Source: Beroe forskalii
Lineage: Eukaryota; Ctenophora; Nuda; Beroida; Beroidae
NCBI GenBank assembly: GCA_011033025.1
Contig: WFMF01000142.1
Location: 349,116-413,115 of the forward strand
Direction: 5' to 3'
DNA length: 64,000 nucleotides
The translations under genes were made by a program, and so were the position numbers. The notes beneath the pieces are model-generated. The model had not been told where the DNA came from, did not search any database, and saw only the letters and a program-made list of their open reading frames with translations. This document shows positions 1 to 64,000 of this stretch, piece after piece. Positions within the stretch are counted from its first letter, which is position 1. Each line of letters starts with the position of its first letter.

Positions 1-17
1 GGGCCCATTCTCCGAAG

Positions 18-260
18 AGTCCTTATTTGCGGACCATTTACTTTTTACACACTTTTTATTTTTTATACTTACTTTTACTTACTTTCTTCCAGTGACACCA
101 AACGGAAGTGAGACTATTGCACTGTGCAGCCACTTATAAAGGTTTCGTTGACACCACTTTACGTCAGCCTGCATTCCGCTACGTCACTTCGTCAGCGATC
201 CCACGTGTCGTTGACACCACTTTTTAGAATTACTGTCTCACATACCAATGTGTCACTTTT
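18..260 (+). repeat. Satellite spacer 1 (block 1)
   Basis: This copy is full length. Its first hairpin is altered (AGTCCTTATTTGCGGACC). It contains CTTCCAG, CGGAAGTG, TATAAA and the ACGTCA cluster. Confidence 0.9.
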
Positions 261-723
261 CCGGAGGGCCCCATTCTCCGGAGGGTCCCATTCTCCGGAG
301 GGTCCATTCTCCGGAGGGCCCATTCTCTGGAGGCCCATTCTCCGGAGCGCCCATTCTCCCGAGGGCCCATTCTCCGGAGGGCCCATTCTCCGGAGGGCCC
401 ATTCTCCGGAGGGCCCATTCTCCGGAGGGCCATTCTCCGGAGGGCCCATTCTCTGGAGGGCCCATTCTCCGAGGGCCCATTCTCCGAGGGCCATTCTCCG
501 GAGGCCCCATTCTCCGAGGGCCCATTCTCCGGAGGGGCCCATTCTCCGGAGGGCCCATTCTCCGAGGGGCCCATTCTCCGGAGGGTCCATTCTCCGAGGG
601 CCCATTCTCCGGAGGGCCCATTCTCCGGAGGGCCCATTCTCCGGAGGGCCCATTCTCCGGAGGGCCCATTCTCCGGAGGGCCCATTCTCCGAGGGCCCAT
701 TCTCGGAGGTCTATTCTCCGGAG

Positions 724-962
724 GGTCCTTATTTACGGACCATTTATCCACTTTTTATTTTTTTACTTACTTTTACTTACTTTCTTCCAGTGACACCAAA
801 CGGAAGTGAGACTATTGCACTCCGCAGCCACTTTCTCCGAAGGTTTCGTTGACACCACTTTTACGTCAGCCTGCATTCTGCCACGTCACTTCGTCAGCGA
901 TCCTACGTTCGTTGAGGCCCCACTTTTTAGAATTACTGTCTCACATACCAATGTGTCACTCT
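724..962 (+). repeat. Satellite spacer 2 (block 1)
   Basis: Full-length copy. The TATAAA region is changed to CACTTTCTCCGAAGG, so the TATA-like box is lost, and the second GTTGACACC is changed to GTTGAGGCCCC. Confidence 0.9.
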
Positions 963-1620
963 TCCGGAGGGCCCCATTCTCCGAAGGGCCCATTCTCCGG
1001 AGGGCGTATTTTCCGGAGGGATCCATTCTCCGGAGGGCCCATTCTCTGGAGGGCCCATTCTCCGGAGGGCCCATTCTCCGGAGGGCCCATTCTCCGGAGG
1101 GCCCATTCTCCGGAGGGCCCATTCTCCGGAGGGTCCATTCTCCGGAGGGCCCATTCTCCGGAGGGCCCATTCTCCGGAGGGCCCATTCTCTGGAGGCCCA
1201 TTCTCCGGAGGGCCCATTCTCCGGAGGGCCCATTCTCCGGAGGGCCCATTCTCCGGAGGGCCCCATTCTCCGGAGGGCCCATTCTCCGGAGGGCCCATTC
1301 TCCGGAGGCCCATTCTCCGGAGGGTCCATTCTCCGGAGGGCCCATTCTCCGGAGGGCCCATTCTCCGGAGGGCCCCATTCTCCGGAGGGCCCATTCTCCG
1401 GAGGGCCCATTCTCCGGAGGGCCCCATTCTCCGGAGGGCCCATTCTCCGGAGGGCCCATTCTCCGGAGGACCCATTCTCCGGAGGCCCATCGAGGGCCCA
1501 TTCTCCAGGGGCCCATTCTCCGGAGGGCCCCATTCTCCGGAGGGCCCATTCTCCGGAGGGCCCATTCTCCGGAGGGCCCCATTCTCCGGAGGCCCATTCT
1601 CCAGGGCCCATTCTCCGGAG

Positions 1621-1854
1621 GGTCCTTATTCTGGACCATTTACTTTTTACACACTTTTTATTTTTTATTTACTTTACTTACTTTCTTCCAGTGACACCAA
1701 ACGGAAGTGAGACTATTGCACTGTGCAGCCACTTATAAAGGTTTCGCTGACACCACTTTACGTCAGCCTGCATTCGCTACGTCACTTCGTCAGCGATCCT
1801 ACGGTTGACACCACTTTTTAGAATTACTGTCTCACATACCAATGTGTCACTTTT
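1621..1854 (+). repeat. Satellite spacer 3 (block 1)
   Basis: Slightly shortened copy. The leading hairpin reads GGTCCTTATTCTGGACC and the ACGTGTCG near the 3' side has lost several bases. Confidence 0.9.
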
Positions 1855-2024
1855 CCGGAGGGCCCATTCTCCGGAGGGCCCCATTCTCCGGAGGGCCCAT
1901 TCTCCGGAGGGCCCATTCTCCGGAGGGCCCATTCTCCGGAGGGCCCATTCTCCGGAGGGCCCATTCTCCGGAGGGCCCCATTCTCTGGAGGATCCCATTC
2001 TCCGGAGGGCCCCATTCTCCGGAG

Positions 2025-2264
2025 GGTCCTTATTTACGGACCATTTACTTTTACACACTTTTATTTTTATACTTACTTTTACTTACTTTCTTCCAGTGAC
2101 ACCAAACGGAAGTGAGACTATTGCACTGTGCAGCCACTTATAAAGGTTTCGTTGACACCACTTTACGTCAGCCTGCATTCCGCTACGTCACTTCGTCAGC
2201 GATCCTACGTGTCGTTGACACCACTTTTTAGAATTACTGTCTCACATACCAATGTGTCACTTTT
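2025..2264 (+). repeat. Satellite spacer 4 (block 1)
   Basis: Full-length near-consensus copy. Only about 10 monomers separate it from spacer 3, the shortest array in block 1. Confidence 0.92.
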
Positions 2265-2659
2265 CCGGAGGGCCCCATTCTCCGGAGGGCCCATTCTCCG
2301 GAGGGCCCATTCTCCGGAGGGCCCATTCTCCGGAGGGCCCATTCTCCGGAGGGCCCATTCTCCGGAGGGCCCATTCTCCGGAGGGCCCATTCTCCGGAGG
2401 GCCCATTCTCCGGAGGGCCCATTCTCCGGAGGGCCCCATTCTCCGGAGGGCCCATTCTCCGGAGGGCCCATTCTCCGGAGGGCCCATTCTCCGGAGGGCC
2501 CATTCTCCGGAGGGCCCCATTCTCCGGAGGGCCCATTCTCCGGAGGGCCCATTTTCCGGAGGGCCCCATTCTCCGGAGGGCCCATTCTCCGGAGGGCCCA
2601 TTCTCCGGAGGGTCCCATTCTCCGGAGGGCCCATTCTCCGGAGGGCCCATTCTCCGGAG

Positions 2660-2892
2660 GGTCCTTATTTACGGACCATTTACTTTTACACACTTTTTAT
2701 TTTTTATACTTACTTTTACTTACTTTCTTCCAGTGACACCAAACGGAAGTGAGACTATTGCACTGTGCAGCCACTTATAAAGGTTTCGTTGACACCACTT
2801 TACGTCAGCCTGCATTCTGCTACGTCACTTCGTCAGCAAGCCTACGTGTCGTTGACACCACTTTTTAGAATTACTTCTCTCATACCAATGGC
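2660..2892 (+). repeat. Satellite spacer 5 (block 1), 3' end degraded
   Basis: The copy is consensus until TTAGAATTAC. It then loses TGTCT and ends in ATACCAATGGCAATTCTCC instead of GTGTCACTTTTCC. It borders the scrambled zone at 2893-4172. Confidence 0.88.
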
Positions 2893-4172
2893 AATTCTCC
2901 AGAGGGCCCCATTCTCGGAAAGCCCCATTCTCCGGAGGGCCCCATTCTCCGGAGGCCCAATTAGGTGGGCCCCATTCTCCGGAGGGCCCATTTTCTGTTA
3001 CATCCATTCTCCGGAGGGCCCATTCTCCGGATTCACTGTATCACCATTCAGTATGCCCATTCTCCGGAGGCCCATTCTCCATTCTTAGGCCCATTCTCCA
3101 GAGGGCCCATTCTGAATAACGTACATTCTCCGTTGGTATCATTCTCCGGATATTACCTTCTCCTGAGGGCCCATTCTCCAGAGGCCCCATTCTCCGGAGG
3201 CCCCATTCTCCGGAGGGCCCATTCTCCGGAGGGCCCATTCTCCGGAGGGAGCAACCCAACTCCGGAGGGCCCATTTGTAAGAGGGCCCCAATCCGGAGGG
3301 CCCATTCTCCGGAGGTTTCATTCAGGGCCATTCTCCTTACCCCAGCTCCGGATTACTTATTCTCCGAGGGTGAGCTCCAGAAACCCCATTCTCCGGAGGG
3401 CCCATTCTCCGGAGGACCCATTCTCCGGAGGGTGCCCCATTCTCCGGAGGGCCCATTCTCCGGAGGGCCCATTCTCCGGAGGGCCCATTCTCCGGAGGGT
3501 ACATTCTCCGGAAGGCCCATTCTCCGGAGGGCCCCATTCTCCGGATTCGTATTCTCCGAGGGCCCATTCTCCGGAGACCCCATTAAATCATGATCCATTT
3601 CTCCTGAAATTTGTTTTTTCGAACTCCCCATTCTCCGGAGGGTGACATTCTCCGAGGGCCCATTCTCAAAGGGCCCAAATTTCCGTGGGCCCATTTTTTT
3701 TAGGTAGTAATTATCCGGACGACATTCTTTTAGGGCCCATTATATTTGGACCATTTACCCATTCACACAGGGCCCATTTTTCCGGATGAACATTTACTTT
3801 TTCCCATTCATCAAACGGAAGTTGAGTAAATTCTCCTGGGCCAGTCTCCGGAGGCCAAATTTTTTCTGTCAGGTGGAATTCTCCATGAATTCATAATGTC
3901 CTTCTCGGAGGAATCCATTCTCCGGAGGGCCCATTCTCCGAAACACCACCATTCTCTCGGAGGGCCCCATTTCTTGGGCCCATTCTCCGGAGGGCCCCAT
4001 TCTCCGGAATTATGCTTTAGGAGGGCCCATTCTCCGGAGGGGCCCATTCCCCGAGGGCCCATTCTCCGGAGGGGCCCATTCTCCGGAGGGCCCATTCTCC
4101 AGCGCCCCCACCTTTTCCATTTTACTTTCTTTTTACATTCTCCGGACACCATTCTCCGGAGGCACCATTCTC
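2893..4172. repeat. Scrambled satellite zone A
   Basis: Monomers here are irregular in length and mixed base-by-base with pieces of spacer. At 3740-3840, fragments of the spacer (GGACCATTTAC, ACACA, CAAACGGAAGT, GAGTAAATTCTCC) are interleaved with pieces of monomer. The regular 16-bp phase is lost. Gene-conversion-like shuffling and a consensus error from misaligned long reads both remain possible. Confidence 0.75.
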
Positions 4173-4307
4173 CACCAAAGCCACTTATAAAGGTTTCCAT
4201 TGACACCACTTTATTCTCCTGCATTCCCATTCCAACGGAAGTCAGATCCTATTGTCGTTGACACCACTTTTTAGAATTACTGTCTCACATACCAATGTGT
4301 CACTTTT
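4173..4307 (+). repeat. Satellite spacer 6 (block 1), partial
   Basis: Only the 3' half is readable: CCACTTATAAAGGTTTC, a damaged ACGTCA region, then GTCGTTGACACCACTTT through GTGTCACTTTTCC. The 5' half is dispersed in the scrambled zone upstream. Confidence 0.8.
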
Positions 4308-4652
4308 CCGGAGGGCCCCATTCTCCGGAGGGCCCCATTCTCCGGAGGGCCCCATTCTCCGGAGGGCCCATTCTCCGGAGGGCCCATTCTCCGGAGGGCC
4401 CATTCTCCGGAGGGCCCATTCTCCGGAGGGCCCATTCTCCGGAGGGCCCATTCTCCGGAGGGCCCATTCTCCGGAGGCCCCATTCTCCGGAGGGCCCCAT
4501 TCTCCGGAGGGCCCATTCTCCGAGGGCCCATTCTCCGGAGGGCCCATTCTCCGGAGGGCCCATTCTCCGGAGGGCCCATTCTCCGGAGGGCCCATTCTCC
4601 GGAGGGCCCATTCTCCGGAGGCCCCATTCTCCGGAGGGCCCATTCTCCGGAG

Positions 4653-4882
4653 GGTCCTTATTTACGGACCATTTACTTTTACACACTTTTTATTTTTTTA
4701 CTTACTTTCTTCCAGTGACACCAAACGGAAGTGAGACTATTGCACTGTGCAGCCACTTATAAAGGTTTCGTTGACACCACTTTACGTCAGCCTGCATTCC
4801 GCTACGTCACTTGTCAGCGATCCTACGTGTCGTTGACACCACTTTTTAGAATGACTGTCTCACATACCAATGTGTCACTTTT
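4653..4882 (+). repeat. Satellite spacer 7 (block 1)
   Basis: Full-length copy with a shortened T-rich tract (one TTTTTTTACTTACTTTC instead of two TTACTTA modules). Confidence 0.92.
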
Positions 4883-5067
4883 CCGGATGGCCCCATTCTC
4901 CAGAGGGCCCATTCTCCGGAGGGCCCATTCTCTGGAGGGCCCATTCTCCGGAGGGCCCATTCTCCGGAGGGCCCATTCTCCGGAGGGCCCCATTCTCCGG
5001 AGGGCCCATTCTCCGGAGGGCCCCATTCTCCGGAGGGCCCATTCTCCGGAGGGCCCATTCTCCGGAG

Positions 5068-5308
5068 GGTCCATTTCTCGGACCATTTACTTTTACACAC
5101 TTTTATTTTTTATTTTTATTTTACCCCATTTTCTTTCCAGTGACACCAAACGGAAGTGAGACTATTGCACTGTGCAGCCAATTATAAAGGTTTCGTTGAC
5201 ACCACTTTACGTCAGCCTGCTTTCCGCTACGTCACTTCGTCAGCGATCCTACGTGTCGTTGACACCACTTTTTAGAATTACTGTCTCACATACCAATGTG
5301 TCACTTTT
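5068..5308 (+). repeat. Satellite spacer 8 (block 1)
   Basis: Full-length variant. The first hairpin reads GGTCCATTTCTCGGACC, the pyrimidine tract contains TTTTACCCCATTTTC, and TATAAA is preceded by CAATTA. Confidence 0.9.
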
Positions 5309-5809
5309 CCGGAGGGCCCCATTCTCCGAAGGGCCCCATTCTCCGGAGGGCCCCATTCTCCGGAGGGCCCATTCTCCGGAGGGCCCCTTCTCCGGAGGGC
5401 CCCATTCCCCGGAGGGCCCCATTCTCCGGAGGGCCCATTCTCCGGAGGGCCCATTCTCCGGAGGGCCCATTCTCCGGAGGCCCATTCTCCGGAGGGCCCA
5501 TTCTCCGGAGGGCCCATTCTCCGGAGGGCCATTCTCGGAGGGCCCATTCTCCGGAGGCCCATTCTCCGGAGGGCCCATTCTCCGGAGGGCCCATTCTCCG
5601 GGGCCCATTCTCCGGAGGCCCCATTCTCCGGAGGCCCCATTCTCCGGAGGGCCCATTCTCCGGAGGGCCCATTCTCCGGAGGGCCCATTCTCCGGGGGCC
5701 CATTCTCCGGAGGGCCCCATTCTCGGAGGCCATTTTCCGGAGGGCCCATTCTCCGGAGGCCCATTTCCGGAGGGCCCATTTTTCGGAGGGCCCATTCTCC
5801 GGAGGGCCA

Positions 5810-6550
5810 TTCTCCATGGCCCAACCCTTCTCCAGAGGGCCACGTCTCCAAAAACTCCATTTTCGTCAGGGCCCATTCTCCGTAGGTCATTCTCGTCATC
5901 CACATCCTCCGGAGGACCCATTTTTTAGAATTACCCATTCTCCGGAGGGCCCACCAATGTGTCACTTTCTCCGGAGGGCCCATTCTCCGGAGGGCCCATT
6001 CTCGGAGGCCCATTCTCCGGAGGGCCCATTCTCCGGAGGGCCCCATTCTCCGGAGGGCCCATTCTCCGGAGGGCCCATTCTCCGGAGGCCCCATTCTCCG
6101 AGGGCCCCATTCTCCGGAGGGCCCATTCTCCGGAGGGCCCATTCTCCGGAGGCCCCATTCTCCGGAGGGCCCATTCTCCGGAGGCCCCATTCTCCGGAGG
6201 GCCCATTCTCCAGGAGGGCCCATTCTCCGGAGGCCCCATTCTCCGGAGGGCCCATTCTCCGGAGGGCATTCTCACCCATTCTCCGGGCCCATTCTCCGAA
6301 GGGCCCCATTCGGAGGGCCCATTCTCCGGAGGGCCCATTCTCCGGAGGGCCCATTCTCCCGACCATTTCCCATTCTCTAGGGCCCATTTTTAAAGGCCCA
6401 TTCTCCTCTCCGGAGGCCCCATTCTCCAGGAGGGCCCATTCTCCGGAGGGCCCATTCTCCGGAAGGCCCATTCTCCGGATTCCATTCTCCCCTGCATTCT
6501 CCTACGTCCCATTTCTCCGGAGGGCCCATTCTATCCACTTTTAGAGGGCC
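5810..6550. repeat. Scrambled satellite zone B with fragments of a spacer
   Basis: Spacer words appear in the correct order but are broken up by whole or partial monomers. Near 5920-5975, TTTTTTAGAATTAC is followed by a monomer and then by CCAATGTGTCACTT, so the expected TGTCTCACATA has been replaced. At 6480-6545, CCTGCATTCTCCTACGTCCC is likewise interleaved with monomers. Confidence 0.75.
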
Positions 6551-6865
6551 CATTCTCCGAGGGCCCATTTTCCGGAGGGCCCATTTCTCCGGAGGCCCCA
6601 TTCTCCGGAGGGCCCATTCTCCGGAGGGCCCATTCTCCGGAGGGCCCATTCCTCCGGAGGGCCCATTCTCCGGAGGGCCCATTCTCCGGAGGGCCCATTC
6701 TGAGGCCCATTCTCCGGAGGGCCCATTCTCCGGAGGGCCCATTCTCCGGAGGCCCATTCTCCGGAGGGCCCATTCTCCGGAGGGCCATTCTCCGGAGGGC
6801 CCCATCTCCGAGGGCCCCATTCTCCGGAGGCCCCATTCTCCGAGGGGCCATTCTCCGGAGTACCA

Positions 6866-7109
6866 GTCCCTTATTTACGGACCATTTACTTTTACACACT
6901 TTTATTTTTTTTTACACACTTTTTTTTACTTTCTTTCTTCCAGTGACACCAAACGGAAGTGAGACTATTGCACTGTGCAGCCACTTATAAAGGTTTCGTT
7001 GACACCACTTTACGTCAGCCTGCATTCTGCTACGTCACTTCGTCAGCGATCCTACGTGTCGTTGACACCACTTTTTAGAATTACTGTCTCACATACCAAT
7101 GTGTCACTT
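6866..7109 (+). repeat. Satellite spacer 9 (block 1)
   Basis: Full-length copy after scrambled zone B. The T-rich tract is duplicated (two TTTTACACACTTTT). It ends CACTTCTCC, which elsewhere is the block 2 state. Confidence 0.9.
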
Positions 7110-7721
7110 CTCCGGAGGGCCCCACTCTCCGGAGGCTCCCTTGTCCGGAGGGCCCCATTCTCCGGAGGGTCCATTCTCCGGAGGGTCCATTCTCCGGAGG
7201 CCCATTCTCCGGAGGGCCCCATTCTCCGGAGGGCCCATTCTCCGGAGGGCCCATTCTCCGGAGGGCCCATTCTCCGGAGGTCCATTCTCCGGAGGGCCCA
7301 TTCTCCGGAGGCCCATTCTCCGGAGGGCCCATTCTCCGGAGGGCCCATTCTCCGGAGGGCCCATTCTCCGGAGGGCCCATTCTCCGGAGGGCCCATTCTC
7401 CGGAGGGCCCATTCTCCGGAGGGCCCATTCTCCGGAGGGCCATTCTCCGGAGGGCCCATTCTCCGGAGGGCCCATTCTCCGGAGGGCCCATTCTCCGGAG
7501 GGCCCATTCTCCGGAGGGCCCATTCTCCGGAGGCCCATTCTCCGGAGGCCCATTCTCCGGAGGGCCCATTCTCCGGAGGGCCCATTCTCCGGAGGGCCCA
7601 TTCTCCGGAGGGCCCATTCTCCGGAGGGCCCATTCTCCGGAGGGCCCCATTCTCCGGAGGGCCCATTCTCCGGAGGCCCATTCTCCGGAGGGCCCATTCT
7701 CCGGAGGCCCATTCTCCGGAG

Positions 7722-7963
7722 GGTCCTTATTTACGGACCATTTACTTTTACACACTTTTTATTTTTTATACTTACTTTTACTTACTTTCTTCCAGTGACA
7801 CCAAACGGAAGTGAGACTATTGCACTGTGCAGCCACTTATAAAGGTTTCGTTGACACCACTTTACGTCAGCCTGCATTCCGCTACGTCACTTCGTCAGCG
7901 ATCCTACGTGTCGTTGACACCACTTTTTAGAATTACTGTCTCACATACCAATGTGTCACTTTT
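7722..7963 (+). repeat. Satellite spacer 10 (block 1), near-consensus
   Basis: This is a good reference copy. Hairpin GGTCCTTATTTACGGACC at 7722-7739, CTTCCAG with CAG at 7793-7795, CGGAAGTG at 7806-7813, TATAAA at 7838-7843, and ACGTCA at 7864-7869 and 7884-7889. GTTGACACCACTTT occurs twice, about 75 bp apart. Confidence 0.95.
7793..7915 (+). promoter_or_regulatory. Promoter-like segment of the satellite spacer (representative copy)
   Basis: Within each near-consensus spacer an ETS-type CGGAAGTG, a TATAAA about 25 bp downstream and two or three ACGTCA (CRE half-site-like) motifs follow each other in constant order. A pyrimidine tract ending in CAG precedes them in block 1. The order resembles a core promoter, so satellite transcription is conceivable. 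This is inference from motifs only; the same motifs could persist simply because the unit is homogenised. Confidence 0.25.
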
Positions 7964-8277
7964 CCGGAGGCCCATTCTCCCCATTCTCCGGAGGGCCCAT
8001 TCTCCGGAGGGCCCATTCTCCTGAGGGCCCATTCTCCGGAGGGCCCATTCTCCGGAGGGCCCATTCTCCGGAGGGCCCATTCTCCGGAGGGCCCATTCTC
8101 CGGAGGGTTCATTCTCCGGAGGGCCCATTCTCCGGAGGGCCCATTCTCCGGAGGGCCCATTCTCCGGAGGGCCATTCTCCGGAGGGCCCATTCTCCGGAG
8201 GGCCCATTCTCCGGAGGGCCCCATTCTCCGGAGGGCCCATTCTCCGAAGGGCCCCATTCCGGAGGTTCTCATTCTCC

Positions 8278-8504
8278 GGACCATTTACTTTTACACTTTT
8301 TATTTTTTATACTTACTTTTACTTACTTTCTTCCAGTGACACCAAACGGAAGTGAGACTATTGCACTGTGCAGCCACTTATAAAGGTTTCGTTGACACCA
8401 CTTTACGTCAGCCTGCATTCCGCTACGTCACTTCGTCAGCGATCCTACGTGTCGTTGACACCACTTTTTAGAATTACTGTCTCACATACCAATGTGTCAC
8501 TTTT
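8278..8504 (+). repeat. Satellite spacer 11 (block 1), 5' truncated
   Basis: The first half of the leading hairpin is replaced by monomer-like sequence. The copy starts at GGACCATTTACTTTTACAC, has a shortened ACAC tract, and is normal afterwards. Confidence 0.9.
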
Positions 8505-9239
8505 CCGGAGGGCCCCATTCTCCGGAGGGCCCATTCTCCGGGCCCCATCTCCGGAGGGCCCATTCTCCGGAGGCCCATTCTCCGGAGGGCCCATTCTCCG
8601 GAGGGCCCATTCTCCGGAGGGCCCATTCTCCGGAGGGCCCATTCTCCGGAGGGCCCATTCTCCGGAGGGCCCATTCTCCGGAGGGCCCATTCTCCGGAGG
8701 GCCCATTCCCCGGAGGGTCCATTCTCCGGAGGTCCATTCTCCAGAGGGCCCATTCTCCGGAGGGCTTATTCTCCGGAGGGCCCCATTCTCCAGAGGGCCC
8801 CATTCTCCGGAGGGCCCATTCTCCGGGGGGCCCATTCTCCGGAGGGCCCATTCTCCGGAGGGCCCATTCTCCGGAGGGCCCATTCTCCGGAGGGCCCATT
8901 CTCCGGAGGGCCATTCTCCGGAGGGCCCATTCTCCGGAGGGCCCATTCTCCGGAGGGCCCATTCTCCGGAGGGCCCATTCTCCGGAGGCCCATTCTCCGG
9001 AGGGCCCATTCTCCGGAGGGCCCATTCTCCGGAGGGCCCATTCTCCGGAGGCCCATTCTCCGGAGGGCCCATTCTCCGGAGGGCCCATTCTCAGGGCCCA
9101 TTCTCCGGAGGGCCCATTCTCCGGAGGGCCCATTCTCCGGAGGGCCCATTCTCCGGAGGGCCCATTCTCCGGAGGGCCCATTCTCCGGAGGGCCCATTCT
9201 CCGGAGGGCCCATTCTCCGGAGGGCCCCATTCTCCGGAG

Positions 9240-9483
9240 GGTCCTTATTTACGGACCATTTACTTTTACACACTTTTTATTTTTTATACTTACTTTTACT
9301 TACTTTCTTCCAGTGACACCAAACGGAAGTGAGACTATTGCACTGTGCAGCCACTTATAAAGGTTTCGTTGACACCACTTTACGTCAGCCTGCATTCCGC
9401 TACGTCACTTCGTCAGCGATCCTACGTGTCGTTGACACCACTTTTTTTTTAATTACTGTCTCACATACCGATGTGTCCCTTTT
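9240..9483 (+). repeat. Satellite spacer 12 (block 1)
   Basis: Full-length copy with an expanded T run (CTTTTTTTTTAATTACTG). It ends ACCGATGTGTCCCTTTTCC, so it carries the block 2 G of ACCGATG in a block 1 background. Confidence 0.92.
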
Positions 9484-9975
9484 CCGGAGGGCCATTCTCC
9501 GGAGGGCCCCCATCTCCGGGGGCCCATTCTCCGGAGGGCCCATTCTCCGGAGGTTCTTCTTCTCCGGGCCCATTCTCCGGAGGGCCCATTCTCTGGAGGC
9601 CCATTCTCCCGAGGGCCCATTCTCCGGAGGGCCCATTCTCCGGAGGGCCCATTCTCCGGAGGGCCCATTCTCCGGAGGCCCATTCTCCGGAGGGCCCATT
9701 CTCCGGAGGGCCCATTCTCCGGAGGCCCCATTCTCCGGAGGGCCCCATTCTCCGGAGGGCCCATTCTCCGGAGGGCCCATTCTCCGGAGGCCCCATTCTC
9801 CGGAGGGCCCATTCTCCGGAGGGCCCCATTCTCCGGAGGGCCCATTCTCCGGAGGGCCCCATTCTCCGGAGGGCCCATTCTCCGGAGGGCCCATTCTCCG
9901 GAGGGCCCATTCTCCGGAGTTCCAGAGGGTCCATTCTCCAGAGGTCCATTCTCCGGAGGGCCCCATTCTCCGGAG

Positions 9976-10214
9976 GGTCCTTATTTACGGACCATTTACT
10001 TTTACACACTTTTTATTTTTTTACTTACTTTCTTCCAGTGACACCAAACGGAAGTGAGACTATTGCACTGTGCAGCCACTTATAAAGGTTTCGTTGACAC
10101 CACTTTACGTCAGCCTGCATTCCGCTACGTCACTTCGTCAGCGATCCTACGTGTCGTTGACACCACTTTTTAGAATTACTGTCTCACATACCAACATACC
10201 AATGTGTCACTTTT
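9976..10214 (+). repeat. Satellite spacer 13 (block 1)
   Basis: Full-length copy with a short tandem duplication near its end (CATACCAACATACCAATG). Confidence 0.93.
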
Positions 10215-10939
10215 CCGGAGGGCCCATTCTCCGGAGGGCCCATTCTCCGGAGGGCCCATTCTCCGGAGGGCCCATTCTCCGGAGGGCCCCATTCTCCGGA
10301 GGGCCCATTCTCCGGAGGGCCCATTCTCCGGAGGGCCCATTCTCCGGAGGGCCCATTCTCCGGAGGGCCCATTCTCCGGAGGCCCATTCTCCGGAGGGCC
10401 CATTCTCGGAGGGCCCATTCTCCGGAGGGCCCATTCTCCGGAGGGCCCATTCTCCGGAGGGCCCATTCTCCGGAGGGCCCCATTCTCGGAGGGCCCATTC
10501 TCCGGAGGCCCATTCTCCGGAGGGCCCATTCTCCGGAGGGCCCATTCTCCGGAGGGCCCATTCTCCGGAGGGCCCATTCTCCGGAGGGCCCATTCTCCGG
10601 AGGGCCCATTCTCCGGAGGGCCCATTCTCGGAGGCCCCCATTCTCCGGGCCCATCTCCCGGAGGGCCCCATTCTCCATTCTCCGGGCCCATTCTCCGGAG
10701 GGCCCATTCTCCGGAGGGCCCATTCTCCGGAGGGCCCATTCTCGGAGGGCCCATTCTCCGGAGGGCCCATTCTCCGGAGGGCCCATTCTCCGGAGGGCCC
10801 CATTCTCCGGAGGGCCCATTCTCCGGAGGGCCCATTCTCCGGAGGGCCCATTCTCCGGAGGGCCCATTCTCCGGAGGGCCCATTCTCCGGAGGGCCCATT
10901 CTCCGGAGGCCCATTCTCCGGAGGGCCCATTCTCCGGAG

Positions 10940-11183
10940 GGTCCTTATTTACGGACCATTTACTTTTACACACTTTTTATTTTTTTTATACTTACTTTTA
11001 CTTACTTTCTTCCAGTGACACCAAACGGAAGTGAGACTATTGCACTGTGCAGCCACTTATAAAGGTTTCGTTGACACCACTTTACGTCAGCCTGCATTCC
11101 GCTACGTCACTTCGTCAGCGATCCTACGTGTCGTTGACACCACTTTTTAGAATTACTGTCTCACATACCAATGTGTCACTTTT
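10940..11183 (+). repeat. Satellite spacer 14 (block 1)
   Basis: Full-length near-consensus copy, followed by one of the longest arrays in the block (about 59 monomers). Confidence 0.93.
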
Positions 11184-12135
11184 CCGGAGGTCCCATTCTC
11201 CGGGCTTCCCATTCTCCGGAGGGCCCCATTCTCCGGGCCCCATTCTCCGGAGGCCCATTCTCCGGAGGGCCCATTCTCCGGAGGGCCCCATTCTCCGGAG
11301 GCCCATTCTCCGGAGGGCCCATTCTCCGGAGGGCCCATTCTCCGGAGGGCCCATTCTCCGGAGGCCCATTCTCCGGAGGCCCATTCTCCGGAGGGCCCAT
11401 TCTCCGGAGGGCCCATTCTCCGGAGGCCCATTCTCCCAGGGCCCCATTCTCCGGAGGGCCCATTCTCCGGAGGCCCATATTCTCCGGAGGGCCCATTCTC
11501 CGGAGGGCCCATTCTCCGGAGGGCCCATTCTCCGGAGGGCCGCCCCATTCTCCGGAGGGCCCATCTCCGGGCCCCATTCTCCGGAGGGCCCATTCTCCGG
11601 AGGGCCCATTCTCCGGAGGGCCCATTCTCCGGAGGGCCCATTCTCCGGAGGGCCCATTCTCCGGAGGGCCCATTCTCCGGAGGGCCCATTCTCCGGAGGG
11701 CCCATTCGGAGGGCCCCATTCTCCGGGGGGCCCATTCTCCGGAGGCCCATTCTCCGGAGGGCCCATTCTCGGGGCCCATTCTCCGGAGGCCCATATTCTC
11801 CGGAGGGCCCATTCTCCGAGGCCCATTCTCCGGAGGGCCAGGAGCCCATTCTCCGGAGGGCCCATTCTCCGGAGCGCCCATTCTCCGGAGCGCCCATTCC
11901 CCGGAGGGCCCATTCTCCGGAGGGCCCATTCTCCGAAGGGCCCATTCTCCGGAGGGCCGATTCTCCGGAGCGCCCATTCTCCGGAGGGCCCATTCTCCGG
12001 AGGGCCCATTCTCCGGAGGGCCCATTCTCCGGAGGGCCCATTCTCGGAGGGCCCATTCTCAGGCCCATTCTCCGGAGGCCCATTCTCCGGAGGGCCCATT
12101 CTCCGGAGGGCCCATTCTCCGGAGGGTCTCCGGAG

Positions 12136-12377
12136 GGTCCTTATTTACGGACCATTTACTTTTACACACTTTTTATTTTTTATACTTACTTTTACTTACT
12201 TTCTTCCAGTGACACCAAACGGAAGTGAGACTATTGCACTGTGCAGCCACTTATAAAGGTTTCGTTGACACCACTTTACGTCAGCCTGCATTCCGCTACG
12301 TCACTTCGTCAGCGATCCTACGTGTCGTTGACACCACTTTTTAGAATTACTGTCTCACATACCAATGTGTCACTTTT
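12136..12377 (+). repeat. Satellite spacer 15 (block 1)
   Basis: Full-length near-consensus copy and the last spacer of block 1. About 55 monomers follow before the block ends at the MITE junction. Confidence 0.93.
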
Positions 12378-13271
12378 CCGGAGGGCCCCATTCATTCTCC
12401 GGAGGCCCATTCTCCGGAGGGCCCATTCTCGGAGGGCCCATTCTCCGGAGGGCCCATTCTCCGGAGGGCCCATTCTCCGGAGGGCCCATTCTCCGGAGGG
12501 CCCATTCTCCGGAGGGCCCATTCTCCGGAGGGCCCATTCTCCGGGGCCCATTCTCCGGAGGGCCCATTCTCCGGAGGGCCCATTCTCCGGAGGGCCCATT
12601 CTCCGGAGGGCCCATTCTCCGGAGGGTCCCATTCTCCGGAGGGCCCATTCTCTGGAGGCCCATTCTCCGGAGGGCCCATTCTCCGGAGGGCCCATTCTCC
12701 GGAGGGCCCATTCTCCGGAGGGCCCATTCTCCGGAGGGCCCATTCTCCGGAGGGCCCATTCTCCGGAGGGCCCATTCTCCGGAGGCCCATTCTCCGGAGG
12801 GCCCATTCTCCGGAGGGCCCATTCTCCGGAGGCCCATTCTCCGGAGGGCCCATTCTCCGGAGGGCCCATTCTCCGGAGGGCCCATTCTCCGGAGGGCCCC
12901 ATTCTCCGGAGGGCCCATTCATTCTCCGGAGGGCCCATTCTCCGGAGGCCCATTCTCCGGAGGGCCCATTCTCCGGAGGGCCCATTCTCCGGAGGGCCCA
13001 TTCTCCGGAGGCCCATTCTCCGGAGGGCCCATTCTCCGGAGGGCCCATTCTCCGGAGGGCCCATTCTCCGGAGGGCCCATTCTCCGGAGGGCCCCATTCT
13101 CCGGAGGGCCCATTCTCCGGAGGGCCCATTCTCGGAGGGCCCATTCTCCGGAGGGCCCATTCTCCGGAGGGCCCATTCTCCGGAGGCCCATTCTCCGGGG
13201 CCCCATTCTCCGGAGGGCCCATTCTCCGGAGGGCCCATTCTCCGGAGGGCCCATTCTCCGGAGGGTCCATT

Positions 13272-13405
13272 CGTTGGACGGTTGGTCTAGTAACCCCCCG
13301 CGGGTTTGGATGTGACAACGGAACCTGAAAAGAGACAAAATGGGCTGATCACATCCAAACCAGCGGGGGGTTACTAGACCAACCGTCCAACGGTTTTGGT
13401 GGTGA
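13272..13405 (-). mobile_element. Palindromic MITE, copy 1 (left end truncated)
   Basis: The long terminal inverted repeats pair CGTTGGACGGTTGGTCTAG and GTAACCCCCCGC at the left with their reverse complements at 13360-13393. The right end is GGTTTTGGTGGTGA followed by TA. The left arm lacks the outer CACCACCAAAACC because it abuts the satellite. The loop is the reverse complement of the loop in the copy at 14760-14905, so the two copies are in opposite orientation. The element is too short to code for a protein. Confidence 0.85.
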
Positions 13406-13989
13406 TAAACATTAAACAGGAAAACTATTATTATTGATAGCTTTATGATTATTCAAAGGTTTTAAAACTGTTTCTCAATTAATGCTCATTCAAAATGATT
13501 ACAACTTCTACTGCAGTTTTATGAACACAATCTAAACAATCAAGAATTTCTAGATATAGGTATCCAGTAAAACACACATAAAACACACGAATAATAAGTC
13601 ACTACCAATTGTCAAGTTTCTCAACTCTTTGAATAAACACACGAGCTGAACATTAAATTGCTAAGTACTGATCCTTCCGAGTCCTTGTTATTGCAACTAT
13701 CATTATAGAAGTAACTTTCACTCTCGTAAATTTGAATTATGATAGTGTAGTGTCGCTAGAATTAAGTCTGCTAGCGTTATTGCTAGTGTCATGATATTCT
13801 AAAGATTTTGAATGATTTTTAAAGCTACTTCATCTTAAGTTTTTCATCAATGATAACAACTGCTACTGGTATCTTCTTGCTGTAAAATTATCAAACACAA
13901 ACGTTTCTTGGAACAATCTAAACAAACTTAATTAATGTTCTTTGGTGAATAAAACTCAGAATTGCGTTAATTAAGGAAAACTTCTGTCC
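13406..13989. other. AT-rich non-coding stretch
   Basis: No gene, repeat or structured element is visible here. It lies between MITE copy 1 and the 3' end of the GPCR remnant and could include its 3' untranslated sequence. Confidence 0.5.
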
Positions 13990-14554
13990 TTAAACTTCAG
14001 TTTCTGATCTCTGTTCTCCGGCAGTTGACACAGCGTTCTCCCCCGCAGTTGTAGACGTTGTTTTCTCCCCTGCTGTAGAAGGTGTCTTGTCTCCACTCAC
14101 ACCAGATATCCTTGCCTCTCCTCCTCTTATCCCACAGATTGCCCTCCCAATAAGTGCTGCTCTTTGCTTCAGGAACTCCCTGAAACCATGCACTGTGAGG
14201 CTGTAGATATAGAAGTTAGCCATGACGTTGATGTTAGTCGTGGAATGGGCTACTCTCCAGAATTGAACGTAGAGCATTGGATCCTTGATGAATTTTCCTA
14301 ATATGTGGAACAGCCCTACTGGCAGCACAGACAAACAGTACACCACAGCAGTTGCAATGACTGTCATCAGGCCTTGCCATTTAATCTTGTCTCCCGCTCG
14401 GTTCGGCTTCTCTCACGGCCTTCACTATGAGCCATGTAGTGGTTACTATGACAATTATGTTTGGTACCACTGATGCTAAGCCACCTAAAACCGATCTCCA
14501 GATTGTCCAAACTTCCGCTGAAAAGCTATAGAACGATGTTGATAAGCAGCTCAT
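13990..14554 (-). pseudogene. Rhodopsin-class (class A) GPCR fragment: ECL2 to C-terminal tail
   Basis: Read on the minus strand, 14554-14381 encodes an extracellular-loop-2-like stretch with a Cys (MSCLSTSFYSFSAEVW) and a hydrophobic segment with the conserved proline of TM5 (ASVVPNIIVIVTTTWLIVKA). A one-base frame change near 14390-14400 then leads into 14401-13990, which gives a TM6-like segment (KWQGLMTVIATAVVYCLSVLP), TM7 with NFYIYSLT in the place of NPxxY, and a helix-8-like GFREFLKQR. A Ser/Thr-rich tail with repeated TAGE follows. Peptide-receptor-like class A GPCRs often have N-F-x-x-Y at TM7. TM1-TM4 are not visible in the window and a stop lies in frame just upstream, so this is a truncated, frameshifted copy, or an exon with a sequence error. 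The ligand cannot be inferred. It lies between two inverted MITE copies. Confidence 0.7.
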
Positions 14555-14759
14555 CCTCTTCTATCCTGGTCATGTTTCACATCGCACGCATTAACACTTC
14601 CAATTGACTTCCACCGAACTGACACCAAGTTTCTAGGGAGAGAGAACGTTAATTAAATCAAGTAAAGACACATAATTCGCACTGAGTATTCTTCAGGTGG
14701 TCTGATAACAAGTGAACAAGTCTAACTTCGCTTTTAACCTTAATTTCATTCTGACGTTA
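14555..14759. other. Short flank upstream of the GPCR fragment
   Basis: On the minus strand a TTCTCTCTCCCTAG acceptor-like string sits near 14635-14650 and is followed by an open frame of about 25 codons. That frame does not join TM5 in phase, so no exon is called. Confidence 0.3.
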
Positions 14760-14905
14760 CACCACCAAAACCGTTGGACGGTTGGTCTAGTAACCCCCCG
14801 CTGGTTTGGATGTGATCATCCCATTTTGTCTCTTTTCAGGTTCCGTTGTCACATCCAAACCCGCGGGGGGTTACTAGACCAACCGTCCAACGGTTTTGGT
14901 GGTGA
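14760..14905 (+). mobile_element. Palindromic MITE, copy 2 (complete)
   Basis: The terminal inverted repeats are about 45 bp, starting CACCACCAAAACCGTTGGAC and ending with its complement, GGTTTTGGTGGTG. TA lies just outside both ends (14758-14759 and 14906-14907) if the right end is read as GGTGGTGA. That would fit a Tc1/mariner-type target, though one base is missing at the left. The loop contains CCCATTTTGTCTCTTTTCAG. Confidence 0.85.
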
Positions 14906-14922
14906 TATCTTGATAGATGTAT

Positions 14923-15072
14923 GTAGTTTGAACCCATGTTAATTGCCCTAAGGCAGTTTTGATCCACGTTACTTGCCCTCACGTAGTCTGAACCCACGAA
15001 ACTAGCCCACACGCAAGCCGAACCCACGTAACTCACCCTGACGAAGTCCAAAACTATGTTATTCTAACTTGG
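14923..15072 (+). repeat. 30-bp tandem repeat, 5 copies
   Basis: Five consecutive 30-bp units of the type GTAGTCTGAACCCACG + AAACTAGCCCACAC, each about 70-80% like the next. It lies directly downstream of MITE copy 2. Confidence 0.8.
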
Positions 15073-15082
15073 AATTACTAGA

Positions 15083-15420
15083 ATTGATATATTTCTTAAT
15101 TGCTACAAATCGTCCACGTGAACTCACGTGCTTAAATATAGCAACCAGATCTAATTTCACGGGCATTAGTCGTATTTGAACTCATTTCAACGTAACTAAG
15201 TCGAAAATCCCGTGTAAATATCAATTTCTTAAAATCCCCTAATTTCTACAAAACGTCCGTGTGTACTCACGTGCTGAAGTATAGCACATGCATCTTATTT
15301 CATGTGCATTAGTCGTATTTGAACTCATTTCAACGTAATCAAGTCGAAAATCCCGTGTAAATATCAATTTCTTCAAATCCCCTAATTTCTACAAAACGTC
15401 CGCGTGAACTCACGTGCTTT
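15083..15420 (+). repeat. 143-bp tandem repeat, about 2.3 copies
   Basis: The marker ACTCACGTGCT recurs at 15122, 15265 and 15408, exactly 143 bp apart. Units share the CATTAGTCGTATTTGAACTC and AAATCCCGTGTAAATATC blocks. Confidence 0.88.
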
Positions 15421-15752
15421 ACTAGTCCATCGTATATTTTCCATCCCTATTCACTGCGAGACATGGAGAAACCATTATCAGTTCGCCATCGTATCACAGA
15501 ATAGGACTACGGTACAAATTTTTGTCATAAACATAATTTCAATTTGCAGTTCAATTTTTAGAAGCCTCACAGGACAACAATCTACAACCGATCGCCCTGA
15601 AACTCGTTTCATAGCTAAATCTTAAGGTCTAAAAGCAGCAGATCAAAGTAAAACATAAACCGATGAAAACACTTTGAGTTAGAGATGTCCAAAGTAGCCC
15701 AAAATAGCGTTCTATCGCAAAATACGCTTTTTTAGTGGTTTTAGGCGATTTT
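15421..15752. other. Non-coding stretch
   Basis: No gene or clear repeat is seen. A 73-codon open frame at 15404-15625 has no recognisable motif and overlaps the end of the tandem repeat. Confidence 0.4.
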
Positions 15753-16240
15753 GATGACGTCATCACAGCACCCAAATAGGCTCAAACCAACTTCCCATAT
15801 AGCCTATCACACAATTCCACCTTAGTACAACATACTTTGACCGGTCTCATCTCAAGATAAGTCGTAGTTCTTGACATCTCACTCAGTTTAAGTTTTGTCC
15901 AATAATTTGGAAATCGATATTTCACCGTACCTTAGAAAATCGCGTATATCTCGATGAAAAATCGAGATAGCCCAATGATCCATATGATTTTCTGAAAGCT
16001 CTTTAAATTTGCTAAAAATCATTCTGAAAAATCAGAACTCTATCTCTTTTCCTTCTTGGTGAAAAATGCGCTCGAAAATGGCCTATTTTCGCTAAAAAAG
16101 CAAGAAAAAACAAGAAAAAGCCAAGTTGATGACGTCATAAAAGCGTCATAATGACGTCACCGAACCTTCTCACATAGCCTAAGCCACACTCCCATCTTAG
16201 ATGAACAAAACGTGACCTCGATCATGGCTCTACCATTTCC
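15753..16240 (+). repeat. Divergent two-copy repeat with GATGACGTCAT heads
   Basis: 15753-15900 and 16128-16270 both run GATGACGTCAT, then CATATAGCCTA or CACATAGCCTA, then CCACCTTAG or CCCATCTTAG, about 375 bp apart. Between them are A-rich tracts and CGATGAAAAATCGAGAT hairpin-like strings. Similar TGACGTCAT-rich, short-palindrome sequence recurs at 63500-63900. Confidence 0.55.
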
Positions 16241-16292
16241 CGTTCTTGAGATCTCATCGTTTTAAGATGGGTCCCAATTATCATGATATATC

Positions 16293-16946
16293 TAGGATAG
16301 CCAAAAACAATTGAAAATTGTTTGGGTTACGCAGCCACTCCAGTACCTAAAATTATACGATTAAAACTATTGATATGAGTTTAAATCGCAGCCTGTCCGT
16401 GGCGGTGTGCTTTGGTTACTAAGAAATAAGCAGAACTTAACATTCATCAACTCACTGCCGTTTGAATCTCCTTCAGTTAACTAATTAAGCGTGAGTGGAC
16501 GCGTAAAGAAAGTACCTATAATTTGTAGCATTCTTTGAAGGTTGTTTTCAACCTTGAACGCATGCTGAAATTAATCCTACGTTCATCCCTATTTGATGAT
16601 TGAAATCGTCATCTTTTAGCGACTTTGAGGGCGATTGCAATGTAAAAAACGAGTCCACTACTTTAATAATGCCGTTAGGAAACACGTAGTCACACTTATT
16701 ATGGTTGGAGTGACAACATCGCGATTGTGAAGATATTCGACAAGAATAAAGTACGAGAGAAGTAGAACGGGTGTGCTGTGTAATAAGCTCACATCATATG
16801 CGTGACCAAGGTATTTCTTGGTAACCAAAGCACACCGCCACGGACAGGCTGCGATTTAAACTCATATCAATAGTTTTGATCGTATAATTTTGGGTACTGG
16901 AGTGGCTGCGTAACCCAAACAATTTTCAATTGTTTTTGGCTATCCA
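16293..16946. mobile_element. TIR element with ~136-bp inverted repeats
   Basis: 16293-16428 is the near-perfect inverted copy of 16812-16946. The ends are TAGGATAGCCAAAAACAATTG and its complement ending GGCTATCCA. TATC lies on both sides (16289-16292 and 16947-16950) and may be a 4-bp target duplication. The roughly 380-bp interior has no ORF, so this is a non-autonomous DNA transposon of unassigned superfamily. Confidence 0.85.
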
Positions 16947-16999
16947 TATCACTCTTTTTTGGCATTAAACTTACGACAATCAGTTCAAGTTGTGATGAT

Positions 17000-17820
17000 T
17001 GCTACTGCCAAGAACTTTCATGCTCTAAACGTGAGAATTACGTCGCTATCATTTTTACTTTTTGAGTTATAGGCGATAATTACTTTAATTGGTCAATTAA
17101 ATAATTAAGGGGTTAGCAACCGATACTTCGACTAAACGAATTATTCGTAGTTTTGGCTTAAATTGATGATGCCGTTGAAATTGAGACACTAACATTTTTA
17201 CTTTTTGAGTTATATCCGATAATTACTTTAATTGGCCAATTAACTAAATAAGCGGCGGGCAACCGGTACTTAGATTAAACGAATAAATCGTAATTTCGAC
17301 GTAAGTTACTCGTGCCGTAGAAATTAAGTCGCTATCATTCTTACTTTTTGAGTTTTAGGCGATAATTACTTTAATTGGCCAATTAACTAATTAAGCGGCG
17401 GGCAACCGGTACTTAGATTAAATGAATAAATCGTAATTTCGACGTAAGTTACTGATGCCGTAAAAATTTAGTCGCTATCATTCTTACTTTTTCAGTTATA
17501 GGCGATAATTAATTTAATTGGCCAATTAACTAATTAAGTGGCAGGCAACTGGTACTTAAATAAGACGTACTAATCGTAATTTTGGCTTATTTTAGTGATG
17601 TCGTTGGAATTAAGTCGCTATCATTCTTACTTTTTGAGTTATAGGATATAAGTACTTTAATTGGTCAATTAACTAATTAAGCGGCGCGCAACTGGTACTT
17701 AAATAAGACGTACAAATCTCGTCATTTTGGCTTCAGTTACTGATTGTTAGAATTAAGTCGCCATCGTTCTACTTTTTGAGTTACAGGCGATAATTACTAA
17801 TTGGCCAATTAGCGGCGCAC
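17000..17820 (+). repeat. 143-bp tandem repeat, about 6 copies
   Basis: The marker GGCGATAATTACTTTAATTGG recurs at cgat positions 17074, 17217, 17360, 17503, about 17645 and 17788, all 143 bp apart. Units contain CAATTAACTAATTAAGCGGC, CGGTACTTAGATTAAA and AAGTCGCTATCATTCTTAC. The sequence is unrelated by eye to the 143-bp repeat at 15083-15420. Confidence 0.92.
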
Positions 17821-18235
17821 GAAACGCGAAAGCGCTACGCCCATTTTTGGCCTGTCAGCGCATGCCATAAAATCGAAAAAAATTAAATTTGGCCTTTTTT
17901 ATGGGATATTACATCGAAATAGGGGTTTTTTCGACACGAGAAACACGATGCAATGCTCAGATTTTGACTAAAATGATCACACAACGGTTTAGCGGTGACC
18001 ACACCCTTTTCGGCCCAAGTGCGAGACCCAAAATGATAAAATTTTATTTCTTGGCACCTATGGCATGTGATATGTCAAAGTAGTGGTTTTTTGGCACGAG
18101 AAACACGATGCAAAGCTCAGATTTGACTTAGAATAATCACAGGACGGTTTGGAGGTGGCCACACCCCTTTTTTGTCATACACGGGACCCAAAAATGACGG
18201 TAATTTCATTTCCTGATTCCCATGGCATAACATAC

Positions 18236-18640
18236 CCCATTGAACTCGTAACCCACCCCAATCAACTCATAACCCACCCCAATCCACTCATAAACCAACC
18301 CTTTCCACTCATAACCCACCCCATTCAACTCATGAGCCATCCCAGTCCACTCATAAGCCACCCCTTACCACTCATAACCCACCCCAATCAATTCATAACC
18401 CGCAATCAAACTCATAACCCACCCAATCAACTCATAACCCACCCCAATCAACTCTACAACCCACTCCAATCAACTCATAAGCCACCCTAATCCACTCATT
18501 AGCCACCCCTTTCCAATCGTAACCCACCCCATTCGCAACCCACTTCTTTCCATTCATAACCCACCCCAATCAACTCATAACCCACCCCAATCTACTCAAA
18601 ATTCACCCCTTTCCACTAATAACACACCCCAATCAACTCA
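18236..18640 (+). repeat. 21-bp minisatellite A, left arm
   Basis: Imperfect copies of AACCCACCCCAATCAACTCAT. Open reading through it produces a low-complexity HP-rich peptide that should not be taken as a gene. Confidence 0.9.
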
Positions 18641-18729
18641 TAACATACCCCTATGAACTTGTAACACACCCCTATGAACCCTTAACATACCCCTATGAAC
18701 TCTTAACATACCCCTATGAACTCTTAACA
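18641..18729 (+). repeat. 21-bp minisatellite B, left arm, part 1
   Basis: Copies of ACATACCCCTATGAACTCTTA. It matches about 15 of 21 bases of minisatellite A, so the two are diverged forms of one unit. It is cut at the A of AACA|TACC by the Helitron. Confidence 0.9.
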
Positions 18730-19782
18730 TCTTAATTATAATTTCGTAAGAGCACGTGAATAATGTTTGTGCTCCCGTACACAATTAAATTTGAGCTTGC
18801 CAAGAAAATATCAAGGAAAACGAATGCAAACAGGCGAAAAGAGGTACCGTTGCTATGGAGATTGGATATTTGCGCACGTGCAACATAAAGTAGTTCGTAA
18901 AGTAGTGTTAATATTACGTTAGTGATTTAAGCTGTCGAGATGTTGCTTTTAAATGTTGATGTTTTTAAATTTGTAGTTCATGAAGCATGTAGGGTTATTT
19001 TGGACGACAGTTATTGGAAGTTTAGGAAAGTTGGAAATTAATACGAAAATAATCTCTAAGCGGTAGAGTTCAACCGAGGCAAAAAATTAGCATCGAAAGA
19101 TGTCCGTACGTATCGGCGTGTTTCAAAATTTCTGAGAGGTTCACAAAGTTCGATTCAGAACACTTCACGTAAACGTAAGGGAAAACAAAATTGTTGAACT
19201 AACAAAACGCGACGCGCGCGCATTTTAATCTTGCAACGCAGAAACAATGCGCGCGTCGCAAAGTTATTTCAGATATAGTTACGAACTTACAAGAGTAAAT
19301 GCGCGGCGTAAGTTATGAATTTGATTTTGCGCTTAGTCTGAGCGCGCACCAGGCACGGTATAAAATTAATCTTTAATTTATTTCCATTTCTTACGCAGCT
19401 TTATTCAATGTACTAAAGAAGCAAAAATAATAATTCACGGTAACCCCAGTCAAACAATGCCTAACCACGAGCGCGTCGCAACTTTCGTCGTTTGCTCCTT
19501 TGACATCAACATTCACCTTTGCGCCATCAGACAACGCACTTCGGCAACTTCAGTTCCTATCAACCTATCTTTTTACTAACTTCATTCTGCTGGCTTTTGG
19601 TTTCATCTAACGAGATGCTTACGTGCGTCGTGCGCGCGGCCTGAGGAGGAACGACGGCGTGCCGCGCGTAATAGGGCGCTGGTTAAGGTAAGCTGTTGGT
19701 AACTTGGTAAGAATTTGCGAACAAGGCGGCGCGTAGCGCTGCCGAGTGAGCAATGTAATAGCAGGCCCAACGGGCCTGCTAG
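18730..19782 (+). mobile_element. Helitron-like element 1 (non-autonomous)
   Basis: The 5' end is TCTTAATTATAATTTCG. The 3' end is the perfect hairpin GCAGGCCCAACGGGCCTGC at 19761-19779 running into CTAG (19779-19782). The element lies between host A (18729) and host T (19783) with no target duplication, as expected for Helitrons (TC...CTRR, A|T target). The host minisatellite reads continuously when the element is ignored. There is no Rep/helicase ORF in its 1,053 bp. It shares ends with the elements at 22695-23040 and 23041-23336. Confidence 0.88.
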
Positions 19783-20418
19783 TACCCCTATAAAGTCTTA
19801 ATATACCCCTATGAGCTCTAAACATACCCCTATGAACTCTAAACATACCCCTAATTCCTATGAACTCTTAACATGCCCCTATGAACTCTAAACATACCCC
19901 TATGATCTCTAAATAAACCCCTATGAACTCCTAACATACCCCTATGAACTATTAACACACCCTATGAACTCTTAACATACCCCTATGAACTCTAAACATA
20001 CCCCTATGAACTATTAACACACCTTATGAACTCTTAACATACCCCTATGAACTTTCAATACACCCCTATGAACTCTTAACATACCCCTATGATCACATTA
20101 CATACCCATATGATCTCTTAACATACCCTATGAACTCATGCTTTTTATACCCTATGAACTCAACCCCTATGAACTCGTAACATACCCCTATGAACTCTAA
20201 ATACAACCCTATGAACTCGTAGCATACCCCTATGAACTCTAAACATACCTCTATGAACTCCTAACATACCCCTATGAACTCTTAACATACCCCTATGAAC
20301 TCGTAACATACCCCTATGAACTCGTAACATACCCCTATGAACTCTAAATACAACCCTATGAACTCTTAGCATACCCCTATGATCTCTAAACATACCCCTA
20401 TGGACTCCTAACATACCC
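19783..20418 (+). repeat. 21-bp minisatellite B, left arm, part 2
   Basis: Continues ACATACCCCTATGAACTCTTA units up to the palindrome centre. Several units are truncated (for example around 20030-20160). Confidence 0.88.
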
Positions 20419-20419
20419 A

Positions 20420-20870
20420 TAGGGGTATGTTAAGAGTTCATAGGGGTATGTTACGAGTTCATAGGGGTATGTTAAGAGTTCATAGGGGGTGTGTTGATAG
20501 TTCATATGGGTGTGTTGAAAGTTCATAGGGGTGTGTTAAGAGTTCATGGGGTATGTTAAGAGTTCATAGGGTGTGTTAATAGTTCATAGGGGTATGTTAG
20601 GAGTTCATAGGGGTATATTTAGAGATGTTAATGAGTTCATAGGGGTATGTTAAAGTGATCATAGGGGTGTGTTTCATAGGGGGTTAAGTTCATAGGGGTA
20701 AGAGTTCATAGGGGTATGTTAAGAGTTCATAGGGGTATGTTAAGAGTTCATAGGGGTGTGTTGATAGTTTATAAGGGTATGTTTAGAGTTCATAGGGGTA
20801 TGCTAAGAGGTCATAGGAATTAGGGGTATGTTTAGAGTTCATAGGGGTATGTTTAGAGTTCATAGGGGTA
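20420..20870 (-). repeat. 21-bp minisatellite B, right arm
   Basis: Reverse-complement units TAGGGGTATGTTAAGAGTTCA begin immediately at the centre palindrome ACATACCCATAGGGGTATGT. Confidence 0.9.
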
Positions 20871-21300
20871 TGTTATGAGTTGATTGGGGTGTGTTATTAG
20901 AGGAAAGGGGTGGGTTTTGAGTAGATTGGGGTGGGTTATGAGTTGATTGGGGTGGGTTATGAGCGGAAAGAAGTGGGTTGCGAATGGGGTGGGTTACGAG
21001 TGGAAAGGGGTGGCTAATGAGTGGATTAAGGTGGCTTATGAGTTGATTGGAGTGGGTTATGAGTTGATTGGGGTGGGTTATGAATTGATTGGGGTGGGTT
21101 ATGAGTGGTAAGGGGTGGGTTATGAGTGGACTGGGATGGCTTATGAGTTGATTGGGGTGGGTTATGCGTGGAAAGGAGTGGGTTATGAATTGAATGGGGT
21201 GGGTTATGAGTGGAAAGAGTTGGTTTATGAGTGGATTGGGGTGGGTTATGAGTTGATTTGGGTGGGTTACGAGTTCAATGGGGTATGTTATGCCATGGGA
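20871..21300 (-). repeat. 21-bp minisatellite A, right arm
   Basis: Reverse-complement units ATTGGGGTGGGTTATGAGTTG mirror 18236-18640. Confidence 0.9.
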
Positions 21301-21684
21301 ATCAGGAAATGAAATTACCGTTATTTTTGGGTCCCGTGCATGACAAAAAAGGGGTGTGGCCACCTCTAAACCGTCCTGTGATCATTTTTAGTCAAATCTG
21401 AGCTTTGCATCGTGTTTCTCGTGCCAAAAAACCACTACTTTGACATGTCACATGCCATAGGTGCCAAGAAATAAATTTTTTATCATTTTTGGGTCTCGCA
21501 CGGGCCGAAAAGGGGCGTGGTCACCGCTAAACCGTTGTGTGATCATTTTTGGTCAAATCTGAGCATTGCATCGTGTTTCTCGTGTCGAAAAACCCCTATT
21601 TCGATGTATAATATCCCATAAGAAGTCCAAATTTAATTTTTTTCGATTTTATGGCATGCGCTGACAGGCCAAAAATGGGCGTGG

Positions 21685-22102
21685 CCAAAACTCGGTGACG
21701 TCATCGAAATAAAAAATGACGGCATAGCTAGATCGATTCAGCATAGTCTAAAATACCTAGAACCACCCCTAACTGTCCATTAACACGAAAAAAGCACGGG
21801 ATTCCATTTCGTCCCTGACTACTATTTTACTTACTTTTTTGACCGCAATTCATAGATTGGGTATCAATTTTCTTATCATCATCTAGGAACTTGTGAAAAG
21901 GTATTTTATAATTAGACATCTTAAATAAATCGAAGTGAAATGTCCTTTTAATCCCATAGTTGAAATTGCACATCTTACTACTTATAATTCTTCCTCATAT
22001 ATAAATACTAGAGAACGTCCTTTTCTGCTGTGAACTGTGCAGAATGCTAAAAATCTCAGCCTTTTAAAGGGTCAATGCTTTGTACTTTTTTACACTTGGT
22101 GA
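21685..22102. other. Non-coding stretch right of the foldback
   Basis: Starts with GGTGACGTCATCG. No gene or tandem repeat is seen. Confidence 0.4.
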
Positions 22103-22602
22103 ATAATATCGTTACACAACTCATAAGTGTGAAGTAACAGCATGTTTTCAACTCGGGCTGCGCCCTCGATGAAAACAAATCATTATTCAACTCAGCCTTC
22201 GGCTTCGGTGAATAATGCGATTTATGCAACTCGCTTCGCTCGTGGCATAAATCATGTTACTTCACACTTATTCGTTGAGTAACTCTATATTATATACTTA
22301 CTATAGACCATATAGCAACCATTGAACCATATAACAACCATTGAACCATAATATAATATCGTTACACAACTCATAAGTGTGAAGTAACAGCATGTTTTCA
22401 ACTCGGGCTGCGCCCTCGATGAAAACAAATCATTATTCAACTCAGCCTTCGGCTTCGGTGAATAATGCGATTTATGCAACTCGCTTCGCTCGTGGCATAA
22501 ATCATGTTACTTCACACTTATTCGTTGAGTAACTCTATATTATGTATATAATATAGACCATATAGCAACCATTGAACCATATAACAACCATTGAACCATA
22601 AT
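22103..22602 (+). repeat. Two tandem copies of a 250-bp palindrome-bearing unit
   Basis: ATAATATCGTTACACAACTC starts at 22103 and again at 22353, with near identity across 250 bp. Each unit holds inverted ends (CATAAGTGTGAAGTAACA with TGTTACTTCACACTTATTCG, 22111-22283 and 22361-22533) and three short internal hairpins (CTCGGGCTGCGCCCTCG, CAGCCTTCGGCTTCGG and CTCGCTTCGCTCG). It looks like a MITE-like element amplified in tandem. No ORF is credible. Confidence 0.85.
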
Positions 22603-22694
22603 ATAACGACCGCTAAATAGCATACTGTACTACGATAGTCGTCCAAGGCTGCACAATAGTATAATGTCCGTACGACGTCCATATTATATAGTTA

Positions 22695-23040
22695 CTAGCA
22701 GGCCCGTTGGGCCTGCATACACAGAGCTCACTCGGCGCTGCTACGCAGCACCTCGTTCGCAAATTTCAAACCCCGCAATTCAAATCAACTAAATTATTTT
22801 TACCGCATTAAAAAATTCTAATCACACCAAAAGTTATAAAGCTCCGAAATCAAAACAGCATTAAACCGTAAAGAACGCGCGCGATTAATCTGCACGTGCA
22901 GAATATCTGTATCCATAGCAACGGCGCGACTAAGCCCAGCTTAGCCTTTCTTTCTCTTGAAATTTTCTTGGCAGGCTCTAATTTAATTGTATACGGCGGC
23001 ACAAACATTATTCACGTGTGACTTTACTTTATATATAAGA
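22695..23040 (-). mobile_element. Helitron-like element 2 (non-autonomous)
   Basis: On the minus strand it starts TCTTATATATAAAGTAAAG and ends with the hairpin GCAGGCCCAACGGGCCTGC plus CTAG (plus strand CTAG at 22695-22698). It shares its subterminal CACGTGAATAATGTTTGTG word with element 1. The flanking host base is A at 22694. The T expected on the other side is at 23337, beyond element 3. Confidence 0.82.
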
Positions 23041-23336
23041 CTAGCAGGCCCGTTAGGCCATCTAATACACAGCTCACCCCGAGCTCGCAAATTTCAACCA
23101 ATACAATTCAAATTTAATAACAATTTTTACCGCATCAAAAAACTCCGATCCGTTCAAAAGTTATTAGAGATCGCGCAACGTAATCAAAAAACCTTTAACA
23201 GAAATGAGCGCGCGCGCAATCCGTTCTGCACGTGTCACCATGGTTACCCGCACAAATCGTAATGCGCGCGCGTTCCGAAGATGTTTCCGCCGTTACGTAC
23301 AAACAAAAAACAGAGGTTGCGAAATTATATAAGAGA
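23041..23336 (-). mobile_element. Helitron-like element 3, inserted at the 5' tip of element 2
   Basis: Its 3' CTAG (23041-23044) abuts the terminal A of element 2 (23040). The 3' hairpin is decayed (GCAGGCCCGTTAGGCC). The 5' end read on the minus strand is TCTCTTATATAATTTCGC. With A at 23040 and T at 23337 as the target dinucleotide, elements 2 and 3 form an end-to-end nest. Confidence 0.75.
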
Positions 23337-23362
23337 TATAAATAAATAAATAAATATATATA
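23337..23362. repeat. (ATAA)n/(TA)n microsatellite
   Basis: ATAAATAAATAAATAAATAT runs directly into TCTGTCTGTCC. It supplies the AT target of the next Helitron. Confidence 0.85.
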
Positions 23363-23658
23363 TCTGTCTGTCCGGTTTATGATTTCTGTCTGTCCGGTGG
23401 CTTATATATAGCCACAGATTTTTCTGACACCACTCAGTACCCAATCAAGCATGCCGATTGCCGATGATTGGAATGTTCATACCAGAGTACCAGTGACGTT
23501 TGACACCACCTGACATAAAGACATCACATAGAGGAGTAGGCACACCCGATTAAAATATGACCTCAACACTGATAAGAACTACAGTACTGCATTATACTGT
23601 ACGAATTGCTGAAGCGAAAAAATTGGGAACGATGGCCGGAGGCCATGGGTTCTGCTAG
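23363..23658 (+). mobile_element. Helitron-like element 4 (second family)
   Basis: The 5' end is TCTGTCTGTCCGG, repeated once after 24 bp. The 3' end has the hairpin ATGGCCGGAGGCCAT, then GGGTTCTG and CTAG (23655-23658), followed by T. Host A at 23362 and T at 23659 match the Helitron A|T target. It is 296 bp with no ORF. It contains a stretch near 23495-23515 (GTTTGACACCACC) faintly like the satellite spacer's GTTGACACCAC. Confidence 0.78.
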
Positions 23659-24174
23659 TATATTCAATTCAATCATCCGATCAAACAACTGAAATTAAAT
23701 TAAATGCGGCAAAGATGATCATCGCATAAGGACACGCATTTCAACGTACTTTAAGGTCCATAAAACCGTCAACAGCTTCAAAAATGATAAGTGTGATAAC
23801 ATATAAAATCAACACGATGACGTTATATCCGATATCGAGATTTAGAACGAATAGGAGTGTAGGTGAACCTGATTTAGAATAATTTAACTGCGGATTTCTT
23901 TGGGTGGGACGTATGGCGAAGAAGCCTCTTTTGGACCATTGCCACGGCTTCTGCAAGCGCGCAACGTTCGAAGAGAAAGATCTTGCGTGAGTTTTATAAT
24001 TCTATTCATAGATTCATGCGTGGACAGTACGTTCAATCCCACTAGCAAGCTCGTGCATTTATTGCATGGATCCCACTCGCAAATGTGCATTAACCGTATA
24101 TTACATGTAACATGATTCCTAAATTGCACGCCCGTGAAAATGCCAGTTATATTCTTCTTTACAGGGTGCTAAAG
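23659..24174. other. Low-copy non-coding stretch
   Basis: No gene or repeat is recognised. Opposed short ORFs near 23740-24130 overlap each other and carry no motif. Confidence 0.4.
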
Positions 24175-24620
24175 TCTTGACCCTTTTAATTTTTGATGAT
24201 TCGAAAAAATAACAGATATTTCGATTCTGTAAAAGTTTCTTTAAATATAACCAAGGAATGGATCCTGAGATTTTGAGGTTACTAGGACGTCCATAGTAAC
24301 CACACGAGTTCCCATAGCAACCGACCTAAAATTGAAGATTTTTTGCATTTTTGACATTTAGATCTAGGCCACATTTTCTGTTTGATTTCTCATCATTCAC
24401 AGAATGGAAATATCTATCCTGTATGATGACCAATCAGACAGTATATTTGGTCAGATTTAAATGTCAAATAAAATCTTCAATTTTTAGTTCGGTATATGAA
24501 CTCAATGTTATGGACGTCCTAACAACAAAATCTCAAGAATCCGTCATTCTTTGGTTATATTAAAAAACTTTTACACGAAATCTGTTGTATTTGAATGATC
24601 AAAAGTAAAAGTCAAGAGAC
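24175..24620. mobile_element. Degraded inverted-repeat element
   Basis: 24175-24370 pairs with 24440-24620 as diverged inverted repeats: CTTGAC at the tips, then GTAAAAGTTTCTTTAAATAT, AACCAAGGAATG, GGACGTCCATA and AAAATTGAAGATTTT in both arms. No target duplication or ORF can be seen. Confidence 0.65.
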
Positions 24621-25440
24621 AATTCTATAATAGTAGGAGTTATTTGAACGGGAGTGGAGATAAGAATTTTGAAAGATATACTCATTGTATCTATAATGAT
24701 TGTGAAATATAATTGAACAATTAATGAACTAAATATATGAAGTGTATTATTTTGTCTCTTAAAATTTGTTGCTGAACTTCTTTCATTTCAAATTAGCTAT
24801 ACCAGAACTGAACCAAAAAGAGAAAACTCAAAATTGCATCAGGGACCCTAAAGGCACGACAAGATTAAAACTCCTTGACAAAACTCCTTGACAAAGCTTC
24901 GTTTTGTCAAGGAAAAATTACAGAATGTTATTGTAATACGTTCTTTCAAAATGCCTCAGTGAGAACATTAATACTTAAGAGTCACGACTCACGTATCTTA
25001 AGAATTTAATGAAGAACTCCAACGGTCGCCATATTTAACTGAAGTACTGAAGAATCGGTCGCCATATACCTCGAATATTGATTTAATTTTGTTATGCCTT
25101 TCGGGACACCTGGATAGCTAGGTATGAAATGGGGCTATCAGTACTGGTCCGCTCTCCTGGTTGAGTTTCTGATAAAGACGAATAAATGTGAAAACTTTGA
25201 ATTATACGAATATGGTGACCTTTGTCCGTAGTCGAATTCGTACGTAAGTGTGGCAGCTTGTCGATTCTGCTATGCCCCATATTAAAATAGGCTGGTGTGC
25301 GTCATCAACGGACCATATTAAAATGTCATAATGACGCTATCTTGGCCGCTTATTCATCAAATGTGCATGAATTTCGTATATTATGGAACACGCGACTGTT
25401 CTCTTAGCAGCATTTCAGCGCGGGATTTGAGCGCGCACGT
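24621..25440. other. Non-coding stretch with a small hairpin
   Basis: 24873-24912 contains CCTTGACAAAAC ... GTTTTGTCAAGG, a 12-bp stem. GGTCGCCATAT occurs twice near 25024 and 25057. Nothing coding is seen. Confidence 0.45.
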
Positions 25441-25660
25441 GAGTTTTTATTGAAAAAAGTGATGCCCTGGAGTGAGCCTCCTCGGCCACGGGCATGGACG
25501 AAGAGGCTCACTTTTTTTTACATAAAAAAAGTGAGCCTAAAAAATTTTTTCATGTTTTTTTTTCTTGAAAAATTTTTTATAGTAAAAAAAGTGATCCTCC
25601 TCGGCCACGGGGTTGGACAAAGAGGATCAAAAAATTTTATATAAAAAATTTTTCAAGAAA
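25441..25660. repeat. A/T-block foldback repeat with GTGAGCCTCCTCGGCCAC
   Basis: AGTGAGCCTCCTCGGCCACG is followed by GAAGAGGCTCACT (hairpin), then AAAAAATTTTTT blocks, then a second GTGATCCTCCTCGGCCACGG copy. The same AAAAAATTTTTT plus GTGAGCCTGCTCGGCCACC arrangement reappears at 32535-32607, just beyond the LINE. Confidence 0.7.
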
Positions 25661-25742
25661 ACGGAATCACAGCCTTTCCGTTTGATTTCCGTTTGATTTC
25701 CGTTTTATTTTCCGTTTGATTTCGTTTGAACTGTTTCTAAGC

Positions 25743-26825
25743 ATGAATGTTGATACTAGTGATGTTCATGTTTTAGATAGTGTATTGAAGGTTAGAGATG
25801 TAAATGAAGTGAATGGATATACTTCAGATTGTGGTGATACTGGATTCTCACTGAAGAGACCATTGCAAAATACAGTTTAAGGTCACCCTCAGGAAGATCA
25901 CCAGCTGGTAAGAAAGCTGCTATTGATAAAGGCCAGTGTCCATGCCTGAGAGATGTTGCAGAATCATGCCTGATATTATGTCAATCATGTGATCAATGGT
26001 TTCACTGTTCGTGTGGGTTTAAAGGGTCTCAGGCAAGCTGGCATGGAACAAATTGTTGGTTGGAAATGTTTTGAATGTTTCAAACCCCAGTTTGCCAAAG
26101 AAAGGAAAAAAGATGTTGATTTTCGTGCTATTGTGAAAGAGGAGGTTGAACATGCCTGTTCTACCACAATAAAGGAGTTGGTGGTTGCTGCAACTCAAAG
26201 CAGTTGGTAATGCTACTAAAGGATTGGTTGAGCAAGTGTCCAGAAAAACAAATGAATCAGTAAAACTTTTGCAGAAGTGACAGTTGGAAAGTCACATGAA
26301 GTTCAGAAAAAGATGATAGAAGATGTTAAAAGAAGCAACCACGTCAACAGTAGTGATCAATGAGGTTTGTAGAAAGATGGACAACAACCAAAGTTGAACG
26401 TGAACGCAGAAAATGTAATGTGATCATAAATAAAATTCCAGAATTATCTCAAACCTCAACTGGCAAAAGAAAAATGATCATGACATGAAATACATTTGTG
26501 ACAACTTGGGAATTGACAGAAGAGACATTAAAGCATGTTTCCGAACTGGTTCAGTCATGAAAAATGCTGATGGCATTTCAACTCCTCGTCCATTAGTTGT
26601 TGTGATGGTTGATGTTGACACTGCTCAGTACTGGCATGATAATGGGAAAGGATATAGAGTAGAAGGCACTGACTTTTGGATCAATCCTGACCTATGTCGT
26701 GCTGATCGACATGCCCATTTTTTAGTGAGGGAGCAGCGAAGAAACTGCATGAAAGAATTCCTGGTCCATCAGAAATCATCCCAATCATAGAACAATCCTC
26801 TGATCATGTCAAGGACAAAAAGAAA
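25743..26825 (+). pseudogene. LINE ORF1 remnant: PHD finger plus RRM/C-terminal domain
   Basis: The frame opens at ATG 25743 and breaks at about 25877. A Cys/His cluster follows: CPCLRDVAESCLILCQSCDQ and WFHCSC, then in another frame WKCFECFK (25950-26090). This is the spacing of a PHD-type zinc finger, which several CR1-like ORF1 proteins carry. After more frame breaks, 26485-26788 encodes a basic tail with TDFWINPDLCRADRHAHF and VREQRR, typical of the nucleic-acid-binding half of such ORF1 proteins. ORF1 would bind the element RNA. At least three frame disruptions make it non-functional. Confidence 0.75.
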
Positions 26826-26879
26826 AGTAGACATCTGCTGAAAGTTTTCACACTAATGCATGCTGTCTAACAAACAAAA

Positions 26880-27820
26880 TGACAGAACTGAAACAGCTTC
26901 TCTTGATTGATAATTTTGATATCTTATGTGTTTCTGAGTCCCACTTCAATGAAAGCTTGAGCAGTGCTGAATTCGAGCTGCCAGGATATAACTCATATCG
27001 TGGGGACAGACTTCAAATTAGACAAAAGTTTGAATAGCAACCCTGTTAGTGAATGTGGAGGGTCTGTGATCTATGTCAAACAGAATATTGAAGTTGGAGA
27101 AATTTTCAAAAGCCTTGATTCAGTTGCAGTATCTTTAGATTGTGATTTGGGAAAAGTCTTAATAGGGTGTGTTTATAGATCACCTTCATTAAACAAACAA
27201 CAAGATTTTCAGCTACTCAGATTTATGAAAGATATTTTAAAGATGAGAAATACATAGCAAAGTTTTGTTATGGAGATTACAATCTTTCTCATGTTTCCTG
27301 GGTATCAGGAACAATTGTTGATAATGATTCTACCAATGAAACATTCTTAAGACAGAAGCGCTATCTGGATTTAGTTCATGAACTTGGGTTGTCATGGTTA
27401 CTAACCACTGAAACAACCCGTCGTCAACTAAATGCAACCACAGGTACTCTGCAAGAAAGTCTGCTAGACCAGTTATTCTTTACTGATGAAAGTCTTGTGA
27501 ATGAATTTAAGCTAGGTCCCCATCTTGGTAAAAGTGATCATGCCACTATAACAACAGAGCTAAATGTGTCACACCCTGCAAATCTTGAAGAAAATAAAGC
27601 CTCAAATGAAGAAAGAAGATGCTGGTCAAAAGTTGATGCTGAAGAGATCTTGAAATGGTCACAAGAACTTGAATGGGATTTTCAACAAGATGATTTTGAA
27701 GATATGTCTGTTAATGATATGTGGTCTGAAATTATGTATAATATAAATGTTTTAACTGACAAGGTTCCATTGCAAATGAATATGAACAATATTGATATAA
27801 ATTATAACACTCCTGGGTAA
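26880..27820 (+). pseudogene. LINE ORF2 remnant, APE-type endonuclease domain
   Basis: The sequence passes through DNFDILCVSESHFNES (catalytic Glu region), GGSVIYVKQNI, GCVYRSPS, GDYNLSHVSW (the GD(F/Y)N motif) and LLDQLFF with LGKSDH (the C-terminal SDH motif). These are the ordered motifs of the apurinic-like endonuclease of LINEs, which nicks target DNA for priming. Frameshifts occur near 27010 and 27258. It continues directly into the RT part. Confidence 0.8.
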
Positions 27821-28949
27821 ATAGATCAGTTAAAAGAGCAATTAGATATAAAAACAAAGCTTGGAATGTTTTTTGATGCATGTCCAACCATTGAAAATTG
27901 AGTATTGCTCTGGAGAAGCAACAAAATTTTGAAAAATTGGATTGTAATGCTAGAGTTAAATATGAAAAGAAAGTCACAAAGAATCTTAAGCATAATTCAC
28001 GTGCTTTCTTCTCATATTTGAGATCACAAAATAAAGTAAAAGATATTATAACAAATTTGGTAAGACCTGATGGCTCTCGTACTACTAATGATAAGGAGAC
28101 CGCTGAGTGTCTTGCTGATAATTTTAGTTCAGTTTTTGTTGAGGAGCCTCATGGTCCTTTGCCAAAAGATTGTTATAATAGTGAAAATATTAACAAATGT
28201 GAAGATATTGTGATTAACTTTGTTGATGTTTATAATGAATTGAGAAATCTTAATGTTTATAAGAGTTTTGGTCCTGATGGTGTACATCCCAAACTATTGA
28301 AATCGTTAGCTGAAAATGATAAATTTGTACAAGTAATAACAACATTGTTTAATAAATGTGCTAAAGAAGCTACAATCCCTGACATTTGGAAAGAAGCCAA
28401 CATTGTATCCTCCATAAAAAGAATTCTAGAAATGACCCTAATAATTATAGGCCTGTATCCCTCACTTGTATCTTATGTAAGGTTTATGAAAAGTTAGTCA
28501 GAGACCATATTTTGAATTTTGTTGAAAGTAACATAACAACTGATCAACATGGTTTTATTCTAAGAAATCTTGCTTATCAAATTTGTTGGAGACTGTGGAT
28601 ACTGTGATTGATTTACTTGATAATGGATTGCCGGTAGATGTACTCTTTTTTGATTTCATGAAGGCCTTTGACACAGTTCCCCACTATAGACTTTTTGTTA
28701 AATTAGAAAACTATGGTATTAGTGGTAACACATTATCAATCATTCAGAATTTTCTTACTGATAGAATTATGAAAACTGTAGTAAGGGGAGAATATTCTGA
28801 TCCTAAGTGTGTAAAATCTGGTGTTCCTCAAGGTTCAGTTTTAGGACCTTTATTGTTTGTTCTCTACATCAACGATTTACCTAATGGGATCAGAAATGTC
28901 TCTAAAATATTTGCTGATGATTTGAAGGTTGTTGTTAATGCTGCTGACT
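27821..28949 (+). pseudogene. LINE ORF2 remnant, reverse transcriptase, N-terminal part
   Basis: Visible RT motifs are KSFGPDGVHPKLLK, NNYRPVSLTCILCKVYEKL, DVLFFDFMKAFDTVPH (motif A with catalytic Asp), SGVPQGSVLGPLLFVLYIND (motif B) and IFADDLKV (motif C, catalytic Asp pair intact). Frames switch near 28420 and 28585. The domain is cut at 28949 by the TIR element and continues at 31217. Confidence 0.88.
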
Positions 28950-31211
28950 GGTCAAAGAGAAGTTCGACTTGCCCTTTTTTGAGAATTTTATATGGTTAAC
29001 TAAACAAGCTACTGCTTGCCCCTGTAACAACTCACACATTTCATACATATCAAGACTGGGTAGTATAAGGTTTGGTAACATATTGTCAAAATAACGGAGT
29101 CAAACCCTGTAACATGTGCTGAAATATTCAAGTTTGAAAAAAGCATTCAATGTTACAGGTGCACGAGTTACAGGTTCGATTTCAGCAGCCCAGATCTATT
29201 TTCCTGAGTTCGTTAGGATTATGCAACTTTTTTAGACTGGGTAGTATAGGAATAATCTTTTAAAAGCTGATTTGTGATACATGTGGCAAATTATTATCAC
29301 TCTGTTACAGGTGGATTAAAAGGCCATGTTGAAAATCAAATGCTAAAAATATGATATTTTGCCGCACCCAACATATAACTAATTGAGCTAGAGGGTTGAA
29401 ACTTGCCAAATTGTTGATTTTTGTTACGTTTGAAGTGTCAATTCCAAAACTTTGTTCCTAACACCACTGTTACAGGTGCAGAAACCTTTCAAAAATGCCA
29501 ATTATTTCAATCCTTAAATATTGGCTAGTAAACATTAATTGCCCAGTGTCATCCATTTATAGCAGATTTCCAACCAAACACATGTAATTGCATGAAAAAC
29601 CGACTGTTGCAGGTTAATAACCTTGTTACAGGTGCTGAGGCTTCTTCATAGTTCCTCTTAGAATGCCTTTATTTCTGCCCCTGTAACAAATGTGAACAAA
29701 GCCAAAATTATCACACACTGTGCAGAAGGCTTTGTCTAATTGTCTTTAGCAATATTTTCGATTATAAACTTTGTTACAGGTGTAAATCATTTGTTTAAAG
29801 TTCGTGCAAATAATCCATTTGAGATTTTGCTTTCTTAATTGGAAAATTGGCAATCAAGGGATCAATTATAACAAAACTATCATGCAATTCACATGCCTAT
29901 TACGTCGTTCTGATGTTACAGGTGGTTAATGAATCCAAAAACCGTGTTACAGGTGCCAAAAACATCGATAATATGAGGAATTTGTTTGTCTCCTGTAACA
30001 CTGTTCCAATATCTAAGAACTAACTAGGCTGTATTGAGTCATTATCTATCTAGGTCAATGTAACCACGATTTTAGCCACCCCTAACCTCTGTTACAGGTG
30101 CAAATGCCAAAGTTTCCATCGCAGGTGACGTTGATGATTTTTTATTACCATATACTAGGGTGTTCTATTCTTCCCATGACCTTGAGTAATATGTTTGTTA
30201 GGTCAGTAGAACACCTGTAACATGGGTTTTCAACAATATATAGCATGATTAACACGATATCTAATGATAATAAGGATGGATTTTTAATTATAAAAACATA
30301 GCTATATGTAGAAACAATGTCTTAACATCACTGGTCAAAATGAATGTCTAATGCTCTAATGATTTTTTGCCAAATTTCGCACCTGTAACAAGGTTTTTTA
30401 CTCATAGAATGTTTTTGTAGTAATTAGTTGTCAGAACTAAGTTAATTATCAGCTTTTGACATTGTTTAAGCCACTTTAAAGAGGTGTTTTACTTACTCTA
30501 AATGTGTTAAAGAAATTTCACACAGCACCTGTAACAGGGGTTGGGAATGGTTCTTGATACTGTTACTCACTTCATAGCTGTACAGAGTGCACATCTACCA
30601 AGTGGTTTCATCAAAATAACCTTTCAAGCTATCTTTAATAATGGTAGGGGAATTTAAGGGGGTTATCAGGCACCTGTAACAAGGGTTTTGGGCATCGCCT
30701 TTTACTTTAATTAACAAATACTATATAAATGACAATAAATCAAATGTTTTTGAGTAGAGAAAGTCTTCATGTATGTTACTATATTAAATTTAAGTCAATT
30801 TATTGGTAAATTACGAAATTTATTGCCAAATTAAGGAATTTTACATAAATTGCTGCACCCAAGTTACAGGAGTGTGACTAAAATCAATTATCTCATCCTA
30901 ATTATTCAATCCAATGACTCTACAATACTCAAAACCATAATTTATAACATGAAATCAAATATCGTAGGTGTTACGGGTGATTCTAATGCACTATCTGGAG
31001 TGAGCTGTTCCACCTGTAACAGAGGGTTTCATATCACCACACTGACTATAGACCATCCATGATCCATCAAGTAATTAACTACATACCTACTGGTTTAATT
31101 CCGTATGTTTCAGTACACTAGTGACCCTGTAACATTGAATTTATAGTGATATGGTGTGAAAAAACAGGACTCATTTGCAGAGATAGGGGCAAGTCGAACT
31201 TCTCTTTGACC
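28950..31211. mobile_element. 2,262-bp non-autonomous TIR transposon inside the LINE
   Basis: The perfect 25-bp terminal inverted repeats are 28950-28974 (starting GGTCAAAGAG, ending CTTGCCC) and 31187-31211. The 5-bp sequence TGACT lies on both sides (28945-28949 and 31212-31216), a target duplication. With the element and one TGACT ignored, the LINE reading frame runs on without interruption. The interior has no credible ORF but has about 20 copies of GTTACAGGT or its complement. A 5-bp duplication with GG termini does not let me assign a superfamily. Confidence 0.9.
29021..31134. repeat. Array of GTTACAGGT / ACCTGTAAC motifs at ~150-bp spacing
   Basis: Forward (TGTTACAGGTG type) at about 29151, 29168, 29303, 29469, 29624, 29772, 29914, 29945, 30090 and 30863. 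Reverse (CACCTGTAACA type) at about 29021, 29106, 29680, 29992, 30214, 30382, 30528, 30673, 31013 and 31126. From 29151 to 30673 successive main sites are about 125-175 bp apart. Sequence between motifs is not conserved. The motif could be a transposase-binding site, but that is inference. Confidence 0.8.
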
Positions 31212-31216
31212 TGACT

Positions 31217-32042
31217 ATAAAATCACTAATGATGATTTGAAGTCATTAGAATGCTGGGAAGCAACTTGGCTTTTGAAACTTAATATTGATAAATGTAAAG
31301 TGATGCATATAAGCATGAATAGTAACCCAAGAAATAAATATGTATTGGATGGTGTAGTATTACAGGAAACGTGTACTGAAAGGGACTTAGGTGTAATGGT
31401 AAAGAATGACCTACAATGGGATTGCAATATTAGTAAATGTATAAAAGATGCTAATAGATCAATAGCTTGGATTAGCAGAAATGTTATAGATAAAGACATT
31501 GATATAATGTTGCGAATTTATAAGGCAATTATTAGACCTAAACTAGAATACTGTGTTCAAATTTGGAGTCCACCGCTCACCATGGGAATTGGGGTACCAT
31601 CTTGGAGCTGGAAGGAGTCCAGCGTCGTTTCACTAGACTTATTAATGGCATAGGTACACTTCCTTACAGTGAGCGGTTGGACAGGCTAAAATTAACAACA
31701 TTAGCCGAAATTCATGAAAGGAGAATAAGAGGAGATCTCCTAGAAACATTTAAAGTTGTTAATAATAAGGTCCAGTATGGTCAGAACTTGTTTAAACTAG
31801 GAAGAAGTAGAAGAAATCTATTGATGAGAACAAACTCAGGTGTAAATTTGTCAAAAGATGCAGTTAGCAGATTGAATGATAATTTTATTTCAGTGAGAGT
31901 TAGATCTTATTGGAATAATCTGCCTAAATCTGTGAGAGAAGCTTCTGATGTTAACCACTTTGAAACTAGTTTGGAGTACTATAAAAGGAAACTGATACCC
32001 TTTGTCATGACAATTTCTGGCATATTTCTTCATTGGTATTAG
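31217..32042 (+). pseudogene. LINE ORF2 remnant, RT thumb and C-terminal region
   Basis: It resumes with DDLKSLECWEATWLLKLNID (post-catalytic region), then RPKLEYCVQIWSP. After a frameshift near 31575 come LEGVQRRFTRLI, LPYSERLDRLKL and ERRIRGDLLETFK. These are the conserved C-terminal motifs of CR1/Jockey-clade ORF2. The reading stops at 32041. Confidence 0.85.
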
Positions 32043-32534
32043 AAAAAATAGAAGGAGCAATTATTTGACAAATAAGGTGAAATTTAATGAGTATTTAAGA
32101 AGTAACCCATATGTAGCTAAAGAAAAGGAATAAATATTAGTTATTGATTGGAAAGCTTGTTATGTTGTTTTTACTTTTTATAGGTGCAATAATGTAATTC
32201 TTTAAGTTATTACTCAACTTAAATTATTTGATAATTCATAATTGACAGAAGTTACCTTTTATCACACTGTGTATGTATATTTTGGTTTTTGATGTTTTAT
32301 TTATTTTCATGGTTATCACAGGGTCTGCATGAGGTTTTTTTAATTCACTATCTCATAAAACTATCAACAGTTCTAGATTAATTCTGTTATTTGTTTTTTA
32401 AATGTTCTTGAAAATTGAATAAATGGACACCTGGGTTAAAAGGTGTGTTTTTTAGTGGAAGCTAATGTTTTGATATAATGAAAGGAAGCGTGATGGTTTA
32501 ATACCATAATCTATTCTATTTCTATTTCTATTAG
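32043..32534 (+). other. LINE 3' untranslated region and tail
   Basis: AT-rich sequence ending in CTATTCTATTTCTATTTCTATT, a short tandem tail as in CR1-like elements. Confidence 0.6.
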
Positions 32535-32607
32535 AAAAATTTTTTATAAAAAAATTTTTTATGAAAAATTTTTTATGTGAAAAAAAGTGAGCCTGCTCGG
32601 CCACCGT
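32535..32607. repeat. A/T-block repeat right of the LINE
   Basis: Three AAATTTTTT-type blocks followed by AAAAAAAGTGAGCCTGCTCGG match the repeat at 25441-25660. Confidence 0.65.
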
Positions 32608-32654
32608 AGTAGTTTGAGAAGTAGATTCATGAGTCTGTGGGTTTGAATGTAGCA

Positions 32655-32917
32655 GAGATCCTAGGTAGGTCTCCCATATAAACGGGAGCCTTCATTATCT
32701 ATGACAATGACGTCACTCAGAAAAATATAATTAAGCGCACCTAGCGCTTTAAGGACTAGGGTTAGGGTCAGGATTAGGGTCAAGATTTGTTAGGGTTAGG
32801 GTTAGGATTAAGGTTAGGGTTTCGGATAGGGTTATGGTTAGGTTTAGGATATAGAAAAATTGACGTTTAGATCTGTGACGTCACTCAGAGCCGTTTATAT
32901 GGGAGAGATCCTAGGGA
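32655..32917. mobile_element. Short foldback with degenerate TTAGGG core
   Basis: The arms share CTCCCATATAAACGG (32671-32685, inverted at 32891-32905) together with GATCCTAGG, and TGACGTCACTCAG is found inside both. The core 32754-32849 is a degenerate GGGTTAGGGTTAGG array. The TTAGGG form is the usual animal telomere unit. Here it is interstitial and lies inside an inverted-repeat element. Confidence 0.65.
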
Positions 32918-33180
32918 GAATAGGATCCCAGAGGGGACTGCACTTAGGGACACTGTCTGTTCTGTTGAGGGTAGGTTTCCTTGATGTTATGGCAGCCTGT
33001 TTGGTGAGGTCTAGGTGGGAGGCGGAGGGTTTTGGACATTTGTGAAAGTCCAATCAATACCAAAATTTGCAGGAATATAGGTTATGGTCAAACACTTTAA
33101 ATTGAAATGAAATCAATTGTCCAAGTGCTGGTCTGTACTGTTGTAATCTACTTAATTGTTGTAATCTAATTAATTGTTGT
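32918..33180. other. Non-coding stretch
   Basis: TTGTTGTAATCTAATTAA-type words repeat near 33130-33185. No gene is seen. Confidence 0.4.
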
Positions 33181-33342
33181 AATCTAAATCTTTTCTGTAT
33201 AATCACATACGTCACAATAGCAAAGTCCTGTACGGAGCCCCTCACTTTTGATTCCTTGTTAAACATGCTGTACAGCAAGGATCTACACTGAGTTCACCAT
33301 GGTTGGGCACTTAGACACCCATTTGTACTGTGACATAAGTTG
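33181..33342 (+). repeat. 162-bp dispersed direct repeat, copy 1
   Basis: AATCTAAATCTTTTCTGTAT through CTGTGACATAAGTTG, about 90% like the second copy 323 bp downstream. Confidence 0.88.
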
Positions 33343-33503
33343 CATTTTTACCCTCTGTATTTTGGAAATGTTTCCTTGAGGTTGACAATTGATGCTCACA
33401 CAGTACTATTTCATTTCCAATTTGATGTTATATAAGCTAGTCTTATGTGAGAGATGAGGCGGAAGAACCGACCATCAAGCACAGCTCACTGGACTATGGA
33501 ATC

Positions 33504-33665
33504 AATCTAAATCTTTTCTGTATAATCACATACGTCACAATAGCAATGTCCTGTACGGATCCCCTCAGCTTCGGTTCCTTGTTTAACACGCCATACAGCA
33601 AGGATCTACACTGAGTTCACCATGGTTGGGCACTTAGACACCCATTAGTACTGTGACATAAGTTG
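33504..33665 (+). repeat. 162-bp dispersed direct repeat, copy 2
   Basis: Same start and end words as copy 1. The main differences lie around CCCCTCAGCTTCGGTTCC. Confidence 0.88.
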
Positions 33666-34740
33666 TAACATTGAAATATAGTTTTATTGAAATTTGTTGA
33701 ACTTGGCCCATGAAACTTGGATTCAGCTGAAAATAAGTGGGCAAACAGACTCATGACTATGAGGCCTTTTGGGCTGAACAAAGAAACCCTGGTGGAGTTA
33801 TTGATTCCATCAGTTCTATATGTCGTCAATCGCCGGGTATAAGAACCCAGCGACACTGAATTTTTTTTGTTGGTTTGTCACATCCATGTACCATGTACCA
33901 TAGGTTCATTTCATAATGTTTTTCATATACATTTTCAAAGTTCAGTAGGTATCACATTTTTTGATGTTAGTTTTTTTTAGCATATTCCATTCAATTGTAT
34001 TAAAGCATTCAGTTCACATGGTTTTCACCTTCATTCATTGTGTGTTTCACATTTCAACTCTTAAATTTATGATCCAATTGATCAGGATGGCTAACATCCA
34101 AACGGAGATCCTGAAGATGGAATAATTTTCCAAAACTGTCAGTAGATCAGCGTGGTTGTGTGAAAGGGTTCGATTCATATTCATCCATTCATTTCATTAC
34201 AGAGTTTTACTGTTTCATTGTATTGTCTGTGATAAGGAAAAGACAAATTTTTTTTTTAAGGAAAAGACAAAATTTTATTTAACTCAAACAATTTTACAAA
34301 TATTCATATAAATATACCATGGAATTACTTTGTAGTTAATAAATTATAGTTATTGTAATATATTACTTCCTTGGATTTAAGATTATATACATCATGAAAT
34401 TTATGAAATAAGCTTCTATATAATATATCCACATTTCTTTTGAAATCAAAATACTTGGACATGTTCCGTTATGGCTAGTAGGGTTGGATATTGTGGGATC
34501 TTGGGGTGGAAAAATGCCAAAGAAGTTTCCAAAGATAAAACAATAGAATGTTAAAACAATAGAATGTTGATAACAAATTAGATTTATGATTGCATAATAA
34601 ATGATAAAGATGGGGGATCCTTTAATTGATATTTGTTGAACTTGATGACTTTTAGCATTGACTAAGTCCCTAAGCACCTGGGACCAGGAGGCCACTCAGT
34701 CTTGAAATAAGAACGTTGGGCCCCTGCTAACTGCAAGGTG
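33666..34740. other. AT-rich non-coding stretch
   Basis: A tandem AAGGAAAAGACAAA pair occurs near 34237-34272. No gene is recognised. Confidence 0.4.
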
Positions 34741-35319
34741 CTTGTGAACCAGGGGTTTCTCAGGGCTCACTGGTTGGCTCATGGCTGGTTAAGCTCAGCC
34801 TACTGTCATATGTGATTAACAAGGTGTTTTGCACTGAAAGAGTCAGCAGCTGGTCATGGGTTAGTCAAGGGTCACCAGTGAATCACATGTGATTCCCCAG
34901 TGTCAGGTAAGGGTCAGCAGGACTGAAAAGGGTAAGCAATGAGTTACCATGGGATCAAAAGGCTTGATTGGAAAGTCAGGTTAGTTGCACGTGGCTAATT
35001 TTTGAAGAATATCCTCCACTCTGGCTGCTGATTAGCCTCCATTCACCTCTACCCAGCCTCCACTCAGCTATTATGGTTGCTAAATCATGGTTTAGCCTCA
35101 ACTGATGAATTAACCTCCATTAGCCTCCAAATGTCATTGTTTTTGAGGCTAAAGCATCATTATAAGACTGAGTGATAGCAAAATCATTAAGCCTCCATAG
35201 AACAAAGTCTGTTGACATTGAAACTGTTGAGAACAAATGTGAACAAATGTGAACAAACTTGAAAAATCCATATATGTTTTCAAAATCTCAGCCAGACAAC
35301 CAAATCTCAATATCCTCCA
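34741..35319. other. Low-complexity non-coding stretch
   Basis: Irregular GGGTCAGCAG, GGTTAGTCA and AGCCTCCA words recur without a fixed period. It grades into the minisatellite at 35320. Confidence 0.45.
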
Positions 35320-35560
35320 ATCAGTCTCCATTGGCAACCACTCATCCTCTGTTAGCAACCACTTGGTCTCCATTAAAAACCATTCAGCCAACACACAGTC
35401 CCTATTTAGCCACCTCTCAGCCTGCATTAGCAACCACTCAGCCTCCATGAGCCACCACTCAGCCTCCATTAGCAACGACATAGCCTCCCAGCTTCCATTA
35501 GCAACCACTCAGTCTTAACTAACCACCACTCAGCCTTTATTAGCCACCACCCAATTGATA
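35320..35560 (+). repeat. 21-bp minisatellite CAGCCTCCATTAGCAACCACT
   Basis: About 11 imperfect copies. Translation gives a seven-residue ATTQPPL- or NHSASIS-like repeat, so open frames across it are not coding evidence. Confidence 0.85.
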
Positions 35561-37837
35561 GTAAGGGAAATTTTCAGGTTAGCTTTAGTATTGGGGTCAA
35601 AATAATGGTCTGAAGGTGAACATTTAGGGCCAGTATCAGTGATTATCTTTATTATGGGGAGTCCATTCTCTGCCCACTAACAATTAAACAAAATTTCAAT
35701 TAAACAAAATTTCAACATTTTACAACAGTACAGACCAGCATTATCACAATTGATTTAATTCCAATGCAAATTGAATTAAAATTATTAATAATTGTTGTAA
35801 ATAAATTTAAGTTTTTCAATCTTTAACTCTTTCAATTAACACATTGTCTGTTGCAGGATGTTTAACATTTAAAACTCTGTTTAATTTTAGCACTGAAACA
35901 CTTAGTGCTACTCTTAATAAGGAGTCAACAAAACCTTCAACGATCCGGATTGGGTGTGTAATATCAGATTTTGATACAATGTTAAGCTTCATAATAATCA
36001 AATTGCTATCCCACTGCTTATTGAAAGTCACTCTTTTGAATGTTACTTTAATGCTCAAGCATATATGGCATCCTCGTTTTAAACTTGCTCCCTAAACATC
36101 CTCATTCTGTTTATCTTTAAACTTTTAAATCTTGATAATGGAGAATGAGTCTCTTGATATCTAATATTTAAAAGATTCAGGTATCAATTTAACTTCTATA
36201 TTTCAGATGAAATGAGAAGAAAGTGAACAGCTTGGAAAGGATATCATACTATGGAGAACGAAAATCGTTAGTAAAGCAATGTTTTCTAATTTGATTTTCC
36301 ATGTTGTAGGTATTAGCAAATTTCTGTGTATGATCATGATTGCCTTTAATTTGTGACATATGGAAAGTTGACAGCCTGGGCCCTGGAGCCTAGCAAAATG
36401 AAACATTCGCCACGTTGTAGAGTTACTTATTCCATTTTCATAATATTAAGGATCTTAAAAGCTTGGCGATTTGACAGGTTGGAAACAAGGATTGTTTTAA
36501 ATCAAGGTATTCATTCCAAATCACTATGTATATTTCATCAAATATACATCCTTTGGCAAACATGCCCGACTAACGTCTGAAGATTATTTCAGGCTGGACC
36601 TTCTTGTCCTAACCAATTCAAAGCATTTAATCAAGTGTTTCTGATTGTCATGGCAACATACACGCAGTATTAGAATTAGGGTTTGCAAGTTTTGAAGCAC
36701 GCTCTCCAACCAAACAAAAATTATCAAAGTATTAATAACCACTGCGATACTATACCGGAAGTTTCATGGCTTGCATGAACTAAAGATCACTCGTGAAAAC
36801 CTTTTTCGTTTGCTCCCCGAACCTCCACAAACTTATGAGTATGCAGTACGTGAAAATTTTATTGGAGTTTTTTTCGTGATTTCTTCGTCATCTTTATTGC
36901 ACGAACTGTAAAGTGGAAGTTCCAAGTAGTTGGTGTTGCCGCAGGTTAGTTCAAAGTTAAGGGTCACGTTTTATTAAAAAAGCGGATATGCCCGTTTTGT
37001 CCAATTTTTCACATAAGTGGTCCAACGTTTCGTTCCTTTGTTCCAATCGTTCCTTTGCTTCAAAACCTTATAATACCTTCATGATTGATTTTCAAATTTT
37101 AAACCTGCTCATTTTATCATTGCGCTGTCTTAGGGTTCTTTCATTGATCATATGATTGTTTTCTTAGACATATCATTCCAATGTGACATCCAATGCCTCT
37201 TTCACTGCATACCGGGTAAAAGGAAACGAATACGAATAAAGATAAGAGGAGAGACAGAAAGTGAGCATCTCATCTCCTCTAACTATTGAAGACAAAGTTG
37301 TTATGTAACTTGTAGATCTACTATACCATTGCCTTTTCGTCCTATTTGAAAATTGGAAAAACGGACATGACCGTTTTGTCAGCTTTTTTGCTTTCCAAAA
37401 GCGGACAAAACGGATAAGTCCGTTTGTCAGATTTTTTCGTTTTATCCTAAAGAAGTAAAAATCAGTCCGGAAATTTATAAATGTGAAAACAGACACGGAC
37501 ACTATCCCTGACAAAACAGAATTTTTGATGTAGTTTTATCTACATACTACAGTACAGAAGTGCTGCAATATGATAGTGAAATGTACGGACTATCGGTACC
37601 AATGTTTGTGTTCATACCAAGTAGATGTAAAACGTGATCCTTGTAAATTATTCTATTGTAATTTTCTAGTCCCGGAATATTTAAGAAAATGGAATTTGTA
37701 ATTCGAAACCAGGTGAATGTTTGGCCTTGCTTTGGCCAAGGCTCTCGCCTCCAGGATTTCATCTTCGTGATATCCTTCCAAAAAAGGGGGAGGCTATCGG
37801 CTCGATCACCTTCCCCTGGTGTAATGAAACGTTAATA
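35561..37837. other. AT-rich non-coding stretch left of satellite block 2
   Basis: No gene is seen. Short palindromic words of the type GCGGATATGCCCGTTTTGTC occur near 36983, 37356 and 37390. The last host bases before the satellite are CGTTAATA. Confidence 0.45.
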
Positions 37838-37914
37838 GTCACTTCGTCATCGATCCTACGTGTCGTTGACACCACTTTTTAGAGTTACTGTCTCACATAC
37901 CGATGTGTCACTTC
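37838..37914 (+). repeat. Satellite spacer fragment opening block 2
   Basis: Starts GTCACTTCGTCATCGATCC and runs to GTGTCACTTCTCC. It is the 3' third of a spacer, cut exactly where the block's right end stops (CCGCTAC|GTCAC). Confidence 0.93.
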
Positions 37915-38375
37915 TCCGGAGGGCCCCATTCTCCGGAGGGTCCATTCTCCGGAGGGCCCCATTCTCCGGAGGGTCCATTCTCCGGAGGGCCCCATTCTCC
38001 GGAGGGCCCATTCTCCGGAGGCCCATTCTCCGGAGGGCCCATTCTCCGGAGGGCCCATTCTCCGGAGGGTCCATTCTCCGGAGGACCCATTCTCCGGAGG
38101 GCCCATTCTCCGGAGGGCCCCATTCTCCGAAGGGCCCCATTCTCCGGAGGGCCCATTCTCCGGAGGGCCCATTCTCCGGAGGCCCATTCTCCGGAGGGCC
38201 CATTCTCCGAGGGCCCATTCCTGAGGGCCATTCTCCGGAGGGCCCCATTCTCCGGAGGGTCCATTCTCCGGGGGGTCCATTCTCCGGAGGGCCCCATTAT
38301 CTGGAGGACCCATTCTCCGGAGGGCCCCATTCTCCGGAGGGCCCATTCTCCGGAGGGCCCATTCTGGAGGGCCCA

Positions 38376-38560
38376 TTCCCTGGAGGCCCCATTCTCCGAG
38401 GGCCCCATTCTCCGGAGGGCCCATTCTCCGGTGGGCCCCTTATTCTCTGGAGGGCCCATTCTCGAGGAGGCCCATTTTCTTTGAGGGCCCATTCTCCGGA
38501 GGACCCATTCTCACCAAACGGCCCATTCTCATTCGTTGTGAGCCACTTTCTCGGAGGGCC
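38376..38560. repeat. Scrambled satellite zone C
   Basis: Spacer words ACCAAACGG and GAGCCACTT (38510-38555) are embedded among monomers in the right order, with the intervening spacer missing. Confidence 0.65.
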
Positions 38561-39215
38561 CATTCTCCGAGGCCCCATTCTCCGGAGGGCCCATTCTCCG
38601 GAGGGCCATTCTCCGGAGGGCCCCATTCTCCGGAGGGTCCATTCTCCGGAGGACCCATTCTCCGGAGGACCCATTCTCCGGAGGGCCCATTCTCCGGAGG
38701 GCCCAATTCTCCGGAGGGCCCATTCTCCGGAGGGCCCCATTCTCCGGAGGCCCCATTCTCCGGAGGGCCCATTTTCCGGAGGGCCCATTCTCCGGAGGGC
38801 CCATTCTCCGGAGGGCCCCATTCTCCGGAGGGCCCATTCTCCGGAGGCCCATTCTCCGGAGGGCCCATTCTCCGGAGGCCCATTCTCCGGAGGGCCCATT
38901 CTCCGGAGGGCCCATTCTCGAGGCCCCATTCTCCGGAGGCCCATTCTCCGGAGGGCCCATTCTCCGGAGGGCCCATTCTCCGAAGGTCCATTCTCCGGAG
39001 GGCCCATTTCGGAGGGCCCATTCTCCGGAGGCCCATTCTCCGGAGGGCCCATTCGGAGGGCCCATTCTCGGAGGGCCCCATTCTCCGGAGGGCCCATTCT
39101 CCGGAGGGCCCATTCTCCGGAGGGCCCATTCTCCGAGGGCCCATTCTCCGGAGGGCCCATTCTCCGGAGGGCCCATTCGGAGGCCCATTCTCCGGAGGGC
39201 CCATTTCCGGAGGGC

Positions 39216-39426
39216 CCATTTACTTTTACACACTTTTCCGGAGGGCCCATTTTCCTTACTTTCTTCCTGTGACACCAAACGGAAGTGAGACTATTGCACT
39301 GTGCAGGGCCACTTATAAAGCACCATTTTACGTCAGGGCCCCATTTCCGCTACGTCACTTCGTCAGCGATCAGACGTGTCGTTGACACCACTTTTAGAAT
39401 TACTGTCTCACATACCGAGGCCACTT
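39216..39426 (+). repeat. Satellite spacer, block 2, mosaic copy
   Basis: Spacer interrupted by monomer pieces: TTTACTTTTACACACTTTT is followed by CCGGAGGGCCCATTTTCC and then by TTACTTTCTTCCTGTGACACC. GGCC or GGGCCCC is inserted within GCAGCCACTT and ACGTCAGCC. Confidence 0.85.
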
Positions 39427-40014
39427 CTCCGGAGGGCCCATTCTCCGGAGGGTCCATTCTCCGGAGGGCCCCATTCTCCGGAGGGCCCATTCTCCGGAGG
39501 GCCCATTCTCCGGAGGGCCCATTCTCGGAGGGCCCCATTCTCCGGAGGGCCCATTCTCTGGAGGGCCCATTCTCCGGAGGGCCCCATTCTCCGGAGGGCC
39601 CATTCTCCGGAGGGCCCATTCTCCGGAGGGCCCCATTCTCCGGAGGGCCCATTTTCCGGAGGGCCCCATTCTCCGGAGGGCCCATTCTCCGGAGGGCCCA
39701 TTCTCCGGAGGGCCCCATTCTCCGGAGGGCCCCATTCTCCGGAGGGCCCATTCTCCGGAGGGCCCATTCTCCGGAGGACCCATTCTCCGAGGCCCATTTG
39801 GAGGGCCCCATTCTCTCGGAAGGCCCCATTCTCCAGAGGGCCCATTCTCCGGAGGGCCCATTCTCCGGAGGGCCCATTCTCCGGAGGGCCCATTCTCCGG
39901 AGGGCCCATTCTCCGGAGGGCCCATTCTCGGAGGCCCCATTCTCCGGAGGGCCCCATTCTCCAAAGGGCCCATTCTCCAGAGGGCCCATTCTCCGGAGAG
40001 CCCATTCTCCGGAG

Positions 40015-40253
40015 GGTCCTTATTTACGGACCATTTACTTTTACACACTTTTTATTTTTTACTTACTTTTACTTACTTTCTTCCTGTGACACCAAACGGA
40101 AGTGAGACTATTGCACTGTGCAGCCACTTATAAAGGTTTCGTTGACACCACTTTACGTCAGCCTGCATTCCGCTACGTCACTTCGTCAGCAATCCTACGT
40201 GTCGTTGACACCACTTTTTAGAGTTACTGTCTCACATACCGATGTGTCACTTC
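40015..40253 (+). repeat. Satellite spacer, block 2
   Basis: Full-length copy carrying CAGCAATCC and AGAGTTACTG, a combination shared with the copy at 45445. Confidence 0.93.
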
Positions 40254-40662
40254 TCCGGAGGGCCCCATTCTCCGGAGGGTCCATTCTCCGGAGGGCCCAT
40301 TCTCCGGAGGGCCCATTCTCCGGAGGGCCCATTCTCCGGAGGGCCCATTCTCCGGAGGGCCCATTCTCTGGAGGGCCCCATTCTCCGGAGGGTCCATTCT
40401 CCGGAGGGCCCCATTCTCCGGAGGGTCCATTCTCGGGGTCCATTCTCCGAGGGCCCCATTCTCGGAGGACCCATTCTCGGAGGCCCATTCTCCGGGAGGG
40501 CCCATTCTCCGGAGGGCCCATTCTCCGGGGGCCCATTTCGAGGGCCCATTCTCCGGAGGGCCCATTCTCCGGAGGGCCCATTCTCCGGAGGGCCCATTCT
40601 CCGGAGGGCCCATTCTCCGGAGGGCCCATTCTCCAGAGGGCCCAATGGCCCATTCTCCAGAG

Positions 40663-40900
40663 GGTCCTTATTTACGGACCATTTACTTTTACACACTTTT
40701 TATTTTTTACTTACTTTTACTTACTTTCTTCCTGTGACACCAAACGGAAGTGAGACTATTGCACTGTGCAGCCACTTATAAAGGTTTCGTTGACACCACT
40801 TTACGTCAGCCTGCATTCCGCTACGTCACTTCGTCAGCGATCCTACGTGTCGTTGACACCACTTTTTAGAATTACTGTCTCACATACCGATGTGTCACTT
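40663..40900 (+). repeat. Satellite spacer, block 2
   Basis: Full-length copy with block 2 diagnostic bases (CCTGTGACACC, ACCGATG). Reads CAGCGATCC and AGAATTACTG. Confidence 0.93.
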
Positions 40901-41390
40901 CTCCGGAGGGCCCCATTCTCCGGAGGGTCCATTCTCGGAGGGCCCATTCTCCGGAGGCCCATTCTCCGGAGGCCCCATTCTCCGGAGGGCCCATTCTCCG
41001 GAGGGCCCATTCTCCGGAGGGCCCATTCTCCGGAGGGCCCATTCTCCGGAGGGCCCATTCTCGGAGGGCCCCATTTTCTGGAGGCCCCATTCTCCGGAGG
41101 CCCATTTTCAAAAGGCCCCATTCGGGAGGCCCCATTCTCCGGAGGGCCCATTCTCCGGAGGGCCCATTCTCCGGAGGGCCCATTCTCGGAGGGCCCATTC
41201 TCCGGAGGGCCCATTCTCCAGAGGGCCCATTCTCCGAAGGGTCCATATTCTGGAGGAGCCCATTCTCCGGAGGGCCCATTCTCAGGAGGGCCCATTCTCC
41301 GGAGGGCCCATTCTCCGGAGGGCCCCATTCTCCGGAGGGCCCATTCTCCGGAGGGCCCCATTCTCCGGAGGGCCCATTCTCCGGAGGGCC

Positions 41391-41625
41391 CATTATTTAC
41401 GGACCATTTACTTTTACACACTTTTTATTTTTTACTTACTTTTACTTACTTTCTTCCTGTGACACCAAACGGAAGTGAGACTATTGCACTGTGCAGCCAC
41501 TTATAAAGGTTTCGTTGACACCACTTTACGTCAGCCTGCATTCCGCTACGTCACTTCGTCAGCGATCCTACGTGTCGTTGACACCACTTTTTAGAATTAC
41601 TGTCTCACATACCGATGTGTCACTT
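41391..41625 (+). repeat. Satellite spacer, block 2
   Basis: The 5' hairpin is damaged (CCCATTATTTACGGACC); the rest is consensus. Confidence 0.93.
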
Positions 41626-42208
41626 CTCCGGAGGGCCCCATTCTCCGGAGGCCCATTCTCGGAGGTCCATTCTCCGGAGGGCCCCATTCTCCGGAGGGCC
41701 CATTCTCCGGAGGGCCCATTCTCCGGAGGGCCCATTCTCCGGAGGGCCCCATTCTCCGGAGGGCCCATTCTCCGGAGGGCCCATTCTCCGGAGGGCCCAT
41801 TCTCCGGAGGGCCCATTCTCCGGAGGGCCCATTCTCCGGAGGGCCCATTCTCCGGAGGCCCATTCTCCGGAGGGCCCATTCTCCGGAGGGCCATTCTCCG
41901 GAGGGCCCATTCTCCGGAGGGCCCCATTCTCCGGAGGGCCCATTCTCCGGAGGCCCATTCTCCGGAGGGCCCATTCTCCGGGGCCCATTCTCCGGAGGGC
42001 CCCATTCTCCGGAGGACCCATTCTCGGAGGGCCCCATTCTCCGGAGGGCCCATTCTCCGGAGGGCCCATTCTCCGGAGGGCCCATTTTCCGGAGGGTCCA
42101 TTCTCCGGGGGGCCCAATTCTCCGGGGGGCCCAATTCTCCGGAGGGCCCATTCTCCGGAGGGCCCATTCTCCGGAGGGCCCATTCTCCAGAGGGCCCATT
42201 CTCCGGAG

Positions 42209-42445
42209 GGTCCTTATTTACGGACCATTTACTTTTACACACTTTTTATTTTTTACTTACTTTTACTTACTTTCTTCCTGTGACACCAAACGGAAGTGAG
42301 ACTATTGCACTGTGCAGCCACTTATAAAGGTTTCGTTGACACCACTTTACGTCAGCCTGCATTCCGCTACGTCACTTCGTCAGCGATCCTACGTGTCGTT
42401 GACACCACTTTTAGAATTACTGTCTCACATACCGATGTGTCACTT
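42209..42445 (+). repeat. Satellite spacer, block 2
   Basis: Full-length copy with a shortened CACTTTTAGAATT and a TCTCTCCGG exit into the array. Confidence 0.93.
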
Positions 42446-43178
42446 CTCTCCGGAGGCCCCATTCTCAGGAGGTCCATTCTCCCAGGAGGCCCATTCTCCG
42501 GAGGGCCCATTCTCCGGAGGGCCCATTCTCCGGAGGGCCCATTCTCCGGAGGGCCCATTCTCCGGAGGGCCCATTCTCCGGAGGGCCCCATTCTCCGGAG
42601 GGCCCATTCTCCGGAGGGCCCATTCTCCGAGGGCCCATTCTCCGGAGGGCCCATTCTCCGGAGGGCCCATTCTCCGGAGGGCCCATTCTCCGGAGGGCCC
42701 ATTCTCGGGGCCCATTCTCGGAGGGCCCATTCTCCGGAGGGCCCATTCTCGAGCCCATTCTCCGGAGGCCCCATTCTCCGTAGGGCCCCATTCTCCGGAG
42801 GGCCCATTCTCCGAGGGCCCCATTCTCTGGAGGGCCCCATTCTCTGGAGGGCCCCATTCTCCGTGGGGCCCCATTCTCCGGAGGGCCCATTCTCCGGAGG
42901 GCCCCATTCTCCTGAGGGCCCAATTCTCCGGAGGGCCCCATTCTCCGGAGGGCCCAATTCTCTGGAGGGCACATTTTCCTGAGGGCCCCTTTCTCCGGAG
43001 GGCCCATTTTTCAAAGGGCCCCATTCTCCGGAGGGCCCATTCTCCGGAGGGCCCATTCTCCGGAGGGCCCATTCTCCGGAGGGCCCATTCTCCGGAGGGC
43101 CCATTCTCCGGAGGCCCCATTCTCCGGAGGGCCCCATTCTCCGGAGGGCCCATTCTCCAGAGGGCCCATTCTCCGGAG

Positions 43179-43416
43179 GGTCCTTATTTACGGACCATTT
43201 ACTTTTACACACTTTTTATTTTTTACTTACTTTTACTTACTTTCTTCCTGTGACACCAAACGGAAGTGAGACTATTGCACTGTGCAGCCACTTATAAAGG
43301 TTTCGTTGACACCACTTTACGTCAGCCTGCATTCCGCTACGTCACTTCGTCAGCGATCCTACGTGTCGTTGACACCACTTTTTAGAATTACTGTCTCACA
43401 TACCGATGTGTCACTT
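43179..43416 (+). repeat. Satellite spacer, block 2
   Basis: Full-length consensus copy of the block 2 type. Confidence 0.93.
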
Positions 43417-44074
43417 CTCCGGAGGGCCCCATTCTCCGGAGGGCCCATTCTCCGGAGGGCCCATTCTCCGGAGGGCCCATTTTCCTGAGAGCCACTTTCT
43501 CCGGAGGGCCCATTTTCCAAAGGGCCCCATTCTCCGGAGGGCCCATTCTCCGGAGGGCCCATTCTCCGGAGGGCCCATTCTCCGGAGGGCCCATTCTCCG
43601 GAGGGCCCACTCTCCAGGCCCATTCTCCGGAGGCCCCCTCTCGGGCATTCTCCGGAGGGCCCCATTCTCCGGAGGGCCCATTCTCCGGGAGGCCCCATTC
43701 TCCGGGGGTCCATTCTCCTGAGGCCCATTCTCCGGAGGGCCCATTCTCCGGAGGGCCCATTCTCCGGAGGGCCCATTCTCCGGAGGCCCATTCTCCGGAG
43801 GGCCCCATTCTCCGGAGGGCCCATTCTCCGGAGGCCCATTCTCCGGAGGGCCCATTCTCCGGAGGTCCATTCTCCGGAGGGCCCCATTCTCCGGAGGGCC
43901 CATTCTCCGGAGGGCCCCATTCTCCGGAGGGCCCATTCTCCGGAGGGCCCATTCTCCGGAGGGCCCATTCTCCGGAGGGCCTATTCTCCGGAGGGCCCAT
44001 TCTCCGGAGGGCCCATTCTCCGGAGGGGCCCATTCTCTGGAGGGCCCATTCTCCAGAGGGCCCATTCTCCGGAG

Positions 44075-44309
44075 GGTCCTTATTTACGGACCATTTACTT
44101 TTACACACTTTTTTTTTACTTACTTTTACTTACTTTCTTCCTGTGACACCAAACGGAAGTGAGACTATTGCACTGTGCAGCCACTTATAAAGGTTTCGTT
44201 GACACCACTTTACGTCAGCCTGCATTCCGCTACGTCACTTCGTCAGCGATCCTACGTGTCGTTGACACCACTTTTTAGAATTACTGTCTCACATACCGAT
44301 GTGTCACTT
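44075..44309 (+). repeat. Satellite spacer, block 2
   Basis: Full-length copy with a compressed T tract (CACTTTTTTTTTACTTAC). Confidence 0.93.
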
Positions 44310-44889
44310 CTCCGGAGGGCCCCATTCTCCGGAGGGTCCATTCTCCGGAGGGCCCATTCTCCGGAGGGTCCATTCTCCGGAGGGCCCCATTCTCCGGAGG
44401 GCCCATTCTCCGGAGGCCCATTCTCCGGAGGGCCCATTCTCCGGAGGGTCCATTCTCCGGAGGGCCCCATTCTCCGGAGGGCCCCATTCTCTGGAGGGCC
44501 CATTCTCCGGAGGCCCCATTCTCGGAGGCCCCATTCTCCGGAGGGCCCATTCTCCGAGGCCCATTCTCCGGAGGCCCATTCTCCGGAGGCCCCATTCTCC
44601 GGAGGGCCCATTCTCCGGAGGGCCCATTCTCCGGAGGGCCCATTCTCCGGAGGGCCCCATTCTCCGGAGGGCCCATTCTCGGAGGGCCCATTCTCCGGAG
44701 GCCCATTCTCCGGAGGGCCCATTCTCCGGAGGGCCCATTCTCGAGGCCCATTCTCCGGAGGCCCATTCTCCGGAGGGCCCCATTCTCCGGAGGGCCCATT
44801 CTCCGGAGGGCCCATTCTCCGGAGGGCCCCATTCTCCGGAGGGCCCATTCTCCGGAGGGCCCATTCTCCAGAGGGCCCATTCTCCGGAG

Positions 44890-45128
44890 GGTCCTTATTT
44901 ACGGACCATTTACTTTTACACACTTTTTATTTTTTTACTTACTTTTACTTACTTTCTTCCTGTGACACCAAACGGAAGTGAGACTATTGCACTGTGCAGC
45001 CACTTATAAAGGTTTCGTTGACACCACTTTACGTCAGCCTGCATTCCGCTACGTCACTTCGTCAGCGATCCTACGTGTCGTTGACACCACTTTTTAGAAT
45101 TAATGTCTCACATACCGATGTGTCACTT
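44890..45128 (+). repeat. Satellite spacer, block 2
   Basis: Full-length copy with AATTAATGTCTCAC in place of AATTACTGTCTCAC. Confidence 0.93.
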
Positions 45129-45444
45129 CTCCGGAGGGCCCATTCTCCGGAGGGCCCCATTCTCCGGAGGGCCCATTCTCCGGAGGGCCCCATTCTCCGG
45201 AGGGCCCATTCTCCGGAGGGCCCATTCTCCGGAGGGCCCATTCTCCGGAGGGCCCATTCTCCGGAGGGCCCATTCTCCGGAGGGCCCCATTCTCCGGAGG
45301 GCCCCATTCTCGGAGGGCCCATTCTCCGGAGGGCCCATTCTCCGGAGGGCCCATTCTCCGGAGGGCCCATTCTCCGGAGGGCCCATTCTCCGGAGGGCCC
45401 CATTCTCCGGAGGGCCCATTCTCCGGAGGGCCCATTCTCCGGAG

Positions 45445-45683
45445 GGTCCTTATTTACGGACCATTTACTTTTACACACTTTTTATTTTTTACTTACTTTT
45501 ACTTACTTTCTTCCTGTGACACCAAACGGAAGTGAGACTATTGCACTGTGCAGCCACTTATAAAGGTTTCGTTGACACGACTTTACGTCAGCCTGCATTC
45601 CGCTACGTCACTTCGTCAGCAATCCTACGTGTCGTTGACACCACTTTTTAGAGTTACTGTCTCACATACCGATGTGTCACTTC
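45445..45683 (+). repeat. Satellite spacer, block 2
   Basis: Full-length copy with GACACGACTTTACG, CAGCAATCC and AGAGTTACTG. The last two are shared with the copy at 40015, which suggests a duplication or conversion between them. Confidence 0.93.
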
Positions 45684-46417
45684 TCCGGAGGGCCCCATTC
45701 TCCGGAGGGTCCATTCTCCGGAGGGCCCCATTCTCCGGAGGGTCCATTCTCCGGAGGGTCCATTCTCCGGAGGGCCCATTCTCCGGAGGGCCCATTCTCC
45801 GGAGGGCCCATTCTCCGGAGGGTCCATTCTCCGGAGGGCCCCATTCTCCGGAGGGCCCATTCTCCGGAGGGCCCATTCTCCGAGGGCTCCATTCTCCGGA
45901 GGGTCCATTCTCCGGAGGGCCCATTCTCCGGAGGGCCCCATTCTCCGGAGGGCCCATTCTCCGGAGGGCCCATTCTCCGGAGGGCCCATTCTCCGGAGGG
46001 TCCATTCTCCGGAGGGCCCCATTCTCCGGAGGCCCATTCTCCGGAGGGCCCATTCTCCGGAGGGCCCATTCTCCGGAGGGCCCCATTCTCCGGAGGGCCC
46101 ATTCTCCGGAGGGCCCATTCTCCAGAGGGCCCATTCTCCGGAGGGCCCCATTCTCCGGAGGGCCCATTCTCCGGAGGGCCCCATTCTCCGGAGGGCCCAT
46201 TCTCCGGAGGGCCCATTCTCCGGAGGGCCCCATTCTCCGGAGGGCCCATTCTCCGAGGGCCCCATTCTCCGGAGGGCCCATTCTCGGGGCCCATTCTCCG
46301 GAGGGCCCATTCTCCGGAGGGCCCCATTCTCCGGAGGGCCCATTCTCCGGAGGGCCCATTCTCCGGAGGGCCCATTCTCCGGAGGGCCCGATTCTCCGGA
46401 GGGCCCATTCTCCGGAG

Positions 46418-46655
46418 GGTCCTTATTTACGGACCATTTACTTTTACACACTTTTTATTTTTTACTTACTTTTACTTACTTTCTTCCTGTGACACCAAAC
46501 GGAAGTGAGACTATTGCACTGTGCAGCCACTTATAAAGGTTTCGTTGACACCACTTTACGTCAGCCTGCATTCCAATACGTCACTTCGTCAGCGATCCTA
46601 CGTGTCGTTGACACCACATTTTAGAATTACTGTCTCACATACCGATGTGTCACTT
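46418..46655 (+). repeat. Satellite spacer, block 2
   Basis: Full-length copy with CATTCCAATACGTCAC and CACCACATTTTAG substitutions. Confidence 0.93.
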
Positions 46656-46955
46656 CTCCGGAGGGCCCCATTCTCCGGAGGGTCCATTCTCCGGAGGGCC
46701 CCATTCTCCGGAGGGCCCATTCTCCGGAGGGCCCATTCTCCGGAGGGTCCATTCTCCGGAGGGCCCCATTCTCCGGAGGGCCCATTCTCCGGAGGGTCCA
46801 TTCTCCGGAGGACCCATTCTCCGGAGGGCCCATTCTCCGGAGGGCCCCATTCTCCGGAGGGCCCATTCTCCGGAGGGCCCCATTCTCCGGAGGGCCCATT
46901 CTCCGGAGGGCCCATTCTCCGGAGGCCCATTCTCCGGAGGGCCCATTCTCCGGAG

Positions 46956-47117
46956 GGTCCTTATTTACGGACCATTTACTTTTACACACTTTTTATTTTT
47001 TTACTTACTTTTACTTACTTTCTTCCTGTGACACCAAACGGAAGTGAGACTATTGCACTGTGCAGCCACTTATAAAGGTTTCGTTGACACCACTTTACGT
47101 CAGCCTGCATTCCGCTA
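46956..47117 (+). repeat. Satellite spacer fragment closing block 2
   Basis: Begins with the normal hairpin and stops at GCATTCCGCTAC, followed at once by unique TATAAGAACAATGG. Its end is the complement in unit phase of the fragment at 37838. Confidence 0.93.
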
Positions 47118-47613
47118 CTATAAGAACAATGGAGACTCATGCTTTACATTCACTCTGAGAACGCATTCATACCTACAACATGATTCTGTGGGCAACATGC
47201 CAGCAGCTACCTTACGTTGCATAATCACGGTGTTAAAATCATAATGTAAGAGCGTGTGTATGTGTGTCGGTGGGTGTAGTTATATATAACTGTACATTCA
47301 ACATGTACATAAGATGCATATATTCACTAGTATATGCGATATCAATTAAATATAATACCTCTATACTTACATGGAACGCGCAGCCAAGATAACGTTGTAC
47401 AAACCTCATCTTTTTAGTTGAATTTTAACGCGTCCTACGCGCGTGCGCCGCACTTCATTCTTGAAATTTTGAGGCATCGCGATGACAAGATCCTCACGTA
47501 AAAGTTACGATGAATGCGGAAAAAGCTTTTGGTTTATGAATAATATGCTTCGGAGGAAATATGGGCTGTGATAATGTGTTATGACGAACTGGCTAGAGAA
47601 TTACTACGTTTTA
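47118..47613. other. Unique non-coding stretch right of block 2
   Basis: Includes a short TGTGTATGTGTGTCGG run and TATATATAACTG. No gene is seen. Confidence 0.4.
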
Positions 47614-47614
47614 G

Positions 47615-47980
47615 GGCAGTCTGGAGGAACACCGACTTACCTTAAGCGGACCCAAAGCGGAATCACTTTAGCAGAATGGGATCGTTCACATATTACGTAA
47701 TCAATTTTTGGCCGATTTCAACCTCCCCCTCCCCCTCGTAATCAAGTTTACAGTAGTTGTATTTGTTGCAATAACATGTAACGTAATCATTCGGAAACCC
47801 CCTCCCCCCTCTAGGTGATTACGTAATATGTGAACGATCCCAATCTATAATCAGTGAAGGATAAGGCGGTGAGGCGAAGTTTAGGGTTAGTGTTAGAGTT
47901 TTGGTTAGAGCTGGAGGTAGAGTTATTGTTAGGTTATGGGCGAGTCCGCCTAAGTGAAGTCGGCGTTCCTCCAGACAGCC
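47615..47980. mobile_element. MITE carrying a nested MITE
   Basis: The outer inverted repeats start GGCAGTCTGGAGGAACACCG (47615) and end with CGGCGTTCCTCCAGACAGCC (47980), continuing inward to GCGGAC/GTCCGC. Between the nested element and the right arm, 47879-47937 is TTAGGGTTAG-like. No ORF is present. Confidence 0.82.
47678..47841. mobile_element. Nested 164-bp MITE
   Basis: Perfect inverted repeats of about 25 bp (GGGATCGTTCACATATTACG ... and complement). AAT lies on both sides (47675-47677 and 47842-47844), a 3-bp target duplication compatible with PIF/Harbinger-type elements. The middle has CCCCCTCCCCCTCG and CCCCTCCCCCCTC tracts. Confidence 0.88.
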
Positions 47981-49911
47981 TGGTTTCGCTATTTTTCTCT
48001 GCAAGTGTGGTGTCATAGGCTTGAGAAAAGTTTATCTTGTGTTACAGATATTCTCATTCTTATCAATTCATCGGCATGTTTAAGAAGAATTGTTTTTAGA
48101 ATGCAATGCTTTCAAGCGAAAGCTTTTCCGTACTTTGAACTCTTCAATCAAGAAATATTGAATTCGAACAAAGAGTGGCTTTAATTCGCTGTTTCAATGG
48201 GTAATTTGATTATATACTTGAATGCAGTCAAATTCAAATTACGGAATGTTAAAGGCTTAAACCACAGAAGTTTCGAAAATTTGAGTTATATTCTTTTGAA
48301 AATCACATACTTTTGCAAGATGTTACTGTGCTTTTTTTAAAGCTCGACTTTTTTTTCTATATCATCCAGTTCATGCAACGGATTTTAAATAAAATGTACT
48401 TTCCCGCAATCCGAATTATCCTTTTCCCGAGTCAGGGTTTTTTCAGTCCAACGGAGTGGCTGATGAGGAATCTTATTATCGGGTTTTTATATTTCTCATG
48501 GGATACAAGGTGATTGCCTGGTGGCCGGCTGAGATTTATTTAGTTTAAAAGCTTTCAACATGATAATATTGGATTGACAGGGGTGCACTCTAATTTAGTG
48601 GACATACTAATCTAGTGGACATATTAGGGACATATTAGCTTCCAGCCAAGCTGATCCTTGATTCTAAAATCCATTAACACCCATGTGTGTAATCCGTACA
48701 CCCACATGTGTAATCTGTATACGTGATAATCTGTAGCACCCCCGAAATAATGATGATTAGCACGGTAGTCCCATTTAATACATTGAGCACAATTTAATAC
48801 ATAATAAAAGCAGACTGATTCTGGACTTTGGGACCCCCCTTAATAATTCACAACCTCATGCACATAAAATCTCATACACAATTCCCATACAATCGTGAAT
48901 CGCACGAGGAGCAGGCCGAGTGCGACAATACCAAATTATTGCACGAGGCGAAGCCGAGCGCAATAATTTGCCATGACCATTTGCCATGCTTTAAGTGTAT
49001 TAGCCAATGTGAGTGCAATGCAATATTATTCACCGTTTGAAAGCGTGTTCATCGTACTGTCGTGTCTTTGTACGATGAATCGGTGGTTTCGACAGCAGTG
49101 GAATAGGCGAAGTTCCATCTTTTGATTTCTTCCAGGTTGAGAATACTCTCCATCGGCTTGGCGACATCATTCGCCTTTTCAAACCCTGACAATGAGCCTC
49201 CGCCAGTTCATTTCCACATCTATTTTAATGGGGTGCCTCTAGCGTTTTGTGAGAGGGGATTATCCTATATAAGATGAATATAATATCACCTCTAGACCGT
49301 TCAATCGTCTCATGAATATTTAGATTAAACGCTGCGCAGCAGCATTTATAATCCAAGGCACAGAAGGTATCTGGAGCGCCAATATGCTCGGTATTGAAGC
49401 ACAATGTTCATAGAATTACGCTGTGAATTCATGGAGGTAGAGTTAATTCATGAAATTAAGTGCAATGACACAGCGTGCGTGTGCATGTATGTGTATAACT
49501 GAGTCGTATGTGACATGTAATTCCATATTATTATACAGTCCACTTCTCCAACCTAGTTGATGCACTTTGACGGTGCTTCAGTTAGCATAATATAGAACCA
49601 AAAACGAATGAACAATGGATATACCACAACCATGTCTGTACTGGCAGGATTGAGAAATCAACTTCGGAAATTGCCCACCTCTTGTTTACCACAAGTGTGT
49701 TATGAGTTATTAAGATTATACTTTTTTCTTTTTGACCAAACTCGCATTGAATCTCCGTATTTACTATTCATATTATACCCTCTTGGAAGTGCTGAATACA
49801 GTGTATATAATAAAGCATTGCTGCCGTATACCTAAGAATTTAGCTGATGCTATGTTGCAGGTGTTGCTGGCACTTTGCCAAATATAATGTAACATCTCAC
49901 TATTGTTTCAG
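47981..49911. other. Low-copy non-coding stretch
   Basis: Palindromic CGAGGCGAAGCCGAGCGC lies near 48949 and GAGGAGCAGGCCGAG near 48905. A 75-codon open frame at 49608-49835 has no recognisable motif and is not called as a gene. Confidence 0.4.
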
Positions 49912-49950
49912 GGAACTTTGCATCGGCAGAAAGCACTACTAATTCGGGTG
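49912..49950 (+). CDS. Candidate 39-nt internal exon of an unknown gene
   Basis: TATTGTTTCAG precedes it and GTAAGTTTGT follows, both strong splice signals. With two leading bases and one trailing base it reads NFASAESTTNSG, open, and its phase fits the next candidate exon at 50053. The function is not recognised. The evidence is splice-signal and phase consistency only, and no start or stop is known. Confidence 0.35.
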
Positions 49951-50052
49951 GTAAGTTTGTCATTACAGTTCCTTAATAAGTCGAATACCCCCGTAGCCCA
50001 AAGTGTGATACACTTTTATTCCCAAGAAATACCAACTTATATCATGTTTTAG

Positions 50053-50192
50053 ACGACAGTTTATTGGAATTATTTGGATATTGTAGCTCCCCCCTAAATA
50101 CGGGGAGCCTAAATGACTCGGAATCTTTGTATGCAATTTCCAAATCCAAACACCTTCCATTTCAGGAGAATCAGCTACATCCCCGCAGCCAA
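50053..50192 (+). CDS. Candidate 140-nt exon of the same unknown gene
   Basis: It is preceded by ATCATGTTTTAG and followed by GTGAGT. The 102-nt intron before it has GT...AG ends. Joined in phase, it is open for 46 codons, beginning DSLLELFGYCSSPLNTG and ending HPRSQ. The peptide is Ser/Leu-rich and soluble-looking, with no known domain. No further exon can be placed with confidence downstream. Confidence 0.4.
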
Positions 50193-53100
50193 GTGAGTGT
50201 TTCAAGTATTAGCGATTTACAAACAGATATTGCAGGGACTTGTTGAACTCCTTCGAGCGCGGCGTAATCGTGCGCGGCTCACTGCCTGTAATATAAACAG
50301 CCAGTGAGTCGCGCACGAACAAGCCGCGCACGTCACCGTTATTACAGCATATACCACTATACAGTATACACTCAAGTATCACTGATTGTGTATACATTGA
50401 GTGTAGTACTATGTACTTTGAATACAATCTGTAGACTGTGTGTATCAATATACTGTCAAGTGTGTGTATTGTGTAAGTAACATGTTGCATGCAGTCAGTG
50501 CAGCGTGGACTGTGAATCTATCTCATTTACCCTCCATCACAGTATAATTAGAGACTTGGAGGTCCCCCCGACGACTCTCACTATTTACATCTCAAAGACT
50601 GGGACTGTGAGCTCCACAACAGCTGCTCTTGGAATGTCAGGAGGCATTGTTTGAAACAAATTGTTTGATCTGACCAGATGAAACGTCAGCTCTGACCACG
50701 CCCTGTTTTGTTTCATTATGTTTCACAGCGCCCCTTATACCTGACCACTGTTTTGTTCCAGTTTTCTAGCTACAGTCTACACATAATATATATTTCTGGC
50801 TACATATATATTATATTTCTTACACTGGGACTGAGTTTTGGCAAAACTTCAGCAACGCAGCTGAATATAATAACATTGTCACCACACCGACAAATCTCTT
50901 TCATTATCTTTCATTATATAGGGCAGAGCTCCTTGCTCTGACGTCATTGGCAGGCAGGCTCAGAGAAACTTCAATTCTAAGGACAATACCCCAGGCACTT
51001 TGTTTTAATGAGCTGTTTCGGGATTGTAGCAGGTTGGTGATGGAACCAGATAGAAACCATTAACCACTTCCTCAGAAACATTACAAGTTTTTGGAAGAAG
51101 CTCATTCTCCGGCTTCCATTCATTGGAGCCGTACAACTTTCACATTTTTAGTTCGGAATTTAATTACGTCAAATTTCAAATAGTTGAGAAAATGATCAGT
51201 TAGGCTCTAATGCCATGGCGCAATGTTCAAAAAGAGTTTATTAGATTTAAACTTTGAAACATTTCATCGATTAAACAATTAAATCGTAGGTAAATAATAA
51301 GAGAATAAGCTTGATTTAGATTTTCCAGTGATGAATTTTACCTGATTTGATGAACATATTCCCCTCCACCAGCTATACCTGACCTCATGGTAATCGGCTA
51401 ATATTTCATGTGATGTAATGGACGTATTATGTTTAGGGGTGATTCAGGCAATTGTCGCTCGTGTAATCGACCAAATTTATCATCAGAGGAGCATTTAAAG
51501 CAGTCCTGATCACGTCACTACCATTTTGATCAGTGCTTAGACATCACTACCTCCCAACTGATATTATTCGTGGTTTATGCGCTCAAAGTAAATAGGTGGT
51601 CGCAATGCCGTCATTTACTATGCGCACGCTGCCAAATTGTTGAAAATAACCGCCTATTCTGTGCGCTGGATATAGGACACAGGTTGTCGGGTACTGGCGC
51701 GTATCCCACAAAAGGCATTAGAAATTAGAATGGGGTATTATGGTGATGTAATGACGGTTGATTGACTGTGATAAGAATGTGCTCAACAGTGATAAAAATG
51801 TAGAATGTTCTTATACCGCGGTTATTTCTACAATTTTCGCTTTGATAATGATCATAAACGATAGCACTTCCAGCGCGACCCATGATATATTCGGCATTAT
51901 TATTAATCAATGAAATGCTCAAATCTCATATAAATTCGAATAACTCATGAAACCATGTATCTCTCTCTCTCTATTCCAATGCACGTTCCTTTCATTAAAC
52001 ATGACCATAATAATATCTTGTAGGCGTATAATTCGTCTGAACTATAAATACGTCTGGACACCGATTAGAATTTATTTGTGGGGATAAGGGTAGAGCTTTA
52101 TTATGAACATGTAGTAAAATAATCTAATATATAGCTTCAAGAGACTATCGAACCCAGGAATCTCAGTCACATGGTTTACGGTACGTAACAGTAACGCGTT
52201 GTATTGTTGTAAAAAATAATTTAATATAGGAAATGGTCATGGCGGAGTATATTGTGTGTGTTTGGTTTTGAACGATTCTCGGGTTATGTAACTCTTCCGT
52301 CTTCTGATATAGCAAAGTTGGTTAATGGTTACTCAATGAATTGAAGTTTCCTGGCCTTATGTCTGCACTGTGCGAGTTGAACTTAACTCCAGATCCCTTC
52401 AATAACAGAGGCCAAAGTCACGTGACCCTTTATAAGCTGAAACGAGACCGTATGCTCTCAGCTACTCTGATTGAATGAACTTTTGCGTCCCAATTCATTT
52501 CTGAGGGCCCTATTGCTTTACAATGGCATTAACGTCATTACAATGGTATTAAATATGTGAATTGTTTTCCTCCTTTCCTCCTCGCATTTTTCCTCAATTA
52601 TACCCTGTTAGATAATGCAAATGAGATCCCCCAACGGTACGTACGACGGACCTCCTCAGTTTCCGAATATCTAAATAAGAGCATATTTTGTTCCAAACTG
52701 AGACCTGTATTCATTAATATCCTGACTGCCAAGGAAGTGTTCATTTTTCCTGAAACGTTTCTAAAGAACTCAAATGTGTTCAGAACTGGAATCCCCTTCG
52801 ATTTTTCGATTTATTTATTGGGATTCCTCATTCTCAGAACTATTAAGTTTTAATTGAGCGATGGGATGCTCAAAAAGGAATAATAACGCGGTGATTTTCT
52901 AAGAATTTCTAAGTAATATGCAATACTCTGAATTCCAGCAGCAGGATTTTACGTTATGAAAGATAAACTCCTAAAACTCTTAAAGCGTTTATCACGGTAC
53001 GTGCTAGGATAAAATAGCATACATATTGTTCATGATTTTAGCACCATCTTCCTCAGATTTAACTTTTTCTCAGATTTTATGATTCCAGCTGCGTTTTATA

Positions 53101-53389
53101 AAATGTATATATCTAAGAGGCACTCCTATCCTCCCTCTCACTCTCGTAGATTTGGCAGATATCCATGTATATGACCCTCACTATATTTCCGGGGATGGTT
53201 GCTCAATGGTTGTTTCAAAGTAAGAACATTTTACAGGATATCTCTCAACATTCATGATTACTTGTGTCTAATGTGTATGTGTTATCGCTTTTGTTGCTCG
53301 TCTTATCAGCTCTTGCAGTTTTAAACGTCGTTGAATTGCAACGCATACTGTGTAAAACATTTATACAGTGACCCCAAAACATAGTACAT
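50193..53389. other. Low-copy non-coding or intronic stretch
   Basis: 50269-50317 is a hairpin (CGTGCGCGGCTCACTG with CAGTGAGTCGCGCACG). TCACGTGACC lies near 52420. A 98-codon frame at 52557-52853 and others have no motif or splice support. Confidence 0.4.
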
Positions 53390-54376
53390 TTGTATAATGC
53401 CCGTCCCTCTGAAGGAATCAGTCCCTATTTTGAGGGATTGGGATTGACAGACCCTGCCACACGGAGTTCCGGAAGGAGATGTTCCTTTTCAGAGAGTTGC
53501 GGGACTTGTTTTAAAGACATGGCTCGAGTATTGAATATGGGTGAGAAGGTAACCGATGTGGCCGTGCTGTTTACAGATAACTGTAAAAAGACAAACTTTG
53601 CGAGTGGTTGGGGCACTTTGCCTGGCTGATTTAGTACTACATGGAGCCCCTCATGAGTGCAACGTGGAGTAGCGGAAGAAGTTGAGAAGCTCAAGACGGA
53701 GAAGATCACAGATCAGAAGACCATCATAGCTCTGCAGGAGAAAGTCATCGCAAAGAAAGATAGGCATCTCATTAGAGTCCACCCCCTCAGGGAGGCAGTT
53801 AAGACTGGAATGCAGTCTTACGCTACGACACCAGTGGAGACCACATGTTCTGAGGCTGTGAAAACTGGGATGCAGTCTTATGCCAGTGCAGTGGAGACTA
53901 AATCATGGCTCTGCTAAAGTTGAAGGGTATTAGTGAAGATTATGGAATACAGACATATGCCAGTGCATTGGAGGCAAACCCCTCAAGTTTTCTCCGGAAA
54001 GAAGATAAAGAGGCGGTGAAGAGTGCTGTCCAAGCAGAAGACAGGTCCCGTAATGCTGATCATCTTCGGTGTGGAAGAAACAAACGAGATCGTTGAGGAT
54101 AAGTGTCGCAGATTTTTTCTCATTTGGATGAAAAGCCACTCGTTGTTCAGAGCTCAAGGATGGGGTTAGTCCCCAAGGCTGGACGTAAGAGACCGATCAA
54201 AGTTGTGCTGCGTGGTTCAGATATGGTAGCATTTATGAAATCAAAGAATCTGAAGGACATTGCTGCCTGCAAGACTGTGTTTGTTTTTTGGGACAGGTGT
54301 TGAAACGTCAGGAAATCAAGAAGAAGGTGGAGGAGCGGAAACGGCAAAGGATTGAAGCAACTGCTGAGATTACATG
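53390..54376 (+). pseudogene. Decayed ORF1-like coding sequence (retroelement or retrocopy)
   Basis: Successive frames give a Cys-containing N-terminal part (CSFSESCGTCFKDMARVL), a coiled-coil-like stretch (EEVEKLKTEKITDQKTII), a repeated KTGMQSYA, and then an IIFGVEETNEIVEDKC part and GLVPKAGRKRPIKVVLRGSD with NLKD. The last part resembles the RRM-like domain of LINE ORF1 proteins, which carry an RPxKVxL motif. Frames shift at about 53629, 53914 and 54090. AATAAA lies near 54656, after the end. No ORF2 follows. A non-LTR ORF1 remnant is the best guess; a processed pseudogene of a cellular gene is the alternative. Confidence 0.5.
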
Positions 54377-55264
54377 AGTTTTTATAATGGGTAACATGAG
54401 TGATTTTGCTAACGTGACAGTTTAGTTTATATTCATATGTCCATTTCACGACACATTTTTTCATAGTCATTTATAAATATTTTTATCAGATATAGATTGA
54501 TTGATTTCATGCGAGGAGCAGTGTCATTATGCCTTTAAGGTGTGTTCTGTGCCCTTATTTGGTGCCAGATTTTTCGGGACGCTAATATATAGATTGAAGA
54601 TTTTATATAGCAAATTTTGTTGTCATCTGATAATCATTATCAAATTAAACTTTCAAATAAAATAAAAACCCTGTGTGTGTACCAAATGTGAGGACTGAGA
54701 GTGATAGAGTGTGTAAGTTATTGCCTGTTTTTAAACGTGATTGACCACCTCCCAATACAACGATTCTCAAAGTCAAAAAGTGACCTTAAAAAACAGCGCT
54801 TGATACGTTTACTCACAATTGTTCTGTGTCGAGTAATTCTAATCTCGCGACACTAGATACACGAATCACGATTACACGAGACGTAGATATCGTATAATGG
54901 TATAATGGGATACAGGATGAATAATTCATGGCATTATGAATATTATGAATATCGTGATCCGACATTCTCCATTTTAAAGCCATTTCCACACGTGGCGTCG
55001 TGGCATGGATACTATACTTCAGAGTCTCCATCTGCTGTTAAGCCTTGGAGAAAGTGAGAGTTCGCATTATATCGACATCATCAACTCTCCACTTCTAACC
55101 ATATGTTGATGACATCACTCTATACTTTTAGTAAACTTACTGTAAACTTCCAGGGTTGGTGTTCTGGGTTATATTGTCTCTTTGCTGCACAATGATATGC
55201 TCCACCTCCCGTAACCAGTCTCTCTTCCCACACCACCCCTCCAGCGTCACTAAGGTGCTACGTT
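54377..55264. other. Non-coding stretch
   Basis: AAATAAAATAAAAACC at 54655-54670 may be the 3' end of the sequence above. Nothing else is seen. Confidence 0.4.
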
Positions 55265-55286
55265 AAGCTATGATAATGACGTCATC
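55265..55286 (+). promoter_or_regulatory. CRE-containing conserved motif, copy 1
   Basis: AAGCTATGATAATGACGTCA + TC. The palindrome TGACGTCA is the CREB/ATF site. Confidence 0.5.
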
Positions 55287-55348
55287 TCCTCCCCGCCTGC
55301 TTCCCCGTGAGAAGGACGGTATCTCCCCCAGGATTAGCATGCCCATTA

Positions 55349-55370
55349 TATCCCGGGTAATTGCGGGATA
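55349..55370. other. Small hairpin
   Basis: TATCCCG and CGGGATA form a 7-bp perfect stem 62 bp downstream of motif copy 1. Confidence 0.5.
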
Positions 55371-55457
55371 CTAAACCCTGCCCACTCTGACGACCACTCA
55401 CCCTCCCTCCGTCAGTCTATCCTGCCAGAAGTGGCCTGGCAAACGTCAACAACACAC

Positions 55458-55485
55458 CACTTTGAGCTATGATAATGACGTCATC
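55458..55485 (+). promoter_or_regulatory. CRE-containing conserved motif, copy 2
   Basis: CACTTTGAGCTATGATAATG + ACGTCATC. TATATATTAA follows about 30 bp downstream. Confidence 0.5.
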
Positions 55486-55633
55486 AGGGCCGTGTGCTAG
55501 CATCCCGGGTCGGTATATATTAACTACCCCGGGCTCACTAATTGTTCTCCATTGTGCGCTGATATAATGCACGGCATATTATACGCGGTATCATGCGCCC
55601 TGTTAATGTTGATATTATCGAATATAAGATCGC

Positions 55634-55673
55634 ACCTCCTCTCTCTCTCTAGTCTCTCTCTCTCTCTCTCTCT
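55634..55673. repeat. (CT)n microsatellite
   Basis: CTCTCTCT runs interrupted once by AGT. Confidence 0.9.
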
Positions 55674-55737
55674 GGTTTGGTACAATTGGGCTCTGTGTTG
55701 CCGGCCAGTCCCTGATATATTCCACAGGTCATGAATA

Positions 55738-55905
55738 ATTCCAGCAGTGGGTGCAGAGCACACCTTTTACCGGACCCATTTGCAGTTTAATTCTAGTGCC
55801 GCAGTGGGTGCAGAGCACACCTTTTACCGGACCCATTTGCAGTTTAATTCCAGTGCCGCAGTGCTAGAGCACACCTTTTACCCATTTGCAGTTTATTAAC
55901 GGGTG
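55738..55905 (+). repeat. 57-bp tandem repeat, about 3 copies
   Basis: CAGTG(GGTGCA)GAGCACACC starts at 55745, 55802 and 55859, 57 bp apart. The third copy has small deletions. Confidence 0.88.
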
Positions 55906-57615
55906 CTTTGCTGCACTTTGCTGCACTGTCTCGGAACACAGGATCTGAGTCTGACAGGCCTTGGATCTGAGGCTGCCCTCAGATGTTTGTACGTTAAGTT
56001 CATTGCTTTTACCTACATTCCTTCAAGGAAACAAGTTCATTTCTCCGTTTCGCTACGTTTTACCAGCATTTCAGTAGGTATTCTGACAAGTTTTACTACC
56101 AACAACTGCTCCAGATGACCAGTTAATGATTCGGCAATTCTTTAGAAAATATTTTAAACTATTTAGATTCGTTGAAACCGAAATATGAACTCTCCCCATG
56201 GACCATCCTAGCTCAGATATCCATCATTTTTCATTTACTAGGTAATAAATTATTGGCAACTTCAATTCCGTGACCTTGGCAAAGTATTCGAGTGGTTGAG
56301 AAATTATTGAAGTTGATTATTTGCCGGATCTCAAATACAGCTCACTAAACCATGAACAACTCATGAAATTCTTCTTGTTGCGAGTCGACACCATCAGCGA
56401 TTGCCATGAAAACTTATAAATTGAAATGTGATTATGTTATTGAGATTGATATATCCGGGTTTGATATTCCAATATACTAATAAACCTATAAACTCGATAG
56501 AATGTCGATTGAGATATCTGGTTTCTCTGTTACTCGGTTAGCTCATTTCCCTTGTCCAAGATTTGGCATCAGTGTGAATATCACATTATCACTTGCGATA
56601 CTATCGGGAAGCTACTCAGCAGCAATATTTGAACTATATCAGTATTCCTGATATTGATTGGTTATATCCATTATATCCGGTTTCTGGTATTCCCGGTATT
56701 TATTGAAGTAAATACTGCGAGGAAGATTCAGATATTTCAGAATGAGGTTTCCTAAAACTTCTCAGCTTGAAGCGTACCTCACGTGACGAAATCTTTTGTT
56801 CTGAGATACCTCTGACTGTGGTAGCTCTGCTGACTGCTTCGCACCTCTAATACATCTTATGTACTTTCATCACAGTACAGAAGTGCTGTACTCTGATCAA
56901 CCATGGCTCTATAATTGCTCGACAAAAAATTCTGAAGGGCTTAGTAACGAGTTAAAAGTAAAAGTAAGAGTTTCATTTGAGGCGCTGCTTATTATGACGC
57001 ACTATGGTACTGTACTTCATGTGGCGTGTGATAGTCGATAGCGCGCAAATGTGCTTTTCAATGTTCTACATCTAAGAAGATTCCTCTACGCGCTGTCATG
57101 CGCTATAAAAAGTACGGATGTAACGGTGTAAGAGACACCTAGGTGTGTAAAGGGTTGAAAAATACACTGCCTAAACGAAGTGAGTAGGGGCATAACGCAT
57201 TTGGCCATTTGATGCCACTGCGTCTCTTTAGAAGTTTAGTTTAATCTACAAACCACAGTCTTGTCTCATTGAAGCTTCGAAGAAAATATTCAATATTTTC
57301 TGAGTCTGAGTAGAATATTCTGTCTTCGTGATGTATATATCTCGAATATTCATATTAAATGCTAAGGAGCAGTGATTTACAACACATGATGATGTGCCAG
57401 CGATGTGTCTGAATAGTATAACTATTATACAACTTCAACGATGCGCCCCACTAAATGATGTTCCCTTTTGTATAAGTTGTCGCATTACATTTATCCTCAT
57501 TTATCGCCGCATTATCCAGATTTATCAAAATAGCGCACATAACTAATGTAACTACCACACATGTTGCTTGGCTTGCCCTCAACGCGCTAGCATCATACCA
57601 CTAAATGGATAAAAA
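55906..57615. other. Low-copy non-coding stretch
   Basis: No gene or repeat is recognised. Short frames at 55903-56118 and 56859-57041 lack motifs. Confidence 0.4.
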
Positions 57616-57724
57616 CCAATCAATTCAGCCGAGTGATGGTCACGTGACCTTATCTTAACTATCACGTGACTTTACGACAACGCCTGCCATTGGTCGAGAT
57701 CTCACCGTCCTTCGATATGATTGG
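57616..57724. promoter_or_regulatory. E-box/CCAAT promoter-like cluster
   Basis: CCAAT at 57616-57620, GGTCACGTGACC around CACGTG 57641-57646, ATCACGTGAC at 57661, and ATTGG (inverted CCAAT) at about 57699 and 57720. Paired CACGTG and CCAAT boxes are common in animal promoters. No adjacent first exon could be identified. Confidence 0.35.
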
Positions 57725-59093
57725 TGGACCAGCCCATATAGATATATCTCACATTTAATGCAATATATTTGGATTTGCGAGCCAGGTGTGATTGTTCTCG
57801 CGCATATATAACGGATTCGCGCACCGCGAGCTAAACCCCCGGATTTCGTCATCAACTCACCACTGTAAACCTTGGAGGATGACATCACGCTCGCCCAGCT
57901 ACTCCTCACTGTGGGACACATAATATAAAGCTCGTGATAAATGAGTGATATATGTGCAATAGTAACTATAGTTTCATGGCTCGTGGGTTCCGTTACTGGT
58001 TTATACTGAGAGCTGTAGTTAGAGCTGTTTCTTTGGCGAGTGTCTCCGAATATTCTTTTACATTTTATTACAACAAGAGGCGAATCCATTTTTACAAGAA
58101 AGTGCAGAGAGAACTATGCACACTCGTAGTTTTTCACATTTGCAATCGAATAAAATGTTGCTCATTTCCTTAACAAAGGTATAGTAACTAGCTCCAATCT
58201 GCCACAGACTGTGAAGTCCAGAGTCTTTCTCATAGAGAATAGATCACGTTTAACCGGGTCTTTTAAATCATACAGATTAGGTTTTAGGACGCTGCAAGAA
58301 CCTCGTTATTGTGTAACCGTATATGTGTATTATGCCCCCGTTTAGCTTCAAACTCTCTAAGTGAGATAGTGTCATTCTATACTTTTCGCGTATTGATAAA
58401 AAATATTTAACCGACCGATACATTTGATCTTAATCAAGACTCTTTTTACTCGTGGCCCATTTAAGACCCTTTTTTACTGGTGATATTGACGAGATCAGTA
58501 ATTCCGTGGAAGTTTTGGCTTCGAACTCCCAGGTCTCCCATATTTCTAACATTCCCAGGTCTCAGCTGCTGTCAATATATACCCTGGTCATTACTGGCAT
58601 ATAATGGGCTAGATATCTGCCAGTAATTCAGTACTAAATAACGTAAATACTTCATACTACCACCCTGAAGTGCGTGAAGAGCAGTGGTTCTCACGGCACT
58701 CGATCACTAGCGGACTTGTTATCAGTGCTATAACACGACTTATTGACCGGGGGTGGTGACGTCATTATATTAGAGTTCACAAGGTAGTTAGGATGAGGTG
58801 GTCCTGCCTATTGTCATGAGACAGCACTTGTACCTGAGATTCCCACACATCTACCACCTCTATAGCAAGGGAGAGAGTGCTTGGTATTGCGATTAACACA
58901 GCGATTATTATATAGTGTAGTCGAAGACACAGTCATAACCCACAGACTAATATATATGGCCAACATTTAATAATCAGTTAATCGTGTAATAATTATTTGA
59001 CCAGAACTTTATATTATATAGTTACATGGACAATGACAGATCCGTGTTAGGTGGATATAACGATCTGTAGGCGCCACCACGTTGTTGAATCGC
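57725..59093. other. Low-copy non-coding stretch
   Basis: A 144-codon minus-strand frame at 57655-58089 has no recognisable domain. GGTGACGTCATTATATTAG lies near 58754. Confidence 0.4.
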
Positions 59094-59120
59094 CACTTTG
59101 GACTATGATGATGACGTCAC
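59094..59120 (+). promoter_or_regulatory. CRE-containing conserved motif, copy 3
   Basis: CACTTTGGACTATGATGATG + ACGTCAC. It is diverged, and the core reads TGACGTCAC. Confidence 0.45.
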
Positions 59121-60456
59121 CAGCACGGGTATTTCGTGTCTGTGGAATGTTTTAAATGGCAAGGCCAGAGTTATGAGGGTTGTGCAGGGGATCCATGACT
59201 GGGATTCAAAAGATGTGATTTTTACCGCTTTGGATCTCATGCTGTGGTGATGTGATCTTTGTTTTTTTAGTTTCAACCATGATATACCATCTGTTAACGT
59301 TTTAATCTTGTGGTTGTATAGTGTGATCGTGTTACCTCAATTTATTCAGTTGATCCTCAGTTGTTGAGAGCCTTAGATCAGTTTAGTTTTTTGAGGACCT
59401 TAATTTTGATAATTTCCTAGAAAATCCAATGAGAGCATCCTTCATTGGGAACGTCTGATGCGCCACGCCCACATTGCCAGCCCCTACATACCATACTGCC
59501 ACGCCCACCCCCTGATCTGCTCTTCACGGTCTATTTCCCCTGACATAGTTGTAACCTGGCGCCGATGTGGTCTCTGGCAATATCACAGGATCACCTCCTA
59601 ATGGGGGTGTTAGCAATTCAGCCTCGCCTCCCAGGCCCCATCCCCACCCTTTCCCTTCAATTATGTATATGTTAGATTTCTGATGTGGTGGACTCAGCGT
59701 CATATGTGTGTGGGAGATGTATAAATATTGAAATATAAAGCACCGAGAAAGACAATCACAGCTCAACAAGATGATCTCGGTGATCACTGATCACATATAT
59801 AATATATATTTATAGTTCCTTGTATATATAATGTCGTGTGATCTTGATGAATCCTTTTATCATTTAGATCGTGTTCTCTCTGATCGATATGGAGCTTGCT
59901 TATGAATATATTCAGGCCCCATGATCCATCATATGCCCCATGATATATAATATATTCCCCTGCCCTGATCTCGCCATGTTAATCGCCAGAGGATTATCCT
60001 TCATGGTATTATAGGACCACATATAGAATTATATCTTCAAGTTCACGAGGCTAGTTCGGGGCTTCTTTCTTCTTTATTATCTGGATTGCAATCCCGACCT
60101 AAGTTCTTCACTCATTGCTTCTTGGATACCCCCATTGCCCTCTTCGTGACATCATCAGGTTTGCCTACTTTCAAAATCCATATCATGCATTTTTATGCAG
60201 CGCAAAAATTCTGTTCTCCTACTAATAAAGCAATAGTCCATCGTTTCGATGCGTATTGTGCTGAAAAACACTCGGCCCCGCTTCGTCTCGGTATATTTCT
60301 GGGAACTCTGGGTCCCAGAAATAATAATGATAATAGTATATGCACATGGATTAGTCACACACTGCATTAATTCAAGGAGCTCGTGTGTCGTAAATGGTGA
60401 GGTGATCACATGACCCTCCACTCTCCACTTCCATTGTACCCCTGATCGCTGAAAAT
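59121..60456. other. Low-copy non-coding stretch
   Basis: No supported gene. Opposed open frames at 60086-60421 have no motif. Confidence 0.4.
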
Positions 60457-60642
60457 CACGTGACCCACGCGTAGCTCACGAGACTGTTTCTCCGAGAAAA
60501 GCGCTGACAATGCTTCCCTCTGATTGGTTGCTGCGGAACACGTGGTCGTGTGACGTCACTACCCACCCGTTGTCACGTGACAGTCGTAGTAACCACGTGG
60601 GAGCGTTAGCAACCACGTGACGTTGCTGCGGAGTGGCACGTG
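60457..60642. promoter_or_regulatory. Dense E-box cluster
   Basis: Six CACGTG hexamers at 60457, 60539, 60574, 60594, 60614 and 60637 within 186 bp. One is in GTCACGTGAC, the CLEAR-like context of MiT/TFE bHLH factors. TGACGTCA lies at 60551-60558 and an inverted CCAAT at 60523-60527. The gene controlled is unknown. Confidence 0.5.
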
Positions 60643-61036
60643 CACCTTGAATATATTATGATCATATCATGCTACACAAATGAAATTGCGGTCGCAGAAT
60701 TTCATTACAGGGATTAGAATGTACATTAATATTTATGCTCGACAACATTAAATATTATGTAGTCGTATGTTATATGTTCGATCTGACTTAATGTCTCTCG
60801 TTGTGGGAGAGCACATTTTCTTTTCTTCTCTTCGAATATTTATGTTGTAAGTCTTCGTAGTTCGTATGCTGTTTTCTATAATATTGCAAAAAATCTGTTT
60901 AAATATCTATTGTTTCAATATTATCTCAAAGTTGAATACTTGAATCTAAGGGCGCGCAATTCTGGTTCGTTATATTTAGCACTAACCGTAAGACCTTACG
61001 ACCAGTTAGACCAAATATCATGTAAGATAAAATGCT
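60643..61036. other. Non-coding stretch
   Basis: Nothing recognised. Confidence 0.4.
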
Positions 61037-61104
61037 CAAATGTCCAGTTAGATCAAATGTCCAGTTAGGCAAAATGTCCTATTAAGCCAAATGTCCTATA
61101 AGGC
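61037..61104 (+). repeat. 17-bp tandem repeat, 4 copies
   Basis: CAAATGTCCAGTTAGAT and three variants, in register. Confidence 0.85.
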
Positions 61105-61900
61105 CTCTGGTGCACGTGCTATGATGATACGGAACTTTATCTCATTCACTCAATATAATCTAAAATCATAACCTCTGTTCTTAACATCTGTGGTTTGAGG
61201 ATTAGAATACGCATCAGAAAGCGCTTATGCCAGTCATCAGTATGCCTTTTGACAAGATCCTCTCAATATTATCATGTTGTTTATTAAACGCGTTATTCCA
61301 CATAGAGATATGCAAGGACACATCCACTTCTCTACACATAACATCACATAATATCATAAATAACGTAAATAACACAACTTCAGAACTGCTCATTATTTCT
61401 CACCATAGCATCTACTCCCTATCACGCATTCAGTAATTCTTTAAAAGAAAAAGAATGCGATATATCAGCTGATAACAGGGGGCTATCTGGAGCACTGGAG
61501 CAGTAAACATCCTGAGCTTGAATATAATGAGTATAAATTGCCATACTCCATGAATTCCATGATATTATATGTGTATTATAATCTATCGATGCGATAAGAT
61601 AATTTATGCCTTTGATCCCCCTGCTCGGTCTACTGGCGGCAGCATTTCATCCTCCAGTGGGAGGTGAGGTAAAGGGATAATGCCGAAAGGAGGCTTGACA
61701 AAGCACCATCACTCGACATAAAAACAGCAATCATGCTCCTTCATAATGTATTCTCGTCACGTGGGGCCTCTTTCAGAAGAGTTTTATTTACCAGCATAAT
61801 GTGACTAGCTTATGCCTTGCAGGGGATAATATTTGTTTGCGCAATTCCATGGAATTATTCGGTGTGCTAAGAATAGGCCGTTTAACGTTATCAATGGGGC
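61105..61900. other. Non-coding stretch
   Basis: Nothing recognised. Confidence 0.4.
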
Positions 61901-61927
61901 ATTCTAAGCTATGGTAATGACGTCATT
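61901..61927 (+). promoter_or_regulatory. CRE-containing conserved motif, copy 4
   Basis: ATTCTAAGCTATGGTAATGA + CGTCATT, weakest of the five upstream of the core. Confidence 0.45.
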
Positions 61928-62158
61928 GGACTGCTGCATTCCAAACCTGAGCTTCTAGTGAGTGATTCCGAGGAACTTTCGTTAGAATTTCGCTGAATGA
62001 GACCTTAGAACAGTTGTTGCCATAATGTAAATTTATTTGATAAATTTTTGCGGGATGCCGGATGATTGGTAGTTGAAATTAAAGATACTAATTGCTTTTT
62101 ATGTCTTGTTCGTCTTGGATATGCCTCGCATAATGGGGGCTTACCGTCATCAGCGTAC

Positions 62159-62186
62159 CACTTTGAGCTCTGATAATGACGTCATC
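62159..62186 (+). promoter_or_regulatory. CRE-containing conserved motif, copy 5
   Basis: CACTTTGAGCTCTGATAATG + ACGTCATC, differing from copy 2 by one base. Confidence 0.5.
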
Positions 62187-62878
62187 TCAACCCCCAACTA
62201 ATACGCGCTCCAATATTTGTCGGACACGTGACAACCCTTTCTATGCTGCGGAATTTTTGCTTCCTTTCCGAAGAATTGATTTGCATGAAATTATGCAGTT
62301 GTTCGGAGTGGACGTCAGGTGAATAGCAAATAGGATATTAATTTGTCTGGCGAATATATTTTAGGTAGAATACCAGTGCAAGGTAGCAGTCCTCTGACCG
62401 CCCCTCGGCAGCAGTCCATGTTCATAAACAGAGGACCATGGTGCCAGCCAAGGGCTAAAACGCTAAGCGGGACATATGCTACAGAGCACCTGTCTTGCCC
62501 GGCTTTGAAGACCCAAGAAAAATATTTTCTTGCGTTTCAAAATAGGCAAAGTAGTATTCTCCAAAACTCACTCCGCAAAATACAGGTGGATGGAAGTCAT
62601 ATTCAAAGTGGTGACTGTTGAACTGCTTATCATATTATTAAAGATTGTCCAATCATGTGCTACTGCGCTCTACAAACCAACGGCCAAATAACCACTGTTC
62701 ACAAGCCGTGGTGCAGGGAGTCTTAAACAGGGATTTTATTGCTTGAACAAGCCTGTCTAGGATGGGGGTTTCCTTGGAGCTCCCGTCTTAAGCAGGTCTG
62801 AAACTGCTAATACGACAGCGTATACTGTTGACGGGGGTATGTCGGACGCTACAGTCGCCCTCAGCCTACTACACCATG
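62187..62878. other. Non-coding stretch
   Basis: A 92-codon frame at 62343-62621 has no recognisable motif. Confidence 0.4.
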
Positions 62879-62953
62879 TACTCTGCAGAAGCTTATAAGC
62901 GGGGGGGGGACGCTTATTTCGACCCCCTCCCGCCTATTAGCTTCTGCAGAGTA
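62879..62953. mobile_element. Tiny inverted-repeat element
   Basis: CTCTGCAGAAGCTTATAAGC and GCCTATTAGCTTCTGCAGAG are inverted copies around a G9/C-rich centre, with TA on both outer sides. It may be a very short MITE. Confidence 0.65.
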
Positions 62954-63148
62954 TTCAGTATGCCGTGCAGCTGAATCTTTGAATCGTGACGTGTCAGTTG
63001 TCACAGATGAGCTCAGGTTTTTCGCAACACTCTCCACTATGACATAATTCAGCATCCTCTTCCACTTTTTCCAAGCCAAGAATTTCTGTCGAACTTGTTT
63101 GACTACCTACCCGTTTTGACGGTAAACCATCAAACGATATAATTATTA
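62954..63148. other. Non-coding stretch
   Basis: Nothing recognised. Confidence 0.4.
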
Positions 63149-63424
63149 TTTTCCCAAAACCAAAAAGGATTTGGTTGTGATGGTCCGCGGCGGTTTTAAG
63201 GCGTTCTTTACTGTAAAACCCATGATATGAGAAAGAACGCGATGGTTAAAACTGCCGCAACGGCACTTTCTTGATGTATTAAAGTTACGTGAATGCTGTA
63301 TATTGTGACGTTGCAGCAGTTTTAACCGTCGCGTTCTTTCTCATATCATGGGTTTTACAGTAAAGAACGCCTTAAAACCGCCGCGGACCATCACAACCAA
63401 ATCCTTTTTGGTTTTGGGAAAAAA
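63149..63424. mobile_element. Foldback/MITE with ~112-bp arms
   Basis: 63149-63261 and 63309-63424 are near-perfect inverted repeats (TTTTCCCAAAACCAAAAAGG ... AGTTTTAACC) around a loop of about 48 bp. No ORF is seen. Confidence 0.88.
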
Positions 63425-64000
63425 TATCACCCTTTTTCTGTGCCCAGATATTGAAATTTGGCGTCAAATCGCGCGTAAAAATTCGCCTTACCTAGTATTA
63501 CTGATGACGTCACAATTACGTCATAAAATTAGATAAGCTATCTGAGACCCATTCATTAACACAATTGGGACTATGACCGACAACATATCCAAAGATGAAG
63601 TTCTGGGGTTGTCCCGTTCTCTCTCCACTAGCTTCACAAGTTTTGCCATTTTTTGGGATTTTTTTCGTGTCAAAGTGTTTCAAACAATCGCATATATCTC
63701 AAAGATGCTGGGGAGCTTAGAACTTTTCAACCACATTTTTAAAAAGTACATTAAATTTCCTTTCCACGCTAGGGAGGAGCATTTTTCCTATCTCGAGTCC
63801 TTCATACCGAAAAATTGCGTTGAAAAACGCCTATTTTGGGAAAATCGACATTTGAAATTCTTAGTTTTGTGACGTCATTATGACGTCATTATCGTGACGT
63901 AAAATAGTTTTAAGGGCATTTTCGCAAGTTCTATCCTTCTACTTTCCAACGCTGGGTCGATGAGCTCTGTATCTTTTACCGTTCGAGATATGGCCGTTTA
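63425..64000. repeat. TGACGTCAT-rich repeat-like sequence, runs off the window
   Basis: GATGACGTCAC near 63503, GTGACGTCATTATGACGTC near 63870 and the style of the text (ATATCTCAAAGATGC, CGCTAGGGAGGAGC) resemble 15753-16290. The similarity is by eye only. Confidence 0.4.

Follow-up and report, generated by a model that had tools for sequence, protein, structure and literature searches.

Satellite arrays evolve via unequal exchange and conversion, according to the consulted part of a review (PMC5615363). For dispersed euchromatic blocks of the TCAST satellite of Tribolium castaneum, excision as circles, rolling-circle replication and reintegration were proposed as one route (consulted part of PMC3411249). 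In the excerpt available of PMC4067079, Helitrons have 5' TC and 3' CTRR and insert between A and T, and Helentrons are marked by subterminal inverted repeats and a 3' palindrome. Here we describe a satellite block of Beroe forskalii with exactly matched ends. Coordinates are positions in the window, the whole 64,000-nt stretch analysed; C-numbers denote assembly contigs, and the window lies on C184.

Organization and edges of block 2

Block 2 (37838..47118, + strand) is a tandem array of 11 assembled head-to-tail units with a constant junction. A unit has three sections: a 72-bp left part, a 16-bp core repeated a varying number of times, and a right part of ~161 bp. In total, 11 left and 11 right parts occupy 9281 bp, with a mean unit of 844 bp; in the satellite family as a whole, units of roughly 0.4-1.6 kb hold the 16-bp minisatellite core. 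Block 1 consists of the same satellite in the same orientation (1..13272, + strand). It continues to the left of the window (full extent C184:338854-362387), and its right edge lies within core, beside an inverted-repeat element. The unit count of block 2 is insecure, since unit 1 holds a 1.3-kb core with spacer fragments inside core sequence (38503..38546, + strand) and a corrupted right part in which spacer and core are mixed (39213..39353, + strand). Both stretches are probably assembly consensus errors.

The first bases of the block, GTCACTTCGTCA, and its last bases, CATTCCGCTAC, abut inside the array without gap or overlap. At the left edge (...AAACGTTAATA|GTCACTTCGTCATCG, the bar marking the junction) the first array base is 37838, and at the right edge (...CTGCATTCCGCTAC|TATAAGAACAATGG) the final one is 47118. 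Neither edge can slide: on both sides the first base outside is not the one that the array has at this phase. The sequence-only reading had the start right and the end, at 47117, one base short; its central claim, that the block starts and ends at one spacer position and contains a whole number of units, was confirmed. Exact CCGCTACGTCAC is present at 9 of the 10 internal joints, and the tenth, before 46580, reads CCAATAC|GTCAC. Genome-wide, exact TGCATTCCGCTAC occurs in 68 copies. GTC follows in 64; the remaining four are the block-2 edge, C113, an internal joint on C235 with one base changed and a 13-base match on C398. The assertion that the edge words are adjacent in every intact spacer is therefore nearly, not strictly, correct. 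The commonest 30 bases around the joint were exact in 47 of 93 near-complete spacers from the fetched loci. Given the mean unit of 844 bp, two random breakpoints would by simple reckoning fall at exactly the same phase in about one of 840 trials, and random trimming would indeed rarely match the ends, as had been argued.

The edge units of block 2 are not decayed and are as homogeneous as interior ones. Compared to the block-2 consensus, the first left part of the array (unit 1; 37838..37909, + strand), which forms the left edge, carries two substitutions, one of them private; the final right part (last unit; 46957..47118, + strand), which forms the right edge, carries none over its last 150 bp. 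The same 150 bp are free of substitutions in 8 of the 11 right parts.

Within the conserved spacer (positions 71-220), the six bases left of the joint form the most variable window, as expected of a real boundary. This test was post hoc and confined to these positions, with block 2's own spacers included and gaps counted; eight spacers, most from one block, carry one same change (CTTC). The T-rich spacer positions before 71 are more variable than the window next to the joint. The six variable bases are not predicted by a randomly opened inserted multimer, which speaks against the reading preferred below.

Flanks, other blocks and their edges

A second copy of the left flank (36500..37837) was not found among the 40 scored of 219 candidates, apart from a dispersed repeat of ~52 bp, and the left junction was seen once only. 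The right flank (47119..48500) has one other copy among the 40 scored of 2021 candidates. It lies on C113, is 94 and 97% identical over two stretches and carries the same array junction as block 2; we take it as the second haplotype of the right side of the locus. The last right part on C113 is identical to that of block 2, while the flank differs by 13 of 560 bases. With no other left flank seen and a second right-edge haplotype, the locus is useful for asking how satellite blocks are founded.

In the window haplotype TA stands just outside both edges, as the sequence-only reading had stated, but the chance agreement of two random dinucleotides from the window's non-array parts is 0.07 (0.006 for both being TA). 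At the right edge the window has TATAA and C113 has ATTCC; TA is absent there. An empty allele had been proposed as a check. At an empty site CGTTAATA on the left and (TATAA)GAACAATGG on the right would meet; an exact pattern that allowed 0-30 free bases between them had no match in the assembly, and the sole other right flank, on C113, carries the array. Finding neither empty nor pre-duplication alleles in the assembly may count against the preferred reading. Nesting of block 2 in a larger element was rejected: no 10-mer, direct or inverted, is shared within 400 bp of the edges, and the sole inverted match between 30001-37837 and 47119-54000 is 14 bases long (E 0.55). Rfam and tRNA scans of the window returned nothing, and viral contigs had no match to the spacer word.

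Both ends were searched as patterns in the whole assembly. Right-end patterns, which required a base other than G after the end and were run separately for every class of last base, matched four places, namely the block-2 edge, C113 and two internal joints (C184:319351 and C235:13371). Left-end patterns (end not preceded by C) matched the block-2 edge and one internal joint (C184:344340). Within these searches, which covered listed variants without indels and which decayed ends could escape, block-2 edges were found solely at this locus and on C113, in no other block, and no solo interspersed copy with these ends was seen. At C398:123973 the exact right-end word is followed by ATTATATT, with TTGACACC just upstream, in unrelated single-copy sequence; the 13 bases shared with the right end are too short to count as a solo end and may be a remnant.

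The edges of other blocks were surveyed in 39 rows with 78 edge slots, nine of which were judged by coordinate comparison to be cut by contig or locus ends (rows C625 and C625b are one block). The survey dropped runs of <60 bp or with <=60% array words, including most of a garbled C1032 stretch, and left out some satellite places such as C1032:12831-13284. The mapped edges lie at many differing positions: some fall in the 16-bp core, some elsewhere in the spacer, and some adjoin inserted elements. At certain neighbouring arrays the edge is itself an inserted element, such as the one with identical 46-bp direct terminal repeats at C184:325352-330237, and some arrays elsewhere run to contig ends. 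None of the five other rows with both edges outside core has matched ends (C580, ~L21 to L65; C201, ~R8-R18 to R52; C184:335975, L21 to R157; the other two are of mixed orientation); in the 11 uncut rows with both edges in core, matched phase cannot be judged. Two other edges come near the joint, 4 and ~10 bases away. One is in a near-solo unit (C184:335975-336379), whose right end is 4 bases short of the joint and whose left end is missing 20 bases; this hints that the joint may serve as an end at other loci as well. This unit is a further observation against the preferred reading.

A tree of 93 spacers groups units largely, not strictly, by block. The group of block 2 also holds units of C113, C749, C580, C235, C238, C1032 and C625, and with midpoint rooting and no outgroup the block-2 units fall among those of other blocks, not basally. 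Homogenization within the block is evident from this tree and from the eight substitution-free right parts. Both are what exchange and conversion inside the block would produce. Core-length classes and some unit types are common to blocks 1 and 2. In one selected example, a 740-bp block-2 core matches its counterpart in the same block at an identity of 0.942, a block-1 core at 0.955 and a C235 core at 0.954. Block-2 cores compared to C235 average 0.943 (2 pairs), not below the 0.939 among similar-length pairs inside block 2 (5 pairs). Compared to block 1 the mean is 0.923 (16 pairs), so that within-block cores are on average closer, another point against the preferred reading. The core-length orders 617-308-742 and 585-321-740 in blocks 1 and 2 are suggestive; by rough estimate such a likeness is expected in about one of three comparisons, and it was left unused.

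How block 2 may have been founded

In our preferred reading (probability roughly 0.6) block 2 would be an ordinary dispersed satellite block that retains its founding edges. It would have begun as a whole number of units set between two flanks, through tandem duplication at the site or through insertion of a head-to-tail multimer formed beforehand. Later copy-number change through in-register exchange would leave both outer edges in place, and in many other blocks inserted elements and breaks would have removed the original edges. This reading is supported by the exact edges, the right junction shared with C113 despite a diverged flank, the homogenized units, the lack of these edges at other loci in the pattern searches and the inserted elements found at some neighbouring array edges. 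By reasoning, an array that arises through tandem duplication in place (A-X-B to A-X-X-B; flank-X-X-flank) has matched ends from the outset, and unequal exchange in register leaves its outer edges where they were. Matched ends do not prove arrival as a circle or a mobile element, since an undisturbed array born in place has them too. The interpretation in the sequence-only reading was partly supported: the matched ends are real, but it omitted in-place tandem duplication, the simplest cause. As block 2 shows, circle insertion cannot be deduced from matched array ends alone. As to its founding, the evidence is mixed: the variable joint stands against the undecayed edge units and the unit types shared with block 1, and the latter two favour arrival as a preformed multimer. 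We lean slightly towards insertion.

Integration by end joining of an extrachromosomal circular multimer, opened at one point, is a tentative alternative, compatible with the data but not required by them. It accounts for edges matched in phase without overlap, which birth in place predicts equally, and agrees with TA on both sides in the window haplotype, the undecayed edges and the unit types common with block 1. The specific support looked for did not appear: none of the five judgeable rows has matched ends, TA is absent beside the array on C113 and no empty allele was matched. Moreover, the opening point would coincide with an unusually variable position, which is not expected of a random cut. 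We consider it slightly less likely that the whole family goes back to block 2 as its founder locus, born by local tandem duplication, with the other blocks derived from it. Block 2 is the only block found with matched edges at a unit joint (pattern searches and edge survey), and this joint, the most variable point of the conserved spacer, could be an old junction of two sequences. However, the edges should then be oldest, yet they are as homogeneous as the interior, which needs conversion to the last base; unit types shared with other blocks and the non-basal place in the midpoint-rooted tree also argue against it. The array may contain a misjoin, as the left junction was seen once and consensus errors are likely inside. 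Apparent mixed-read sequence (38503-38546, 39213-39353) and arrays that reach contig ends elsewhere would fit an artefact in which the two edges come from different loci. We regard this as improbable: the right junction is confirmed on C113, and if the edges came from two unrelated loci, their ending at one and the same base would itself call for fixed ends, a property that the pattern searches found in no other block.

There is a similarly slim chance that the satellite unit is a replicon that forms circles and has a defined joint, sealed imprecisely (GCATTC-CGCTAC|GTCAC), and that its multimers open and integrate specifically there, next to TA. This would explain the exact edges, the missing overlap, the variation peak at the joint and the near-solo end 4 bases short; that no other exact edges were found would then need to be put down to later disruption of other blocks. 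If the joint is a specific opening point, satellite mobility becomes directly testable. Least probable of all is a tandemised non-autonomous mobile element whose ends are fixed, either Helitron/Helentron-like or a DNA transposon that targets TA. Defined ends with TA on both sides, the near-solo unit, and two unique ends around a tandem-repeat core, resembling HINE/DINE-1 in the consulted parts of PMC4067079 and PMC7492417, fit such an element. The sequence-only reading had itself named edges at random spacer positions in other blocks as evidence against its interpretation; such edges are what the survey found, and the pattern searches revealed no other edge at the joint. The block-2 ends are GTCAC...CTAC between flanking A and T, not TC...CTRR. 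The end parts share no inverted word longer than 7 bases and do not fold clearly better than shuffles (z -1.02 and -0.87). Helitrons and Helentrons were rejected on the non-matching ends and the lack of long inverted repeats and significant hairpins, and a TA-target transposon is opposed by the lack of a terminal inverted repeat, with TA on both sides here but ATTCC at the C113 right edge.

Comparison with known systems

The literature searched, mostly abstract openings, contained no satellite block with exactly matched ends, and we make no claim of priority. In the sources named here, as far as consulted, several likenesses are found. TCAST, like the satellite of block 2, is a single satellite dispersed through the genome as short head-to-tail arrays, and its first block type contains partial monomers or tandem monomers up to tetramers (PMC3411249). 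Block 2, in contrast, has 11 assembled units with ends exactly matched at the joint, and no other block was found so. Cg_HINE of Crassostrea gigas (PMC7492417) and DINE-1 (PMC4067079) resemble the satellite unit in having a variable tandem-repeat core between a unique left part and a unique right part. HINE and Helentron elements are interspersed, with subterminal inverted repeats, a 3' palindrome and T-rich insertion (PMC4067079), whereas block-2 units lie head to tail, with no solo exact-end copy found and no long inverted repeat or significant hairpin. The arrays reviewed in PMC5615363 resemble block 2 in their homogenized units within a block and variable repeat number; there, repeats towards array ends tend to be less homogenized, whereas the edge units of block 2 are as uniform as the interior. 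As found, block 2 is an ordinary, if clean, case of a satellite block that appears to have kept both founding edges.

Structure and edges of block 2

Satellite block 2 begins at window position 37838 and ends at 47118, one base beyond the end assigned in the sequence-only reading. Its unit consists of a left part of 72 bp, a core of 16-bp repeats near CATTCTCCGGAGGGCC and a right part of ~161 bp; positions within the parts are given as L and R, and a spacer is a right part with the next left part. The block edges read GTTAATA|GTCACTTCGTCA on the left and CATTCCGCTAC|TATAAGAAC on the right. At the internal joints, where the right end of one unit meets the left end of the next, CCGCTAC|GTCAC was found in 9/10 cases and CCAATAC in the tenth, so that, within block 2, the adjacency described for every intact spacer held with one exception. 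Since the ends abut at these joints, the assembled block comprises exactly 11 units (mean 844 bp) without remainder or extra sequence. The claim that it starts and stops at one spacer position with a whole number of units was thereby borne out.

Unit 1 has a core of 1.3 kb with intermixed spacer fragments (38503-38546), and its right part (39213-39353) carries 20 substitutions compared to the consensus. In eight of the 11 right parts the last 150 bp had no substitution. The block interior is probably imperfectly assembled and the real unit number could differ from 11; both edges are independent of this count. Garbled or mixed spacer/core stretches at 39213-39353, at window 3269-4301 and on another contig (C1032:20068-26450) look like consensus errors.

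The assembly comprises 216 Mb in 1134 contigs, and the window is the final 64 kb of contig C184. For the left flank of block 2 no second copy was seen among the 40 scored of 219 candidates, a dispersed repeat of ~52 bp aside. For the right flank one other copy was seen among the 40 scored of 2021 candidates; it lies on contig C113 (11.5 kb) and aligns in two stretches, at 94 and 97%. The array on C113 sits at the same place and also stops at this CTAC; ATTCC, in place of TATAA, comes next, and then the homologous flank. The last right parts are identical, and the flanks differ at 13 of 560 bases, four of these within the first five. Most simply, C113 is another haplotype of the block-2 locus; a recent duplicate is possible. 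As a haplotype it confirms the junction, yet represents no independent event. The C113 array continues almost to the contig end, and the contig does not show its left edge. An interspersed 164-bp element with inverted repeats at ~47678-47841, absent from C113, is a polymorphic insertion; it has dozens of copies, mostly 93-98% identical among those listed from the 40 scored of 2021 candidates.

Edges of other satellite blocks

Across the whole assembly, patterns for the right end followed by a base other than G matched at four places: the window edge, C113 and internal joints at C184:319351 and C235:13371. Mirror patterns for the left end gave two, an internal joint (C184:344340) and the window edge itself. 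These whole-assembly patterns revealed no further block with edges at the joint. GTC follows 64 of the 68 exact copies of TGCATTCCGCTAC; two of the remaining four are edges, in the window and on C113, and a third is the C235 joint. The fourth consists of 13 bases equal to the satellite right end at C398:123973-123985, in unrelated single-copy sequence, preceded at once by TTGACACC and followed by ATTATATT. This last copy is either a chance match or a right-end remnant.

Array blocks were also mapped from fetched loci, giving 39 rows (two of them one block) with 78 edge slots, nine of which were judged from coordinates to be cut by contig or locus ends. Three of the 78 slots lie at the joint, namely the left and right ends of block 2 and the C113 end; edges of other blocks at this position were not found. 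A near-solo unit (C184:335975-336379) ends 4 bases before the joint. At C184:334534 an array edge lies ~10 bases beyond the joint into the right part, followed by GGTAAG, which also adjoins arrays on C238. Of the remaining mapped slots one is unassigned; the others fall elsewhere in the spacer or within the core. Some array edges are inserted elements, such as C184:325352-330237 with identical 46-bp direct terminal repeats. Six edges (C238:134111, C238:135119, C184:338854, C587:111372, C1032:9462 and C1032:17850) map to positions 45-46 of the right part, within the T-rich sequence preceding ACTTACTTTTAC, which suggests a favoured site within the spacer for insertion of other elements.

Block 2 aside, neither edge lies in the core in five rows. 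Two of these, C587:111372 and C1032:5788, are of mixed orientation; the other three are the near-solo unit (L21 to R157), C580 (~L21 to L65) and C201 (~R8-R18 to R52). Matched ends were found in none of the five. Therefore, circle insertion, if it occurred at block 2, is not the visible rule elsewhere; 11 uncut rows with both edges inside the core, where phase comparison is impossible, lie outside that test.

Unit ends and neighbouring features

The end parts of the unit contain no terminal inverted repeat (longest common inverted word 7 bases), and their folding was not clearly better than that of shuffles, 33/200 and 32/200 of which were equally good. Helitrons/Helentrons were considered as well; the unit ends do not match the signatures described for these elements in PMC4067079. 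The TA reported just outside both edges is present in the window but not at the right edge of C113. Because of this, and because any two non-array dinucleotides of the window agree with probability 0.07, TA is weak evidence. A mobile unit with fixed ends, as proposed earlier, found no support in the end patterns or in terminal repeats. That the satellite is a replicon with a defined joint, opening there upon insertion, is very improbable.

The conserved spacer (window 43180-43412 and similar) carries TATAAAG at spacer positions 114-120 and TCAGCC ~30 bp downstream. Judged by sequence, we take these TATA-like and TCAGCC motifs to resemble a core promoter, which would read across the joint into the next unit. 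The right and left parts both contain the 16-bp direct repeat TCGTTGACACCACTTT, and the spacer motif TTGACACCACT occurs in short repeats at C349:161093-161172 and C420:54117-54438, where satellite blocks are ~0.6 and 2.5 kb away. Elsewhere in the window, the minisatellites CATAACCCACCCCAATCAACT and TACCCCTATGAACTCTTAACA are followed by their reverse complements (18226-21292, centre near 20418), forming a large inverted repeat with minisatellite arms. Interstitial TTAGGG-like telomere repeats lie at 32752-32848, ~31 kb from the contig end, and at ~27-29 kb there are fragments of a non-LTR element, from its reverse transcriptase and, below cut-off, its endonuclease.

Founding of block 2

Variability around the joint was analyzed post hoc in 93 spacers (positions 71-220, 145 six-base windows, CpG transitions excluded). 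CCGCTA, just left of the joint, was the most variable window (counts 41 vs a mean of 12.0; kinds of change 15 vs 6.9), and the overlapping CGCTAC ranked second in counts and first in kinds of change. The order was the same in 90 less degenerate spacers. Such a peak would be expected of a real boundary, either an old junction or a defined end, and not of a randomly opened circle. An old junction would fit a birth of block 2 in place. However, a founder locus should carry the oldest edges, whereas the edge units are no less uniform than the interior ones (no substitution in the last right part; two, one of them private, in the first left part). Core-length classes are also common to block 2, block 1 (the same satellite at window 1-13272) and C235, and one 740-bp block-2 core is closer to block 1 (identity 0.955) and C235 (0.954) than to its own-block counterpart (0.942). 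We therefore lean slightly towards insertion of a preformed multimer, with birth in place nearly as likely. Against such an insertion, the mean identity of similar-length cores is higher within block 2 (0.939, 5 pairs) than between block 2 and block 1 (0.923, 16 pairs); over all 165 similar-length pairs, identity was 0.908 within and 0.888 between blocks. An exact pattern joining the flanks with 0-30 bases between had no match in the assembly, and the empty allele suggested previously was thus not found.

The sequence-only reading set a circle or mobile unit against random trimming. The matched ends are real, but this list omits tandem duplication in place. If a segment X flanked by A and B were duplicated in tandem, A-X-X-B would result, and in-register unequal exchange would gain or lose whole units with the edges untouched. 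Matched ends would then be the original condition, to be destroyed later by trimming or insertions. Reasoning from the geometry of tandem arrays, in-place duplication is the plainest source of matched ends; they mark intact founding edges and are silent on the founding mode. The observation is confirmed, its interpretation is partly supported, and block 2 is a satellite array of the ordinary kind.
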